A DNA stretch of 64,000 nucleotides from Modestobacter sp. VKM Ac-2982. GTDB lineage: Bacteria > Actinomycetota > Actinomycetes > Mycobacteriales > Geodermatophilaceae. The notes beneath the pieces were generated by a model, which ran no database searches, was not told the origin of the DNA, and worked only from the letters and a program-made list of their open reading frames with translations. Location: positions 372,001-436,000 of the forward strand of contig NZ_JAPVBL010000004.1 of assembly GCF_026967935.1 (NCBI RefSeq). Direction: 5' to 3'. Positions 1 through 64,000 of this stretch are shown one piece after another. A program made the position numbers and the translations under genes. Positions within the stretch are counted from its first letter, which is position 1; every line of letters starts with the position of its first letter.

Positions 1-167
1 CCGAGGGGAAGCGGGCCTGCACGCGACTGAGGGTCGAGGTCGACATGTCCTCGAGTGTCCCAGCGTGCCCGGCCCGGCGGGCCAGGCCTGCGCACGGGAG
101 GCTGAGCGGTGACCCTGGGCGGTACGGTTCGCCGCTCGAACCCGTCCGGACGGTGCGAGGAGTCCCC
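1..167 (+). other. left-edge upstream region
   Basis: Frame 1 is open from the window edge to a TGA at 28-30, too short to identify as a gene tail. The remainder is the leader of the PAS-GGDEF-EAL gene, with a ribosome site GCGAGGAG at 155-162. A longer in-frame reading from ATG 45 exists, but its extra 41 residues are Arg/Pro-rich and no ribosome site precedes it, so it was not used. Confidence 0.4.
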
Positions 168-2255
168 ATGACCCAGCACACCGACCCACCCCCGTGGGTG
201 GCCGACGGGTCCTGGCGCGCACGGGCGACCGAGGCGCTGTCCTCGATCAGCGAGGCGGTCTGTTTCCTGGACGCGGAGTACCGCTACACCTGGGTCAACG
301 ACGCCGCCGAACGGCTGCTCGAGCGGCCGGCCGCCGAGCTCGTCGGCCAGGTGCTGTGGACCCAGTTCCCGGACCGGCCCGGTGCGCCGTGGCAGCAGTC
401 GGTCCGGCGGGCCCGGTCCACCCGGTCGACCCAGCACCTGGAGTTCTTCCACGAACCGCTGGACCGGTGGTTCGAGGTGCGCGCCTATCCCGTCCTCGAC
501 GACCTGGTCCTCTTCTTCCGCGACGTGCACGAACGGCGCACGCTCGACGAGGAGCGCGCCGCGGAGTCCTCCCTGATCCGCGGGGTGCTCAACGCACTGC
601 CGGCCCGTACCGCGATCCTCAGCGATGACGGCACGATCCTGACCACCAACACGGCCTGGGCACAGGCGGCGACGACCGCGGGCAGGCCGGGCGCCAGCCG
701 CGCCGGTGACGACTACCTGGCCGCCTGCCGCGCGCTGGCCGCGACGGGCGACCCCGACGCCCAGCGGGCGGTCGAGGGGCTGGAGGCGGTGCTCGAGAGG
801 CGGGCGCCGTCCTTCTCCCTCGACTACTCCCCGCCGACCGCCGGCACCTGGTGGCACCTGCAGGCCTTCCCGGTGGACGGCGGACCGGGCGCCGTGGTCA
901 CCCACACCGACATCACCGACCGGGTGCGGGCCGAGCAGCGGGCCGCCTGGCAGGCCCGGCACGACCACCTGACCGAGCTGCCCAACCGGGCTGCCCTGCA
1001 CGAGACGATCACCGGCGCCCTGACCGAGGACGGCGGCCCGGTGACCGTCCTCTACCTGGACGTCGACGGCTTCAAGCAGGTCAACGACTCGCTCGGGCAC
1101 TCCACCGGCGACCTGCTGCTGCAGGAGCTGGCGGCCCGGCTGTCGCAGCGCACCCGCACGAGCGACGTGGTCGGGCGACTGGGCGGGGACGAGTTCGTGG
1201 TGGTCGCCCGCGACTGCGACGCCCCGGCCGGGGAGGTGCTGGCCCAGCGGTTCCGGGCCGTCTTCGACGAGCCCTTCGAGCTGGCCGGGACGCGGCTGTC
1301 GTTGACCGCCAGCATCGGGACGGCCACCTCCGACCCGGCGCACACCGGACCCGAGGACCTGCTCCGGGACGCGGACGCCGCGATGTACGCCGCGAAGTCC
1401 GACGGCCGGGACCAGCACCTGCACTTCACCCCGACCCTGCGCACCGCCCTGGAGGACCGGCGTCAGGTCGTCACCCATCTGCAGGGTGCTGCGGCGCTGG
1501 ACCAGCTGACCGTGCGCTGGCAGCCGGTGGTGCACCTGCCCAGCGGCACGGTGACCGGGTGCGAGGCACTGCTGCGGTGGGAGCACCCGCACCGGGGCTG
1601 GCTCGAGCCGGCCGAGTTCATCCCGGTCGCGGAGGAGACCGGGATGATCGTGCCGATCACCCGCTGGCTGCTGCGGACGGCGATCGCCCAGGCCGAGGCA
1701 TGGCAGGCCGACGGTCACGACCTGGCCGTCGCGGTGAACGTGAGCGCCGTCCACCTCTCCTCGGGGACGCTGGTCGACGACGTCCGCCAGGCGCTGGCCG
1801 GGCGGGACCTGGACCCGGGCGACCTCGTGCTGGAGCTGACCGAGACGGCGCTGGCCCGCGACCCGGAGCACGCCGTGGCCCAGTTCTGCGAGCTGCGCAC
1901 CCACGGCGTCCGGATCGCCCTCGACGACTTCGGGGCCGGGTACAGCTCCCTGGCGGCGGTGGCCTCGTTGCCAGCCGACGTGCTGAAGGTGGACCGCGCC
2001 CTCGTCGCCGGGCCCCTTCCGGCCGCCGCCACGGCCCCCGAGGCGCTCCTCGGCGCGGTCGCCGCGCTCGGTGCGGCGCTGGACATGGCGGTGCTCGCCG
2101 AGGGGGTGGAGACCGCGGCGCAGCTCGAGCTGGCCCGCCGGGTGGGGTGCACCTACGCGCAGGGCCACCACCTGTCCCCGCCGGTGACCGGCGACCGGCT
2201 GGGCGCACTGCTCACGGAGGGCCGGCGGAAGACCGGTCAGCAGCGCCTGCCCTGA
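168..2255 (+). CDS. PAS-GGDEF-EAL cyclic-di-GMP signalling protein
   Basis: A 695-residue bifunctional-type c-di-GMP protein. The N-terminal third holds two PAS-like sensor segments (one ends near FFRDVHERR, the second near VVTHTDITDRV). The GGDEF signature is intact at residues 339-343 (RLGGDEFVV), so diguanylate cyclase activity is possible. The EAL domain keeps EAL at 466-468 (CEALLRWEHP), AVNVSAVHL, LELTETAL, DDFGAGYSS and LAEGVET, the residues expected of an active phosphodiesterase. No membrane segment is seen, so it is probably cytosolic. ATG 168 was chosen for the GCGAGGAG ribosome site 5 bases upstream. A paralogue with the same architecture lies at 61198-62979. Which activity dominates in the cell cannot be read from sequence. 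Confidence 0.93.
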   Translation: MTQHTDPPPWVADGSWRARATEALSSISEAVCFLDAEYRYTWVNDAAERLLERPAAELVGQVLWTQFPDRPGAPWQQSVRRARSTRSTQHLEFFHEPLDRWFEVRAYPVLDDLVLFFRDVHERRTLDEERAAESSLIRGVLNALPARTAILSDDGTILTTNTAWAQAATTAGRPGASRAGDDYLAACRALAATGDPDAQRAVEGLEAVLERRAPSFSLDYSPPTAGTWWHLQAFPVDGGPGAVVTHTDITDRVRAEQRAAWQARHDHLTELPNRAALHETITGALTEDGGPVTVLYLDVDGFKQVNDSLGHSTGDLLLQELAARLSQRTRTSDVVGRLGGDEFVVVARDCDAPAGEVLAQRFRAVFDEPFELAGTRLSLTASIGTATSDPAHTGPEDLLRDADAAMYAAKSDGRDQHLHFTPTLRTALEDRRQVVTHLQGAAALDQLTVRWQPVVHLPSGTVTGCEALLRWEHPHRGWLEPAEFIPVAEETGMIVPITRWLLRTAIAQAEAWQADGHDLAVAVNVSAVHLSSGTLVDDVRQALAGRDLDPGDLVLELTETALARDPEHAVAQFCELRTHGVRIALDDFGAGYSSLAAVASLPADVLKVDRALVAGPLPAAATAPEALLGAVAALGAALDMAVLAEGVETAAQLELARRVGCTYAQGHHLSPPVTGDRLGALLTEGRRKTGQQRLP

Positions 2256-2260
2256 GACGC

Positions 2261-2297
2261 AGCAGAGCTCCCACCCGGGCCGGGTGGGAGCTCTGCT
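2261..2297. terminator. bidirectional hairpin terminator
   Basis: A perfect 17-bp stem (2261-2277 with 2281-2297) and a 3-base GGC loop lie between the convergent GGDEF-EAL and YceI genes. The stem begins AGCAGAGCTCCCACCCG. There is no U-tract, as is usual in high-GC actinobacteria. The symmetry would serve both strands. Confidence 0.85.
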
Positions 2298-2324
2298 GTC
2301 TGGCCCCTGCAGAGGGGCCCTCGA

Positions 2325-2882
2325 TCAGGCGGTGCGGAGCACGCCCTCGATCTCGAGCTCGACCTCGATCTTGTCGCCGACGACGACGCCGCCGCCGTCC
2401 ATCGGCATGTCGATGTCCACGCCGAACTCCTTGCGGGAGATGGAGGTCTTGCCGGAGAAGCCGGCGCGCGTGCCGCCGTAGGCGTCGGGGCCGAAGCCGT
2501 TGAGCTCCAGGGCCAGGGTGACCGGCTTGGTGATGCCCTTGATCGTCAGGTTGCCCTCGACGACCCAGTCCTCGCCCTTGTTGCGGACGCCGGTGGAGCG
2601 GAACTCCATGACCGTGTGGTTGCCGACGTCGAAGAAGTCCGCGGACTTGATGTGCGCGTCTCGCTGCTCCTGGCGGGTGTCGATCGAGTCCATGTCGACC
2701 GTCGCGTGCACCGTGGACTGGGCCGGGTCCTCGGCGGTCACGATCTCGCCGGAGAACTCGCGGAAGTAGCCGCGGACCTTGCTGACCATCATGTGGCGGA
2801 CGGCGAAGCCCACGGTGGAGTGGGAGGCGTCGATGTCCCACGTGCCGACGACGTAGCCGGGGATCTGGGTGATGCTGGCCAT
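2325..2882 (-). CDS. YceI family protein
   Basis: A 185-residue YceI-like protein. The family forms a lipocalin-like beta barrel that binds isoprenoid or other amphipathic lipids. Family hallmarks are the opening GTWDIDASHSTVGFAVRHMM, the central VHATVDMDSIDT, the segment HTVMEFRST, and the closing beta strands. No signal peptide is visible, so unlike E. coli YceI it is probably cytosolic. The ATG at 2880-2882 has a GGAG ribosome site 6 bases upstream. The gene is divergent from a MarR regulator, and a palindrome sits in the shared 88-bp spacer, suggesting control by that regulator. Such YceI/MarR pairs often respond to organic hydroperoxides or lipophilic stress; here that is inference. Confidence 0.9.
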   Translation of the reverse strand: MASITQIPGYVVGTWDIDASHSTVGFAVRHMMVSKVRGYFREFSGEIVTAEDPAQSTVHATVDMDSIDTRQEQRDAHIKSADFFDVGNHTVMEFRSTGVRNKGEDWVVEGNLTIKGITKPVTLALELNGFGPDAYGGTRAGFSGKTSISRKEFGVDIDMPMDGGGVVVGDKIEVELEIEGVLRTA

Positions 2883-2936
2883 GGTGTTCTCCAAGTGGTT
2901 GAGCGTTTGACCGATTGCTTGGGGCGTAGCGTAGTT

Positions 2937-2952
2937 GAATGCTTGAGCATTC
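2937..2952. promoter_or_regulatory. probable MarR operator
   Basis: GAATGCT-TG-AGCATTC is a perfect 7-bp inverted repeat with a 2-base centre, midway between the divergent yceI-like and marR-like genes. A looser related sequence (TTGAGCGTTTGA, about 2899-2910) lies nearer the YceI start. The size and symmetry match MarR dimer sites. Its use as the operator is inferred. Confidence 0.6.
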
Positions 2953-2970
2953 CGCCAGTACCCTCGCCCC

Positions 2971-3489
2971 ATGACGAGTGACGTGTCCCCCGCGGCGCGG
3001 ACGGCGGCCGCACCTGCCGCGGTTCCGCCCGCCGCGACGCGCTGGCTGGACCCCGACGAGCAGCGCGCCTGGCGCGCCTGGCTGTACAGCTGGATGCTGC
3101 TCGACGACCGGCTGGACCGCGAGCTGACCCGGGAGACGGGCATCTCCCACGCCTACTACGAGATCCTCGTCCAGCTCTCGGAGACCGAGGGCCGGCAGCT
3201 GCGGATGAGCGAGCTCGCCGAGCGGTGCCTGTCCTCGCGCAGTCGACTGTCCCACGCGGTCTCCCGACTGGAGGAACGCGGGTGGGTGCGCCGGCAGGTC
3301 TGCCCCGACGACGGCCGTGGACAGCTCGCCGTCCTCACCGACGAGGGGTTCGCAGCGCTCGAGGGGGCGGCTCCGGTGCACGTGGAGAGCGTGCGCAGCC
3401 ACCTGTTCGACCAGCTCAGCCCGGAACAGGTCGCCGCGATGCGCGACATCGGCGACACCCTGCTGCGCCACCTGCACGACGAGGCGTGA
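2971..3489 (+). CDS. MarR family transcriptional regulator
   Basis: A 172-residue MarR-type winged-helix repressor. After an Ala-rich N-terminus, the dimerisation helix is followed by the DNA-binding core: RMSELAERCLSSRSRLSHAV is the helix-turn-helix, and LEERGWVRRQVCPDDGRGQLAVLT forms the wing. It is divergent from the YceI gene across a spacer holding a 16-bp palindrome, so autoregulation plus control of yceI is likely. A single cysteine lies in the wing region; whether it senses oxidants as in OhrR is untested. The gene ends 11 bases before the first copy of the 54-bp palindromic repeat, which probably terminates it. Confidence 0.9.
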   Translation: MTSDVSPAARTAAAPAAVPPAATRWLDPDEQRAWRAWLYSWMLLDDRLDRELTRETGISHAYYEILVQLSETEGRQLRMSELAERCLSSRSRLSHAVSRLEERGWVRRQVCPDDGRGQLAVLTDEGFAALEGAAPVHVESVRSHLFDQLSPEQVAAMRDIGDTLLRHLHDEA

Positions 3490-3500
3490 ACTCCCGCACC

Positions 3501-3554
3501 GAGTGACAGCCCAGCGGGCTTCCGCGACCCGGAAAGCCCGCTGAGCTGTCACTC
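3501..3554. repeat. 54-bp palindromic repeat, copy 1
   Basis: First of three 54-bp copies within 2.4 kb (others at 4475 and 5885). Outer arms GAGTGACAG/CTGTCACTC are perfect; inner arms CAGCGGGCTT/AAGCCCGCTG are perfect; one mismatch separates them, and the centre is GC-rich. It lies just after the MarR gene and probably folds as a terminator hairpin. Confidence 0.9.
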
Positions 3555-3608
3555 ACCGGCTGTGGACGACGCCAGCGGCGATCTGCCCCGCTGCGCCAGG
3601 GTGCGGCG

Positions 3609-4480
3609 GTGCCCCGTCCGACCCGCCGTCCCGATCCACTCCGCGGCCGCGTCTTCCGCGGCACGACCGCCGTCCGCAGCGGCCTGCTGACCCGGGACGA
3701 CCTCCGCAGTTGCGCCTGGGTGCGGCTGTTCCCCGACGTCTACGCCGACGCCGCCCTCGACGTCACCCACACGGTGCGCGCGCAGGCGGTGGGGCGGCTG
3801 CTGCTCCCGCACGGTGTCGTCTCCGGGGTCAGCGCCGCGGTGCTCTGGGGGCTGGCCGACCTCGCCGGCCCGGCGGACGACGTGGAGATGACCGTCGCGC
3901 CGGGTGCACCCCGCGGTGCCGCTCCCGGCGTGGTGGTGCACCGACGGACCGTCCCCGGAGAACGGGTGCGCCCCGTCGGGGGTGTCCCGCGACCTCCCCG
4001 GAGACGACGGCGTTGGAGCTCGCCGGGCGGCTCCCCCTCGATGACGGCGTCGTCCTGCTGGACCGGTTCGTCGCAGCGCGGGCCACCACGCTCGCCACCC
4101 TGCGGCTGACGGCCGCCGAGCTCACCGGCCGTGGGTGCCGCCGAGCCCGGACGGCCTGCGCACTCGCCGACGGGCTGGCCGCCTCACCCCCGGAGACCCG
4201 GCTCCGGCTGCTGCTCTCCCGCTCGTCGCTGCCGCCACCGGTGGCCCAGCACGTGGTCCGCCGCGGCGGGATGTTCCTGGCCCGGGTCGACTTCGCCTGG
4301 CCGGAGCGCCGCATCGCACTCGAGTACGAGGGCGCATGGCACACCACCCGCGTCGCCGCGGACCGTCGGCGGATCGAGTCCCTCCAGGCTGCGGGCTGGC
4401 GGGTGCTGTTCGTCACCGCCGCCGACCTGCACTCCCCCGCCGTCCTGCTGGCGAGGATCGCCGCCGCACTCACCGAGTGA
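3609..4480 (+). pseudogene. DUF559-type protein gene, frameshifted
   Basis: One gene of about 290 codons read in two frames. The first 127 codons (from GTG 3609) look like the AbiEi-antitoxin-type helical N-terminus (RSGLLTRDDLRS, VSAAVLWGLADLAGP). The reading resumes in another frame at TSPETTALELAG and runs to the DUF559 domain (FAWPERRIALEYEGAWHTTR, then GWRVLFVT), a Vsr-like PD-(D/E)XK fold. The break lies near 3986-3991, where CCCGCG would restore the frame if it read CCGGCG plus the flanking C, a one-base loss. The stop codon lies inside repeat copy 2. It may be a real pseudogene or a sequencing error. The role of these common actinobacterial proteins is unknown. Confidence 0.75.
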
Positions 4481-4528
4481 CAGCCCAGCGGGCTTCCCGG
4501 GTCGGGGAAGCCCGCTGAGCTGCCACTC
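4475..4528. repeat. 54-bp palindromic repeat, copy 2
   Basis: Same length and layout as copies 1 and 3: GAGTGACAGCCCAGCGGGCTT at the left, AAGCCCGCTGAGCTGCCACTC at the right (one base differs in the outer right arm). Its first six bases, GAGTGA, supply the last Glu codon and stop of the DUF559 gene. It lies between that gene and the convergent glycerophosphodiesterase gene. Confidence 0.9.
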
Positions 4529-4552
4529 GCCGTTCCTCAGGCGGCTGCCGCG

Positions 4553-5725
4553 TCAGGCGGCCGGGGCCAGCTCCTCGTCCTCGTCCAGGAAGAGCTCGCG
4601 GGTGAGGACGCCGGTGTCCGGGTTGTCCGTGAAGATCCCGTCCACGCCGGCCGCCCAGAAGGCCAGCTGCTCCTCGAGCGCCCGGCCGTAGGCCGCCGGG
4701 TCGGTGCCCTCGTCGAGCTCGGCCGGCAGGAACTCGTTCTCGTTGCGGAACGTGTACGGGTGCACCAGCAGGTCGACGGCGTGGGCGTCCGCGACGAAGG
4801 AGGTCGGCTCCCCCAGCGTGCCGTCCTCCTCGACCGGGATCACCTGGGACTTCTCCGGGCCCACCCCGTCCGCGTACCGCGAGATCACGGCCAGCCCGAC
4901 CGCGGTGGACAGGTCGGCGTAGGTGTACGGCTGACCCGCGGCGACCAGGTCGGCCGGGGCGCCACTGGCCGACAGCAGCTGCACCAGCGGGACCTTCACC
5001 CCGGCCGCGTCCAGCTCACGCAGGTTCGTCGTCTCGAACGACTGCAGGAACACCGGGGAGTTGCGGCGGTCGAGGCGCGCCTCGCGCAGGTCGGCGAGCA
5101 GCGGCTCCTCCAGCGAGAGCCCGATCCCGTCGAAGTAGGTGGGGTGCTTGGTCTCGATGTAGGCCCCGATCTCCCGGTCCAGCTCACGACTGAGGTCCTC
5201 GCGCAGCTCCAGGAACTCGTCCAGGGTCGGCACCGCGAACAGGCCGTCGTAGAGGGTGTTCTCCTCCCGGAGCTCCGGCAGCCGCTCGACCGCGCGCAGG
5301 GTCTCCAGCTCCGCCAACGTGAAGTCCTCGGTGAACCAGCCGGTCAGCTCCACCCCGTCGACCGTCTTGGTCGTCTGCCGGTCGGCGAACTCCGGGCGGT
5401 CGGCGACGTCGGTGGTGCCGGAGATCTCGTTCTCGTGCCGGCAGACCAGCACGGCGTCGGCGGTGCTCACCACGTCGCACTCGATGTAGTCCGCGCCCAT
5501 CCGGGCGGCCAGCTCGTAGGAGGCCAGCGTGTGCTCCGGCCGGTAGCCGGAGGCTCCTCGATGGCCGATGACCAGGAGGTCCTCGGCGGGATCGGCGCCG
5601 GGCCGGCCGCCGTCATGGTGGCCGCCTGGTGGAGTGGCCGAGGACGCCGGGGCGACCACCAGGGACAGCAGGACGGCGAGCAGGGCGGTCAGCACAGCGG
5701 CGGACAGCCGGGACGTACGGCTCAT
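4553..5725 (-). CDS. secreted glycerophosphodiester phosphodiesterase
   Basis: A 390-residue exported GDPD-family enzyme that hydrolyses glycerophosphodiesters to glycerol-3-phosphate and an alcohol. A Sec signal peptide (basic start MSRTSRL, hydrophobic core to about residue 30, ASSA cleavage region) precedes the TIM barrel. The catalytic His motif is GHRGASGYRPEHT, with metal-binding YIECDV and the second His in CRHENEIS, and a C-terminal IFTDNPD typical of the family. ATG 5723-5725 was chosen because the signal peptide starts there. It converges on the DUF559 gene across repeat copy 2. A role in scavenging phosphate or glycerol from lipid head groups or teichoic acids is likely from the family. 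Confidence 0.92.
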   Translation of the reverse strand: MSRTSRLSAAVLTALLAVLLSLVVAPASSATPPGGHHDGGRPGADPAEDLLVIGHRGASGYRPEHTLASYELAARMGADYIECDVVSTADAVLVCRHENEISGTTDVADRPEFADRQTTKTVDGVELTGWFTEDFTLAELETLRAVERLPELREENTLYDGLFAVPTLDEFLELREDLSRELDREIGAYIETKHPTYFDGIGLSLEEPLLADLREARLDRRNSPVFLQSFETTNLRELDAAGVKVPLVQLLSASGAPADLVAAGQPYTYADLSTAVGLAVISRYADGVGPEKSQVIPVEEDGTLGEPTSFVADAHAVDLLVHPYTFRNENEFLPAELDEGTDPAAYGRALEEQLAFWAAGVDGIFTDNPDTGVLTRELFLDEDEELAPAA

Positions 5726-5884
5726 CGGAACCCCCACGGGCTCGGACGGCGACCATCGCCGGCGGCCCGCGCGTCCAGCACAGTGCGTCCTCAGCCGCGG
5801 CACAGGCAAGGCCCGGCGAACAACGGATGAAGCCGACCGGCGCGCCCCGCGAGTCGCCCGGCGTGTCGCCGCGCCTCACTCACC

Positions 5885-5938
5885 GAGTGACGGGTCAGCG
5901 GGCTCACTCCGGCGAAGAAGCCCGCTGAGCTGTCACTC
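5885..5938. repeat. 54-bp palindromic repeat, copy 3
   Basis: Third copy, inverted in use: read on the minus strand it begins GAGTGACAG, and those first bases give the final Glu codon and TGA stop of the crotonase gene. The left arm is slightly diverged (GACGGGTCAGCGGGCT), the right arm AGCCCGCTGAGCTGTCACTC is intact. It separates the crotonase gene from the 159-base upstream region of the glycerophosphodiesterase. Confidence 0.88.
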
Positions 5939-6697
5939 GCCGCGCCAGACCGGGGGGCGCTTCTCGGCGAAGGCCCGGGCGCCCTCCAGCGCGTCGGCCG
6001 AGCCGAACACCCGGTCGGCCAGCTCCCGCTGCGCGTCCAGCGCGGCCCGGTCGGTCCAGCCGACCGACCCGGCGATCAGCTGCTTGCTGGCCCGCACGCC
6101 GAGCGGGCCGTTGACCACGATCCGGGCGGCGAGCTCCCGCGCACCGGCAAGCGCGCCGCCGGGCTCGGTGAGGGTGTTGACCAACCCGAACCGGTGCGCT
6201 TCCTCCGCGGGCATCGGGTCACCGGTGAGCGCCATCTCCATCGCCCGCTGGTAGGGCAGCGCCTTGGCCAGCCGCAGCACCCCGCCACCGGCGGCGAACA
6301 GCCCGCGCTTGACCTCCGGGATGCCGAACCGGGCGTCCCGGGCGGCCACCACCAGGTCCGCGCTGAGGGCGAGCTCGCAGCCGCCGGCCAGCGCCCAACC
6401 CTCGACCGCGGCGATCAGCGGCTTCGCCGGTGGCGCCTCGGTCAGCCCGGCGAACCCGCGGCCCTCGATCCGCGGCCGCTCGCCCCGGGCGAAGGCCTTG
6501 AGGTCCATGCCGGCGCAGAACGTGCCCCCCGCCCCGGTGAGCACCAGGACGGCGACGTCGTCGCGGGCATCGAACTCGTCGATCGCGGCCGCCAGGGCCT
6601 CGGTCGTCGCCAGGTCGACGGCGTTCTTCGCCTCCGGCCGGTTCAGGGTGAGCACCCCGACCCCGTCGGTCACCTCGGTCAGCACCGGTGCGGTCAT
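5933..6697 (-). CDS. enoyl-CoA hydratase/isomerase family protein (crotonase)
   Basis: A 254-residue crotonase-fold enzyme acting on acyl-CoA thioesters in the cytosol. Visible family features are LNRPEAKNAVD, the first oxyanion-hole strand GTFCAGMDL, the second at ALAGGCELAL, and PEVKRGLFAAGGG. Both glutamates used by hydratases are present (in GGCEL and IPEV), so hydratase activity is possible, though the family also includes isomerases and hydrolases. It lies 33 bases downstream of the patatin gene on the same strand, with an acyl-CoA synthetase divergent from both, which points to fatty acyl turnover. Its stop codon falls inside repeat copy 3. The exact substrate cannot be assigned. Confidence 0.9.
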   Translation of the reverse strand: MTAPVLTEVTDGVGVLTLNRPEAKNAVDLATTEALAAAIDEFDARDDVAVLVLTGAGGTFCAGMDLKAFARGERPRIEGRGFAGLTEAPPAKPLIAAVEGWALAGGCELALSADLVVAARDARFGIPEVKRGLFAAGGGVLRLAKALPYQRAMEMALTGDPMPAEEAHRFGLVNTLTEPGGALAGARELAARIVVNGPLGVRASKQLIAGSVGWTDRAALDAQRELADRVFGSADALEGARAFAEKRPPVWRGE

Positions 6698-6730
6698 GGC
6701 GTGTCCTCTCGTGAGGTCGGGAGCACGGAC

Positions 6731-7585
6731 TCAGCCCTGCCAGACCTCGGCGACCCGCGCGGCGACGCCGGCAGCCTGGGTGCGCCCGGCGCGGGCCGAC
6801 GGTGCACGGGCGGCGGGGTCGAGCACGTTCTTGCCGATGGCGGCCCGGCTGGCCTCGTCCGGGGAGACGACGGCGACCCGGCTGACCAGACCGGTGACCT
6901 GCGCGTCGACGCTGGCCATCGGGCCGGCGCCGCGGGGCAGCGGTGCGATCACCACGATCCGCTCGTACTCGGCGGCCAGGTCGGCGTTGGCCGCCGACCG
7001 CATGCCGCCGTCCATGTAGCGCCGGTCGCCGATGGTCACCGGCGGGTAGACCCCCGGGACGGCGCAGCTGGCGCCCACCGCGGTCACCAGGTCGACCCCG
7101 GAGTCGCGGGTGAAGGGGGTGAACTCGCCGCTCTCGGTGTCGATGGCGGTGACCACCAGCGGCCGATCGGGCCACTGCGCGCCGGCCAGCCGTCGCTCGA
7201 TCGCGGCTCGGCGCTCCTCCTCCGACGGCGTCCGGCCGGTGTCGGCGGCGGTGCGCGCCAGCTGGCCGATCCGGCGGCGGAAGGCGCCGTCGTCGCGGCG
7301 CGACAGCAGCATGGCCAGCCCGTACCGGGCCAGCGTGCCGCGGCCCATCCGGGACGCGGTCTCCTGCGGGGCGACCGGTTCCAGCTGCCGCTCGTGCAGC
7401 GACTCGACGTCGGCCCCGGTGGTCACCAGGGCACCGACCACCGAGCCGGCCGAGGTGCCGACGACGAGGTCGGCCGAGGTCAGGTCGACTCCGGCGTCGG
7501 CGAGCCCGGCGAGGACCCCGATCTCCCAGGCGATGCCGGTGACGCCGCCGCCGCCGAGGACCAGGGCCGTGCGCTGCGTGCTCAT
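6731..7585 (-). CDS. patatin-like phospholipase
   Basis: A 284-residue patatin-family serine hydrolase. It shows the oxyanion loop LVLGGGGVTGIAWE at the N-terminus, the nucleophile elbow GTSAGS (catalytic Ser), and the second half of the Ser-Asp dyad in YMDGGMRS. No signal peptide or membrane segment is seen, so it is an intracellular lipid acyl hydrolase. ATG 7583-7585 follows an AGGA site. It is the first gene of a pair with the crotonase and is divergent from the acyl-CoA synthetase: a hydrolase releasing fatty acids beside the enzyme that would activate them. An 18-bp palindrome lies in the shared 93-bp promoter region. Confidence 0.9.
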   Translation of the reverse strand: MSTQRTALVLGGGGVTGIAWEIGVLAGLADAGVDLTSADLVVGTSAGSVVGALVTTGADVESLHERQLEPVAPQETASRMGRGTLARYGLAMLLSRRDDGAFRRRIGQLARTAADTGRTPSEEERRAAIERRLAGAQWPDRPLVVTAIDTESGEFTPFTRDSGVDLVTAVGASCAVPGVYPPVTIGDRRYMDGGMRSAANADLAAEYERIVVIAPLPRGAGPMASVDAQVTGLVSRVAVVSPDEASRAAIGKNVLDPAARAPSARAGRTQAAGVAARVAEVWQG

Positions 7586-7623
7586 CAGGTCATCCTGACG
7601 CACGCCACCGGTCTCGACGCAGC

Positions 7624-7641
7624 GAGTGACGTACGCCACTC
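7624..7641. promoter_or_regulatory. palindromic operator candidate
   Basis: GAGTGACGTACGCCACTC is symmetric at 16 of 18 positions, with a perfect CGTACG core and perfect GAGTG/CACTC ends. It sits midway between the divergent patatin and acyl-CoA synthetase starts. Its size suits a TetR-type dimer such as the actinobacterial FadR-like acyl-CoA sensors. No regulator gene is adjacent. Confidence 0.6.
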
Positions 7642-7678
7642 TGACGCTCGGCAACGACGCCGACCGTGAGGACGACGG

Positions 7679-16700: not shown

Positions 16701-16749
16701 TCGATCGGCGTGGCCTCCCCGGACAGGCTCGGGAGGTCCGCGCGATCGA
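16701..16749. repeat. imperfect inverted repeat before the serine hydrolase gene
   Basis: TCGATCG (16701-16707) pairs with CGATCGA (16743-16749), and GGCCTCCC (16712-16719) with GGGAGGTCC (16731-16739, one bulge). The resulting long hairpin ends 20 bases before the next start and could terminate the lipoprotein transcript or regulate the hydrolase. Confidence 0.45.
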
Positions 16750-16768
16750 CCTGCCCCGAGGAGTCCCC

Positions 16769-17953
16769 GTGCCCGCAGCCACCGACCCGAACCGCTCCCC
16801 CATCCCCCGCCGCACCTGGGCCACGCTGCTGGTCGCCGCCGCCACGGTGACCACCGCCGGCGCCACCGGCCTGCTGAGCCCCGACGACGCTGCGGCCGAT
16901 GCCGCCCGGCCGGTGCACGCCCTGCAGGGTGAGCTGGACGCGCTCGTCGCCGACGACGGGTTCCCCGGCGCGCTCGCCGCCGTCCGCGGCTCGGGCGGCC
17001 GGGTGCACCACCTCACCGCCGGGGTCGGCGACCTGACCACCGGCGAGCCGGTGCCGGTCGACGGCGAGGTGCGGATCGCCAGCAACACCAAGACCTTCGT
17101 CGCGACCGTCGTCCTGCAGCTGGTCGAGGAGGGGCTGGTGGATCTGGACGCCCCGATCGAGACCCACCTGCCCGGGCTGGTCCGTGGACCGGGCGGCGAC
17201 GGCAACGCCATCACCGTGCGCCAACTCCTGCAGCACACCAGCGGGCTCCCCGACTACGACGACGTCGTGGTGGCCGACTACCTCGCGGTGCAGCACCGCT
17301 ATGTCGAGCCGCACCAGCTGCTGGACATCGCGCTGGCCCGGCCGGCCTCCTTCGCCCCCGACGCCGGCTGGGAGTACAGCAACACCAACTACGTGCTCGC
17401 CGGGCTGCTGGTCCAGGAGGTCACCGGCCGGCCGATCGGCGCGGAGATCACCACCCGGATCATCGAGCCGCTGGACCTGGACGACACCTATTGGCCGCAC
17501 GAGGGCGAGCAGGAGCTCCGCGGGGACCACCCGCACGGGTACTACGCCGCCGAGCCGGGGGCCGAGTACGCCGACGTCACCGTGCAGGACCCTGCCTTCG
17601 GCTGGGCCGCCGGCCAGCTGGTCGCCAGCCCCGGCGACCTGCTGGACTTCTTCACCGCCCTGGTCGACGGGGAGCTGCTCGGCCCGGCGATGCTCACCGA
17701 GATGCAGTCGACGGTGCCGGCGCCGGGCTCGGCCGCCAGCGGCGACGAGGCCTACGGCCTGGGGCTGCAGACGTTCACGCTCAGCTGCGGCGGCACCGCC
17801 TGGACCCACGGCGGCGACATCCCCGGCTACGAGACCCGGGGTGCGGTCACCGCGGACGGGCGCGGCGTCATGGTGGCGGTCACCGCGCTGCCCACCGAGC
17901 TGGAGCAGATCGTGCACGTCGAGGACGTCGTGGACGCCGCCCTCTGCGAGTGA
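16769..17953 (+). CDS. exported serine hydrolase (beta-lactamase/DD-peptidase family)
   Basis: A 394-residue class-C beta-lactamase-fold protein with a Sec-type signal (basic start, hydrophobic WATLLVAAATVTTAGATGLL). The active-site triad of motifs is complete: SxxK as SNTK near residue 93, YxN as YSN near 203, and HGG in WTHGGDIPGYE. Such serine hydrolases include D-Ala-D-Ala carboxypeptidases, esterases and aminopeptidases; true beta-lactamase activity cannot be inferred. GTG 16769 has the same CGAGGAGTCCCC leader seen before the first gene of the window. A strong hairpin follows the stop codon. Confidence 0.9.
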   Translation: MPAATDPNRSPIPRRTWATLLVAAATVTTAGATGLLSPDDAAADAARPVHALQGELDALVADDGFPGALAAVRGSGGRVHHLTAGVGDLTTGEPVPVDGEVRIASNTKTFVATVVLQLVEEGLVDLDAPIETHLPGLVRGPGGDGNAITVRQLLQHTSGLPDYDDVVVADYLAVQHRYVEPHQLLDIALARPASFAPDAGWEYSNTNYVLAGLLVQEVTGRPIGAEITTRIIEPLDLDDTYWPHEGEQELRGDHPHGYYAAEPGAEYADVTVQDPAFGWAAGQLVASPGDLLDFFTALVDGELLGPAMLTEMQSTVPAPGSAASGDEAYGLGLQTFTLSCGGTAWTHGGDIPGYETRGAVTADGRGVMVAVTALPTELEQIVHVEDVVDAALCE

Positions 17954-17958
17954 ACGAC

Positions 17959-17992
17959 GACCCCGGCTGCGCCGTCGTGCGCAGCCGGGGTC
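17959..17992. terminator. bidirectional hairpin terminator
   Basis: A perfect 14-bp stem, GACCCCGGCTGCGC (17959-17972) with GCGCAGCCGGGGTC (17979-17992), and a 6-base loop lie in the 45 bases between the convergent serine hydrolase and response regulator genes. Confidence 0.85.
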
Positions 17993-17998
17993 CGACTC

Positions 17999-18649
17999 TC
18001 AGCGCAGCGGCACCAGACCCGACTCGTAGGCAGCGATCACGGCCTGCGTGCGGTCCCGGGCGCCGAGCTTGCGCAGCAGGCTGCTGACGTGCGTCTTGAC
18101 GGTCTGCAGGCCGAGGAACAGCTCGGTGGCGATCTCGCCGTTGCTCAGCCCGTGCGCCATCAGCCGCAGCACCTCCGCCTCTCGATCGGTCAACGCCACC
18201 CGCACCGCGCCTCGGGCCGTGCCCCCGCCCGCGTGCCGCGCAGCGAGGGACCGGATCGCGGCCGGGAACAGCAGGCTCTCGCCCCGGGCGACGATCCGCA
18301 CGGCGTCCACGATCTCGGCCGGCCGCGCCCGCTTCGGGAGGAACCCGTCCGCTCCGGCGTGCAGGGCCGCGACCACGTTCTCGTCGTCGGCGAAGGTGGT
18401 CAGCACGAGCACCCGCGGGGCGGTGGGGTGGTGGCGCCGCAGCGTCCGGGTCGCCTCGATCCCGTCGACCAGCGGCATCCGGATGTCCAGGACGACGACG
18501 TCCGGGCGCAACCGCACCACAGCCGGCACGACCACGGCCCCGTCGGCGACCTCGCCGACCACCTCGATGTCCGGCTGCGCGTCGAGGATGGTGCGCAAGC
18601 CGCTGCGCACCAGCTCCTCGTCGTCGACCAGCAGCACCCGGACGGTCAT
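17999..18649 (-). CDS. NarL/LuxR-type response regulator
   Basis: A 216-residue two-component response regulator. The receiver domain has the acidic pocket LVDDEE, the phospho-acceptor Asp in DVVVLDIRMP, Thr in VLVLTTFADDENV and Lys in GFLPKRA. The C-terminal LuxR helix-turn-helix reads ALTDREAEVLRLMAHGLSNG, then TVKTHVSSLLRKLGARDR. Its ATG overlaps the stop of the kinase gene in an ATGA, so the two are translationally coupled. The adjacent divergent ABC exporter is the likely target, a common arrangement for antibiotic or bacteriocin response systems. Confidence 0.95.
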   Translation of the reverse strand: MTVRVLLVDDEELVRSGLRTILDAQPDIEVVGEVADGAVVVPAVVRLRPDVVVLDIRMPLVDGIEATRTLRRHHPTAPRVLVLTTFADDENVVAALHAGADGFLPKRARPAEIVDAVRIVARGESLLFPAAIRSLAARHAGGGTARGAVRVALTDREAEVLRLMAHGLSNGEIATELFLGLQTVKTHVSSLLRKLGARDRTQAVIAAYESGLVPLR

Positions 18650-19806
18650 CCGGGCACCGGCAGCCGGACGGCGACCCGCCAGCCGTCGTCCACCCGGCCG
18701 GCCTCCACCGTGCCGCCGAGCGCGGCGGCCCGGTGGCGCAGGCCGGGCACCCCACTGCCGGTGCCGGCTGCGGCGGGGAGCGCCACCGGGGTGGGGTTGC
18801 GGACGTCGACGACCAGTCCCCCGCCGTCCACCTCGACCCGCAGCCGCACCGGCACCGGGCCGGCGTGCCGCAGGGCGTTGGTGAGCGCCTCCTGCACGAT
18901 CCGGTAGCCCTCCTCGGAGAGCTGCCCCGGCAGGTCGGCCAGCTGGCCGACGACGTGCAGGTCGACCTGCGCCCCGGCGGCCTCCGCGGAGTGCACCAGC
19001 CGGTCGAGGTCGGCCAGCGTGGGCGCCGCCACGGGCGGGCGGGAGGTGTCGCGCAGCAGGCCGAGGACCCGGTCCAGGTCGATGGTGGCCTGCCGGGCGG
19101 AGTCCTCGATGGCGCGCAGCGCGCCGTCGACGAACGCCGGGTCCCGGCCGGCGACCTCTCGCGCGGCACCGGCCTGGAGCAGCGTGACCGTCAGCGCGTG
19201 CCCGATCGAGTCGTGCAGCTCGGCGGCCAGCCGGGTGCGTTCCTGCAGCCGCTCGGTGCGGGCCCGTTGCGCGGCCAGCCGCTCGGCCGCCGAGGGGTGC
19301 AGCAGGTGCCGGGCCGCTGCCGCGAGCAGCCCGCCGAGCGCGGCGAGTGCGTACACCAGCGCGACCACCAGCAGCAGGGCGAGCAGCAGGCGGGCCCAGC
19401 CCGGGGCACCCCCCGCGGCCCCCGACGCGAGGCCCAGCACGGTGGCCACGGTGACCGCCGTCAGCTGACCGGCCAGCACGCCGAGCTCGACCCGCACGAC
19501 GAGCCAGGCGAGCAGCCGCGCCCGGTCCGACCAGCTCCGCGAGGAGTCGACCGTGACGTCGTCGTCGCCGGGCAGCACCAGGGCGCGCACCTGGACGCCC
19601 TCGCTGCGCCGCACCACCGGGACGCCGGCCAGCAGCACCAGCAGCGGCAACGGGGCCAGTGAGAGCCCCGCGAGCGTGCCCGGCGAGGTGTCCTCCAGCC
19701 CCGGCCAGACCATCGCGCAGGCGACCGCGAACCACAGTCCGACCACCAGGTGCAGGACGCGCGTCCACGTCGTCCTGCTGGTCGCCGGCCGCAGGACGCT
19801 GTGCAC
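18646..19806 (-). CDS. NarL-type sensor histidine kinase
   Basis: A 386-residue membrane kinase. The N-terminal half has about four hydrophobic segments (VLHLVVGLWFAVACAMV, LAPLPLLVLLAGVPVV, two between residues 120 and 170), the short sensor type. The HisKA_3 phospho-acceptor box is AAELHDSIGHALTVTL; the ATPase has NALRHAG (N box) and SGVPGLRHRAAALGG (G box). GTG 19806 is the first plausible start. It overlaps the response regulator gene by 4 bp. It is divergent from the ABC exporter, which it probably controls. Confidence 0.92.
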   Translation of the reverse strand: MHSVLRPATSRTTWTRVLHLVVGLWFAVACAMVWPGLEDTSPGTLAGLSLAPLPLLVLLAGVPVVRRSEGVQVRALVLPGDDDVTVDSSRSWSDRARLLAWLVVRVELGVLAGQLTAVTVATVLGLASGAAGGAPGWARLLLALLLVVALVYALAALGGLLAAAARHLLHPSAAERLAAQRARTERLQERTRLAAELHDSIGHALTVTLLQAGAAREVAGRDPAFVDGALRAIEDSARQATIDLDRVLGLLRDTSRPPVAAPTLADLDRLVHSAEAAGAQVDLHVVGQLADLPGQLSEEGYRIVQEALTNALRHAGPVPVRLRVEVDGGGLVVDVRNPTPVALPAAAGTGSGVPGLRHRAAALGGTVEAGRVDDGWRVAVRLPVPG

Positions 19807-19936
19807 GCGGCCATGATCCCGTCTCCCGGGCCGCCACGGCGTCCCGCTGGAGAGGGAGTCGATGTGATCGCGCGATGGAGGCGCGGGGGCCTCCGGTCGG
19901 CCAGCGTGGGTGCATGCCGGACGACAGGAGCGCGAC

Positions 19937-20662
19937 GTGATCGGGGTACGCGGACTGACCAAGCGGTACGGCGGGGTCACCGCGGTGACCGGGCTGACGT
20001 TCGACGTGGCACCGGGCGTGGTGACCGCCTTCCTGGGGTCCAACGGGGCCGGGAAGTCGACCACGCTGCGGATGCTGCTCGGGCTGGACCGGCCGACCGC
20101 CGGCACGGCCCGCATCAACGGCTCCCACTACGCCCAGCTGCGCGACCCGCTGCGGACCGTGGGCTCGCTGCTCGACAGCAGCGCACCGCATCCCGGCCGC
20201 ACGGCGCGGGCACACCTGCGGTGGCTCGCCGCGAGCAACCGCCTCCCCGGACGCCGGATCGACGAGGTCCTCGACACCGTCGACCTGACCGCCGTCGCCG
20301 ACCGGCGGGTGCGCGGGTTCTCCCTGGGCATGCGACAGCGGCTGGGCCTGGCCGCCGCCCTGCTCGGGGACCCGGCGGTGCTGCTGCTGGACGAACCGGT
20401 CAACGGGCTGGACGCCGAGGGCATCCGGTGGCTGCGCACGTCGCTGCGGCGGCTCGCCGCCGAGGGCCGCACGGTCCTGGTCTCCAGCCACCTGATGAGC
20501 GAGGTCGAGCAGACCGCCGACCACGTGCTCGTCATCGACCGCGGCCGGTTGCTGGCCGACACTCCGCTGCCCGACTTCCTCGCCGAGCACTCCGCGCCGG
20601 GGACCGACCACCGGTCGCTGGAGGACGCCTTCCTGGCCCTGACCACCGGAGCCGGCCGGTGA
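19937..20662 (+). CDS. ABC transporter ATP-binding protein
   Basis: A 241-residue ATPase of the DrrA/CcmA-like drug and lipid exporter type. Walker A is GSNGAGKST, the signature is FSLGMRQRLGLA (a variant of LSGGQ), Walker B is AVLLLDEPVNGLD, and the switch His lies in LVSSHLMSEVE. GTG 19937 follows the ribosome site ACAGGAG. The stop overlaps the permease start by 4 bp (GTGA). The exporter is divergent from a two-component system whose output is likely to control it. Because the permease gene is frameshifted, the complex may not be functional. Confidence 0.93.
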   Translation: MIGVRGLTKRYGGVTAVTGLTFDVAPGVVTAFLGSNGAGKSTTLRMLLGLDRPTAGTARINGSHYAQLRDPLRTVGSLLDSSAPHPGRTARAHLRWLAASNRLPGRRIDEVLDTVDLTAVADRRVRGFSLGMRQRLGLAAALLGDPAVLLLDEPVNGLDAEGIRWLRTSLRRLAAEGRTVLVSSHLMSEVEQTADHVLVIDRGRLLADTPLPDFLAEHSAPGTDHRSLEDAFLALTTGAGR

Positions 20663-21397
20663 TCGCCGCCCTGCACGCCGAGTGGGTCAAGGCGACCACG
20701 CTGCGGTCGACGTGGGTGTGCCTCGCCGGTTTCGCCGTCGCCGTCACCGGCATCAGCGCCGCCGTCGTCGGTGCGATCGGTGACCTGCAGGCCGCCGAAC
20801 CCGACTACGACGCCGGCCTGCTCGCCTTCTACGGCCTGAACTTCGGGCACGTGGCCGTCATCGTGGTCGCGGTGCTGCTCACCGCCGGCGAGTACGGCCG
20901 GCAGACGGTGCACGACGCGCTGGTCGCCGTGCCCCGCCGCGGGGTCTTCCTGGTGAGCAAGGTCGCCGTGGGCGCCGCACTGGTGCTGGCCACCGCCACG
21001 GTCACCGCGCTGGTCAGCGCGGTGGTCACCCAGGCCCTGCTCGGGCCGGCGGGGGTCGGCCTGTCGGAGCTGGCCCGACCGACCGTGGCGGCAGCGCTGT
21101 ACCCGACGCTGCTGGCCGTGCTCTGCATGGGCGTGGCCATGGTGATGCGCGACCAGACCGGCGCGCTGGGGCTGCTGGTCCCGTTCTTCTTCCTGGTCTC
21201 GCCGCTGGCTCGAGCTGGTGCCGGTGCTGCAGCACCTCGCGGTGTACCTCCCCGACCGCGCCGGCCAGGTCGCCGTCCGGCTGCACGCCCGCCCGATCGA
21301 CTCCTTCGGCCCGGTCACCGGGCTCACCGTGCTGGCCCTGTGGGCCGCGGCGGCACTGCTCGGCGCCTGGTGGGTGCTGCGCCGCAAGGACGCCTAG
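20659..21397 (+). pseudogene. ABC transporter permease, frameshifted
   Basis: ABC-2-type permease of about 245 residues in two frames. The first frame (GTG 20659) gives IAALHAEWVKATTLRSTW, helices such as VAVIVVAVLLTAGEYGRQT and VPFFFLVSPL. At about 21208-21213 a single extra base (CTGGCTCGAG instead of CTGCTCGAG) shifts the reading; the other frame continues LELVPVLQHLAVYLPDRAGQ, a last helix and GAWWVLRRKDA to TAG 21395. Removing one G restores a normal-length protein. Either the gene is a recent pseudogene or the base is a sequencing error. Start overlaps the ATPase stop by 4 bp. Confidence 0.75.
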
Positions 21398-21446
21398 TCG
21401 CGCCGATCTCGGTCCCCACGGCCGGGGCGCACGGGAGGATGGCCGC

Positions 21447-21905
21447 ATGACGACCACCGCGGCGCCCCCGCGAGCAGGCGCAGTCCTCGCCTCGGGAGCG
21501 GCCACCGTCCTCTGGTACGCCATGCCCGACGTCATCTCCTCGCGCACCGCTCGGGGATGGGCGAAGGTCGGCCTGTTCGCCGGGTCGCTCGCGCTCAGTG
21601 CACCCGAGCTCCGGGCGGCGTCAGCCACCACCCGTGCACGGCCGGGACCCGGCGGCGACGATGACCCGCCCCTCACCTTCCGGTCGCTGCCCGTGGGCAC
21701 GCAGGCCGTCACCCTCGGCTCCGCGGCAGCCGCGCTCGCCCTCGCGGCCCGCGGGGTGGTCGCCGGGGAACGGTGGGCGTTCCGGCAGGGACAGGCCCGG
21801 GCCGCGGCCGGCAAGCGGCTGCCGCACACCGGCCCGGCCCTGGCGTACGGCGCGCTGACGATCGGGCTCTGGCTGGTCCCTGCACCTTCGTCCGACCCCG
21901 CCTGA
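21447..21905 (+). CDS. hypothetical membrane protein
   Basis: A 152-residue protein not recognised by family. Four weakly hydrophobic segments are visible ([63 protein letters not shown]), separated by a charged loop rich in Arg, Gly and Asp, so an integral membrane protein is likely. ATG 21447 follows GGGAGGATGG. It stands alone between the frameshifted permease and the DUF6518 gene. The 206 bases that follow hold no gene that could be supported. Confidence 0.7.
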   Translation: MTTTAAPPRAGAVLASGAATVLWYAMPDVISSRTARGWAKVGLFAGSLALSAPELRAASATTRARPGPGGDDDPPLTFRSLPVGTQAVTLGSAAAALALAARGVVAGERWAFRQGQARAAAGKRLPHTGPALAYGALTIGLWLVPAPSSDPA

Positions 21906-22111
21906 TCGCGCGACCGACAGCCCCGTCCCTGAGCCAGCAGACGCAGCGCCGCGGCCGAGGAGGTCGTCCGGGTCCGCCTGCTGGAGGCACGCGGCCTGAC
22001 AGGACGGCGAGTGCCGGATCGACACGCGGTCCGACCTGGGGAGGAGGCGTGTTCGCCGATGTCCGTCCGTGGGCCGATCCGCGGTGAGCTGCTGCCTGCC
22101 AGGGTCCACCC

Positions 22112-22876
22112 GTGAGCAACCCCGTTCCCGCTGCCGCCGCCTCGCCCGAGCCTCCGCAGGCTGCTCCTGACCGTCCTCTCGGCGTTGCCCACGACCGGGA
22201 TGGCGGTGTCGACGGCGGCCGTTCCCACCTCCCGCCCCACGAGGAGCGGCGATCTGGGCTGGGTGCCCCGGTGGCGCTCGGCTTGGCCGTGCTCATCGGC
22301 CTGGCATGGGGAGCCGCGACGTCCGGCCTGCAGACGGTCCTGCCCTGGCCCTTCTCCGGGCTCGCCAACGCAGTCAGTCCCTGGGTCGCCCCCGCGTTCG
22401 CCATCGGTGCGCTGACCAGGCGGTCGTGGGTCGCTGCCGTCGCCGGGGTGCTCGTCTGCCTCGGCGAGGTCGGCGGGTACTACCTCGTCTCCTTGGTGCG
22501 TGACTTCGGCGTCAACCCGTCCATGGTCGTGTTGTGGGTGGCCACCGGCGTGGTCGGCGGTCCGCTGTTCGGCGCGGCGGGGTGGTGCTGGCGGCGGGTG
22601 CGGTCGCTGCGCTGGGCGGGGCTCAGCGCAGCGCTCCTGGGCGGGGTGTTCCTCTCCGAAGGCGCCATCGGCTACGGGGTCTACCTGCACTACGCCGGTG
22701 ACGCCGTCGTCTTCTGCACCCTCGGGGCCCTGCTCGTGGTGGCGCTGGGAGCCGCTGCGCCGGCGGCACGAGCGGCTCGTGCGCCTGGTCGGGGCATCGG
22801 CACCGCCATGGTCTGGCTGCTGCTGGTCTTCCCGCTGGGTGCCGCCGGCCAGGCGCTGCTGCGAGTCGTCGCCTGA
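22112..22876 (+). CDS. DUF6518-like membrane protein
   Basis: A 254-residue protein with a polar N-terminus of about 50 residues and six or seven membrane helices (ALGLAVLIGLAWGAATSG, WVAPAFAIGAL, VAGVLVCLGEVGGYYLV, VVLWVATGVVGGPLFGAAG, ALLGGVFLSEGAIGYGVYL, and others). The pattern of GYYLV, GGPLFGAAG and FLSEG resembles the DUF6518 family as remembered; no biochemical role is known. GTG 22112 is the assumed start. It converges on the WYL regulator with 21 bases between stops. Confidence 0.6.
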   Translation: MSNPVPAAAASPEPPQAAPDRPLGVAHDRDGGVDGGRSHLPPHEERRSGLGAPVALGLAVLIGLAWGAATSGLQTVLPWPFSGLANAVSPWVAPAFAIGALTRRSWVAAVAGVLVCLGEVGGYYLVSLVRDFGVNPSMVVLWVATGVVGGPLFGAAGWCWRRVRSLRWAGLSAALLGGVFLSEGAIGYGVYLHYAGDAVVFCTLGALLVVALGAAAPAARAARAPGRGIGTAMVWLLLVFPLGAAGQALLRVVA

Positions 22877-22897
22877 GCCGTGCCCGGTGGGCACAGG

Positions 22898-23911
22898 TCA
22901 GGGCCGGGTACCGGCCTGGGCGGCTGCGGCACACCGGCCGGACAGTGTCTGGAAGGCCTCGGCCAGCGCCGGTGGGCTGACGGCGAGCACGTCGGTGTCG
23001 TAGCGGGCGACGGCGGCGGCGATGCCGGTCCAGGACCAGGCGCCGAGGGTGAGCCGGCAGCGGTCGGGGGCGAGGGGTTCGACGACGCCGTCGTAGGCGA
23101 ACGGGGCGACGTGACTGGCCGGTAGACCGAGTTCCACGGTGCCGGTGCACGGCCAGGTGTCGGCGCCGCTGATGGCGCCCGTGAAGACACCGTTCACGAA
23201 GGTGGCGAGGTCACCGCCGGGCAGCTCGCGGGGGGTGAAGCGCGGGCCGGTCGGTGTGCGGGGGGTCATCCGGTCGCAGCGGAAGGTCCGCCAGTCGGCC
23301 CGGTCGAGGTCGAAGGCGACGAGGTACCAGCGGCCGTTCCGGGTGACCAGGTGGTGCGGCTCGGCTCGCCGCGGCGCGACGAATTCGTCGTCGCCCAGGG
23401 TCGGCGCGGCGTCCTCCGGCGTTGCGGCGGGGCCCGGAGTGGTGGAGCCACCGGCGGGGACGTAGTCGAAGCGCAGGACCTCATGAGCCCGGATGGCAGC
23501 GGTCAGCGCGACCAGCACCTCCGGGTCTACCTGCGCGGCCGCGCCAGGGGCAACGGGGGTGACCTGGACGGCGTCGATGCGGTGACGCAGCCGTGCGGGC
23601 ATCACCTGCCGGACGGGGGTCAACGCGCGGGCTGCGGCCTCGCCGATGCCCGCGCCGCTGGCGGCGGCCAGCTGCAGGGCCACGGCCAGGGCGACGGCCT
23701 GGTCGTCGTCGAAGAGCAGCGGCGGCAGGTCGGCGCCGGCGTCGAGGCGGTAACCGCCGTCGGGCCCCTTGAACGCCCGGACCGGGTACCCGAGCTCGCG
23801 GAGCCGGTCGATGTCGCGGCGCACGGTGCGGGGGGTGACGTCGAGCCGCTCGGCCAGGGTGGCGCCAGGCCAGTCGCGTCGGGCCTGCAGCAGCGACAGC
23901 AGGGTCAGCAA
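22898..23911 (-). CDS. WYL-domain transcriptional regulator, 5' end disrupted
   Basis: A 337-residue HTH-WYL regulator of the YafY type. The N-terminal helix-turn-helix is LAERLDVTPRTVRRDIDRL; the WYL core shows HHLVTRNGRWYLVAFDLDR and DWRTFRCDRM; a WCX-like C-terminus follows. Relatives start MRASRLLTLLSLLQ; here ASRLLTLLSLLQ is preserved but the expected Met-Arg and everything upstream are replaced by the remnant of an AlkZ-like gene. The only start nearby is a TTG at 23911. The gene has probably lost its promoter and native start, so expression is doubtful even though the rest of the reading frame is intact. Confidence 0.75.
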   Translation of the reverse strand: MLTLLSLLQARRDWPGATLAERLDVTPRTVRRDIDRLRELGYPVRAFKGPDGGYRLDAGADLPPLLFDDDQAVALAVALQLAAASGAGIGEAAARALTPVRQVMPARLRHRIDAVQVTPVAPGAAAQVDPEVLVALTAAIRAHEVLRFDYVPAGGSTTPGPAATPEDAAPTLGDDEFVAPRRAEPHHLVTRNGRWYLVAFDLDRADWRTFRCDRMTPRTPTGPRFTPRELPGGDLATFVNGVFTGAISGADTWPCTGTVELGLPASHVAPFAYDGVVEPLAPDRCRLTLGAWSWTGIAAAVARYDTDVLAVSPPALAEAFQTLSGRCAAAAQAGTRP

Positions 23912-23920
23912 CCGGGAGGC

Positions 23921-24300
23921 TGGAGGAACGGCGGCTCGTCCGGTTGCACCTCATGCGGCGCACGGTGCACCTGGTCGCCGCCGACGACGCGTGGAACTGG
24001 CGGCCCCGCCACCAGGACCTGCTGCTCCGGCGGACCGTCGGCACCTACACCCGAGAGCTCGCCGACACCGACCTCGACGAGCTCGCGGGCGCCGCACAGG
24101 AGCTCCTGGCCGATGGTCGGAGCCGATCGCTGGGAGAGGTCGGTCGTGCGCTGGCGGCGAGGTGGCCCGAGCCGGGTCCCAGGGTCCTCGGCGAAGTGGC
24201 CGTCGCAGCTCTCCTGCCGACCGTGCAACTCCCCCGCGCGGCACCTGGCGGAGCACCGCAGGCGCCCGGTACCAGCTGCTCTTCACCTGGCTGGGCCGAG
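23921..24300 (+). pseudogene. AlkZ-like winged-helix DNA glycosylase remnant
   Basis: A middle fragment, about 125 codons of some 370, of a winged-helix protein of the AlkZ/YcaQ interstrand-crosslink glycosylase family. It begins abruptly at LEERRLVRLHLMRRTVHLV, runs through ADDAWNWRPRHQDLLL and VAVAALLPTVQLP, then shifts frame within a run of five C near 24227-24231 (six would keep frame) to continue PRGTWRSTAGARYQ and FTWLGRD, after which homology ends. The N-terminal part, catalytic residues and C-terminal half are missing. Its left end abuts the truncated 5' end of the WYL gene on the other strand, marking a deletion or inversion junction near 23915-23924. Confidence 0.65.
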
Positions 24301-24352
24301 ACGCCCCGGCCTCCGTGCATCCGAGGCAGACCCCGCCGACCACGAACCCAGG

Positions 24353-25291
24353 TCAGCGCGGGGCGGCGCCCAGGGCAGTCCGGTAGCGCGTGGGGCTGGT
24401 ACCCACGACGGCGGAGAACCGGGTCCGCAGATTGGTGGCCGACCCCAGGCCGCTGGCCATGGCGACGCGGTCGACCGACCAGTCCGTGGTCTCCAGCAGC
24501 CGCTGCGCCCGGCGGACCCGGGACCGGGTCAGCCAGGCGCTGGGGGTGGTCCCCACCTCCTCGGCGAACCGGCGGTTGAGGGTGCGGGCGCTGACGGCGG
24601 ACACCGCGGCGATGTCGGCGACGGTCAAGGGCTCGGCAGCGTGCTCCTCGATCCACTGGAGCGTTGCCGCCAGCCCGCCGCTGCCCAGCTCGTCGTCCCG
24701 GATGAACTGCGCTTGGCCGGCGTCCCTCGTCAGCGGCACGACGGCGGTGCGGGCGGCTTCGGCAGCGACCGCTCCTCCGTGGTCGCGGGCGATGATGTGC
24801 AGGCAGAGGTCCAGGCCGGCCGCCGCACCGGCGGAGGTGAGCACCTGGCCGTTGTCGACGAACAGGGCGCCCGCGTCGACGTCGACGGCCGGATGACGGT
24901 CGGCGAGGACACCGGCGGCCCGCCAGTGGGTCGTGGCCCGCAGTCCGTCCAGCAGCCCGGTGGCCGCCAGGTCCAGGGCGCCCACGCAGATGGACGCGAT
25001 GCGCGCACCGCGGCCGGCCGCTTCCTGGAGGGCACGCACCGCCCGGGGGTCCGGCGGCAGAGTGAGGTCCGACCGGCCCGGGACGATCACCGTGTCCGCG
25101 TTGACGATGCGGTCGAGGCCGTGCGGCACGGCCAGCGAGACCGGCCCGGCGTCGACGGTGCGCCGTGGACCGGCGACGACCACCTCGTAGGCGGGCTCAC
25201 CCGCAACGGTGGTGCGCCCGAACACCTCCACCGGCGTGCCGAGATCGAACGTGATCACGCCATCCAGGGCCAGGACCACCACGGTGTGCAC
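24353..25291 (-). CDS. GlxA family transcriptional regulator (DJ-1/PfpI + AraC HTH)
   Basis: A 312-residue regulator with an N-terminal class-I glutamine-amidotransferase-like DJ-1/PfpI domain (VVVLALDGVITFDLGTPVEVFG, then ASICVGALDLAATGLLDG with a Cys at the nucleophile elbow) and two C-terminal AraC helix-turn-helices (LTVADIAAVSAVSARTLNRRF, then SVDRVAMASGLGSATNLRTRF). GTG 25291 was chosen because TACCGT on the minus strand (25299-25304) lies 7 bases upstream, a leaderless arrangement; GTG 25300 is the alternative but overlaps that box. It is divergent from a free-standing DJ-1/PfpI protein across a spacer with a perfect 14-bp palindrome. Confidence 0.9.
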   Translation of the reverse strand: MHTVVVLALDGVITFDLGTPVEVFGRTTVAGEPAYEVVVAGPRRTVDAGPVSLAVPHGLDRIVNADTVIVPGRSDLTLPPDPRAVRALQEAAGRGARIASICVGALDLAATGLLDGLRATTHWRAAGVLADRHPAVDVDAGALFVDNGQVLTSAGAAAGLDLCLHIIARDHGGAVAAEAARTAVVPLTRDAGQAQFIRDDELGSGGLAATLQWIEEHAAEPLTVADIAAVSAVSARTLNRRFAEEVGTTPSAWLTRSRVRRAQRLLETTDWSVDRVAMASGLGSATNLRTRFSAVVGTSPTRYRTALGAAPR

Positions 25292-25335
25292 GCCACTCAC
25301 GGTAGCGCCGAACCTGGCGAGATCATTGCGGAGGT

Positions 25336-25349
25336 TGGCCAATTGGCCA
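25336..25349. promoter_or_regulatory. palindromic operator of the glxA-like/DJ-1 divergon
   Basis: TGGCCAATTGGCCA is a perfect 14-bp palindrome, flanked almost symmetrically by TTGCG (25326-25330) and CGCAA (25354-25358). It lies between the two divergent starts, upstream of a TAGGCT box (25374-25379) that suits the rightward promoter. The GlxA-type regulator is the likely ligand. Confidence 0.65.
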
Positions 25350-25407
25350 CTCACGCAAGCGCCCGGCCAGTTCTAGGCTCGCCATACGCCCTGCGAGAGG
25401 AACTTTG

Positions 25408-26061
25408 GTGCTGGCCCAGATCGTGCTCTTCGACGGGTTCGACCCGCTGGACGTCATCGCACCCTTCGAGGTGCTCAGTGCAGGCTCGGACTCAGTTGGC
25501 GGCCGGCTCGAGGTGCGACTGGTCGGCATCGACGCCACCGGTCCGGTCACCAGCGGCACGGGTGGCCTGCGGCTGGAGGCCACCCACGTGCTCGCCCCCA
25601 CGGAGCCCGGCTACGTGATCGTCCCGGGCGCCTCGGGCCCGGTGGCCGCCGATCCCGACGTGGTGGACACCATCCCAGTCCTGCTGGCCCGCGTCGGGGA
25701 GACCTCGCTGCCGGGCAAGATCGAGCAGGCCTTCGCCGCGCCCGACACTGTGGTGGCCACCGTCTGCGGTGGTTCCCTCGCCCTGGCCATGGCAGGGCTC
25801 CTGGACGGCCGCCACGCCGTCACTCACCACATGGGCAACGACGTCCTCGAGGCCACCGGCGTGCACGTGGTCGACGCGCGGGTCGTCGACGACGGCGACC
25901 TGGTCAGCGCTGGCGGGGTCACCTCCGGTCTGGACCTCGGGTTGCACCTGCTGGACCGACAGTTCGGACCCCAGGTCGCCCACGCCGTCGAGCAGCTCTT
26001 CCAGTACGAGCGACGCGGCACCGTCTGGCGCCCCGTCGGTCACGTCCCGCTCCCCGCCTGA
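25408..26061 (+). CDS. DJ-1/PfpI family protein
   Basis: A 217-residue stand-alone DJ-1/PfpI-fold protein. It opens LAQIVLFDGFDPLDVIAPFEVL, has YVIVPGASG, and carries the nucleophile elbow TVCGGSLALAMAGLLDG with a catalytic-type Cys, then HHMGNDVLEATG and the C-terminal helix region. The closest described relatives are isonitrile hydratases and stress-related DJ-1 proteins; the substrate is unknown. GTG 25408 was preferred to TTG 25405 by the spacing to the GAGAGG site (25395-25400). It shares its fold with the sensing domain of the divergent GlxA-type regulator. The next gene follows after 13 bases. Confidence 0.88.
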   Translation: MLAQIVLFDGFDPLDVIAPFEVLSAGSDSVGGRLEVRLVGIDATGPVTSGTGGLRLEATHVLAPTEPGYVIVPGASGPVAADPDVVDTIPVLLARVGETSLPGKIEQAFAAPDTVVATVCGGSLALAMAGLLDGRHAVTHHMGNDVLEATGVHVVDARVVDDGDLVSAGGVTSGLDLGLHLLDRQFGPQVAHAVEQLFQYERRGTVWRPVGHVPLPA

Positions 26062-26074
26062 CCTGAGGACTCCC

Positions 26075-26401
26075 GTGCCGACCACCAGCCACCTCCCCGG
26101 CCACTGGGCCCTGCGCATGCAGACCCCCATCGGCAGCATCGAGGCAGAGATGACCTTCACCCAGCACGACGACGGCTTCACCGGCCAGGCCACCGGAAGA
26201 GGAGAGACGGTCCCACTGCACGACGTCCGGACAGCAGCACACCAGGACGGTGAGCAGGTGACCTGGACGCAGACCATCACGAAGCCACTGCGGCTGAAGC
26301 TCGTGTTCGACGTCGTCGTCGCTGGGGACGAGCTCCATGGCCACTCCCGCGCAGGCCGGCTCCCCAAGTCGACCGTGACGGGGCATCGCATCCCGGGCTA
26401 G
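26075..26401 (+). CDS. small hypothetical protein
   Basis: A 108-residue protein of unknown function, probably all-beta: alternating strands are suggested by HWALRMQTPIGSIEAEMTFT, GEQVTWTQTI, LRLKLVFDVVVAGDELHG and TVTGHRIPG. It reads like the small lipocalin-type proteins that bind or shield a small ligand, but no family is recognised. GTG 26075 has a TGAGGA site 7 bases upstream. It lies 13 bases after the DJ-1/PfpI gene and is probably co-transcribed, so the two may act on the same compound. Confidence 0.7.
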   Translation: MPTTSHLPGHWALRMQTPIGSIEAEMTFTQHDDGFTGQATGRGETVPLHDVRTAAHQDGEQVTWTQTITKPLRLKLVFDVVVAGDELHGHSRAGRLPKSTVTGHRIPG

Positions 26402-26562
26402 CTGCGCCCGAGACCCGTGTCCGGGAACAACGACCCGACATGGTCGGTCGTCTGCCGTTCGTGGGCCGCTCCGGCTGGCCGCTGTGACGAGCACGCACCC
26501 ACCTGCCGCGACACCGCCAGCTCGGCGTCCCGCCCTGGCCTGAACGCACATGAGGACGCGAG

Positions 26563-27222
26563 CTAGGCGCGGCGGCGGACGTCCTCCAGGTAGCGGAGCA
26601 CCGCGGTCACCCGGCGGTCCGCCCGATCGTCGGGGGGCAGGTCGAGCTTGGCGAAGATGCTGCGGATGTGCTTGTGCACCGCGCCGTCGGTGACCACCAG
26701 CCGCTCCCCGATCGCGGTGTTGCCCAGCCCCTCGGCCATCAGCGCCAGCACCTCCCGCTCCCGGGGGCTGAGCCGCTCCAGCCGGGTGTCGGTGCGGGTG
26801 CGGGCGAACAGCTGGGCGACCACCTCCGGGTCGATCGCCGTGCCGCCGGCGGCCACCCGGTGCAGAGCGCCGAGGAACTCCTCCACCCGGCCGACCCGCT
26901 CCTTGAGCAGGTAGCCCAGCCGGGCGGCGCCGCCGGCGAGCAGGTCGGTGGCGAAGGCCTGCTCCACGTGCGCCGACAGCACCAGGACGGCGAGGTCCGG
27001 GCGGCGGCGCCGCGCCTCGACGGCGGCCACGATCCCCTCGTCGGTGTGCGTCGGCGGCATCCGGACGTCGACGATCGCCACGTCGGGCCGGTGCTGGTCC
27101 AGCGCGGTGAGGAACTCCGCCGGACCGGCCGCGGTCGCCACCACGTCCAGCTGCTCCGCCCGCAGCAGCAGGGCCAGGCCCTCGCGCAGCAGGGCGTCGT
27201 CCTCGGCGATCACGATCCGCAC
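26563..27222 (-). CDS. NarL/LuxR-type response regulator
   Basis: A 219-residue response regulator. The receiver has AEDDALLREGLALLL, the phospho-acceptor Asp in VAIVDVRMPPTHTDEG (a loop typical of the actinobacterial subgroup), Ser in VLVLSAHVE and Lys in GYLLKERVGRV. The LuxR domain reads LSPREREVLALMAEGLGNTAI and GAVHKHIRSIFAKLDL. GTG 27222 lies inside the end of the kinase gene (13-base overlap), so the pair is coupled. A perfect palindrome upstream of the kinase gene is a candidate autoregulatory site. Confidence 0.94.
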   Translation of the reverse strand: MRIVIAEDDALLREGLALLLRAEQLDVVATAAGPAEFLTALDQHRPDVAIVDVRMPPTHTDEGIVAAVEARRRRPDLAVLVLSAHVEQAFATDLLAGGAARLGYLLKERVGRVEEFLGALHRVAAGGTAIDPEVVAQLFARTRTDTRLERLSPREREVLALMAEGLGNTAIGERLVVTDGAVHKHIRSIFAKLDLPPDDRADRRVTAVLRYLEDVRRRA

Positions 27223-28472
27223 GGCAGCTCCACGGTCAGGGTGGTGGGCCCGCCGGGCGGGCTGGTCAGGGTGAGGGTGCCGTCGTGGGCCTCGACGCGG
27301 CGGCGGATGCCGACCAGCCCGGAGCCGCCACCCTCGACGGCGCCACCGGCGCCGTCATCGGTGACGCGGACGCACAGCCGCTGCTCGCGCAGCCGCACCT
27401 GGACGGCGGCCCGGCCGGCCCCGCTGTGCCGGGACACGTTGGTGAGCGCCTCGGCGACGGCGAAGTAGGCGGTGGCCTCGACGGAGGCGGCGCAGCGGAC
27501 CGGCACGTCGACGTCCACCTGGCACGGCACGGCGGAGGTCGCGGCCAGCCCGGTGAGCGCGCCGGCCAGACCGCGGTCCTCCAGCACCGGCGGCAGGATG
27601 CCGCGGGCCACCGACCGCAGCTCGGCCAGGGCCTGCTCCGCGGCGTCCTGCGCCCGCCCGAGGATCTCCTCGGCGGCCGCCGGGTCCCGGGGCACGGCCC
27701 GCCGGGCGGCGCCGAGCAGCACCGTGACACCGACCAGCCGGTTCTGTGCGCCGTCGTGCAGGGAGCGCTCGATCCGGCGCAGCTCGGTGGCGTGCGCGTC
27801 CAGGGCAGCGGCGCGGGTGGCGGTCAGCTCCGCGACCCGCAGCGAGAGGTCCGTGCCGGCGTCCGCGGCCAGCAGCCGGCGTCCGCGCCGGGCCAGGAGG
27901 CCGGCCACCGGCGGGGTGAGGACGACGGTGAGCAGCGCCCAGACCAGTCCGATGGCCGTCACCGGGACCACGTCGGCCCAGTCCTCCACCACCCAGAAGG
28001 TCAGCGCGTCGGTGGCCTCGTCCTCGGGCAGCAACTGCCACCACAGCGGGAAGGTGAGCTCACGGACGGCGTAGATCGGCAGCAGCAACCCGATCGCCGA
28101 CGACAGCAGGCCGCCCGTCGCGTGCCCCGCCAGCCAGCGCAGCTGGCGCCGGGTGGCCGGGTCGGCGACTGCGTCCCGGAGAGGCCGCGGCGGGGGCCCC
28201 GGGCCGACGACCTCCGGACCCCAGCGACCGAGCCGTCCCCGTTCCCGCTCGGCGACCGCGTGGACCCCGCGCAGGCCGGCGGGCAGCGCCAGGAGCCCGA
28301 TCCCGACCAGGCTGGTGACCAGTGCGCCGAGCAGGAACAGCAGCACCCCCAGCGCCAACAACGCGGTGCCGAGCGCACCGGGCAGCTGCTCCAGGGCCAC
28401 GAGGCTGCGGCCGGCTGCGCGGGCCAGGGGGCCTCGCCGGGCGCCCGCGCGCTGCCTGCTCGTCGTCCCCAC
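27210..28472 (-). CDS. sensor histidine kinase
   Basis: A 420-residue membrane kinase with a putative sensor domain: helices around residues 33-66 (GTALLALGVLLFLLGALVTSLVGIG) and 120-138, an extracytoplasmic loop with DEATDALTFWVVEDW, and a last helix VTAIGLVWALLTVVL. The phospho-acceptor motif is ELRRIERSLHDGAQNRLVG, then an ATPase with ALTNVSRHSGA (N box), VTDDGAGG and SGLVGIRRRVEAHDG. GTG 28472 is the assumed start. Overlap with the response regulator gene indicates one operon. The signal sensed is unknown. Confidence 0.92.
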   Translation of the reverse strand: MGTTSRQRAGARRGPLARAAGRSLVALEQLPGALGTALLALGVLLFLLGALVTSLVGIGLLALPAGLRGVHAVAERERGRLGRWGPEVVGPGPPPRPLRDAVADPATRRQLRWLAGHATGGLLSSAIGLLLPIYAVRELTFPLWWQLLPEDEATDALTFWVVEDWADVVPVTAIGLVWALLTVVLTPPVAGLLARRGRRLLAADAGTDLSLRVAELTATRAAALDAHATELRRIERSLHDGAQNRLVGVTVLLGAARRAVPRDPAAAEEILGRAQDAAEQALAELRSVARGILPPVLEDRGLAGALTGLAATSAVPCQVDVDVPVRCAASVEATAYFAVAEALTNVSRHSGAGRAAVQVRLREQRLCVRVTDDGAGGAVEGGGSGLVGIRRRVEAHDGTLTLTSPPGGPTTLTVELPCGS

Positions 28473-28525
28473 GGCTGCAGACGCTAGGGCCCGGCACCGG
28501 GCGGGGACAGCGAACCGGGCCAGGA

Positions 28526-28541
28526 GTACAGCCTGCTGTAC
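28526..28541. promoter_or_regulatory. palindromic site upstream of two-component operon
   Basis: GTACAGC-CT-GCTGTAC is a perfect 7-bp inverted repeat with a 2-base centre, 54 bases before the kinase start and just after the hemerythrin stop. It fits a binding site for a LuxR-type response regulator dimer and may mediate autoregulation. Confidence 0.55.
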
Positions 28542-28551
28542 CCCGGGCGGG

Positions 28552-29034
28552 TCAGACCAGCTTCAGCGTCATCCGCTTGAGCCGCACGATCAGCCGCATC
28601 GCCCCCGACCGGCCGAGCTCCTCCTGTCGCCCCTGCAACTGGCGGCCGAGTTCCTCCAGCCGCTCCTCACCCAGGGCGTGCGCCTGGGGGAACATCCGCT
28701 GCTCCTCCTCGAAGGTGTGGTGGTGCAGCGTGGAGGAGAGCATCCGCACCTCGGTGACGAACTCCGGGTCGTCCACGGGCGTGCGCATGACGGTGGCGAG
28801 CTGTTCGTCGATCTGGCGGTGCTCGGCGTGGGCCACCGAGAGCAGCGGGGAGACGTCCCGGACGGCGGGGTAGAACAGCTCGTCCTCGATCTGGGTGTGC
28901 ACCTCCAGTTCGCGCAGCAGCCGATCACGCAGCCGCCGGCGGTCCGCGACCTGGTCGTCGGTCGTCTCCGCGAGTTCTCGCAGCAGCCCGCGCAGCACGT
29001 CGTGGTGGGCGGTCAGCACCTGGTCGGCCTTCAT
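28552..29034 (-). CDS. hemerythrin HHE domain protein
   Basis: A 160-residue four-helix hemerythrin-like protein that would bind a di-iron centre. The ligand pattern is present: H in LTAHHDVL, HTQIEDELFYP, HAEHRQIDE, then LHHHTFEEEQRMFP. In actinobacteria such proteins are linked to O2, NO or peroxide sensing and iron handling. The ATG has a strong GAGGAGG site and overlaps the Rieske gene stop (ATGA), so it is translated together with that iron-sulfur membrane protein. The C-terminus (RLIVRLKRMTLKLV) is basic and amphipathic. Confidence 0.9.
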   Translation of the reverse strand: MKADQVLTAHHDVLRGLLRELAETTDDQVADRRRLRDRLLRELEVHTQIEDELFYPAVRDVSPLLSVAHAEHRQIDEQLATVMRTPVDDPEFVTEVRMLSSTLHHHTFEEEQRMFPQAHALGEERLEELGRQLQGRQEELGRSGAMRLIVRLKRMTLKLV

Positions 29035-29969
29035 CGGGACGCCTCCTCGGCGGTCGTCGTGGCGGTGGGACTGCGCCAGTGCGCCCGGCGGCGGACCTCG
29101 ACCTGGCCGCCGCTCACCCGGGTCTCGAAGCAGGGCAGCGGTGCGGTCGACGGACCCTGCGCCGGTTCCCCGGTGGCCAGGTCGAAGCGCGACCCGTGCC
29201 ACGGGCAGACCAGTTCGCCGCGGTGCAGCCACCCCTCCCCCAGCGGTGCGCCCTGGTGCGGGCAGGTGCCGCCCACGGCGTGGACCTCGCCGTCCCGGGC
29301 GACCAGCACCACCGGCACGCCGGCCACGTCCACCCCGACCGGCTCCCCCTCGACGAGGTCTGCCTGCCCGAGCACCGGGGTGAACCGGCGCGGCTCGGGG
29401 CTGCGGTCGGCGTGGTCGGTGCCGAGGCCGTGGCGGTAGGACAGGGCCCCGCCAAGCCAGCTGCTGGCCAGCGTGAGCGCGAGCCCGGTCGCCGCGGTGA
29501 CCCGGGCCCGCACCGCCCGGCCGCGCCCGCGATCGGCGAAGGACCAGCCGTACAGCGCGAGGGCGGCGCTGTTCAGACCGGCGTGCACCAGCCCGACCCG
29601 CCGGGCGCCGTCGTGCGCGTGCTGCCAGTCGGTGAACCCGGTCGCCGCGGACGCCACCGCGCCGGCCACCCCGACGCCGACGACGGCCCGCGCCGCCGGG
29701 CCGGTTCCTGGACCGCCCCGACCGGTCGCGTCGAGACCGTCGAGCACCAGCGCCGCCGTCCAGGCCCCGACCGGCACGGTGACCAGCGCAGGGTGCAGCG
29801 GGTGGCCCAGCCAGACGCCGTGCAGCAGGTCCTGCAGCGGCCGGGCGTACCGGCCGGCGAGCAGGTACGTCAGCGCGACGCCGTGTTCCACCTGGTAGCC
29901 GGGTGCGTCGAGGAGGTCCCAGCGCTCGACCGCCCCCAGGACACCTTCCAGCCGACTCCGCACGCTCAC
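29031..29969 (-). CDS. Rieske [2Fe-2S] protein with DUF2231 membrane domain
   Basis: A protein of about 312 residues that joins a four-helix DUF2231 membrane domain (HPLHPALVTVPVGAWTAALV, VGVGVAGAVASAATGF and later helices) to a C-terminal Rieske domain. The cluster ligands are complete: CPHQGAPLGEG and CPWHGSRFDL. An N-terminal segment (GAVERWDLLDAPGYQVEH) precedes the membrane part. The GTG at 29967-29969 is the likeliest start; a second GTG at 29963 is possible. The gene overlaps the hemerythrin gene by 4 bp. An electron-transfer or redox-sensing role at the membrane is inferred. Confidence 0.87.
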   Translation of the reverse strand: MSVRSRLEGVLGAVERWDLLDAPGYQVEHGVALTYLLAGRYARPLQDLLHGVWLGHPLHPALVTVPVGAWTAALVLDGLDATGRGGPGTGPAARAVVGVGVAGAVASAATGFTDWQHAHDGARRVGLVHAGLNSAALALYGWSFADRGRGRAVRARVTAATGLALTLASSWLGGALSYRHGLGTDHADRSPEPRRFTPVLGQADLVEGEPVGVDVAGVPVVLVARDGEVHAVGGTCPHQGAPLGEGWLHRGELVCPWHGSRFDLATGEPAQGPSTAPLPCFETRVSGGQVEVRRRAHWRSPTATTTAEEASR

Positions 29970-30141
29970 CGGGGGACGTCCCGTCCAGTCATGTTGCCCG
30001 AGTGCCCGATGCCCGGTGGACCAAACGGCGGCGTCCCCAGGGCGCAGCAGCCCCCGGTGACCGGGCCCTGCGGGGAGCCTCCGCGGGCCCCGTCGCAGGC
30101 AGCGTGGAGGATCGGGCACGTCCACGTCCTCAGGAGGAACC

Positions 30142-31176
30142 GTGCCCGCCTCGCTCCCCCCGCTGCCCACGACCGTCGTCGGCAGCCTCCCCCAGCCCGA
30201 CTGGCTGATCGACCGCGACCGGCTCGGGCACCAGTTCCCGCCGCGCGTCCGGGCCAAGGAGCTGTGGCGGGTGCCCCCGGAGTTCCTGCAGGAGGCCCAG
30301 GACGACGCCACCCTGGCCACCATCCGGGCGCAGGAGGAGGCCGGGCTGGACATCGTCGGCGACGGCGAGATCCGGCGCGAGTCCTACTCCAACCACTTCG
30401 CCACCGCGCTCGACGGGCTGGACCTGGACCACCCGGGGTCGGTGCGCAACCGCTCCGGCATCGACATCCCCGCGCCGCGCGTGGTGGGTGAGATCCGCCG
30501 GCCGGCCGCAGTGCAGGCGGCGGACGTGCGGTTCCTGCGCGCACACACCGACCGGGCCGTGAAGATCACCGTGCCCGGCCCGTTCACCATGGCGCAGCAG
30601 GCGCAGGACGACCACTACGGGGACGACCGGGCCCTGGCGCTGGCCTACGCCGAGGTCGTCCGCGCCGAGATCGCCGACCTGTTCGCCGCCGGCGCAGACA
30701 TCGTGCAGCTGGACGAGCCGTGGCTGCAGGCCCGCCCCGAGGTGGCCCGTCGCTACGGCGTCGAGGTGCTCACCGCAGCGCTCGCCGACGCTCCCGGGCC
30801 GGTGCACGTGCACGTCTGCTTCGGCTACGCGGCGATGGTCGCCGACCGTCCCGAGGGCTACTCGGTGCTGCCGCAGCTGGCCGACGTGCCCGCCGCGGCG
30901 ATCTCGATCGAGACGGCGCAGTCGCACCTGGACCCGGCGACCCTGCGCCCGCTGCGCGGCAAGGGCGTCGCGCTGGGCGTGCTGGACCTCTCCACCCCGG
31001 AGGTGGAGACCCCGCAGGTCGTCGCCGACCGGGTCCGCCGGGCGCTGGACCACGTGGACGTCGACACGCTCCTGCTGTCCAGCGACTGCGGGCTGAAGTA
31101 CCTGCCGCGGGAGTCGGCCGCGGGGAAGATGCGGTCCCTCGCCCAGGCCGCGGAGCTGCTGCGCGCCGAGCTCTGA
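30142..31176 (+). CDS. MetE C-terminal-domain (core) methionine synthase-like protein
   Basis: A 344-residue cobalamin-independent methionine synthase domain without the N-terminal half of full MetE (about 750 residues). Zinc ligands line up with MetE: His and Cys in HVHVCFGY, Glu in ISIETAQSH, Cys in SSDCGLKYLP; substrate-side motifs TTVVGSLPQ, DGEIRRESY and DIVQLDEPWLQ are present. Such short core enzymes transfer methyl groups to homocysteine from other donors, or act in C-S metabolism. GTG 30142 follows a strong AGGAGG site. It converges on a MetPS-like transporter operon. No cobalamin or SAM riboswitch was recognised in its 172-base leader. Confidence 0.88.
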   Translation: MPASLPPLPTTVVGSLPQPDWLIDRDRLGHQFPPRVRAKELWRVPPEFLQEAQDDATLATIRAQEEAGLDIVGDGEIRRESYSNHFATALDGLDLDHPGSVRNRSGIDIPAPRVVGEIRRPAAVQAADVRFLRAHTDRAVKITVPGPFTMAQQAQDDHYGDDRALALAYAEVVRAEIADLFAAGADIVQLDEPWLQARPEVARRYGVEVLTAALADAPGPVHVHVCFGYAAMVADRPEGYSVLPQLADVPAAAISIETAQSHLDPATLRPLRGKGVALGVLDLSTPEVETPQVVADRVRRALDHVDVDTLLLSSDCGLKYLPRESAAGKMRSLAQAAELLRAEL

Positions 31177-31180
31177 TCCG

Positions 31181-31239
31181 GACGGCGTGCGCGGACTGTC
31201 AGCTGGACCTGCTCCGGCTGGCACTCCGCGCACACCGTC
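31181..31239. terminator. nested hairpin terminator
   Basis: GACGGCGTGCGCGGA (31181-31195) pairs with TCCGCGCACACCGTC (31225-31239) with one mismatch. The 29-base loop can form a second stem (AGCTGG with CCGGCT). It lies just after the MetE-core stop and before the convergent MetS stop, so it probably ends both transcripts. Confidence 0.75.
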
Positions 31240-31275
31240 CCCCACCGACCGGCTCGGACGACGAGGTCGGCCGCG

Positions 31276-31410
31276 TCAGAGGTCGCGGCGCGGCGCCTCG
31301 GGGCGGTCCTCGACCGCGCCGTGGTGCAGCAGGCTGGCGACGGCCAGGGCGAGGCCACCCCAGATCACGGCCATCGCCACCACCATCATCACGATCGCGG
31401 CCGTGCTCAT
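31276..31410 (-). CDS. metS: MetS-like small subunit of NSS transporter
   Basis: A 44-residue single-helix membrane protein (helix MVVAMAVIWGGLALAVASLL, then an acidic/basic tail) whose ATG overlaps the stop of the NSS transporter gene in an ATGA. Size, position and sequence type match MetS, the small subunit that Corynebacterium MetP needs for methionine and alanine uptake. The presence of a MetE-core gene next door supports a methionine link. The gene is easily missed because of its length. Confidence 0.75.
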   Translation of the reverse strand: MSTAAIVMMVVAMAVIWGGLALAVASLLHHGAVEDRPEAPRRDL

Positions 31411-33020
31411 CGGGGTCCTCCGTCGTCCTGGGGGCGGCTGTTCGGGGCCGGGTCGGGCGCGTGCAGCGGCTCCGCCGGGTCGGAGCCGGGGGGCGGTCCG
31501 TCCAGGTGCGTCCCGGCGCGCCACGGCAGGCGGGCGACGAGGAAGCCGATGATCGGCAGCGCCACGACCAGCGCCCACCCGAGGACCAGCAGGAGCCAGA
31601 AGGGGTAGTCCTCGTAGCGCGCGGCGAGGTCGTCCCGCAGTGCGAAGACCAGCACCACGGCCAGGGCCACCGGGGCGACGACGCTCGTCAGCAGCCGCCA
31701 GCCGGTGCCCACCCGGGGACGGCCGTGGACGTTGAGGTGCGCGCCGAGGGCGGGCAGGGCCCGGAGCGCCCACGCGACGACCACCATGCTGACCAGCGCC
31801 ACGACGAGGATGCCGTACTGGTTGACGAAGTGGTCGACGACGTCGAGCACGTAGATGCCGCTCGTCGTGCTGAACAGCACCAGGCTCAGCACCGCAGCCG
31901 GGACGCCGACCAGGAGGGTCGCGGTGAGCCGGCCGGTGTCGAGCTTGTCGCGGACGGCGGAGATGACGACCTCGATCACGCTCACCAGCGAGGTGATGCC
32001 GGCGATGACGAGGCACCCGAAGAACAGCACGCCGAGGAGGGCGCCGGCCGGGGCCTCGCTGATGATCGCCGGGAAGGCGATGAAGGCCAGGCCGATCCCG
32101 TCGTCGGCCACCTCGTCGACCGCGACCCCGTTCGCCTGGGCCATGAACCCGAGGGCGGCGAACACGCCGATGCCGGCGAGCAGCTCGAACCCGGAGTTCG
32201 CGAAGCCGACGACGAGCCCGGAGCCGATCATGTCCTCGCGCCGGCCGACGTACGAGGAGTACGTGATCATGATGCCGAAGCCGATCGACAGCGAGAAGAA
32301 GATCTGGCCGAACGCGGCGGCCCAGACGGGCGCCGAGGTGAGCGCCGACCAGTCGGGCGTGAAGAGCGCGTCCAGGCCGGTGGCCGCGCCCGGCAGCAGC
32401 AGCGCCTGCACGACGAGGGCGGCGAAGGCGAGCACCAGCACCGGGATGAAGACCAGCGAGGTCGCACCGATGCCCCGCTGGACGCCGAGGGCCATGATCA
32501 CCAGGACGGCCAGCCAGACCAGCGCGAGGGGCACGAGGACCCCGGGCACCACGTCCGCGGTGACCCGCACGTCACCGGCCTGGAGGAACTCGCCGAAGAA
32601 GAAGCCCTGGGGATCAGCGCCCCACGCCTCGTCGAGGGAGAAGAAGGTGTAGCGCAGCGCCCAGGCGATGACCGCCGCGTAGTAGACGGCGATGACGAAG
32701 CAGATGCCCACCTGCCACCAGCCGAGCCCCTCGGTGCCGCGGCGCAGCCGGGCGAAGGAGAGCGGTGCCGAGCCACGGTGGCGATGGCCGATCGCGTAGT
32801 CCAGCAGGAGGAACGGGATGCCGGCGGTCAGCAGCGCGACCAGGTAGGGCAGCAGGAAGGCGCCGCCGCCGTTCTCGTAGGCGACGTAGGGGAACCGCCA
32901 GATGTTGCCGAGCCCGACGGCCGACCCGATCGCCGCCAGGATGAAGACGCGCCTGGAGCTGAAGCCGCCGCGGCGGCGCTCCTGGTCAGGCTGTGCGGCT
33001 TGCCGTGCCGGCGTGCTCAT
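31407..33020 (-). CDS. metP: sodium-dependent amino-acid transporter (NSS family, MetP-like)
   Basis: A 537-residue Na+ symporter of the neurotransmitter:sodium symporter family, with about 12 membrane helices. The N-terminal signature GSAVGLGNIWRFPYV is intact, followed by NGGGAFLLPYL; later GFGIMITYSSYVGRRED and the last helices are clear. It is coupled by an ATGA overlap to a MetS-like subunit, so methionine/alanine uptake as in Corynebacterium MetPS is the best guess; other neutral amino acids are possible. The C-terminal 45 residues are Pro/Asp-rich and cytosolic. Confidence 0.9.
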   Translation of the reverse strand: MSTPARQAAQPDQERRRGGFSSRRVFILAAIGSAVGLGNIWRFPYVAYENGGGAFLLPYLVALLTAGIPFLLLDYAIGHRHRGSAPLSFARLRRGTEGLGWWQVGICFVIAVYYAAVIAWALRYTFFSLDEAWGADPQGFFFGEFLQAGDVRVTADVVPGVLVPLALVWLAVLVIMALGVQRGIGATSLVFIPVLVLAFAALVVQALLLPGAATGLDALFTPDWSALTSAPVWAAAFGQIFFSLSIGFGIMITYSSYVGRREDMIGSGLVVGFANSGFELLAGIGVFAALGFMAQANGVAVDEVADDGIGLAFIAFPAIISEAPAGALLGVLFFGCLVIAGITSLVSVIEVVISAVRDKLDTGRLTATLLVGVPAAVLSLVLFSTTSGIYVLDVVDHFVNQYGILVVALVSMVVVAWALRALPALGAHLNVHGRPRVGTGWRLLTSVVAPVALAVVLVFALRDDLAARYEDYPFWLLLVLGWALVVALPIIGFLVARLPWRAGTHLDGPPPGSDPAEPLHAPDPAPNSRPQDDGGPR

Positions 33021-33062
33021 GCGACTCCCTGTTCCGTGACGACGTCGACCCCGCGCACCGGC

Positions 33063-33518
33063 TCAGCTGCCGGCACGTGGGACCACCGCGAGCTCGTCCG
33101 CCTGGACGTACACCTCGACGTCGGCCAGCAGAGCGAGCTGCTCGGGCTCCAGCTCACCGCCCAGATCGTCGAGGAAGCCGTCGGTGACCGCGGCCACCTC
33201 ACCCTCGAGCTCGGCGATCGTGGTCCCGATGCCGAACCGGTCGGTGGTGTCGCCGTAGTACACGAAGACCGGACCGGTGTCGGTGTCGACGAAGAACCCG
33301 ACGCTCTGGATGGTGTCGCTGACGACCAGGCCGGAACCGTCGACGTCCTGGCCGACCTCCTCGGCGCTGATCCCCTCGCTCAGGTCGACCGGGTCGTCCC
33401 GCTGGGCGACGACGACGGCGGCGACGGCGAGGGCCAGCAGCACGAGCAGACCCACCAGCGCCAGCAGCAGCCAGCGCCTCGCGCGAGGCGATGAGCGGTT
33501 CTCCCCAGATGTGGACAT
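33063..33518 (-). CDS. membrane-anchored hypothetical protein
   Basis: A 151-residue protein with a basic N-terminus (SSPRARR), one membrane helix (WLLLALVGLLVLLALAVAAVVVA), and an acidic extracytoplasmic domain of about 105 residues with DTDTGPVFVYYGDTTDRFG and several Asp/Glu clusters. It reads like a small PRC-barrel or stress-related surface protein, but no family is recognised. ATG 33516-33518 has a strong AGGAGG site. It lies 42 bases upstream of the NSS transporter gene on the same strand and may share its transcript. Confidence 0.75.
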   Translation of the reverse strand: MSTSGENRSSPRARRWLLLALVGLLVLLALAVAAVVVAQRDDPVDLSEGISAEEVGQDVDGSGLVVSDTIQSVGFFVDTDTGPVFVYYGDTTDRFGIGTTIAELEGEVAAVTDGFLDDLGGELEPEQLALLADVEVYVQADELAVVPRAGS

Positions 33519-33606
33519 GACACCTCCTGGCTCACGACCGTGCCCGGAGACGGCACGCGGCACACCCGGGCCGGTGGGTCGGGCTGTCCGGCAACGGGTG
33601 AGACGA

Positions 33607-33642
33607 CGAACCGCCCCGGACCTGACGGTCCGGGGCGGTTCG
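33607..33642 (-). terminator. ssrA terminator
   Basis: A perfect 16-bp stem, CGAACCGCCCCGGACC (33607-33622) with GGTCCGGGGCGGTTCG (33627-33642), and a TGAC loop lie 43 bases after the tmRNA 3' end on the minus strand. A second, smaller hairpin (CTCCGCACG/CGTGCGGAG, 33658-33676) lies between. No gene reads into it from the other side. Confidence 0.8.
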
Positions 33643-33685
33643 GGGTACTACCAGGACCTCCGCACGTCGTGCGGAGACCTCGGGG

Positions 33686-34060
33686 GGTGGAGGCGGCGGG
33701 AATCGAACCCGCGTCCTGCGACGCATCACCAGGGCTTCTCCGAGCGCAGTTCGCTCTGCCTCTGCTCGGCCCTCCCGATCTCACGAACGAGTCGGGATGA
33801 CGGGCCCAGTCGCTGTTTGGTGTCCCACACGCACCCGCGACCGATGCGTGCGGTGAGTCATCTAGCTGATGCCAGGATCCGGGCCGATGACGAACCCGGG
33901 CTGACAGACTCGCCTAGCTGCTGTTAGGCAGCGAGAGCGAAGTCGCGCTGATTGGAATCGGCGCTTGTGTTTTTTGCAACGGATGGTTAACGAGATCATC
34001 GTTGCCTTCCTCGGCTCGCTTCCCCTGGCCAAACGACCGCAGTCGAGACCAATCGCCCCC
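33686..34060 (-). ncRNA. ssrA: transfer-messenger RNA (tmRNA)
   Basis: The complete one-piece tmRNA that, with SmpB, rescues stalled ribosomes. The 5' end GGGGGCG (from 34060) pairs with CGCCTCC near the 3' end to form the tRNA-like acceptor stem; the T arm reads GGTTCGATTCC. The tag frame at 33962-33924 encodes ADSNQRDFALAA followed by TAA, a typical actinobacterial tag ending in the protease signal LAA. The segment just before the resume codon (GCAAAAAACACAAGC) is the usual A-rich stretch. The 3' end reads ACC then C, so the CCA end is probably finished by CCA-adding enzyme. smpB is 23 kb away in the same window. Confidence 0.97.
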
Positions 34061-34067
34061 CTGTGTA

Positions 34068-34073
34068 GTTGTA
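34068..34073 (-). promoter_or_regulatory. -10 box of ssrA
   Basis: On the minus strand TACAAC ends 7 bases before the tmRNA 5' G (34060), the spacing of a sigma-A -10 element. The surroundings are the least GC-rich of the neighbourhood. No convincing -35 box was found. Confidence 0.5.
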
Positions 34074-34089
34074 CGGCCAGCATAACGGC

Positions 34090-34107
34090 AACCACCCCGG
34101 GGTTGTT
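34090..34107. terminator. palindrome between ABC operon end and ssrA promoter
   Basis: AACCACCCCGGGGTTGTT is symmetric at 16 of 18 positions. It follows the stop of the ABC ATPase gene by 25 bases on the minus strand, so it is probably that operon's terminator, but it also lies just upstream of the ssrA promoter. Confidence 0.5.
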
Positions 34108-34132
34108 CCCGCGCGATCCGGCGTCCGCCCGC

Positions 34133-35659
34133 TCAGCGCTCAGGCGGGTCGATGGCGGGCGGGACCCCGGTGTTCATCACCTCGAGGACGGTGTGCGCGT
34201 TCAGGTGTGCCCCGCTCAGCCGGGCGCAGATCCGCCCCTCGTGGAAGACGGCCACCTCGTCGCAGATCGCCGCCAGCTCCCGGGGGTCGGACGAGGCCAC
34301 GAGCTGGACGGCCCCCCGACGCGACTGCTCCTGCAGCAGCTTGTAGATCTCCGCCTTCGCCCCGACGTCGATGCCCCGGGTCGGGTCGTCGAGCAGGAGA
34401 ACCGAGGGGTCGGACTCGAACCACTTGGCGAAGACGACCTTCTGCTGGTTGCCCCCGGAGAGCATCCCCACCTCCTGGTCGACCGACGGTGTCTTGATCC
34501 CCAGGCTCGCCACCTGGAGCTGGGCCCGGTCGCGCAGCCGCCCGGCTCGTACCAGCAGCCCGTCCCGCCGCAGCCCGACGGTGCTCACCTGGGCCACGTT
34601 GTCCCAGACGGACTTGTCCAGCATGACGCCGAAGCGCTTGCGGTCCCCGGAGATGATCGCGACGCCCTGCTCGATGGCACCGCGGATGCTGTGCCGCAGC
34701 GACCTGCCGTCGGGCAGGACGACCCGGCCACGGTCCGGCCGCACGACGCCCGCAGCCACGCTGAGCAGGGCCCGGTGCCCGGCGCCGTCGACGCCGGCCA
34801 GTCCGACGACCCGGCCGGCGGGCACCACGAGGTCGACCCCGCGCAGCTCGTCGCCGAGCGTCACGTCCTCGAAGCGGAGCGCCGGTGCACCAGGGTCGAC
34901 CGCGTCGGAGTCGATGTGCGACCGCGCCTCCATCTCCGCGGCCACCCGGTCCCCGAGCATGTGCTGCACGATCCGGTCGACCGACAGGGTGTGGGCCGGC
35001 ACGGCCGGGACCGCCACCAGACCGTCGCGCATGATCGTGACGGTGTCGCAGACGTCGAGCACGTCCTCGAGGTGGTGCGAGACGTACACGATCGCCACGT
35101 CTCGCGCGGCCAGCCGCCGGATGACCTGGTGCAGCTGGGTCGTGGCGTCCTCGTGCAGGGCTGACGTGGGTTCGTCCAGCACCAGCACCCGCGGGTCGGT
35201 GCACAGTGCCCGCGCGATCTCCAGGAGCTGGCGCTGCTCCAGCGCCAGCTCCTCGACGGACTGGTCGAGGTCCACGTGCAGGCCGAGCTCGTCGAGCACC
35301 GGCCGGGCCTTCTCCGCCATCCTGCGCCGGGCCACCAGCCCGCCCCGCCGCGGCTCGCGCATCGGGAAGAGGTTGGCCAGCACGTCGAGGTCGGGGAAGA
35401 GACTGAGTTCCTGCGAGACCACGGCGATGCCGCTGTCCACGGCGTCGGCGGTGGTGCGCACGCGCAGTTCCCGCCCGTCGAGGCGCAGGACACCCGAATC
35501 GGGCGGGAGAGCCCCCACCAGGACCTTGATCAGCGTCGACTTCCCCGCGCCGTTCTCGCCGAGCAGCGCGTGCACGGTGCCGGGACGGACGGAGAAGTCG
35601 ACCCCACCGAGGGCGACGACGCCGCCGTAGGTCTTCCGGATGCCCTGCGCCTCGAGCAC
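34133..35659 (-). CDS. CUT2-type sugar ABC transporter ATPase (two nucleotide-binding domains)
   Basis: A 508-residue double ATPase of the RbsA/MglA type. The first domain has an active Walker A (GENGAGKST), signature LALEQRQLLEIARAL and Walker B VLVLDEPTSALH. The second has the degenerate loop VDGAGHRALLSV, usual for this family, and signature LSGGNQQKV with Walker B VLLLDDPTRGID. GTG 35657-35659 lies 4 bases after the stop of the substrate-binding protein gene. Third gene of a permease, binding protein, ATPase operon at the edge of the catabolic island, so the importer may carry its substrate rather than a sugar. Confidence 0.93.
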   Translation of the reverse strand: MLEAQGIRKTYGGVVALGGVDFSVRPGTVHALLGENGAGKSTLIKVLVGALPPDSGVLRLDGRELRVRTTADAVDSGIAVVSQELSLFPDLDVLANLFPMREPRRGGLVARRRMAEKARPVLDELGLHVDLDQSVEELALEQRQLLEIARALCTDPRVLVLDEPTSALHEDATTQLHQVIRRLAARDVAIVYVSHHLEDVLDVCDTVTIMRDGLVAVPAVPAHTLSVDRIVQHMLGDRVAAEMEARSHIDSDAVDPGAPALRFEDVTLGDELRGVDLVVPAGRVVGLAGVDGAGHRALLSVAAGVVRPDRGRVVLPDGRSLRHSIRGAIEQGVAIISGDRKRFGVMLDKSVWDNVAQVSTVGLRRDGLLVRAGRLRDRAQLQVASLGIKTPSVDQEVGMLSGGNQQKVVFAKWFESDPSVLLLDDPTRGIDVGAKAEIYKLLQEQSRRGAVQLVASSDPRELAAICDEVAVFHEGRICARLSGAHLNAHTVLEVMNTGVPPAIDPPER

Positions 35660-35663
35660 CGGG

Positions 35664-36761
35664 TCAGTCCGAACCGGGGAAGGGCCGCAGCGGCGGGTCG
35701 GCGAGCTCGGCGTCGATCTCGTCGCGATAGAACTCCAGCTTGGCCTCGCTCGACTCCTGCCGCTCCTGGGTCTCCGCCACGTTCTCCTGGGTGACCAGGG
35801 CTGCCGAGCTGACCCACCAGCCCTCGAAGATCTCACGCTCCCCCATCGCTGCCTCGATGAGGATGCGGGTGGAGAGGTAGCCCTTGAGGAAGTGCTGCGG
35901 GTCGACCGTGGCGAAGTTGGTGCCGTCGGCGATCGCCTGCAGGCCCGCCTCGTTCAGGTCGAAGGCGCCGGTGAGGTAGGTGCCGCCCGCCTCCCGGTTC
36001 AGCTGCGCCAGCGAGGCGAGCGCGGCGTCACCGGCGTCCATGAACACGGTCGCGTCCCGGTTGGCCGCGACGAGGTTCGACCAGGCGCCGTAGTTGCCCG
36101 TCGGGTCGGGAGCGCTGGCCACCGGACCGACGACCTCGAAGTCCGGCAGGCTCTCGGCGAAGGCCGCCGCCATGCCCTCGGCCCGGTTGTCCAGCGTCGG
36201 GATCCCGGGGATCGGGCTGGCGACGACCGCCGTGCCCTGTGTCGTGCCCGCCTCCTCCAGCAGACGGATCGCCTCGTCGGCGAGCAGCGCACCGGCCTCG
36301 GCGTTGTCGTTGCCGATGTAGGCGGTCACCTCCGAGCCCTCCAGCGGCGGGGTGTCGACCGAGATGACCGGGATGTCCTGCTGGGCGGCCCGAGCCTGCG
36401 CCCGGACCAGCAGGTCCGGGGTCAGCGACTCGACGGCGATGCCGTCGGTGGCACTGCGCATGGCGTCCTCGAACATCCGCACCTGCGCCGGCCCGTCGAG
36501 GCTGGTCGGCGCGAGGAGCTGGACGTCGACCCCGAACTCCTCGCCGGCGGCCTCGGCCCCGGCCAGCATCTCGCGGACGAAGTTCTGGCTCCCGTCGGCG
36601 CCGATGAAGGCGATGTTGATGTCCTCGGGCGCCTTCCCCTCTGCGGCTGCTCCTTCTCCCGAGTCGCCGTTCCCGTCGCCGCTGCCGCAGGCAGTCACGA
36701 GGAGCACCGCGGCGAGGGCGGTGATCCCCGCGGCGGTGCGACGGGTCGGTCCGATGGGCAC
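35664..36761 (-). CDS. CUT2-type substrate-binding lipoprotein
   Basis: A 365-residue periplasmic-binding-fold lipoprotein. The signal peptide ends in the lipobox LLVTAC, followed by a Gly/Asp/Glu-rich linker. The type-I binding fold (INIAFIGADGSQNFVREML, IPVISVDTPP, AYIGNDNAEAGALLA, ATVFMDAGDAALAS) is that of the ribose/autoinducer-2 group. GTG 36759-36761 follows an AAGGACGA site. Cognate ligand unknown; because aromatic-degradation genes surround it, an aromatic glycoside or other non-sugar is possible. The spacer to the permease gene (134 bases) holds no gene. Confidence 0.92.
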   Translation of the reverse strand: MPIGPTRRTAAGITALAAVLLVTACGSGDGNGDSGEGAAAEGKAPEDINIAFIGADGSQNFVREMLAGAEAAGEEFGVDVQLLAPTSLDGPAQVRMFEDAMRSATDGIAVESLTPDLLVRAQARAAQQDIPVISVDTPPLEGSEVTAYIGNDNAEAGALLADEAIRLLEEAGTTQGTAVVASPIPGIPTLDNRAEGMAAAFAESLPDFEVVGPVASAPDPTGNYGAWSNLVAANRDATVFMDAGDAALASLAQLNREAGGTYLTGAFDLNEAGLQAIADGTNFATVDPQHFLKGYLSTRILIEAAMGEREIFEGWWVSSAALVTQENVAETQERQESSEAKLEFYRDEIDAELADPPLRPFPGSD

Positions 36762-36895
36762 AGTCGTCCTTGAGCGTGTACGCACGGTTCCTCCAGTTGG
36801 TGAGACGGGGTGGAGCACGGGGGCGCCGAGGTGTCGGCGTCCCTCGGGGACATCAGCGGACCGGCCCGGGGGCCGTCCGGTGGGGGCGCTCCGAG

Positions 36896-37972
36896 TCAGA
36901 GCCGCAGGCCTCCGGCGGCACGGGACTGGCGCCGCCTCCGGCGGACGAAGCTGTCCAGCGACACCGCGCCGAGGATCACCGCGCCGAGGGCGAACTGGTT
37001 CCAGTTGATCGGGACGCTGAAGTAGGCCAGCCCGCTGCCGACCACCCCGAGCAGGATCGCGCCGAGCGCGGCGCCCACGATGGTCGCCCGCCCGCCGGCC
37101 AGCGAGGTGCCGCCGATCACCGCAGCGGCGATCGCCTGCAGCTCGTAGCCGGTGCCGGTGTTGGGATCCGCCGCGCCGAGGTAGCCGATGGTCAGCACGC
37201 CGGCGAGCCCGCCCAGCACGCCCGTGAGCACGAACGCCTGCATCCGCACCTTCCCGACCGGGATGCCGCTGAACGCGGCGGCGTCGGGGTTCGACCCGAT
37301 CGAGCGCACCCGGTAGCCGAACGGCGTGGCGCGCAGGACGACGGTCAGCACGGACGCGACCACGATCAGCGTCCACCCCGGCACCGGGATGCCGAGGAAC
37401 TGCGCGCTGACCACCTGCGCGAAGGAGGACTCCAGCGGCGGCCCGAGCACCTGGGTGCCCTCGCTGAGCGCCAGGGTGAGCCCGCGGTACATGGCCAGCG
37501 TCGCCAGCGTGGCGACGATCGAGGGGAGCCCGGCGTACTGGATGAGCAGCGCGTTCACCAGGCCGAGCAACCCACCGACGACGATGGCCAGCGCGGCTGC
37601 GAGCCACGGGTTGACGCCCTCCTGGACGAGCATCGCGCAGGCCAGAGCGGTCAACGCGTACACCGAGCCCACGGAGAGGTCGAGCTCCCGCATGGCCAGG
37701 AGGAAGGCCAGGCCGCAGGCGAGGATCCCGATGTAGGCGGCGTTGTTGAGGATCGAGGCCAGCTGGCCGGCCTCGAGGAAGCGCGGGTGGAAGGCCCCGA
37801 TGAGCAGGACGAGGGCGATCGTCGCCGCCAGCACCCCGAGGTACTCCTGCCCGAGGACCACCCGACCGACACGTCGGGGAGACCAGCCCGAGGACAGCTG
37901 CGGGGGTCCGGCTTCCGGGCTGTCAGGACCGGCGCCCGGCGACGACGTCGACGAGACGGCGGTGCCGCTCAT
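36896..37972 (-). CDS. CUT2-type ABC transporter permease
   Basis: A 358-residue RbsC/AraH-like membrane permease with about ten helices after a 45-residue Pro/Ser-rich cytosolic N-terminus. Typical segments are LACGLAFLLAMRELDLSVGS (the EAA-like loop of the family), FGYRVRSIGSNPDAAAFSGIPV and AAVIGGTSLAGG. The ATG (37970-37972) has no ribosome site of its own and overlaps the stop of a 25-codon ORF in an ATGA, so its translation may depend on that small ORF. First major gene of the importer operon. Confidence 0.92.
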   Translation of the reverse strand: MSGTAVSSTSSPGAGPDSPEAGPPQLSSGWSPRRVGRVVLGQEYLGVLAATIALVLLIGAFHPRFLEAGQLASILNNAAYIGILACGLAFLLAMRELDLSVGSVYALTALACAMLVQEGVNPWLAAALAIVVGGLLGLVNALLIQYAGLPSIVATLATLAMYRGLTLALSEGTQVLGPPLESSFAQVVSAQFLGIPVPGWTLIVVASVLTVVLRATPFGYRVRSIGSNPDAAAFSGIPVGKVRMQAFVLTGVLGGLAGVLTIGYLGAADPNTGTGYELQAIAAAVIGGTSLAGGRATIVGAALGAILLGVVGSGLAYFSVPINWNQFALGAVILGAVSLDSFVRRRRRQSRAAGGLRL

Positions 37973-38046
37973 GTCGGCACGCCGGTGTCGGTGACCGCGA
38001 CGCGGCCACGGAGCGGAACGGACGCGAGGAGCGCAGCTCCCGTCAT
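37969..38046 (-). CDS. candidate 25-residue leader ORF coupled to the permease
   Basis: A short ORF beginning ATG ACG GGA GCT GCG, preceded by GAGGA 5 bases upstream, and ending in a TGA that overlaps the permease ATG. The peptide starts MTGAALLASVPLRGRVAV and has no family match. The permease start lacks a ribosome site, which favours translational coupling. It may be a regulatory leader or simply a chance ORF. Confidence 0.35.
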   Translation of the reverse strand: MTGAALLASVPLRGRVAVTDTGVPT

Positions 38047-38083
38047 TCGGATCCTCACTTCCAGAGATGGATGGGGCGCGGCT

Positions 38084-38099
38084 GTGTGGCGCGGCACAC
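38084..38099. promoter_or_regulatory. promoter region of the ABC importer operon
   Basis: GTGTG-GCGCGG-CACAC is an inverted repeat 38 bases before the leader ORF. Upstream on the minus strand TTGACT (about 38129-38134) resembles a -35 box, with AAGGGT about 18 bases further as a weak -10. The palindrome would overlap the transcription start, a repressor position. Confidence 0.45.
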
Positions 38100-38140
38100 C
38101 CTTGGATGCAGCTCGAGCGCGAGTCAAGGTCACGTTCTGG

Positions 38141-39196
38141 TCACGTCCCCCCGGTCAGGGCGGCGTGCAGCACGCCGCGGACGTCGGCTGCGGAGACCGC
38201 GCGCGGAGCGGCCGGCGCCAGGGCGGCGACCCGTTCCGCGACCTCGTCGACCTGGTCCACCCGCAGGCCGAGGTCGCCCAAGGAGGTCGCCGCGCCGGCC
38301 TGTACGGCGAGCTGGCGCAGCGCGGCGACACCGTCGTCGGCGGCGAGGGCCCGGGCCACCCGCCGCAGGGCGTCCGGTGCCGCCTCGGAGAGCAGGGCCG
38401 CGACCGCCGGCAGCACCGCGGCGTGCACCGGCGCGTGTGGCAGGCCGAGCCCGCCGAGCTCGTGGCAGATCTTGTGGTGCAGGCCGGTGCCGGCCAGCGC
38501 CAGGACGGTGCCGCCGAGCCAGGCCCCGCGCAGCGCCGCGGCCCGCGCGCCCAGGTCCCGAGGCGTGTGGGCGAGCGCCGGGAGCGCGTCGCCCAGCTCC
38601 CGGACCCCCTCCTCCGCCAGCGCCCGGATCAGCGGGTTCGCACCGGGCAGCCAGAGCGCCTCGACACAGTGGGCCACGGCGTTCATGCCGCTGGAGGCCG
38701 TGGTGCCCGAGGGCAGGTCGACGGTCAGCTCGGGGTCGTAGACGACGACGCTCGGGCGCACCCGCTCATCCCGTCCGGTCGTCTTCCGCCCCTCCTCGGT
38801 GGTGCCCCAGATCGGGGTCATCTCCGAGCCGGAGTAGGTGGTGGGGACGACGACCAGCGGGCGCCCGGAGGTCAGCGCGACCGCCTTCGCCAGCCCCACT
38901 GCCGAGCCACCCCCCACGGCCAGCAGCAGGTCGGCGTCCACCTCGTCCGCCACCGCCCGGGCCCGTGCCGCCGAGGCCACGGGGACGTGCTCGACAGCGC
39001 CGTCCAGAGTGGCCACGTGCGCCGTCCCCAGGGCCGCCTGCTGCTCGGCCACGGCAGCCTGCTGCGACCGTCCGGTCACGATGAGGACCCGACGCCCACC
39101 CAGGCGCGCCACCTCACCCGGCACGTCGGCCCGCCGCCCGGGCCCGAACAGGACCCGGGTCGGCAGGCCGTCCAGGTCGAACCGTTCGTCGCTCAC
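38141..39196 (-). CDS. iron-containing alcohol dehydrogenase, maleylacetate reductase-like
   Basis: A 351-residue group-III (iron-containing) dehydrogenase resembling maleylacetate reductases, which reduce maleylacetate to 3-oxoadipate with NAD(P)H after hydroxyquinol ring cleavage. The nucleotide loop is LLAVGGGSAVGLAKAVAL, followed by the reductase-typical PTTYSGSEMTPIWG; metal and active-site His residues lie in NAVAHCVEALW and TGLHHKICHELGG. It is divergent from the AraC regulator. An intradiol dioxygenase of hydroxyquinol type lies in the facing operon, which strongly supports this assignment over a plain alcohol dehydrogenase. Confidence 0.88.
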   Translation of the reverse strand: MSDERFDLDGLPTRVLFGPGRRADVPGEVARLGGRRVLIVTGRSQQAAVAEQQAALGTAHVATLDGAVEHVPVASAARARAVADEVDADLLLAVGGGSAVGLAKAVALTSGRPLVVVPTTYSGSEMTPIWGTTEEGRKTTGRDERVRPSVVVYDPELTVDLPSGTTASSGMNAVAHCVEALWLPGANPLIRALAEEGVRELGDALPALAHTPRDLGARAAALRGAWLGGTVLALAGTGLHHKICHELGGLGLPHAPVHAAVLPAVAALLSEAAPDALRRVARALAADDGVAALRQLAVQAGAATSLGDLGLRVDQVDEVAERVAALAPAAPRAVSAADVRGVLHAALTGGT

Positions 39197-39265
39197 GCCC
39201 CGGCTCCTCCCGCTCGGTCACCACGTCGGGGGCAGCATCGCCGGTACGGCGCGCGCGGTGGGCCA

Positions 39266-39294
39266 TGTCACGGCGACAAGGGCCAGATGGCCCT
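39266..39294. promoter_or_regulatory. two adjacent palindromes in the MAR/AraC divergent spacer
   Basis: TGTCACGGCGACA (39266-39278, one mismatch) and AGGGCC-AGAT-GGCCCT (39279-39294, perfect 6-bp arms) lie back to back in the 229-base spacer between the maleylacetate reductase-like and AraC-type genes. They are candidate regulator sites; AraC proteins usually bind direct repeats, so another factor is possible. Confidence 0.45.
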
Positions 39295-39396
39295 ACTTCT
39301 CCGCGCCGACCGGACACCGGGCGCGCATCCCGGACACCGCACACCACCGGGTCGGCACGTTCGTGCAGTTCGCCGTCCGCCATCTAGCCTGGGGCC

Positions 39397-39429
39397 GTGT
39401 CCACCGTCACAGTCCGGGTCGCGCCATGA
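39397..39429 (+). CDS. candidate 10-residue leaderless upstream ORF of the AraC gene
   Basis: TAGCCT (39385-39390) lies 6 bases before GTG 39397, as in leaderless actinobacterial genes. The resulting ORF encodes VSTVTVRVAP and its TGA overlaps the ATG of the AraC gene (ATGA). The AraC start has only a weak ribosome site, so coupling from the short ORF is plausible. It could be a chance ORF. Confidence 0.35.
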   Translation: MSTVTVRVAP

Positions 39430-40406
39430 CCACGGCACTCCCGCTGCAGCGCTTCCTGCTGTGCCGTTCGCTGGACGTCCACGAGTTCACCGGGCGCCTC
39501 AACGACGCCTACTACCCGGCCGAGGTCGCACCGCAGCTGGGCCGCCGGTTCACCCACCCCTCGGTGCTGCACGCGCTGCGGACCGAGGACGTCACGCTGG
39601 GCTTCATCCGACCCGGCGGCAGCGTGCGCGTGACCCCGGAGCTGGAGTCGACGAGCTACCACGTCAACCTGGCGCTGTCCGGTTCCGCGGTGGCGGTCGC
39701 CGGCCGGGAGGAGGTGCTCGTGCAGCCCGGCTTCGCGGCGGTGCACACCGCCGGGGAGCGGCACCAGCTCCGCACCCAGGCCGACAGCGGCCTGATCGGG
39801 CTCAAGCTCAGCCGGGGTCTGGTCGAGCGGGAGCTGAGCGCGCTCCTCGGCCACCCGGCCGCCGGACCGGTCCGCTTCTCCCCCGCCTTCGACCTGCGCG
39901 GGCCGGCCGGCCGGTCCTGGCTGGCGATGGTGCAGTTCCTGCTGGACGAGCTCGACCGGCCGGGGGTGTTCGACACCCCGGCTGTCCGCGACAGCTACCT
40001 GCGCAGCCTGGTGACGGGGCTGCTGAGCAGCCAGCCGCACAACTGGAGCGAGGCGCTGCGCTCCGGCGGCGCCCCGCTCCGCCCGCGCACCGTGCGTCGC
40101 GCCCAGGAGTTCATCAAGGACCACTTCGCCGAGCCGCTCACGGTGACCGACGTCGCGCGGGCCACCGGGTCCAGCGTGCGCCGGCTGCAGGAGTCCTTCT
40201 CGGCGCACCTGGACGTCTCGCCGATGGGGTACCTGCGCGACGTACGACTGGACGTCACGCGCGCCCGGCTCACGGCCGGGGGGATCAGCGTCACCGAGGC
40301 TGCGCAGCAGTGCGGCTTCACGCACCTCGGCCGGTTCTCCGCGGCCTACCGCGCCCGCTTCGGGGAGCTGCCCTCCGCCACGGGCGCCGACGCCCCGCCC
40401 GCCTGA
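39426..40406 (+). CDS. AraC family transcriptional regulator
   Basis: A 326-residue AraC-type activator with an AraC-binding-like N-terminal domain (FIRPGGSVRVTPELESTSYHV is the characteristic opening) and two C-terminal helix-turn-helices (LTVTDVARATGSSVRRLQESF, then ISVTEAAQQCGFTHLGRFSAAYRARFG). This subgroup often regulates aromatic-compound operons. It is divergent from the maleylacetate reductase gene and lies between the importer and the catabolic operon, so it is the likely local regulator. ATG 39426 overlaps the stop of a 10-codon upstream ORF. Confidence 0.92.
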   Translation: MTTALPLQRFLLCRSLDVHEFTGRLNDAYYPAEVAPQLGRRFTHPSVLHALRTEDVTLGFIRPGGSVRVTPELESTSYHVNLALSGSAVAVAGREEVLVQPGFAAVHTAGERHQLRTQADSGLIGLKLSRGLVERELSALLGHPAAGPVRFSPAFDLRGPAGRSWLAMVQFLLDELDRPGVFDTPAVRDSYLRSLVTGLLSSQPHNWSEALRSGGAPLRPRTVRRAQEFIKDHFAEPLTVTDVARATGSSVRRLQESFSAHLDVSPMGYLRDVRLDVTRARLTAGGISVTEAAQQCGFTHLGRFSAAYRARFGELPSATGADAPPA

Positions 40407-40458
40407 GCGGTCCGCGGCGTCGACGGCCGCGGCGTCCGGCTGGAGCCGGCGGCGGCGC

Positions 40459-41010
40459 TCAGCCCTCGCCCGGCAGGTTCCCGCCGATGAGCACGAACGC
40501 CAGCACGCACGGCTCGTCGGAGCGGTTGGACCAGGCGTGCGCGGTGCCCCGCTGGACGAGCACGTCGCCGGCGGTCATCCGCACCTCGGTCGCGTCCAGC
40601 ACCGCCCAGACCTCCCCGCTCAGCACGATGGCGTAGTCGATGGACCGGGTGGTGTGGAACGCCATCGGGCGGACCTCGTTCCCGTCGGCGTCGAAGCGCC
40701 AGTCCCGGTCCGGGGGCAGCTCGAGCGTCCGGAAGACGGTGCCCTGCTCCGGTGGCCCGACGCTCAGCTGCTCGTCCGTGTCGTAGGGGTCGCGCAGCGG
40801 ACCGGTGTTGTCGGCCGGCGTGGTCTCGGTCCGCCACAGCTGGGTGGCCACGTAGGTGGGCACCCCGTGCCCGGCCGCGGCGTGCCGGGCGACGTCCTCC
40901 AGGACGATGGTCGAGCGCCCCTCGTCGTCCAGGCCGGTGACCAGTCGGCGGATCCGGCGCGTCGACGGCGCGGGGGCCACGTCGCTGATGAACGGGTTGT
41001 AGTCGGCCAC
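40459..41010 (-). CDS. cupin-domain protein
   Basis: A 183-residue single-cupin protein. The first cupin motif region reads AFHTTRSIDYAIVLSGEVWAVLD (where Hx3-4E ligands are partly replaced), and the second GDVLVQRGTAHAWSNRSDEPC keeps the typical His. It resembles uncharacterised cupins found beside aromatic-degradation genes. Metal binding and catalysis are uncertain because only some ligands are evident. GTG 41008-41010 has a GGAGA site. It is divergent from the CocE-dioxygenase-molybdenum hydroxylase operon, so it probably acts in the same pathway or its control. Confidence 0.8.
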   Translation of the reverse strand: MADYNPFISDVAPAPSTRRIRRLVTGLDDEGRSTIVLEDVARHAAAGHGVPTYVATQLWRTETTPADNTGPLRDPYDTDEQLSVGPPEQGTVFRTLELPPDRDWRFDADGNEVRPMAFHTTRSIDYAIVLSGEVWAVLDATEVRMTAGDVLVQRGTAHAWSNRSDEPCVLAFVLIGGNLPGEG

Positions 41011-41037
41011 GCCGTCTCCTCTGTCCAGGACCCGGCC

Positions 41038-41144
41038 GGTCGCCGGATCGCGCCGGACAGTAGGCCGGTCGGCCCGGGCGGCGAGGTGCATCCCGGCGGC
41101 CCTCGGCAGGTCCGGCCGGATCGGTCGCGGATCGCGGACAGTGG
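41038..41144. promoter_or_regulatory. divergent promoter with a repeated motif
   Basis: Two related sequences, 41038-41064 and 41123-41144, share GGTCGC, GGATCGC and GGACAGT followed by a G-rich end; one has two short insertions. A 10-bp palindrome TCCGGCCGGA lies between them (41111-41120). TACGTT at 41182-41187 could be the -10 box for the rightward operon. The motif pair is a candidate for the island's regulator. Confidence 0.45.
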
Positions 41145-41254
41145 TCGCGTCAGGTGGACAGCCGACCCGCGCGGCCGCGGTTACGTTCTCCCGGCCCCGA
41201 CCCGGAGCCGGTCCACACCGGCCGGGTCCGCCTCGAGAAAGGCCTCCGCGACCC

Positions 41255-43060
41255 ATGCCGTCCCCGCTGTCACCGGAGCACGTGCCCCCCGGCTACGACC
41301 GGGCACCCGAGTACGAGGGGATGGTCGTCGAGCGGGACGTCTACGTGCCCATGCGGGACGGCGTGCAGCTGTGCGTCGACGTCTACCGGCCCGACACGGA
41401 CACCCCGCAGCCGGCGCTGCTGGCGTTCGCCATCTACAACAAGGACATCCAGGGGCCGGACACCGCGACGGCGATCCCGCCGCAGCCGGCCTGGTCGCCG
41501 CTGTGGAGCGGACCGATGGAGGCCGGCGACACCCGGTTCCTCGTCTCCCGCGGCTACGTGCACGTGATCGGGATGCCGCGCGGTGTCGGGAAGTCCGAGA
41601 GCGGGGGCTCCCGCACCTGGGACTCCTACGACCTCATCGAGTGGATCGCCCAGCAGCCCTGGTGCGACGGGAACGTCGGGATGGTCGGCATCTCCGGCTT
41701 CGGCGCCGAGCAGGTGCACGTGGCCCGGCAGAAGCCGCCGCACCTGAAGGCGGTCTTCCCGTTCGACCCCCGTGGCGCCTACGGCGAGCTGGGCGGCTTC
41801 CGGGAGGAGTACCCCGGCGGGGTCGTGCACCTCTTCCGCTACCTGGTGGGCCACTTCGGCACGTTCCACCAGGACCGCGGCGCCCCCGGTGAGCTGCCCC
41901 CCGAGCGCGAGGCCCTCTGGCGCGAGGCGATGGCCGACCCGGACTACGCGATCCACCCGCACCTGGTGAACATCCTGTCGATGAAGGGCCAGCACATGCC
42001 GGCCTACTTCAACGTGCTCATCGACCCCTTCGAGGCCGAGGGCGTGCTGGAGCGCAGCGAGGCCGGCTTCGCCGACATCGACATCCCGGTCTACACCGGC
42101 TCGGGTTGGTACGCCTACACCTACAAGACCCACCTGCAGGGGGCGCAGAGCTACTGGCGGAACATCGCCAGCCAGGACAAGAAGCTGCTCTTCCTCGGGC
42201 CGGCCCACCTCGAGCGCCCCTTCCACGGGATGCACTCGGAGATCCTCCGCTGGTACGACCACTGGCTGAAGGGCCTCGACACCGGGGTGCTCGACGAGCC
42301 ACCGGTCCGCTACTGGGTCACCGGCGCCAACGCCTGGCGGACCGGCACGGACTGGCCGCTGCCGGAGACCGAGTGGACACCGCTGCACCTCAGCAGCTGG
42401 GAGCGGCTGCGCCCGGAGCCGTTCGTGCCGATGTCGGTGGACGACCACATCCCGCCGGACTCCTTCGTGCAGATGCCGCTCACCCACACCCGGAAGGTCA
42501 CCGGGCTCCGCTACGTCAGCGAGCCCCTGAGCGAGCCGATGCTGATCGCCGGACCGGCGAAGCTGACCCTGTACGCGGCCCTCGACCAGGACGACACCAC
42601 CTGGATGGTCTCGCTCAAGGACATCGGGCCGGACCCGCACGTGATGACCGTCCGGGAGGGTGAGCGGGAGCTGCACCCCGACCTGCCCGAGCGGGAGCTC
42701 ACCCGGGGCTGGCTGAAGGCCTCGAACCGCGCACTGGACCCCGAGCGCAGCACCGAGTGGAAGCCGTTCCACCGGCTGACCCGCGCCGCGGCCGAGCCGG
42801 TGACCCCCGGCGAGGTGGTGCAGTACGAGATCGAGATCCTCGCGACGGCCAACCTGTTCCAGCCCGGTCACCGGATCTGCCTGGAGATCACCAGCATGGA
42901 CGTGCCCACCGGGGTCGCCGGGGCGACCAACGCCGAGTACGTGCCCTACCACGTGTCCAGCTCGCGGACGACGCTGCACACGATCTACCACGACACCGCC
43001 CGGCCGTCGGCGCTGCTGCTGCCGGTCGTGCCGCTCGATCCGCCTGGGGGAAACGCATGA
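41255..43060 (+). CDS. CocE/NonD family hydrolase
   Basis: A 601-residue serine hydrolase of the CocE/NonD (X-Pro dipeptidyl-peptidase S15) group, whose members cleave esters or amides such as cocaine, and glutaryl-7-ACA. The nucleophile region is GNVGMVGISGFGAEQ (Ser in GISG), after PMRDGVQLCVDVYRP and the domain-typical RGVGKSESGG; a C-terminal jelly-roll follows (LTLYAALDQDDTTWMVSLKD). No signal peptide is seen. ATG 41255 opens a five-gene operon in which each junction overlaps by 4 bp. In this context it would release an aromatic acid or alcohol from an ester or amide precursor; that is inference. Confidence 0.88.
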   Translation: MPSPLSPEHVPPGYDRAPEYEGMVVERDVYVPMRDGVQLCVDVYRPDTDTPQPALLAFAIYNKDIQGPDTATAIPPQPAWSPLWSGPMEAGDTRFLVSRGYVHVIGMPRGVGKSESGGSRTWDSYDLIEWIAQQPWCDGNVGMVGISGFGAEQVHVARQKPPHLKAVFPFDPRGAYGELGGFREEYPGGVVHLFRYLVGHFGTFHQDRGAPGELPPEREALWREAMADPDYAIHPHLVNILSMKGQHMPAYFNVLIDPFEAEGVLERSEAGFADIDIPVYTGSGWYAYTYKTHLQGAQSYWRNIASQDKKLLFLGPAHLERPFHGMHSEILRWYDHWLKGLDTGVLDEPPVRYWVTGANAWRTGTDWPLPETEWTPLHLSSWERLRPEPFVPMSVDDHIPPDSFVQMPLTHTRKVTGLRYVSEPLSEPMLIAGPAKLTLYAALDQDDTTWMVSLKDIGPDPHVMTVREGERELHPDLPERELTRGWLKASNRALDPERSTEWKPFHRLTRAAAEPVTPGEVVQYEIEILATANLFQPGHRICLEITSMDVPTGVAGATNAEYVPYHVSSSRTTLHTIYHDTARPSALLLPVVPLDPPGGNA

Positions 43061-43977
43061 CCAACACGCAGACCGATGCCGGCCTCGCCGACGACGACGT
43101 CGCCGACATCGACGAGCACACCGTCACCGACGCCGTCGTCACGAGCTTCGCCGGGACGTCGGACGCCCGGCTGCGCGAGGTGCTGGGCGCGCTCGTGCGT
43201 GGCCTGCACACCGCGATCCGGGAGGTGGAGCCGACGCTCGCGGAGTGGGAGTACGCGATCGACTTCCTGACCCGCACCGGCCAGAAGTGCGATGACGTGC
43301 GGCAGGAGTTCGTGCTGCTCTCCGACGTCCTGGGGATCTCCTCGCTGGTGGAGAACATCAACCACCGCAAGGTCGGCGGAGCCACGGAGGCGACCGTCCT
43401 CGGGCCCTTCCACATGACCGTCTCGCCACCGCGGAGCAACGGGGACACCATCGACGAGGTGGGCGGCACCAGGCCGTGCGTCGTCACCGGCCGGGTGCTC
43501 TCCGTCTCCGGTGAGCCGGTGCCCGGGGCCAGGGTCGACGTGTGGCAGGCCGACGACAACGGCTTCTACGACGTGCAGCAGCCCGATCGGCAGCCCGCGG
43601 GCAACGGCCGCGGGCTGTTCACCACCGACGACGAGGGCCGGTTCTGGTTCCGCACCACCGTCCCGGCGCACTACCCGATCCCCACCGACGGCCCGGTCGG
43701 GGAGCTGCTCACGGCGACCGACCGGCTGCCGTACCGGCCGGCGCACATCCACTTCATCGCCGACGCCCCGGGGTACGTGCCGGTGACCACGCACATCTTC
43801 GTCGAGGGCAGCCCCTACCTGGACGCCGACGCGGTCTTCGCGGTCAAGCGCAGCCTGGTCCGCGACTTCGCCCCGGTCGACGACGCCGAGCAGGCCGAGC
43901 GGTACGGCACGGTCAACCCGTTCCGGCTCGCCGTCATCGACCTCGTGGTCGAGCCGGCCGGAACGCCCTCCCCGTGA
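43057..43977 (+). CDS. intradiol ring-cleavage dioxygenase (hydroxyquinol 1,2-dioxygenase-like)
   Basis: A 306-residue Fe(III) intradiol dioxygenase. The N-terminal linker domain has the usual helices (FLTRTGQKCDDVRQEFVLLSDVLGISSLVE); VLGPFHM is typical of hydroxyquinol and hydroxybenzoquinol enzymes. The four iron ligands are visible: Tyr in DNGFYDVQ, Tyr in LPYRPAHIHF and the two His of the same HIH. It opens a catechol or hydroxyquinol ring between the hydroxyls. With the maleylacetate reductase-like gene nearby, hydroxyquinol (1,2,4-trihydroxybenzene) is the best candidate substrate. ATG overlaps the CocE stop (ATGA). Confidence 0.9.
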   Translation: MTNTQTDAGLADDDVADIDEHTVTDAVVTSFAGTSDARLREVLGALVRGLHTAIREVEPTLAEWEYAIDFLTRTGQKCDDVRQEFVLLSDVLGISSLVENINHRKVGGATEATVLGPFHMTVSPPRSNGDTIDEVGGTRPCVVTGRVLSVSGEPVPGARVDVWQADDNGFYDVQQPDRQPAGNGRGLFTTDDEGRFWFRTTVPAHYPIPTDGPVGELLTATDRLPYRPAHIHFIADAPGYVPVTTHIFVEGSPYLDADAVFAVKRSLVRDFAPVDDAEQAERYGTVNPFRLAVIDLVVEPAGTPSP

Positions 43978-46355
43978 CCACCGCGGTCCCGCCGCGGCTG
44001 ACCGGCTCGCCGGTCCGCCGCCAGGACGGCGACGTGTTCGTCACCGGCCGGGCGGTGTACACCGCCGACGTGCGGGCCGACGGGGCGGCGCACGTGGCGC
44101 TGGTCCGCTCGCCGCACGCACACGCCCGGATCGTGGCCATCGACGCCGCGGCGGCCCGGGCGCTGCCCGGGGTGCTGGCCGTGGTCACCGGCGACGAGGC
44201 GGCCGAGCACTGCGAGGAGATCCCGCACGGCCTGGACGCCGGTCACCTGGGCGGCCACCACGCGGTGGTCCGGCCGCTGGCGGTGGGCACGGCGCTGTAC
44301 GCCGGTGAGCCCGTCGCCGCGGTGGTCGCCACGAACGCCGCCGACGCGGCGCTGGCCGCAGCTGCGGTGGAGGTGACCTGGGAGCGGCTTCCGGTGGTGC
44401 TCGACGCCGAGCAGGCGCTGCTCCCCGGCGCCCCGCTGCTCTACCCGGACTGGGGCGACAACCTCATCATCGAGCGGGACGTGGGCCCGGACGACTTCAC
44501 CGCGGCCGCGGCGGACGCAGCGCACGTCCTGGAGGGCGAGCTGCGCACCCACCGGGGCACGGCCGCGCCGATGGAGACCCGCAGCTACCTCGCCGACTGG
44601 GACCCGGCCGCCGGGAAGATGACCGTGCACGCGACGACCCAGAACCCGCACGTCCTGCGCACCGTGCTCGCCGCGACCCTCCGGCTCGACGAGGAGGCGG
44701 TGCACGTGATCGCCCCGGCGCTCGGCGGGTCGTTCGGCCTGAAGATGTACGGCAACCGGGAGGACTTCATCGTCCCCCTGCTGGCCCGGATGCTGGGCCG
44801 GCCGGTCCGGTGGGTCGAGGAGCGCTCGGCGACGCTGCTGGCCGGCACCCGCGAACAGGTGCTGCGGTACCGGGTGGCCGCCGCCGCGGACGGCCGGCTG
44901 CTGGCGCTGGACGTGCACGCCATCGCCGACCACGGGGCAGCGGCGCCGACCCACGGCTGGGGCATGGCGCACGTGGGGGCGCTGGCGACCGGCCTGGGCT
45001 ACGCCCTCCCCTCCTGCCACGTGCGGTACCAGGTCGTGGCCACGAACAAGGCCCCCTGGGTGGGCACGAAGCCGTTCGGCAAGGACGGCGCCACGCTGCT
45101 GCTGGAACGGGTCGTCGACCGCGTCGCCCAGGTAGTCGGCGTGCACCCGGCCGAGGTGCGCCGGCGCAACTTCGTCCCGCCCGACTCGTTCCCGTGGCTG
45201 CACACCTCCGGCCTGGAGCTGGACAGCGGCGACTACGCGACGGCCCTGGACCTGACCTTGAAGCGGCTGGACCACCCCGCGGTCCTGGCCGAGCAGCGCA
45301 CCGCGCGCGCCGCCGGCCGGTTGCTGGGCATCGGGCTGGCCTTCGAGCTGATGCCGGAGAGCGCCGACATCCCCGGCGCCCTGGTGTCCGCCTTCGACAC
45401 CTCGACGGTCCGGATGTCACCGACCGGCCGGGTCACCGTGCTCACCGGCGTGACCTCGCCCGGCACGGGCAACGAGACGGCGATCGCCCAGCTGGTCGCC
45501 GACGAGCTGGGCGTGCCCATGTCGTCGGTCCAGGTCGTGCAGGGCGACACGGAACGGTGCCCGTACGGCTTCGGCAACATCTCCAGCCGGTCGATCATCA
45601 CCGGCGGGAACGCCGCCGTGCTGGCCGCCCGCGACGTCGCGGCCACGCTGCGCGCCACCGCCCGCGCGATGCTGCAGGTCGAGCCGACCGAGGAGGTCGT
45701 GCTGGCCGGGAACGCCGCGGCCCTGGCCGCCGACCCGTCCCGGGTGCTGCCGCTGGCCGTGGTCGCGGGGGCGGTGCACACCCTCAGCTACCGGCTGGCG
45801 CTGGACGTCGAGCCGCGCCTGGAGTCCACCCGCACCTACCGGCCCGGCAACGTGCGCCAGGTGCCCGACGCCCTCGGCCGGATGCAGACCTACACCACCT
45901 ACCCGTACGCGGTGCACGCCAGCGTGCTGGAGGTCGACCCGGAGACCGGTTCGGTCACCCTGCTGCGGCACGTGGTGACCCACGACTGCGGCACCGTGGT
46001 GAACCCGATGTTCGTCGACGGCCAGGTCACCGGCGGGGTGGCCATGGGGATCGGCGCCGCGCTGGGCGAGGAGCTCGTCTTCGACCCCGACGGCGTGCCG
46101 CTGACCACCGGGTTCAAGACCTACCTGCTGCCCCGGGCGATCGACCTGCCGACGGTGGAGCTGGAGCACCTGTGCACCCCGGCCCCTGGCACGCCGCTGG
46201 GCGCCAAGGGCGTCGGGGAGTCCGGCTTCTCCGGCGCACTGGCCGCCGTGGTGAACGCGGTCAACGACGCGCTGGCCCCGCACGGGGCGGCGCTGGAGTC
46301 GACACCGGTCAGCCCGCCGCGCATCCTCGCCGCCCTGCAGGCGGTGGGCCGGTGA
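43974..46355 (+). CDS. molybdenum hydroxylase large (Moco) subunit, CoxL/XDH type
   Basis: A 793-residue molybdopterin-binding subunit of the xanthine dehydrogenase family. Clear motifs: GRAVYTADVRADGAAHVALVRS at the N-terminus, ALGGSFGLKMYGNREDF, KAPWVGTKPFGKDG in the substrate channel, GTGNETAIAQ and the catalytic Glu in LGAKGVGESGFSG. CoxL's AYRCSFR loop is not evident, so carbon monoxide oxidation is unlikely. These enzymes hydroxylate N-heterocycles, aldehydes or aromatics with water as oxygen donor. GTG 43974 overlaps the dioxygenase stop by 4 bp. Its product is probably the dioxygenase's substrate or its precursor. Confidence 0.93.
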   Translation: MTTAVPPRLTGSPVRRQDGDVFVTGRAVYTADVRADGAAHVALVRSPHAHARIVAIDAAAARALPGVLAVVTGDEAAEHCEEIPHGLDAGHLGGHHAVVRPLAVGTALYAGEPVAAVVATNAADAALAAAAVEVTWERLPVVLDAEQALLPGAPLLYPDWGDNLIIERDVGPDDFTAAAADAAHVLEGELRTHRGTAAPMETRSYLADWDPAAGKMTVHATTQNPHVLRTVLAATLRLDEEAVHVIAPALGGSFGLKMYGNREDFIVPLLARMLGRPVRWVEERSATLLAGTREQVLRYRVAAAADGRLLALDVHAIADHGAAAPTHGWGMAHVGALATGLGYALPSCHVRYQVVATNKAPWVGTKPFGKDGATLLLERVVDRVAQVVGVHPAEVRRRNFVPPDSFPWLHTSGLELDSGDYATALDLTLKRLDHPAVLAEQRTARAAGRLLGIGLAFELMPESADIPGALVSAFDTSTVRMSPTGRVTVLTGVTSPGTGNETAIAQLVADELGVPMSSVQVVQGDTERCPYGFGNISSRSIITGGNAAVLAARDVAATLRATARAMLQVEPTEEVVLAGNAAALAADPSRVLPLAVVAGAVHTLSYRLALDVEPRLESTRTYRPGNVRQVPDALGRMQTYTTYPYAVHASVLEVDPETGSVTLLRHVVTHDCGTVVNPMFVDGQVTGGVAMGIGAALGEELVFDPDGVPLTTGFKTYLLPRAIDLPTVELEHLCTPAPGTPLGAKGVGESGFSGALAAVVNAVNDALAPHGAALESTPVSPPRILAALQAVGR

Positions 46356-47215
46356 TCCCGGCACGCTTCCGGCACGTCGCGCCGGCCGACCTCGGCGGCT
46401 GCGTCGCCGCGCTCGCCGAGGGCGGGCGGGTGCTCGCCGGGGGCACCTGGGTGCTGCCGGAGATGTCGCGGGGCGAGTCCGCGCCGGCGCAGCTCGTCGA
46501 CCTGCGGCGCGCCGGGCTGGCCGAGCTGACCGCGACCGCCGACGGTTTGCAGATGGGCGCGATGTGCACCTACGCGGACCTGCTCGGCAGCGGCCCGGTG
46601 GCCGAGCACGCCCCCCTGCTGCGGACGATGGCCGGGGGCATCACCGGCGGCTGGGCCCTGCGCAACCAGGCGACGGTCGGTGGCGCCGCGATGGCCGCCC
46701 GCCCCCAGTCCGACGTCCCGGCCGCCCTGGTCGCCTGCGCGGCGGTGGCCCGGGTCGCCGGCCCGCGCGGTGCCCGCGACATCCCCGCCGCCGAGCTCTT
46801 CGCCGGCGCCATGCGCCCCTCCCTGGCACCGGACGAGGTGCTCGCCGGCTTCCGGGTGCCGTCCGCGGCGGGCGCGGGCTCCGGGTACGTGAAGCTCAAG
46901 CGCGGCGGGAGCTCCTGGCCGATCGCGACCGCGGCCGCGGTGGTGCGCCTGGACGCCGTGGGCCTCTGCACCGAGGCGACGCTCGTCCTGGGCGGGGTGG
47001 CCGCCGTCCCGGTCCGGATCGACGTCTCCGCCCTGCTCGGCCGGGTGGTCGTCGACGACGACGTCCGGGCGGTCACCGCTGCGGTGGCCGACGCCCTGCC
47101 GGAGCCGTGGGGAGACGTGCTGGCGCCGGCGTCCTACCGAGCGGCCGTGGCCGCACCCGTGGCGCGCCGGGCGCTGAGCGCAGCGGTCGCCGACGCTGAG
47201 GAGGAACGGGCATGA
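46352..47215 (+). CDS. molybdenum hydroxylase FAD-binding (medium) subunit
   Basis: A 287-residue CoxM/FAD-binding subunit. The FAD-binding opening (GGCVAALAEGGRVLAGGTWVLPEM) and the second site GGITGGWALRNQATVGGAAMAARPQSD, equivalent to the CoxM TIGGNLA stretch, are present. It carries electrons from the molybdenum centre to an acceptor. GTG 46352 overlaps the large-subunit stop by 4 bp, and its own stop overlaps the ATG of the iron-sulfur subunit. Gene order large, medium, small differs from the common medium-small-large order of CO dehydrogenase operons. Confidence 0.92.
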   Translation: MIPARFRHVAPADLGGCVAALAEGGRVLAGGTWVLPEMSRGESAPAQLVDLRRAGLAELTATADGLQMGAMCTYADLLGSGPVAEHAPLLRTMAGGITGGWALRNQATVGGAAMAARPQSDVPAALVACAAVARVAGPRGARDIPAAELFAGAMRPSLAPDEVLAGFRVPSAAGAGSGYVKLKRGGSSWPIATAAAVVRLDAVGLCTEATLVLGGVAAVPVRIDVSALLGRVVVDDDVRAVTAAVADALPEPWGDVLAPASYRAAVAAPVARRALSAAVADAEEERA

Positions 47216-47712
47216 CCGGGGAGGAGGGACGCGTGGAGCTGCGGCTGACCGTCGACGGAGCGGAACGGACGGCGAGCATCGACCCGCGGTCACTCCTGCT
47301 CGACGCGCTGCGGGACGAGCTGGGCGCGATCGCGCCCAAGGCCGGCTGCCGCACCGGCGACTGCGGGGCGTGCACCGTCCGGGTCGACGGTGCGATCGCC
47401 AAGTCCTGCCTCCGGCTGGCGGTCGCCGACGACGGGTGCGAGGTGCGGACGACCGCGTCGATGGCCGTGGGCGGCGAGCTGACACCGCTGCAACAGGCCT
47501 TCTGGGACACCAACGCGTTCCAGTGCGGGTTCTGCCTGTCGGGCATGCTGTTCGCGGCCGAGGACCTGCTCGAGCGCACCCCGTCCCCCTCCGAGACCGA
47601 GGTCCGGGAGGCGATCAGCGGCAACCTGTGCCGCTGCACCGGTTACGACGCCATCGTCGCCGCCGTCCTCAGCTGCGCGGCCCCGCCGGTCAGATCCAGT
47701 CGCGGCGCTTGA
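47212..47712 (+). CDS. molybdenum hydroxylase [2Fe-2S] (small) subunit
   Basis: A 166-residue CoxS-type electron-transfer subunit with two [2Fe-2S] clusters. The plant-ferredoxin-type cluster uses KAGCRTGDCGACTVRVDG and a downstream Cys in AKSCL; the second cluster uses FQCGFCLSGM and NLCRCTGYDAI. The three subunits together form the complete hydroxylase. ATG 47212 overlaps the medium-subunit stop (ATGA). The last 23 bases overlap the 3' end of the convergent corA gene. No Moco-insertion chaperone (CoxD/XdhC type) was found in the window. Confidence 0.95.
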   Translation: MTGEEGRVELRLTVDGAERTASIDPRSLLLDALRDELGAIAPKAGCRTGDCGACTVRVDGAIAKSCLRLAVADDGCEVRTTASMAVGGELTPLQQAFWDTNAFQCGFCLSGMLFAAEDLLERTPSPSETEVREAISGNLCRCTGYDAIVAAVLSCAAPPVRSSRGA

Positions 47713-48835
47713 AGATCACGTACAGCGTGAGGCTGACCATGAACATCAGCACGACGGCGAACGGGTAGCCGTAGTACCAGTCGGTCTCCGGCATGTTCTC
47801 GAAGTTCATCCCGTAGACCCCGCCCACGAGGCTGGGGGCGAAGAGGATGGCCGCCCACGCGGAGATCTTCTTGACCTCCTCGCCCTGGGCGATGCTGGTC
47901 TCGGTGAGGGTCTTCATCTCCTCGTTCTGCCGCTGGGCGACCAGCGTGGCGTTCACGGTGAGGATGTCGCGCAGCTGCAGCCGGAAGCCCTCGACCCGCT
48001 CGGTGATCTGGGTGACGTGGTCGGCGACGTCCCGCAGGTGGCTGCGCAGCTCCTCGTCGACGCCGTACTTCTCGAACCCGGCGGTGATCGCGGCGAGGAT
48101 GCCGGTCAGCGGCTGGACCGCCCGCTGGAAGTCCACGACCTCCTGGGACAGCTCGTAGATGCGCCGCGACACCTGCGGGTCACCGCGGAACACCTCGACC
48201 TCGATCTCGTCGATGTCCTTGTCCAGCCCGGCGACGACCGGGGCGTACCCGTCGACGACGGCGTCCAGGATCGCGTACAGCACCGCCTCCGTGCCGCGGG
48301 CCAGCAGCTCCGGTGAGCTCTCCAGCCGGCGGCGCACCCGGGCCAGGTCCGGCGACTCGCTGTGCCGGACGGTGATGGCGAAGTCCGAGCCGAGGAACAG
48401 GTGCAGCTCGCCGAACTCCACCTCCTCGGCCTCGTCCAGGTAGCGGGCGGCCTTGAGGACGACGAACAGCGTGTCGCCGTAGCGCTCGAACTTCGGCCGC
48501 TGGTGGGCGTGGATGGCGTCCTCGACCGCGAGGTCGGGCAGGTCGTACTGCTCGGCCAGCTCACCGAGCTCGGCCGGCTCCGGGCGGTACAGCCCGAGCC
48601 AGACCATCCGGTCGTCGAAGCCCTCGGTCAGCCACTCGTGGCTCTCGGCCACCGACTCCGGCGTGGCGATCCGCCGGCCGGCGGCGTAGACCGCGTTGTC
48701 GACCATCCGGGAACGCCGCTCGGTCGCCGGGACCGACCCGGGCTGCTCCGCCGGGCGCGGGGGCGCCAGGACGGCGCGCGGGCGGCGGGTGAGGCTGGAC
48801 AGGGCGGTGCGGGGGGCGAGACGACGATCGGCCAC
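47690..48835 (-). CDS. corA: CorA-type Mg2+/Co2+ transporter
   Basis: A 381-residue CorA-family divalent cation channel. The cytosolic N-terminal alpha/beta domain (residues about 45-300) and long helix lead to two C-terminal membrane helices; the pore signature YGMNFENMPE is intact between them, and the C-terminus ends in basic FKRRDWI. It forms pentamers in the membrane. GTG 48835 is the assumed start. The first 45 residues are Arg/Pro-rich and variable. It converges on, and overlaps by 23 bases, the [2Fe-2S] subunit gene. The 250 bases upstream hold no gene and no Mg2+ riboswitch that could be recognised. Confidence 0.93.
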   Translation of the reverse strand: MADRRLAPRTALSSLTRRPRAVLAPPRPAEQPGSVPATERRSRMVDNAVYAAGRRIATPESVAESHEWLTEGFDDRMVWLGLYRPEPAELGELAEQYDLPDLAVEDAIHAHQRPKFERYGDTLFVVLKAARYLDEAEEVEFGELHLFLGSDFAITVRHSESPDLARVRRRLESSPELLARGTEAVLYAILDAVVDGYAPVVAGLDKDIDEIEVEVFRGDPQVSRRIYELSQEVVDFQRAVQPLTGILAAITAGFEKYGVDEELRSHLRDVADHVTQITERVEGFRLQLRDILTVNATLVAQRQNEEMKTLTETSIAQGEEVKKISAWAAILFAPSLVGGVYGMNFENMPETDWYYGYPFAVVLMFMVSLTLYVIFKRRDWI

Positions 48836-49085
48836 GGCTGGGCTCCCGGGGGACGCGGGGACGGGGGCAGCAGGTCCCCGCAGGCGTGCCCGCCCGGGTC
48901 AGGTGACCGGGGGCGTCAGCGGGAGGGGACCCGGGGACTGTGACTGGGAGGCTCCGATCGCACGGCCCAGCACCTCCCGTCTCCGAGGGCCGGCGTCCGT
49001 CACGCGGCCGTCGTCCATCGTGACACGCGGTGCCGCCCTCGGTCACCCCGGTCGCCCCACCAGGGGGTGAACGGACCGGGAACGG

Positions 49086-49622
49086 TCAGCCGGCGACCTC
49101 GCCGGCCGGTGCCGGCACCCGCAGCGCCACCAGGAACCGGGACACCATCGCGTAGCCGGCCACGGTGGTCACCAGCTCGACCACCTGCCGGTCGTCCAGG
49201 TGTGCACGCACCGCGGCGAAGACCGCATCGGGGACGTCGACCTGCACGCTCGAGGCGTCGGTGTACCGCAGCACGGCGACCTGGACGGCGGAGAACACCG
49301 GCGCCGCGGCGGGGTCACGGGTCCGCAGCGCGGCCAGCTGCGCGTCGGTGACCCCGGCCCGGCGGGCGGCGGGCTCGTGCGCGACCCACTCGAAGGCCGC
49401 GTCGTTGAGCACGGCGACCCGGAGCACCGCCAGCTCGGTCAGGTCGGCGGTCAGCGTCGTCCCGTTGCGCAGCGCCCCGAGCAGCGCGCTCCACCCCTCG
49501 GCGACGGCGGGGCTGTGCAGCAGCAGACGGTCGAGCGCGGACAGCTCTCCGCCACGCCGGGCCCGCAGCACCTCGGCGGCCGGGCCGTCGCCGTCGGCGT
49601 CGGGCAGCCGCGCACCGGTCAC
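49086..49622 (-). CDS. carboxymuconolactone decarboxylase-like (AhpD-fold) protein
   Basis: A 178-residue AhpD-fold helical protein. The CMD-type pattern is visible as LAVLRVAVLNDAAFEWVAHEPAARRAG with Glu and His in place, but there is no cysteine in the whole protein, so peroxidase chemistry of AhpD is excluded. It probably acts as a decarboxylase-like or unassigned enzyme. GTG 49620-49622 overlaps the SCO6745 stop by 4 bp. Third gene of an operon with the SCO6745-family and DUF1906 genes; the name should not be read as evidence for muconolactone metabolism. Confidence 0.82.
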   Translation of the reverse strand: MTGARLPDADGDGPAAEVLRARRGGELSALDRLLLHSPAVAEGWSALLGALRNGTTLTADLTELAVLRVAVLNDAAFEWVAHEPAARRAGVTDAQLAALRTRDPAAAPVFSAVQVAVLRYTDASSVQVDVPDAVFAAVRAHLDDRQVVELVTTVAGYAMVSRFLVALRVPAPAGEVAG

Positions 49623-50500
49623 GGCCGGGACAGCACGCCGGCCGGGAACGCGCCGTTGCCCAGCAGCCGGCCGGTCAGCTCGCCGGCCAGCTCGGCGACG
49701 CGCTCGGTGCGCGCGGTGCCCAGGTGCACGAAGGGGGCGGCCGACAGCGCGTCGGTCTCCTGCTCGACCGACGCCCGCAGCTGCTGGCCGGCCTCGGTGA
49801 GACCCCCGTCGGCGACCAGGCCGCGCTCGGCCAGGCCGGTCAGCGCCGCCGACCACTCCTCGTCGGACCAGCCCCGGGTCGCCTGGGCGGCCTGCCGGGT
49901 GAACCCGCGGCCGGTGAGCGTGTGGGTGACCAGCCCCTCCAGCCCGGTCAGCCCGTGCCGGACGAGGCTCAGCACGTGCCCGTCGCCGCGGTGCTCGCGG
50001 AGCAGGGTGACGCCGTGCCAGACCTGAAGCAGCGGGTCCTCCGGCCAGGGCAGGTCAGCGTGGGCGGCGAACAGCGGCCGGGCCTCCGGCGTCAACGCGG
50101 TGCACGCCTCGCGGAGCAGGCCGGCCAGCTCGCCCAGGCTGCTCTCGTCGGCGCCGTCGAGGAGCCGGGTGAGCGAGGCGGTGGCGGCCGCCGTCCGGGC
50201 GGCGAGCACCTGGTCGGGTGTGGCGAGGGTCCAGGCGCGGGGCAGGTGCCGGGCGACGATCGCGGGAGCGAAGTTGGCGAACGTCGCCGTCACCACGCCC
50301 GGGCCGACGGCGCCCATCGCCGCCGCGCGGCCGGCGAAGTAGACCATCCGGCCGGGGCGCAGCCCGGCTGCGGTCAGGTGCTCGTCGGTCTCCGGTGCGA
50401 AGTAGACGTGCGAGTGCAGCGGCTCCAGCCGCCGGTGCGTGCGAGCGACCAGGCGGAGATCGGGGGCGAGCGGGACGGCGGGCTGATCGACGCTGACCAT
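49619..50500 (-). CDS. SCO6745 family protein
   Basis: A 293-residue protein of the actinobacterial SCO6745/SalK-like family. Recognisable segments are RRLEPLHSHVYFAPETDEHLTAAGLRPGRMVYFAGRAAAMGAVG and, at the C-terminus, a winged-helix-like part (WSAALTGLAERGLVADGGLTEAGQQLR). The family lacks a proven function; some members sit beside regulators and coenzyme F420-related genes. ATG 50498-50500 was chosen because the conserved N-terminus follows directly. It is coupled by a 4-bp overlap to the CMD-like gene and lies 18 bases after the DUF1906 gene, so the three probably form one operon. Confidence 0.85.
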   Translation of the reverse strand: MVSVDQPAVPLAPDLRLVARTHRRLEPLHSHVYFAPETDEHLTAAGLRPGRMVYFAGRAAAMGAVGPGVVTATFANFAPAIVARHLPRAWTLATPDQVLAARTAAATASLTRLLDGADESSLGELAGLLREACTALTPEARPLFAAHADLPWPEDPLLQVWHGVTLLREHRGDGHVLSLVRHGLTGLEGLVTHTLTGRGFTRQAAQATRGWSDEEWSAALTGLAERGLVADGGLTEAGQQLRASVEQETDALSAAPFVHLGTARTERVAELAGELTGRLLGNGAFPAGVLSRP

Positions 50501-50518
50501 GCCTCGCACCCTAACGAC

Positions 50519-51508
50519 TCAGCCCGACGCCCCCGCGCTGGTCGCTGCCGCACTGGTCGGCGCCGGGGTGGCCGGGGCCGTGGTCGCCGGAGACGTGGTC
50601 GCCGGGGCCGAGAGTGCGGCCGCGACGCAGGAGTGGTTGTGGTCCAGGTCGTCCTCCACGTACTGGGTCATGACCACCCGGCCGCCGTCGACGAGCGGGT
50701 CCTCGGAGCAGTTGGCCACCGCGCCGGAGAGGCTGCGGGCTCCGGCCAGCCAGCTGTCCAGGCCGTCCAGGCTGCTCCACGAGGGCACCTCGCCGACGAT
50801 CTCGCCCCACTGGTAGCCGGTCGAGTAGAGCCCGACCCGACCACCCACCGACTCCAGGTGGTCGGTCATCCCCTCCAGGGTGGCCCGGTTGTTCCGCTGC
50901 GCCGCGGCGCCGTCGGTCTGCCAGGTGTTCATCGTCTCGACGTCCAGCCACCACCGCAGGCCGACGAGGTCGGCACGGCTCTCGATGGCGATGTCCCCGG
51001 CCCCGGGCGACGCCTCACCCAGGGTGTCGAGCGCGATCCGGACGTCGTTCTCGGCCCGGTCGACGCCGTACTCGTAGGAGCAGGCAGCGCTGTTGCCGCC
51101 GTCGCACACGCCGTAGCGGTTGACGCCCAGCCGCGGCCAGGTGGTCACCTGCCCGCGCACCTCGCCGGGGTTGGCGGTGTTCACGTAGAGCTGCGCCCGC
51201 GGCTGGGCCGACACGGCGCCCGAGGAGTCGTTCGCCCACTCCCACTGGTCGGCCAGGCAGGGGTTCTCCGTGGTGGCGATCCCGCCGTTGACGCCGATGA
51301 CCGCGAACGCCGCGTCGTCGGGCAGCGTCTGGCCGCACTGGGGGTGGGAGACGTCGTACCCGACGGTGCTCTGCACGATCGGGCTCTGCGCCGTGGCGCT
51401 GCGACGTTCGGCGGCGGGCTCCTCGGCGGCACCGGCAGCCGGCGCACCGAGCGCCGTGGCGCCCAGCGCGGCCGCGGCCACGACCGCTGTCCGCAGGATG
51501 CTCCGCAT
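50519..51508 (-). CDS. secreted DUF1906/GH25-like protein
   Basis: A 329-residue exported protein with a Sec signal (MRSILRTAVVAAAALGATAL, cleavage near AGAA). The mature domain begins GYDVSHPQCGQTLPDDAAFAVIGVNGG, the pattern of glycoside-hydrolase-like DUF1906/Rv2525c-type proteins, and continues with LRWWLDVETMNTWQ and VGLYSTGYQWGEIVG. A tail rich in Ala/Thr/Pro (about 40 residues) could link it to the wall. Peptidoglycan-related hydrolysis is expected from the fold, but the catalytic Asp/Glu pair is only suggested (DVET). ATG 51506-51508 follows TAGGG. Confidence 0.82.
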   Translation of the reverse strand: MRSILRTAVVAAAALGATALGAPAAGAAEEPAAERRSATAQSPIVQSTVGYDVSHPQCGQTLPDDAAFAVIGVNGGIATTENPCLADQWEWANDSSGAVSAQPRAQLYVNTANPGEVRGQVTTWPRLGVNRYGVCDGGNSAACSYEYGVDRAENDVRIALDTLGEASPGAGDIAIESRADLVGLRWWLDVETMNTWQTDGAAAQRNNRATLEGMTDHLESVGGRVGLYSTGYQWGEIVGEVPSWSSLDGLDSWLAGARSLSGAVANCSEDPLVDGGRVVMTQYVEDDLDHNHSCVAAALSAPATTSPATTAPATPAPTSAAATSAGASG

Positions 51509-51587
51509 CACATCGACCCTACGCCTCTCCACGCGCCGGTACAGCCGTCTCGGGACCGGACACCGCCGTCCAGAAACCCGAACGGGG

Positions 51588-51609
51588 TAAAATTCTGTAC
51601 TGAGTTCAG
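51588..51609 (+). promoter_or_regulatory. promoter and operator of the TetR gene
   Basis: TAAAAT (51588-51593) is an unusually good -10 box for this genome. The palindrome CTGAGTTCAG (51600-51609) follows at the expected transcription start, with the half-site TTCAG repeated at once (51611-51615). This places a likely TetR site over its own promoter. The segment is visibly A/T-rich relative to its neighbours. Confidence 0.6.
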
Positions 51610-51630
51610 GTTCAGGTCTACGGTGCTCCC

Positions 51631-52260
51631 ATGACCGGATCCGGGCAGGGGAAGACCCCGCACTGCCCCGTCGGTCGCGTGCTGGGCCTCCGGGAGCGCA
51701 AGAAGCTCGAGGCCTGGCGGACGATCCGCTCGACCGCGCTGCGCCTGATCAGCGAGTGCGGCTTCGACGCGGTGAGCGTGGAGGACATCGCCACCGAGGC
51801 CGGTGTCTCCCGGACGACGTTCTTCACCTACTTCCGCAGCAAGGAAGCCGTCGTCTACGACCTCGATCCGCAGGAGCTGCAGCAGTGGCGCGAGCTCCTG
51901 GCGGACGCCCCGGGGGACGAGCCGCTGTGGGAAGCGCTCACCGGGCTCGTCCTCAGCCTGGCGGAGCTCCTCGCCGACCGGCTGCCCCTGCAGAAGCGGC
52001 TGTTCCAGCAGTCACCGGAGCTCTGCGACTCGTCGCGGGACGTCTGTGACAGCTTCGGGCCCGACCTGCGGGAGTGGGTCGCCCGGCGCACCCCCGACGG
52101 GGACGAGCTGCACGCCGCACTGGTCATCAACACCGCCTTCGCCGCGTTCAACACGGCGATCGAGGCCTGGGACCCCGACGACTCCTTCGACCACTTCCTG
52201 GACCTCGCCCGCGACTGCCTGCGACTGGCCGGCGGCGGACTGGCCCGATCCGTCAGCTGA
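51631..52260 (+). CDS. TetR family transcriptional regulator
   Basis: A 209-residue TetR-type repressor. The helix-turn-helix is AWRTIRSTALRLISECGFDAVSVEDIATEAGVSRTTFFTYFRSKEAVV near the N-terminus, followed by a ligand-binding domain with FDHFLDLARDCLRLAGGGL. It precedes an MFS exporter by 203 bases on the same strand, the usual arrangement for a drug-responsive efflux pair. Its own promoter carries a palindrome and a strong -10 box. The inducer cannot be predicted. Confidence 0.92.
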   Translation: MTGSGQGKTPHCPVGRVLGLRERKKLEAWRTIRSTALRLISECGFDAVSVEDIATEAGVSRTTFFTYFRSKEAVVYDLDPQELQQWRELLADAPGDEPLWEALTGLVLSLAELLADRLPLQKRLFQQSPELCDSSRDVCDSFGPDLREWVARRTPDGDELHAALVINTAFAAFNTAIEAWDPDDSFDHFLDLARDCLRLAGGGLARSVS

Positions 52261-52463
52261 CCCGCTCTCCACTCCACCGGCCCCGACCCCGCCGGCCCCT
52301 CCTCCGGCAGGCACTCCGCACCCCGACCGCGCACCGTCGCGCCGTCGCGCCTGCCCGGGTTCCTCCCGCACCACGCGACCGCGCGACGCCGCCGGCCGTG
52401 CGCCCTCCCCTGCCCTCATCCCTCAGCCCGCACTGCGCCCTGCGCAGGAAGGACGGCTCCGCC
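52261..52463 (+). other. C-rich, G-poor leader between tetR and MFS genes
   Basis: No gene fits in these 203 bases. The plus strand is strikingly C-rich and G-poor (for example CCCGACCCCGCCGGCCCCTC and CCCTCCCCTGCCCTCATCCC), unlike the balanced G/C elsewhere. Such RNA is the classical signature of a Rho-binding (rut) region. The ribosome site AGGAAGGA for the MFS gene lies at its end. Confidence 0.5.
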
Positions 52464-53975
52464 ATGCCCGCAGACAGCCTCACCACCCCGCCGGGGAGCA
52501 CCGTCCCCGACGCGCCACCGCCGCCCGCACCGGACACCGAGGGCCCGGACCCCCGCCGCTGGCTGGCCCTCGCCGTCATCGCCGTCGCCCAGCTGATGGT
52601 CGTGCTGGACGCCTCGATCGTGAACATCGCCCTCCCTGACGCCGGCCTCGACCTGGGCATCAGCGCAGCGAACATCCAGTGGGTGGTCACCGCCTACACC
52701 CTCGCCTTCGGCGGGCTGCTGCTGCTCGGCGGGCGGATCGCCGACTTCACCGGCCGCAAGCGCGCCTTCCTGATCGGCCTGATCGGCTTCGCCGGCGCCT
52801 CTGCGCTGGGCGGCCTGGCCCCCAACCAGGAGCTGCTGTTCGCCGCCCGCGGCCTGCAGGGCGCGTTCGCGGCGCTGCTGGCGCCGGCCGCGCTGTCGCT
52901 GCTGGCGGTCACCTTCACCGACCCCAAGGAGCGGGCCCGTGCCTTCGGTGTCTTCGGTGCCATCTCCGGCGGTGGCGCCGCGATCGGCCTGATCCTCGGC
53001 GGGGTGCTCACCGAGTACGCCTCGTGGCGCTGGACGCTGGGCGTCAACGTGCCGATCGCGCTGGCCACCGCCGTCTTCGCGATCGGCCTGGTGAAGGAGA
53101 GCCGCACCGACGGCGACCGGCGCTACGACGTGCCGGGCGTGCTGCTGTCGGCCGCCGGCCTGGTGAGCCTGGTCTACGGCTTCAGCAAGGCGGCCGAGGA
53201 GGGCGTGGGCTGGACCGACCCGGTCACGCTGACCCTGCTGGCCGCGGCCACCGTCCTGCTGGTGTCGTTCGTGCTCTACGAGCAGCGCGCCAGCCACCCG
53301 CTGCTGCCGCTGCGCGTGGTCCTGGACCGCAACCGGGGCGGCTCCTACCTGGTCTTCCTGCTGGTGGGCGCGGGGATCTTCGCGATCTTCCTGTTCCTGA
53401 CCTTCTACTTCCAACAGACCCTGGGCTACAGCCCGCTGGAGTCCGGCTTCGCGTTCCTGCCCTTCAGCGGCGGGATCATCCTCGGCGCCGGGGTCGTCTC
53501 CCAGGTCCTCCCCCGGGTCGGGCCGCGGCCGCTGATCATCGGTGGGCTGGTGCTGGCTGCGCTGGGCATGCTCTGGCTGACCCGGATCGGTGAGACCAGT
53601 TCGTACGTCACCGAGGTGCTGCCGGCCCTGCTGGCGATCAGCCTCGGCATGGCGGCGGTGTTCGTGCCGGCGTCCAGCACGGCGCTGGTCGGGGTGGCGA
53701 GCCACGACACGGGGATCGCCTCGGCCGTGCTCAACACCAGCCAGCAGGTGGGCGGCTCGCTCGGCCTGGCCCTGCTGAACACCTTCTACGCCTCTGCGGT
53801 CACCGGGTACCTCGTCGACAACCCGGGCGCGGCCCCGGGCGAGGCGTTCGTGCAGGGGTACCACGTGGCCTTCATCTGGGCCGCGGTGTTCCTGGCGGTC
53901 GCCCTGGTCCTCAGCATCGTGCTGATCCGGGCGAAGAAGGACGACCTGCCCGCCGAGGTGGCCCTGGCCGCCTGA
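52464..53975 (+). CDS. MFS transporter of the DHA2 (14-helix) drug exporter family
   Basis: A 503-residue exporter. After a Pro-rich cytosolic N-terminus of 30 residues, the first helix carries the DHA2 motif VVLDASIVNIALP (motif D1), followed by WVVTAYTLAFGGLLLLGGRIADFTGRK (motif A), and later the C-type motif GAISGGGAAIGLILGGVL. About 14 helices are expected. It ends in a basic/acidic tail. Together with the upstream TetR gene it forms a multidrug-efflux module. A strong terminator follows the stop. Confidence 0.94.
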   Translation: MPADSLTTPPGSTVPDAPPPPAPDTEGPDPRRWLALAVIAVAQLMVVLDASIVNIALPDAGLDLGISAANIQWVVTAYTLAFGGLLLLGGRIADFTGRKRAFLIGLIGFAGASALGGLAPNQELLFAARGLQGAFAALLAPAALSLLAVTFTDPKERARAFGVFGAISGGGAAIGLILGGVLTEYASWRWTLGVNVPIALATAVFAIGLVKESRTDGDRRYDVPGVLLSAAGLVSLVYGFSKAAEEGVGWTDPVTLTLLAAATVLLVSFVLYEQRASHPLLPLRVVLDRNRGGSYLVFLLVGAGIFAIFLFLTFYFQQTLGYSPLESGFAFLPFSGGIILGAGVVSQVLPRVGPRPLIIGGLVLAALGMLWLTRIGETSSYVTEVLPALLAISLGMAAVFVPASSTALVGVASHDTGIASAVLNTSQQVGGSLGLALLNTFYASAVTGYLVDNPGAAPGEAFVQGYHVAFIWAAVFLAVALVLSIVLIRAKKDDLPAEVALAA

Positions 53976-53982
53976 CCCGTCC

Positions 53983-54016
53983 GGGAGGGGCCGGCGTCAC
54001 GACGTCGGCCCCTCCC
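53983..54016. terminator. bidirectional hairpin terminator
   Basis: GGGAGGGGCCG (53983-53993) pairs perfectly with CGGCCCCTCCC (54006-54016), with a smaller stem in the 12-base loop (CGTC/GACG). It lies between the convergent MFS and GNAT genes. Confidence 0.85.
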
Positions 54017-54021
54017 GCACG

Positions 54022-55017
54022 TCAGCCCAGGGGCGCCAGCCGCCGGGACCAGGAGACCTGGGTGCGGGCCGTGGTGAAGCCCAGGCTCTCGTACAGCCCC
54101 AGCGCGCCGGTGACGTTCTCGCTGTCGACCTCCAGCCCCGAGGTCTGGCAGTCCTGTGCCGCAGCGGCGTGCATCGCCTCGATGATCACGGCCTTGGAGA
54201 CCCCCCGGCCCCGCGCGGACGGGAGGACGCCGATCTGGCCGAAGTAGCTCTCCCGGGAGCCGCTGGCCGCGGCGGTCGCCTCGGATACGTAGGCGAGCGC
54301 GTAGCCCAGCACCTCGCCGTCCTCCACCGCCAACACCGACAGGTCCGGGCGGAAGGTCCGCATGCCGGTGAACATGACCTGCCAGGAGGCGACGTCGCGC
54401 TCGCTGGAGCCGTAGTGCTCGGTGAAGGCGGCGTTGTGCGCCAGCCGCACCTCCTCGTCCCGGTCCCAGGTGAACGGCACCAGGTCGATGCCGTCGAGCC
54501 GGCGCCGCGGCGGCAGGTCGGTCAGCGGCCGCTCCATGTGGAAGAACCAGCGGACCGCCTCCAGCCCGGCCCGGCGCACCAGCGCCTCCAGCGAGGGCAT
54601 CGTCGTGTACACGGTGGCGGTCAGCCGGGCCGGCGACTCGGGGTGCCGCTCGGCGTGCAGCTCCTCGCCCCGCCCCAGCTGCCAGGCCAGCAGCGCCCGG
54701 CCGATGCCACGACCCCGCCACTCCGGCAGCACCCGACCCTGCAGGTGCACGCCGTAGGCGTCCCGGAACGTGGGGGGCGCGATCGTGGTGGCGTAGGCGA
54801 CGACGGTGCCGTCCGCCGTGCTCACCAGCCGGGTGTCTCGCTCCAGGTCGACCAGCTCACTGACCCACAGCCCGGTGAGGTCCTCGGGCGACTCGTGCAG
54901 CCCGGTGTCGTCGACCACCTCCGCAACGGCGAGCAGTTCGGCGACCGCAACGGCGTCGTCGGGACGGATCGGGCGGGCGGAGAGGCCCTCGGGCAGAGCC
55001 AGCGGCGCAGAGTTCAC
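54022..55017 (-). CDS. double-GNAT acetyltransferase
   Basis: About 331 residues with two Gcn5-related acetyltransferase domains in tandem. The first carries VHLQGRVLPEWRGRGIGRALLAW (acetyl-CoA loop RGRGIG), the second FGQIGVLPSARGRGVSKAVIIEAMH (RGRGVS) and then GLEVDSENVTGALGLYESLGF. Only one domain is usually catalytic in such proteins. GTG 55015-55017 was preferred; ATG 55051-55053 is also in frame but lies inside the preceding gene. It follows the amidohydrolase gene by 11 bases and is probably co-transcribed. Substrate unknown. Confidence 0.85.
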   Translation of the reverse strand: MNSAPLALPEGLSARPIRPDDAVAVAELLAVAEVVDDTGLHESPEDLTGLWVSELVDLERDTRLVSTADGTVVAYATTIAPPTFRDAYGVHLQGRVLPEWRGRGIGRALLAWQLGRGEELHAERHPESPARLTATVYTTMPSLEALVRRAGLEAVRWFFHMERPLTDLPPRRRLDGIDLVPFTWDRDEEVRLAHNAAFTEHYGSSERDVASWQVMFTGMRTFRPDLSVLAVEDGEVLGYALAYVSEATAAASGSRESYFGQIGVLPSARGRGVSKAVIIEAMHAAAAQDCQTSGLEVDSENVTGALGLYESLGFTTARTQVSWSRRLAPLG

Positions 55018-55028
55018 GAGGCCCGAGG

Positions 55029-55919
55029 TTAGGCGGTGATCCCGAACAGCCATGCACCGTTGTGCCAGAGGACCGCCCGCAGCCACTCCTCCCCCAGCTC
55101 CAACCGGTGCAGCGCGGCCAGCTGGTGGGCGTAGGGGTACGGGATGGCCGGGAAGTCGCTGCCGAGCACCACCTTGTCCCGCAGCGCGGCCAGCCGGGGC
55201 AGCAGCGCCCGGTCGAAGGGCATCAGCCGCTCCGTGAAGTCGGTGGCGAACATCGTGGTGTCCAGGTGCACCCGCTCGTACTGCTCGGCGAGGTCCAGGA
55301 ACGCCGCGTACTCGGGCATCCCCAGGTGGGCGATCACCAACTGGAGCCGCGGGTGGCGGTCCAGCAGGCCGGCCATCGGGGCCGGGCCGGTGTGCTCCCC
55401 ACGCAGCGGCCCGGAGCCGCAGTGGATGACCACCGGCGTGCCGGTGTCCTCCAGCTGGGCCCACACGTCGTCCAGCTGCGGGTCCCGCGGGTCGAAGGAG
55501 CCGACCTGCACGTGCACCTTGAACACCCGGGCGCCGGCGTCCAGCGCATCGGCGACGTAGGCCGCCGCCGACGGCTCGGGGAAGAAGGTGGCCGACTGCA
55601 GCACGGCCGGGTGTTGCCGGGCGAAGGCGGCCGCCTCGTCGTTGAGCCAGGCGGCCATCCCCGGCCGGTGCGGGTAGGGCAGCGTCGGGAAGGCACGGAC
55701 GCCGAGGGCCGCCAGCACCGCCAGCCGCTCCTCGACCGGCAGCGCATAGGTGACCGGCCACGGGGCCCCGTAGTGCGTCTCCGCCTCGGCGAAGTACTGC
55801 CAGACCTTGGCCTGCACCCGCTCGGGCAGGAAGTGCACGTGCACGTCGACCAGCCCCGGCAGCCCGAGCTCCCGCCAGTACCTCGGGACGTCGGCATCGT
55901 CGACGGGCGGTGCGACCAC
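55029..55919 (-). CDS. amidohydrolase (Amidohydro_2 family)
   Basis: A 296-residue TIM-barrel metal-dependent hydrolase of the Amidohydro_2/decarboxylase group. Metal and catalytic residues: LVDVHVHFLPERVQ near the N-terminus, VVIHCGSGP, LVIAHLGMPEY and VLGSDFPAIPYPY. Members include aromatic acid decarboxylases and lactonases; the reaction here is not known. GTG 55919 was chosen because TAGGGT on the minus strand (55927-55932) lies 7 bases upstream, the leaderless pattern; the GTG three codons earlier overlaps that box. It precedes the double-GNAT gene. Confidence 0.87.
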   Translation of the reverse strand: MVAPPVDDADVPRYWRELGLPGLVDVHVHFLPERVQAKVWQYFAEAETHYGAPWPVTYALPVEERLAVLAALGVRAFPTLPYPHRPGMAAWLNDEAAAFARQHPAVLQSATFFPEPSAAAYVADALDAGARVFKVHVQVGSFDPRDPQLDDVWAQLEDTGTPVVIHCGSGPLRGEHTGPAPMAGLLDRHPRLQLVIAHLGMPEYAAFLDLAEQYERVHLDTTMFATDFTERLMPFDRALLPRLAALRDKVVLGSDFPAIPYPYAHQLAALHRLELGEEWLRAVLWHNGAWLFGITA

Positions 55920-56012
55920 GAGGGCCACCCTAGGTCCGCCCCACCGTCCGGCGTCCACCGTGCCGGGCGGACCAGCACCGCCATCCGGTGATCGCCGCTA
56001 GCCTCCGGCGGC

Positions 56013-56339
56013 GTGGACGCGACCTTCAGCGCCGAGCTGTTCGAGTGGCGTGGTCCGGCGCCGTTCCACTGGCTGTCCCTGCCCGCGGACGTGTGCGACC
56101 GCGTCCGTGCCGAGGCCACCGTGGCCAGCTACGGCTGGGGCGCGGTCCCCGTGCGCGTGCAGATCGGCACCACCGAGTGGGAGACCTCGCTGCTGCCGCG
56201 CGCCGGCGGCTACGTGCTCCCGGTGAAGCAGCACGTCCGCGGGGCGGAGCGGTTTGACGACGGCGACACGGTGACGGTCGCACTGACCGTTGCCCCGCGT
56301 CGCGGTCGGGCCGCCAACGGCAGCGGCCCGACCATGTGA
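56013..56339 (+). CDS. DUF1905 domain protein
   Basis: A 108-residue protein matching the DUF1905 pattern (FSAELFEWRGPAPFHWLSLPADVCDRV and GYVLPVKQHVRGAERFDDGDTVTVAL), a small beta-barrel often fused to a YdeI-type bacteriocin-protection domain that is absent here. No reaction is known. GTG 56013 has TAGCCT 8 bases upstream (55999-56004), so it is probably leaderless. It converges on the oxidoreductase gene with 7 bases between stops. Confidence 0.85.
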   Translation: MDATFSAELFEWRGPAPFHWLSLPADVCDRVRAEATVASYGWGAVPVRVQIGTTEWETSLLPRAGGYVLPVKQHVRGAERFDDGDTVTVALTVAPRRGRAANGSGPTM

Positions 56340-56346
56340 GGCCGGA

Positions 56347-57270
56347 TCAGGGAAGCGTGATGACGACCTTGCCGCGCACGTGCCCGCCGGCCACCAGCCG
56401 CTGGGCGTCGGCCGTCTGGGCCAGCGGGAACGCCTTGGCGATCGCCACCCGCAGCTGCCCGGCGTCGGCCATCCGGCCGAGCTCCTCCAGGTCGTGCCGC
56501 TCGGGGCGGACGAAGACGTACCGGCCGCCGAGCTCGCGCACCACCGGGTCGACGACGCTGGCGATCCGCTTCGGGTCGCGCACCTGGTCCGGGGCGTCAC
56601 CCAACGCCGGCCCGCCGATCAGGTCCAGGACGGCGTCCACCGGCTCGGACAGCTGCGCGGAGATCGGACCGGCGTTGTAGTCCAACACCTCGGCGGCGCC
56701 GGCGTCCCGCAGGAAGCCGTGGTTGCGCGGGCTGGCGGTGCCGATGACGTGCGCGCCCAGCGCGGCGGCGATCTGCACGGCGAAGAAGCCGACCCCGCCG
56801 GCGGCCCGGTGCACCAGCACCCGGTCACCCTCGCCGACCTCGAGCGCCTCGGTCAGGGCCTGGTAGGCGGTCAGCCCGGCCAGCGGCAGCGCCGCGGCCT
56901 CGGTGAACCCGAGCGAGTCGGGCTTGTGCGCGATGCAGCGCTGCGGGGCGGGCACGAGCTCGGCCGCCGTCCCCCACTGGACGTCGTCCCGGCGCAGGTA
57001 CCCGAAGACCTCGTCGCCGGGGGCGAAGTCGACCACTGCCGGCCCGACCTGCTCCACGACCCCGGCCAGGTCCCAGCCCGGCACGATCGGGAAGTGGTGC
57101 GGGAAGAAGCCGGCCAGGCCGCCCTCCCGGATGCCCATGTCGACCGGGTTGACCCCGGCCGCGCGGGTGCGGACGAGCACCGTGTCCGGCCCCACCGGGG
57201 GCTCGGGCAGGTCGTCTCGCAACTGCAGGACCGACTCGTCGCCGAACCGGTCGTAGGCGATGCCGCGCAT
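56347..57270 (-). CDS. NADPH:quinone oxidoreductase-like zinc-less MDR enzyme
   Basis: A 307-residue medium-chain dehydrogenase/reductase of the QOR type. The catalytic domain opening (RGIAYDRFGDESVLQL, RAAGVNPVDMGIREGG, FPIVPGWDLAGVVEQVG) and the nucleotide fold (VLVHRAAGGVGFFAVQIAAALGAHVIG) are typical. The cysteine and histidine ligands of the structural zinc are missing, as in QORs. It would reduce quinones or enoyl compounds with NADPH. The ATG lies 5 bases after the smpB stop on the same strand, so co-transcription with smpB is likely; this pairing is probably incidental. Confidence 0.92.
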   Translation of the reverse strand: MRGIAYDRFGDESVLQLRDDLPEPPVGPDTVLVRTRAAGVNPVDMGIREGGLAGFFPHHFPIVPGWDLAGVVEQVGPAVVDFAPGDEVFGYLRRDDVQWGTAAELVPAPQRCIAHKPDSLGFTEAAALPLAGLTAYQALTEALEVGEGDRVLVHRAAGGVGFFAVQIAAALGAHVIGTASPRNHGFLRDAGAAEVLDYNAGPISAQLSEPVDAVLDLIGGPALGDAPDQVRDPKRIASVVDPVVRELGGRYVFVRPERHDLEELGRMADAGQLRVAIAKAFPLAQTADAQRLVAGGHVRGKVVITLP

Positions 57271-57275
57271 GGAGG

Positions 57276-57752
57276 TCAGCGCCGTCCCTTCACGTAGCGG
57301 CCGAAGGCGCGTTCCATCTCCCGGCGGGAGTCACGCTCGGCCAGGTCCTGGCGCTTGTCGTAGCTCCGCTTGCCCTTCGCGAGCGCGAGGGTGGCCTTGA
57401 CCTTGCCGTCCTTGAAGTACAGGTCCAGCGGGACGAGCGTGAGCCCGCCCTCCTTGGTCTTGCCGATGAGCTTCTCGATCTCGGCTCGGTGCATGAGGAT
57501 CTTGCGCTTGCGGCGCGGGGCGTGATTGGTCCACGTGCCCTCGGTGTACTCGGGGATGTGCACGTGCTGCAGCCACACCTCGCCGTCGTCGACGCTGGCG
57601 AAGCCGTCGACGAGGGAGGCACGGCCGGCACGCAGGCTCTTCACCTCGGTGCCGGTCAGCACCAGGCCCACCTCGTAGGTGTCCAGGATCGAGTAGTCGT
57701 GCCGCGCCTTCTTGTTCTGGGCGATGAACTTGCGCCCCTGTTCCCGCGGCAT
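57276..57752 (-). CDS. smpB: SsrA-binding protein SmpB
   Basis: A 158-residue SmpB, the partner that carries tmRNA to stalled ribosomes. Complete family plan: [40 protein letters not shown], the RNA-binding strands [18 protein letters not shown], and the basic C-terminal tail ([20 protein letters not shown]) that enters the mRNA channel. ATG 57750-57752 is the only start that keeps the conserved beginning. Its RNA partner ssrA is 23 kb away. It follows ftsX in the usual actinobacterial prfB-ftsE-ftsX-smpB order, after a long inverted repeat. Confidence 0.98.
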
Positions 57753-57796
57753 GCCCCCAGGCTACCGGGCGGCTCACCGGGAGCGCCGCCGGGAAA

Positions 57797-57864
57797 CGAT
57801 CATGGAGCCGCGGTGCCGACGCGCGGGTGGTGGCCGGCGCGTCGCCACCGCAGCTCCATGATCG
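57797..57864. repeat. 68-bp near-perfect inverted repeat
   Basis: Two 28-base arms (57797-57824 and 57837-57864) match at 26 of 28 positions around a 12-base centre, beginning CGATCATGGAGC and ending GCTCCATGATCG. It lies between ftsX and smpB. It would form an unusually long hairpin for a terminator and may be a dispersed mobile-type repeat (no second copy was seen in the window). Confidence 0.8.
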
Positions 57865-57890
57865 CCGCGGGGGCGGGGGTGGGGTGGGGG

Positions 57891-58775
57891 CTACAGGCGG
57901 ACGTAGAGGCGCAGGGTCACGTAGGCGGCGACGGCGGCCAGGCCGACCCCGGCGGCGGCGATGATCGGGGAGATCGCGATGATCGCCGACCAGTCGACCG
58001 GTGGGATGATGCCCGCCTTGATCGGTCCCGCGAGCGTCTTGTCGACGAACAGGATCTTGGTCAGCACCAGACCGCCGATCGCCAGCCCCGCACCGATCAG
58101 GCCGGCGAGCGCCGCCTCCAGGATGAACGGCAGCTGGGTGTACCAGCGGGAGGCGCCGACCAACCGCATGATGTTGGTCTCGTTGCGTCTGTTGAACGCC
58201 GCGAGCTGGATCGTGTTGGAGATCAGCAGCAACGCGGCCAGGGCTTGCACGAGAGCCACCGCGAGGGTGCCGTTGCGCGCGCCGTTGAGCAGGCTGAACA
58301 GCCGGTCCAGGAAGTCGCCCTCGTCGCGGACCTCGTCGACACCGGCCTCCCCGTTCGGGAACTGCTCGGCGATGACCGGGTACCGCTCGGGGTTGACCAG
58401 CTCGACCCGGAAGCTCTCCGGGAGCGCGTCCTCCGGGGTGTTGGCGATCAGCGCCGGCTGTTCCTGGAACTGCTGGGTGAAGCGCTGGTAGGCCTCGGCG
58501 CGGGTCTCGTAGATGTAGTCCTGCACCTCGGGCGAGGCGTCCAGCTGCGCGGCGATCGAGTCACGCTGCTCGTCGGTGACGTCGTCGGCGAGGTAGATCG
58601 ACACCTGGATCTTGTCGTAGTAGATCTCCCGCATGTCGCCGATCATGTTGGCGATCAGGAGGCCGGTGCCCATGAGGCCCAGCGAGATCCCGGTGGTCAG
58701 GATCATCGCGACCGTCATGGTCAGGTTCCGACGCAGCCCGGCAGCCACCTCGGAGAGGACGAAGTTGACGCGCAT
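57891..58775 (-). CDS. ftsX: cell-division ABC-type protein FtsX
   Basis: A 294-residue FtsX: an N-terminal membrane helix (AAGLRRNLTMTVAMILTTGISLGLMGTGLLI), an extracytoplasmic domain of about 130 residues, and three C-terminal helices (LAVALVQALAALLLISNTI and others). With FtsE it forms the complex that activates peptidoglycan hydrolases (RipC-type in actinobacteria) at the division septum. ATG 58773-58775 is supported by the conserved opening MRVNFVLSEVAAGLRRN. It lies 57 bases after ftsE. Confidence 0.96.
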   Translation of the reverse strand: MRVNFVLSEVAAGLRRNLTMTVAMILTTGISLGLMGTGLLIANMIGDMREIYYDKIQVSIYLADDVTDEQRDSIAAQLDASPEVQDYIYETRAEAYQRFTQQFQEQPALIANTPEDALPESFRVELVNPERYPVIAEQFPNGEAGVDEVRDEGDFLDRLFSLLNGARNGTLAVALVQALAALLLISNTIQLAAFNRRNETNIMRLVGASRWYTQLPFILEAALAGLIGAGLAIGGLVLTKILFVDKTLAGPIKAGIIPPVDWSAIIAISPIIAAAGVGLAAVAAYVTLRLYVRL

Positions 58776-58832
58776 CAGTTCCCTGTCGTGTTCTGCGGTC
58801 CGGCGGTCATCGGCTGGTCGGCGATCCGCACC

Positions 58833-59522
58833 TCAACGACCCACGCCGTAGACGCCGCGGCTCTGGTCGCGGCTGACGACGCCGTCGCTCAGCTCGATCA
58901 CGCGGCGCCGCATCGAGTCGACGATGTGGTAGTCGTGCGTGGCCATGACCACGGTGGTGCCGGTGCGGTTGATCCGCTCCAGCAGCAGCATGATGTCCTG
59001 GCTCGTCTCCGGGTCCAGGTTGCCGGTGGGCTCGTCGGCCAGCAGCACCAGCGGCCGGTTCACGAACGCCCGGGCGATCGCCACCCGCTGCTGCTCACCA
59101 CCGGAGAGCTCGCTGGGCAGCCGGTTCTCCTTGCCGTCCAGGCCCACCATCTCCAGCACCTCGGGCACGACCCGCTTGATCGTGCGCTGGGGCTTGTTGA
59201 TCACCTCGAGGGCGAAGGCGACGTTCTCGGCGACCGTCTTGTTGCGCAGCAGCCGGAAGTCCTGGAAGACGCAGCCCATCGTGCGGCGGAGCTTGGGCAC
59301 CTGCCACTTGCTCATCGTGTTCAGGTTCTTGTCGTTGACCGTGATGACGCCCTTGGTGGGGCTGTCCTCCTTCAGCAACAGCCGCAGGAAGGTCGACTTG
59401 CCCGAACCCGACGAGCCGATGAGGAAGACGAACTCCCCCTTGTCGATCTGCATCGAGACGTCATCCAGCGCCGGCCGAGGACTGGTCGGGTAGATCTTGG
59501 AGACGTGTTGCAATTCGATCAC
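58833..59522 (-). CDS. ftsE: cell-division ATP-binding protein FtsE
   Basis: A 229-residue ABC ATPase. Walker A is [13 protein letters not shown], signature [15 protein letters not shown], Walker [16 protein letters not shown], and switch His in [12 protein letters not shown]. It powers FtsX-dependent wall hydrolysis at division. GTG 59520-59522 has TACCGT 8 bases upstream on the minus strand (59531-59536), so it is probably leaderless and starts its own transcript. That agrees with the strong hairpin in the 178-base spacer after prfB. Confidence 0.97.
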
Positions 59523-59530
59523 GAGGGGCC

Positions 59531-59536
59531 ACGGTA
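59531..59536 (-). promoter_or_regulatory. -10 box of ftsE
   Basis: TACCGT on the minus strand ends 8 bases before the ftsE GTG, placing the transcription start at or next to the start codon. The spacer upstream contains the prfB terminator, so an ftsE promoter is needed. Confidence 0.5.
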
Positions 59537-59594
59537 CCTGTCCGACGCCGGCGGATGATCCGTTCGCCCGGCGCGTCCCGCAACCTCATGGACG

Positions 59595-59633
59595 GACAGT
59601 GACCAACGGGCGGCCCGGCCGTCGGTCACTGTC
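59595..59633 (-). terminator. hairpin between prfB and ftsE
   Basis: GACAGTGACC (59595-59604) pairs perfectly with GGTCACTGTC (59624-59633); the loop has a further ACGG/CCGT stem. It lies 67 bases after the prfB stop and would end that transcript. Confidence 0.75.
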
Positions 59634-59700
59634 ACCCTGCGTGCTGCCGGGCCGGGTCCGGCTGTGGCCGGTCTCTCCCCCGGCCCCCGACCGCGGCCCG

Positions 59701-60813
59701 TCAGTCGAGCTCGGCCGTCTCCTGCTGCCGGCGCCACCGGATCCCGGCCTCGATGAAGGCGTCGATCTCCCCGTCGAGGACGTTGCTCGGGTTGCCGGTC
59801 TCGACCTCGGTCCGCAGGTCCTTGACCATCTGGTACGGGTGCAGCACGTAGGAGCGCATCTGGTTGCCCCAGCTGCTGCCCTCGCCCTTGAGCGCGTCCA
59901 TCTGGGCCCGCTCCTCCTGCTTGCGGACCACCAGCAACCGGGCCTGCAGCACCCGCAGGGCAGCCGCCCGGTTCTGGATCTGCGACTTCTCGTTCTGGCA
60001 GGAGACGACGATGCCGGTCGGGATGTGGGTCATCCGGACGGCGGAGTCGGTGGTGTTGACGCTCTGCCCACCCGGGCCGGAGGAGCGGAAGACGTCGACC
60101 CGGATCTCGTTCTCCGGGATGTCGACGTGGTCGGTCTGCTCGACGACGGGCAGCACCTCGACGCCGGCGAAGGAGGTCTGCCGGCGACCCTGGTTGTCGA
60201 ACGGAGAGATCCGCACCAGCCGGTGGGTGCCCTGCTCGACCGAGAGGGTGCCGTAGGCGTAGGGGTGCTTGACGGCGAAGGTGGCCGACTTGATCCCGGC
60301 CTCCTCCGCGTAGGAGACGTCGTAGACCTCGGTGGGGTACCTGTGCCGCTCGGCCCAGCGCAGGTACATCCGCATCAGCATCTCGGCGAAGTCGGCGGCG
60401 TCCACCCCGCCGGCCTCCGAGCGGATGGTGACCAGCGCCTCGCGCTCGTCGTACTCCCCGGAGAGCAGCGTGCGCACCTCGAGCTCGTCGAGGACGGTGC
60501 GGATGCTCGCCAGCTCCCGCTCCGTCTCGGCGGTGGTGGCCTCGTCGCCCTCCTCGGCCGCCATCTCGTGCAGCAGCCCGACGTCGTCGAGCCGGCTGCG
60601 CAGCTCCTCCACCCGGCGCAGGTCACCCTGCAGGTAGGACAGCCGCGAGGTCACCGCCTGGGCGGCCTCGACGTCGTTCCAGAGGTCGGGTGCGGAGGCC
60701 TTCTGCTCGAGCTCGGCCACCTCCCGACGCAGGTCATCGACCCGCATCACGGCCTCGATGGACTTCAAGGTCGTGTCGAGTTCGTCCAGGACGACGGAGA
60801 AGTCAGCGGCCAC
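59701..60813 (-). CDS. prfB: peptide chain release factor 2
   Basis: A 370-residue RF2, which recognises UGA and UAA. The catalytic GGQ is in [11 protein letters not shown], and the RF2 codon-recognition tripeptide SPF is in [15 protein letters not shown]. The reading frame has no internal UGA, so the programmed +1 frameshift of E. coli prfB is absent, as known for actinobacteria. GTG 60811-60813 has TACCCT 8 bases upstream on the minus strand (60822-60827), a leaderless pattern. It heads the prfB-ftsE-ftsX-smpB block. It is divergent from a small membrane-protein gene. Confidence 0.97.
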
Positions 60814-60821
60814 GTCGATCC

Positions 60822-60827
60822 AGGGTA
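60822..60827 (-). promoter_or_regulatory. -10 box of prfB
   Basis: TACCCT on the minus strand, 8 bases before GTG 60813, with no ribosome site in between. It supports leaderless translation and decides the start codon over the upstream in-frame ATG at 60852. Confidence 0.5.
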
Positions 60828-60858
60828 GTGCGCCGCGCCACCGGGTACCCACGGCGGC

Positions 60859-61173
60859 ATGAGCACGTCACCGTCGGACGACCGGCGCACCCCCGACGAC
60901 CTGACCGAGTACGAGCGCGACCACTTCCCGCACGGGATCCCCGAGTCCCAGCCCCGGTACGAGGAAGGCGGCGCGGGGAACGCCCGCAGCGCGCTGACCC
61001 TGCGGCTGGGGCTGGCGACCTTCGGGCTCGTGGTGTGCGCCGTCCTCGCGGTGCTGGCCTTCCTCGCCGACGTCCCGGTGGTCTTCCCGATCGCCCTGGC
61101 CGTGCTGGCGGTGATCGCGCTGGTCGACCTGGTGGTCGTGGCCCGCCGCAAGCTGCGCGGCGAACCGGGCTGA
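60859..61173 (+). CDS. small DUF6343-like membrane protein
   Basis: A 104-residue protein: a charged N-terminus of about 40 residues ([23 protein letters not shown]), then [18 protein letters not shown] and two membrane helices ([20 protein letters not shown] and [19 protein letters not shown]), ending in a basic tail. The pattern resembles the DUF6343 family as remembered. Function unknown. ATG 60859 lies 45 bases from the divergent prfB start. It converges on the second GGDEF-EAL gene. Confidence 0.65.
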
Positions 61174-61197
61174 TCGCGCGGGTGCCGGCCGCCGGGC

Positions 61198-62979
61198 TCA
61201 GGCGCTCTGCAGGCGCGTGCGGAGTGCGCGGCGGGCAGTCCGCCGGATGGCCAGCCAGTCGGCCACCTCGGCGGCCGGCATCGGCCGGGCGATGTGGAAG
61301 CCCTGCGCATGGGTGCAGCCCAGGTCGCTGACCAGCGTGAGCTGACCGGCGGTCTCCACCCCCTCGGCGAGGCTGCGCATGCCGCAGGCGGCGGCGAGCC
61401 CCACCACGGCGGCGATGGCCGCCGCGGACTCGCTGCGCCGGACCTCGATGCCGGCGATCAGGCTGCGGTCCAGCTTCAGGATGCCGGCCGGGATCGACAC
61501 CAGCTGGCTCAACGAGGAGAAGCCGCTGCCGAAGTCGTCGATGGACACCTCGACCCCGGTGACCCGCAACTGGGCGAACTGGGCCGCAGCCCGGAGCGGG
61601 TCCTCCGCGACGCTGGTCTCGGTCAGCTCGAGCACCAGCCGCTCCGGGGGGAGCCCGGCGGCATCGAGGGCGTCGTGGACGTCGGCGACGAGGGTGCCGG
61701 TGGCGAAGTGCGCCGCGCTGATGTTCACCCCGGTGACCAGCGGGAGACCGGCCAGATCCCAAGCCGCGGCCTGCCGGGTCGCCTCCGCCAGCACCCACCG
61801 GGTCAGCTGGACGACGACCCCGGTCTGCTCGGCCAGCGGGATGAAGTCGCAGGGCATCAGCAGGCCGCGTTCGGGGTGCTGCCAGCGGACGAGCGCCTCC
61901 ACCCCGGAGACCTCGCCGCTGGGCAGGTGCAGCACCGGCTGGTAGTGCAGCACCAGCTGGTCGGACTCGATCGCTGCCCGCAGCTCGGCGGCCACCAGCA
62001 CCTTCTGCTCGACGGCGCTGCGCAGGTCGGGGCTGAACACCCGCACCCGGTTGCGGCCGGCCGCCTTCGCGGCGTACATCGCCAGGTCGGCGTCCCGGAC
62101 CAGGTCGGTGGAGCGCAGGCCGGGGTCGTCGCCGGGCGCGGTGGCCACGCCGATGCTCACGGTCAGCCGGGTGACCCGCTCGCCGAGGTCGAACGGCTCG
62201 TCGAAGGTGCTCTGGAAGCGCTCGGCCAGCGCGAGGGCGCCGTCGACGTCGCAGTCGCGGCACAGCACGACGAACTCGTCGCCGCCGAGACGGCCGACGG
62301 TGTCCTGCGCCCGGGTGCGGCTGGTCAGCCGGGTGGCCAGCTCACGCAGCAGGTGGTCGCCGATCTCGTGGCCGAGCGTGTCGTTGACGTCCTTGAAGCC
62401 GTCGACGTCCAGGAACAGCACGGTGACCGGGCCGCGGTCGACGCGGCGCAGCTCGGCGGAGATCAGGTCGTGCAGGTGCGCCCGGTTGGGCAGGTCGGTG
62501 AGGTGGTCGTGCCGGGCCTGCCAGGACGACGCCCGCTCGGCCTCGACCCGGGAGGTCACGTCGGTGTGGGTGACCACGACCCGACCGGACCGGTCGGCGC
62601 GGGAGGCCTGCAGGTGGTACCAGCGCACCCCGGTGACCGTGGCCAGGGCGTAGTCGGCCGAGACCGAGGTGCGGGCACCGGCGGACAGCTCACGCAGCTG
62701 GTCGATGCGCTCCCGGTTCGCCGTGTCGTCGGACAGGCTGAGCATCACCGCGAAGTAGTTGCCGCCCACGCCGACCCGGAGGCGGTCGTCGTCGAGCAGG
62801 TCACCGGCGGCCTGCCAGGCGGAGTTGACCAGCAGCATCGTGCCGTCGGCGTCGATCAGGACCGTCGGTGAGGGCAGCGCGTCGAGCACACCGGCCACCA
62901 GCCCGGACTGCGCCTGTTCGCCGCCGTCCCGCTGCCGGACGTCGATCGGCAACTTCCGGGCACTCCTCGCTCGCGGCAC
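61198..62979 (-). CDS. PAS-GGDEF-EAL cyclic-di-GMP signalling protein
   Basis: A 593-residue paralogue of the first gene of the window. An N-terminal PAS segment (SPTVLIDADGTMLLVNSAWQAAG to VVVTHTDVTSRV) leads to GGDEF with an intact signature at 232-236 (RLGGDEFVV) and EAL at 361-363 (VEALVRWQHP), with GVNISAAHF, LELTETSV, DDFGSGFSS and LAEGVET in place. Both activities are therefore possible. GTG 62977-62979 was chosen because AGGAGG lies 5 bases upstream; longer readings add 82 residues of Arg/Pro-rich sequence. It is divergent from a small hypothetical gene. Confidence 0.93.
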   Translation of the reverse strand: MPRARSARKLPIDVRQRDGGEQAQSGLVAGVLDALPSPTVLIDADGTMLLVNSAWQAAGDLLDDDRLRVGVGGNYFAVMLSLSDDTANRERIDQLRELSAGARTSVSADYALATVTGVRWYHLQASRADRSGRVVVTHTDVTSRVEAERASSWQARHDHLTDLPNRAHLHDLISAELRRVDRGPVTVLFLDVDGFKDVNDTLGHEIGDHLLRELATRLTSRTRAQDTVGRLGGDEFVVLCRDCDVDGALALAERFQSTFDEPFDLGERVTRLTVSIGVATAPGDDPGLRSTDLVRDADLAMYAAKAAGRNRVRVFSPDLRSAVEQKVLVAAELRAAIESDQLVLHYQPVLHLPSGEVSGVEALVRWQHPERGLLMPCDFIPLAEQTGVVVQLTRWVLAEATRQAAAWDLAGLPLVTGVNISAAHFATGTLVADVHDALDAAGLPPERLVLELTETSVAEDPLRAAAQFAQLRVTGVEVSIDDFGSGFSSLSQLVSIPAGILKLDRSLIAGIEVRRSESAAAIAAVVGLAAACGMRSLAEGVETAGQLTLVSDLGCTHAQGFHIARPMPAAEVADWLAIRRTARRALRTRLQSA

Positions 62980-63212
62980 GCCCACCTCCTGTGCTCGTTC
63001 GTCGCGGAGCCTGTCGTGCGCACTCCCGGGCCGCTCCTGCCCCCTGGAGACCATCGGCAACAGTGGGCACAGCTGGACACCCGCCACGCCGGTCGGCCCC
63101 TGAAGAGTGAACACCGGCAGCTCCCCGACGGCGTGTCCCGGCCACCCGATCACCGCCGGTGTGCGTGTCGGCGGGGGTGTAGACCTGCCGAGGCCCCGGG
63201 TAGGGCGACGCC

Positions 63213-63449
63213 ATGAGCGAATCAACGACGATCGAGCTCGGTGGCGAGGAGTACCTGGTGCGGCGGGAGGGCGACACCCTCAAGCTGGGCCGCCAGGTGG
63301 GCGGGGACACGACCTGGCTGGACGACGTCGACGTGCACCAGCTCCCCGCGCCGGCCCAGGACGCCCTCGACCGCGGCGAACACGACGACCAGACGCTGCA
63401 GACCGCCCTGCTCGGCGTCGTCCAGGCCGAGGCCAACCGCGGCGGCTGA
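63213..63449 (+). CDS. small acidic hypothetical protein
   Basis: A 78-residue acidic protein of unknown function (ELGGEEYLVRREGDTLKLGRQVGG, then TTWLDDVDVHQLPAPAQDALDRGEHDD). It has no membrane segment and no recognised family; the first half may form a small beta barrel. ATG 63213 has a TAGGGCG stretch just upstream that could serve as ribosome site or -10 box. It is followed after 117 bases by another small gene. Confidence 0.65.
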   Translation: MSESTTIELGGEEYLVRREGDTLKLGRQVGGDTTWLDDVDVHQLPAPAQDALDRGEHDDQTLQTALLGVVQAEANRGG

Positions 63450-63566
63450 CCGACCGGGTGATCACCCTGCGGCGCCGACCGGATCCGGTGTGCGATCTCG
63501 GCGGCGGAGGGGGACGCTGGTGTCCTGAGGGCCACCGCCGTCCCTCGGGCCAGGAGGTCGATCCGC

Positions 63567-63803
63567 ATGACCGTTCGGTACCGCTGCGACCGGTGCGCCG
63601 AGGTGTCCGACTCCGCCGCCGCCGTCGGCTGGGTCCAGGTGCAGCCGCTGGGCGCGCACCCACTGCTGCCGGAGGAGCCCACCCACCTGTGCCGGCTCTG
63701 CTGGGCGCGCACGACGGCCGGGGAACCGGTGCGGGTCGGCTCGGCGGGCGAGGAGATGCCGCAGGTCAGCGAACACGCCCAGAACCGCGACACGCTGCAG
63801 TGA
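63567..63803 (+). CDS. small hypothetical protein with paired cysteines
   Basis: A 78-residue protein whose N-terminus has CDRC and, about 30 residues later, CRLC, the CxxC pair layout of a zinc ribbon (YRCDRCAEVSDSAAAVGW, then PTHLCRLCWARTT). This suggests a small zinc-binding protein. Function and family are not known. ATG 63567 has an AGGAGG site 9 bases upstream. A strong hairpin follows the stop. Confidence 0.65.
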   Translation: MTVRYRCDRCAEVSDSAAAVGWVQVQPLGAHPLLPEEPTHLCRLCWARTTAGEPVRVGSAGEEMPQVSEHAQNRDTLQ

Positions 63804-63810
63804 TCACCCT

Positions 63811-63847
63811 GAGGCCAGAGGTCCCTCGACGAGGGACCTCCGGCCTC
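63811..63847. terminator. bidirectional hairpin terminator
   Basis: AGGTCCCTC (63819-63827) pairs perfectly with GAGGGACCT (63831-63839) around a GAC loop; GAGGCC (63811-63816) and GGCCTC (63842-63847) extend the stem beyond a 2-base mismatch. It lies between the convergent small gene and the edge-truncated membrane-protein gene. Confidence 0.8.
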
Positions 63848-63872
63848 GGGTGCCCGGCCTCCGGTCCCCCCT

Positions 63873-64000
63873 TCACCCCTGGCTGGCGAGCGCGTCGGCC
63901 GGCGGTGACCGCAGGGCGGACCGGGTCGGCAGCTCGATGGCCAGGAACGCGATGCCGATGACCACGAGCGCCGTGGCCGGCAGCAGCCAGCCGGGCCCCG
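63873..64000 (-). CDS. membrane protein C-terminus, cut by window edge
   Basis: Forty-one C-terminal codons and a TGA at 63873-63875. The segment has one hydrophobic helix (LLPATALVVIGIAFLAIEL) and ends PTRSALRSPPADALASQG. That ending, with a helix followed by ARxALRxxPAxAL, is typical of FtsX/MacB-type ABC permeases, so this is probably the C-terminus of such a permease. The gene lies mostly outside the window. Confidence 0.55.
   Translation of the reverse strand, partial: GPGWLLPATALVVIGIAFLAIELPTRSALRSPPADALASQG

What the first reader, a model, noticed from the sequence alone, without database searches (positions are those of the whole stretch)
34133..47712. Catabolic island for an unidentified aromatic or heteroaromatic compound
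A dedicated ABC importer, AraC regulator, cupin, CocE/NonD hydrolase, three-subunit molybdenum hydroxylase, hydroxyquinol-type intradiol dioxygenase and maleylacetate reductase-like enzyme stand together. The predicted order is uptake, ester or amide hydrolysis, ring hydroxylation with water, ortho cleavage, then reduction to 3-oxoadipate. I know of no pathway with this exact set, and the starting compound is open. Genes for 3-oxoadipate thiolysis are not in the window.
Basis: partly seen in the sequence, partly recalled or inferred. Interest (0 to 1): 0.7.

Follow-up and report, generated by a model that had tools for sequence, protein, structure and literature searches.

The report
Strain-variable hydroxyquinol-type aromatic catabolic operon
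A soil actinobacterium carries a tidy set of genes that most likely imports an unknown plant-type aromatic compound and breaks its ring down to ordinary cell fuel; some close relatives keep only the ring-cutting enzyme of the set.

Summary
The ring-cleavage end is well supported: the dioxygenase groups with hydroxyquinol, not catechol, enzymes, and the MAR keeps six active-site residues and the HHKxCH signature. One other fetched genome has the whole set at the same place. In five relatives the locus holds an intact dioxygenase with remnants of cocE and/or MAR, so there the unit was lost. Elsewhere 11 of 57 loci with a close CocE relative have the dioxygenase within 10 kb and 8 also MAR, with differing front ends (FAD hydroxylases, C-glycoside deglycosidases, molybdenum enzymes); 46 of 57 show no dioxygenase. 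The CocE is a subfamily without the usual acid residue. The molybdenum enzyme belongs to a clade with an altered cofactor-loop motif. Nothing here fixes the substrate. I rate it a new variant of the known hydroxyquinol/3-oxoadipate pathway.

The parts
34133..35659 (-). rbsA-like sugar-type ABC importer ATPase (two ABC domains)
   Evidence: ABC_tran 2 stretches; nearest NCBIfam AraG/YtfR, below cut-off; start chosen at GTG 35659
35664..36785 (-). rbsB-like periplasmic-binding protein
   Evidence: Peripla_BP_4 2.6e-38; nearest NCBIfam rhizopine SBP, 76.7 of 420 bits needed
36896..37972 (-). rbsC-like permease
   Evidence: BPD_transp_2 2.5e-46
38141..39196 (-). maleylacetate reductase (MAR)
   Evidence: best PDB matches 3jzd, 3iv7, 3hl0, 3w5s; LHHKICHELGG against the PcpE signature LHHKLCHTLGG and a His 64 residues earlier as in PcpE
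39310..39340 (+). candidate regulator site: two CCGGACACCG copies 20 bp apart between MAR and araC
   Evidence: 4 CGGACA sites in 875 bp of intergenic DNA, 0.52 expected; partly kept in L010; motif chosen after looking, weak
39426..40406 (+). AraC-family regulator
   Evidence: AraC_binding_2, HTH_18, HTH_AraC
40459..41010 (-). small cupin
   Evidence: Cupin_2 (run on the longer reading from 41091); PDB 3es1, 8x0u (same); GTG start at 41010 agrees with L009 and L010
41255..43060 (+). CocE/NonD-type serine hydrolase, subfamily lacking the CocE acid residue
   Evidence: TIGR00976; Ser147 and His318 kept, GWYD of CocE is GWYA
43057..43977 (+). hydroxyquinol-type intradiol dioxygenase
   Evidence: Dioxygenase_N and _C; top five PDB matches (PnpC, 6-chlorohydroxyquinol and hydroxyquinol enzymes, one unnamed intradiol enzyme) 227-266 bits, catechol enzymes 120 bits or less
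43974..46355 (+). moL: molybdopterin large subunit of a xanthine-oxidase-family hydroxylase
   Evidence: best PDB quinoline 2-oxidoreductase 1t3q 427 bits, CO dehydrogenase 8uem 421 bits; clade and motif analysis
46352..47215 (+). moM: FAD subunit
   Evidence: NCBIfam FAD-subunit models, below cut-off
47212..47712 (+). moS: 2Fe-2S subunit
   Evidence: NCBIfam 2Fe-2S subunit models, below cut-off

Best explanation
It is an inducible catabolic unit that feeds the 3-oxoadipate (beta-ketoadipate) pathway through hydroxyquinol. Steps: (1) the RbsABC-type importer takes up the compound (inferred). (2) The molybdenum hydroxylase adds water oxygen to a carbon beside a ring heteroatom, or to an aldehyde-like carbon, giving a lactone, lactam or acid (inferred from family chemistry). 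(3) The CocE-type hydrolase cuts the product and frees a hydroxyquinol-type ring (inferred; the tight coupling of the two sets of genes is shown). (4) The intradiol dioxygenase cleaves hydroxyquinol to maleylacetate (strongly supported by family). (5) MAR reduces this to 3-oxoadipate (strongly supported by family). (6) CoA-transferase and thiolase elsewhere finish it (CoA-transferase genes shown, thiolase not looked for). AraC and the cupin regulate or assist (inferred). The likeliest substrates are oxygen-heteroaromatic plant phenolics (chromone, coumarin or isoflavonoid type), but this last point is the weakest.
For: Ring-cleavage end: dioxygenase and MAR family and residue evidence. Unit: 4-bp overlaps, conservation and constraint in G596. 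CocE with dioxygenase and MAR recurs in 8 of 57 loci, among them Streptomyces, Amycolatopsis, Cupriavidus and Bradyrhizobium. Mo and CocE coupling recurs: moS overlaps cocE in a Solirubrobacterales MAG (L012), moS/moM lie directly before cocE in Arsenicitalea (L059), and a two-gene Mo enzyme precedes cocE by 0.26 kb in Bradyrhizobium CB82 (L089). The nearest Mo relatives have other hydrolases within about 10 kb: SMP-30 lactonase (L090, L117), MBL-fold and FAH hydrolases (L091), hydantoinase B by Pfam and A by eye (L093). Plant-phenolic hint: three of the CocE-dioxygenase-MAR loci (L011, L013, L051) carry C-glycoside deglycosylation-type genes. The Arsenicitalea locus has malonyl-CoA synthase and decarboxylase, as malonate release from an opened chromone or coumarin ring, or from malonyl esters, would need.
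Against: No substrate or activity is shown for any gene. 46 of 57 close-CocE loci show no dioxygenase in the stretch held; the commonest neighbour is an enoyl-CoA-hydratase-like gene (19), and cupin plus sugar-type importer occur with CocE without dioxygenase in L014, L015 and L049. The C-glycoside, FAD-monooxygenase and extradiol genes of relatives are not in the island, so their substrate need not be shared. The molybdenum clade has lost the Gln of the GQG motif and the CocE the usual acid, so their chemistry may not be textbook. The nearest Mo relatives' loci show no annotated or tblastn-detected hydroxyquinol dioxygenase (for L117 annotation only). Five relatives keep the dioxygenase alone under constraint, so it has a use outside this pathway. 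M. lapidis (L009) has no MAR in the stretch held. The NADH-preference motif reported for MARs (LSTPEQ) is not kept: the window has VTGRSQQ there.
Confidence: 0.45

Rival explanations
1. Aldehyde and ester route: the Mo enzyme is an aromatic aldehyde oxidase and CocE a plain esterase for hydroxycinnamate or aryl esters; the hydroxylation that makes hydroxyquinol is done by a flavin enzyme elsewhere in the genome.
For: NCBIfam scores for an aldehyde-type model are about as good as for CO dehydrogenase (glyceraldehyde dehydrogenase alpha 473.9 bits, CODH 482.8). In some relatives an FAD monooxygenase stands between CocE and the dioxygenase (L036, L088).
Against: No FAD hydroxylase is among the island genes, and the Mo genes are in one overlapping operon with the dioxygenase.
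Confidence: 0.22
2. N-heteroaromatic route: the Mo enzyme hydroxylates a pyridine, quinoline or similar ring, CocE cuts an amide or lactam, and the dioxygenase cleaves the remaining dihydroxy- or trihydroxy-ring.
For: Best PDB match of moL is quinoline 2-oxidoreductase (427 bits); enzymes from a nicotine plasmid and from a quinoline degrader's plasmid are 35-36% identical.
Against: CO dehydrogenase scores almost the same (421 bits; 34% identity). No amidohydrolase or ammonia-handling gene is among the island genes.
Confidence: 0.15
3. The dioxygenase (with MAR) is a stand-alone scavenging or detoxifying module for hydroxyquinol or catechols made by other pathways, and the Mo, CocE and importer genes are a separate catabolic unit that happened to assemble around it.
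For: In five of nine genomes that keep both flanking genes, only the dioxygenase survives intact, with dN/dS 0.20-0.34 among these five.
Against: Remnants of cocE (L105, L107, L108, L109) and of MAR (L106, L107) show that a fuller set came first; CocE and this dioxygenase co-occur in Actinomycetota and Pseudomonadota loci.
Confidence: 0.15

Closest known systems
Hydroxyquinol branch of the 3-oxoadipate pathway (resorcinol, gamma-resorcylate and 4-nitrophenol clusters: hydroxyquinol 1,2-dioxygenase + maleylacetate reductase)
   Same: Dioxygenase and MAR are of the same families with the key residues that I could check
   Different: Those clusters make hydroxyquinol with a flavin monooxygenase (recalled; an FAD monooxygenase stands beside the dioxygenase in L006, L036, L088); this one has none and has a Mo hydroxylase and CocE instead
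C-glycoside catabolic clusters (CarABC/PurABC type; PMC12724307, abstract and outline seen, a term search of its text gave no match)
   Same: Three actinobacterial relatives of the CocE-dioxygenase-MAR set carry CarA-, CarB- and CarC-like genes
   Different: No deglycosylation gene in this island
ifc isoflavone cluster of Variovorax (PMC11069340, passages and sections 16-17 read)
   Same: Cupins and an alpha/beta hydrolase among catabolic genes for a plant O-heterocycle (the hydrolase's disruption did not affect daidzein degradation there)
   Different: ifc uses an FAD 8-hydroxylase and a glyoxalase-type dioxygenase on the A-ring; this island has neither. Homology of the cupins was not tested
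Quinoline 2-oxidoreductase / nicotine dehydrogenase / CO dehydrogenase (xanthine oxidase family)
   Same: Three subunits, catalytic Glu kept
   Different: 28-36% identity to the four reference large subunits compared; GQG motif Gln and loop Arg replaced
Cocaine esterase CocE (1ju3/3ida) and 3ib3
   Same: CocE/NonD family, nucleophile Ser and a His kept
   Different: CocE's GWYD is GWYA here; 3ib3 has no Asp aligned there either

Membership tests
Hydroxyquinol 1,2-dioxygenase | Two-domain intradiol fold with Tyr/Tyr/His/His iron ligands (ligand identity recalled) | tested here: met
   Dioxygenase_N and _C; GFYDVQQ, HYPIPTD, RPAHIHF aligned with 1tmx
Hydroxyquinol 1,2-dioxygenase | Closer to hydroxyquinol than to catechol enzymes; LLSD motif of 1tmx | tested here: met
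   227-266 bits to the hydroxyquinol group, at most 120 to catechol enzymes; LLSD kept. Its role in specificity is recalled
Hydroxyquinol 1,2-dioxygenase | Activity on hydroxyquinol | not testable with these tools
   needs enzyme assay
Maleylacetate reductase | Six basic residues strictly conserved in the family (His172, His236, His237, Lys238, His241, His251 of PcpE; PMC5741723 passages) | tested here: met
   By spacing and motif, no PcpE alignment made: His176, then HHKICH 64 residues on, as in PcpE, and PH with one residue fewer. Lys140, which the paper calls not conserved, is Glu at the same spacing
Maleylacetate reductase | LSTPEQ motif linked to NADH preference (PMC5741723 passages) | tested here: not met
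   VTGRSQQ at the place where 3hl0 has LSTPQQ; coenzyme preference may differ. I do not take this motif as needed for MAR activity
Xanthine-oxidase-family Mo hydroxylase | Mo, FAD and 2Fe-2S subunits | tested here: met
Xanthine-oxidase-family Mo hydroxylase | Catalytic Glu (GxGE; role recalled) | tested here: met
   GVGES
Xanthine-oxidase-family Mo hydroxylase | GQG cofactor-loop motif (role recalled) | tested here: not met
   PGTGNET in the window, GTG/GSG/GGG in its 6 clade members; GQG in 7 of the 8 other rows, the eighth (IorB-type) not aligned there. Treated as a divergent clade of the family
CocE/NonD hydrolase | TIGR00976 above cut-off | tested here: met
   242.3 against 66.3 bits
CocE/NonD hydrolase | Ser-Asp-His triad of CocE (residue roles recalled) | tested here: not met
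   Ser and His kept in the window. Of 76 distinct rows the Asp column is Ala 54, Gly 10, gap 7, Thr 2, Ser 1, Asn 1, Asp 1 (the distant second copy of L074)
Resorcinol / gamma-resorcylate pathway cluster | Flavin monooxygenase that makes hydroxyquinol | tested here: not met
   none among the island genes
C-glycoside (Car/Pur) pathway | CarA, CarB, CarC genes | tested here: not met
   none among the island genes; present in L011, L013, L051
ifc/fde flavonoid A-ring pathway | FAD monooxygenase and VOC-type dioxygenase | tested here: not met
   none among the island genes

The most novel reading that the evidence does not exclude
A new oxygen-heterocycle route. A divergent molybdenum hydroxylase oxidises the carbon beside the ring oxygen of a chromone, coumarin or isoflavonoid, using water instead of O2. 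A CocE subfamily without the classical acid then opens the resulting lactone, or cuts the aryl-ketone bond, releasing hydroxyquinol (and malonate or an aryl-acetate) straight into ortho cleavage. Flavin, deglycosidase and molybdenum front ends are interchangeable modules on the same CocE-dioxygenase-MAR core.
Probability: 0.18. Interest if true: 0.65.

Novelty: new variant of a known kind. Interest (0 to 1): 0.42.

Why it matters
The ring-cleavage half is textbook. What is unusual is the front end: a CocE subfamily seen in 1 of 394 sampled class genomes (the query's own, at E 1e-150) and a Mo clade seen in 2 of 396 sampled phylum genomes (one the query's own, at 1e-160), both tied here to hydroxyquinol cleavage. 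I found no characterised member of either by sequence search of solved structures, which is not a full search of characterised proteins. If the novel reading holds, it gives a water-using bacterial entry into plant O-heterocycles and a function for this CocE subfamily. The locus also shows an operon lost piecemeal with one enzyme kept, which helps to read 'orphan' dioxygenases in other genomes.

Tried and rejected
Recent insertion at the tmRNA gene: a tmRNA gene lies at 33686-34060 beside the importer, but it is present with the same tag in all 8 fetched relatives, and remnants show loss in five of them, so I dropped the insertion idea.

Base-composition island: GC of the span (0.71-0.75) is like the rest of the window (0.67-0.76); no signal.

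Resorcinol pathway as such: rejected for lack of a monooxygenase. C-glycoside or ifc pathway as such: rejected for lack of their defining genes.

Regulator sites: two direct repeats, partly kept in L010, post hoc, kept only as a lead.

Literature: nine searches ran. Searches returned no paper; of the others I saw only the listed titles and abstract starts (e.g. 15 of 104, 10 of 37, 8 of 163, 10 of 80), none of which describes this gene combination. Searches asked about isoflavones and C-glycosides. The library holds only open-licence papers, so this does not show that no paper exists. The 8 papers listed show no use of the word Modestobacter.

Family search for malonyl-CoA decarboxylase in the own genome found nothing, but no control genome rang either, so it is no evidence of absence.

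I did not run structure prediction or fold search, since the answer as described carries no coordinates with which to test the hydrolase active site. I did not test homology of the cupin to IfcD, nor look for a thiolase in the genome.

Dropped rows: the CocE scan kept the best 80 of 409 matches as 77 loci; of these 57 hold a CocE of the close cluster and enter the counts. Many have less than 10 kb of flank, so counts are lower bounds, and they include close kin (two Modestobacter, several Bradyrhizobium), so they are not independent. The 77-row alignment held the window's protein twice and some loci twice; one search recounts it as 76 rows.

Full report
What is there. Within 34133-47712 lie, on the minus strand, rbsA, rbsB, rbsC and MAR; on the plus strand an AraC gene; on the minus strand a cupin; and on the plus strand cocE, dioxygenase, moL, moM, moS. 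The last five overlap by 4 bp each, as expected of one translationally coupled operon.

Ring-cleavage end. Among solved structures the dioxygenase is nearest to PnpC (266 bits), 6-chlorohydroxyquinol and hydroxyquinol dioxygenases (263, 235 and 234 bits) and an unnamed intradiol enzyme (227); catechol enzymes reach 120 bits. No NCBIfam equivalog passes. The reductase is nearest to 3jzd, 3iv7, 3hl0 and 3w5s, the last two named maleylacetate reductase. By spacing and motif it keeps the six basic residues that a study of PcpE calls strictly conserved in the family, in LHHKICHELGG against the published signature LHHKLCHTLGG; the seventh, Lys140, which that paper calls not conserved, is Glu at the same spacing, and the LSTPEQ motif tied to NADH is not kept (PMC5741723, abstract and passages). 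So hydroxyquinol to maleylacetate to 3-oxoadipate is the best-supported part. Two 3-oxoacid CoA-transferase pairs lie on another contig, and so does an XdhC-type maturation gene (below the NCBIfam cut-off) with CoxD/CoxE-like neighbours named by eye. A further region looks by eye like a protocatechuate cluster.

A polymorphic, decaying locus. The flanking genes CorA and NSS symporter were sought in 23 genomes of the genus, own included; 19 and 9 matched, and all nine with NSS also have CorA. The gap between the two genes is about 14 kb in two (own, G596) and 0.6-3.0 kb in seven. I fetched the other eight loci. G596 carries the whole island at 82% DNA identity. Five (G039, G085, G594, G092, G584; loci L105-L109) carry only an intact dioxygenase at 91-93% DNA identity. 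Beside it lie remnants: the last 98-101 bases of cocE in L105, L108 and L109, the last 38 in L107, and both ends of MAR with the middle missing in L106 and L107. In L110 and L111 no island gene was found beyond the moS tail that overlaps CorA and, in L110, a 32-base match to moM at E 6e-5 that is probably chance. The solitary dioxygenases are under constraint among themselves (dN/dS 0.20-0.34 in 10 of 10 pairs), though pairs across the two remnant types may partly reflect time before the losses. So a fuller unit was ancestral to these five and the dioxygenase was kept. All 11 island genes have dN/dS of 0.17-0.40 against G596. M. lapidis (L009) has the operon with the importer on the other side and no MAR in the stretch held; there dN/dS runs higher, up to 0.60 for AraC.

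The company the genes keep. A scan with CocE kept the best 80 of 409 matches, 77 loci. Gene calling and clustering and a count give, for the 57 loci with a close CocE: within 10 kb an enoyl-CoA-hydratase-like gene in 19, dioxygenase in 11, cupin in 10, MAR in 8, AMP ligase in 8, moS in 6, moL in 5; 46 show no dioxygenase. The set CocE-dioxygenase-MAR has different front ends. In Streptomyces L011 and L051 and Amycolatopsis L013 it stands with an FAD monooxygenase, an FrsA-like hydrolase, an extradiol-type enzyme and C-glycoside genes: a CarC-like protein (the L051 copy matches 7dnm and 7bvr), a CGDB-domain protein (the L013 copy) and a pyranose-oxidase-like GMC protein (the L011 copy, below cut-off). 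In Cupriavidus L036 it stands with an amidohydrolase-2 protein and an FAD monooxygenase; in C. basilensis (L088) the same set has a MAR stretch that matches in two pieces and is not annotated. In Arsenicitalea L059 a Mo enzyme, a cyclase-family protein, malonyl-CoA synthase and decarboxylase, and thiolase-like and CoA-transferase-like genes (by eye) surround CocE, with no dioxygenase seen. In the samples drawn, 200 order and 394 class genomes, only the own genome matched at 1e-100 and 1e-150.

CocE. In 76 distinct aligned rows Ser147 is Ser in 73 and Gly in 3, His318 is His in 51, and the column of CocE's Asp in GWYD is Ala in 54, Gly in 10, gap in 7, other letters in 4 and Asp in 1, a distant second copy in L074. 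3ib3 has no Asp aligned there either, so the loss is wider than this subfamily. Which residue replaces it is open.

Molybdenum enzyme. Its nearest kin outside Modestobacter are 51% identical in another genome of the phylum and 44% on Caballeronia, Paraburkholderia and Pseudonocardia plasmids. A tree of 15 rows puts the island proteins and these kin in one fully supported group of 7, apart from enzymes of nicotine, quinoline, quinaldine and CO plasmids (NdhC and CO dehydrogenase as annotated, the QorL and QoxL labels are mine from the source or neighbours). The group replaces the Gln of GQG, and the three Modestobacter proteins also replace the loop Arg by Lys-Pro; the catalytic Glu stays. The kin have, within about 10 kb, an SMP-30 lactonase, MBL and FAH hydrolases, or hydantoinase genes. 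A Mo step followed by a hydrolase may thus be the common theme, which fits oxidation next to a ring heteroatom followed by opening of the lactone or lactam. That is inference.

How it most likely works. Uptake; Mo oxidation; CocE hydrolysis; hydroxyquinol ortho cleavage; reduction to 3-oxoadipate; CoA steps elsewhere. The last aromatic steps are strongly supported by family, the middle steps by gene coupling and family chemistry only, the substrate not at all. Plant O-heterocycles are my first guess because of the C-glycoside and malonate genes of relatives, and because the ifc work (PMC11069340, passages and sections 16-17) shows a bacterial cluster with cupins that degrades such rings.

Novelty. 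Nine searches of an open-licence library listed no paper on the combination (listings only, save for the three papers named above and in Closest known systems). The pathway kind is known; the front end is a new variant.

Noticed in passing
window 33686-34060 (-): tmRNA (ssrA) gene, tag ADSNQRDFALAA, directly beside the importer ATPase end; same tag in all 8 fetched genus relatives.
   Followed up: yes
L105, L106, L107, L108, L109: Solitary, constrained intradiol dioxygenase kept after loss of the rest of the operon; why it is kept is unexplained.
   Followed up: partly
L020 (9965-11800), L023 (10004-11746), L045: CocE relatives in which the nucleophile Ser is Gly (GIGAF), 3 of 76 distinct rows; they may not be serine hydrolases.
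   Followed up: no
window 30142-31176 (+) and L012 2410-3528 (+): MetE-like protein (named by eye) 3 kb left of the island in the window, and another directly after cocE in a Solirubrobacterales MAG; a link was not tested.
   Followed up: no
L088 about 17500-18134: In Cupriavidus basilensis pRK1-2 the MAR beside the CocE-dioxygenase set matches in two pieces and is not annotated; it looks broken.
   Followed up: no
L014, L015, L049: Another recurrent set around this CocE: cupin, sugar-type ABC importer, DUF3500 protein (Pfam in L014 and L049) and HpcH/HpaI-type aldolase (Pfam in L014, by eye in L015 and L049); likely a second unknown catabolic pathway.
   Followed up: partly
L093 (G346): Nearest non-Modestobacter Mo enzyme found lies with an ureidoglycolate-lyase-family protein and hydantoinase genes.
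   Followed up: partly
window 38141-39196 (-): The MAR has VTGRSQQ where other MARs have LSTPEQ/LSTPQQ, the motif linked to NADH preference, so its coenzyme use may be unusual.
   Followed up: no
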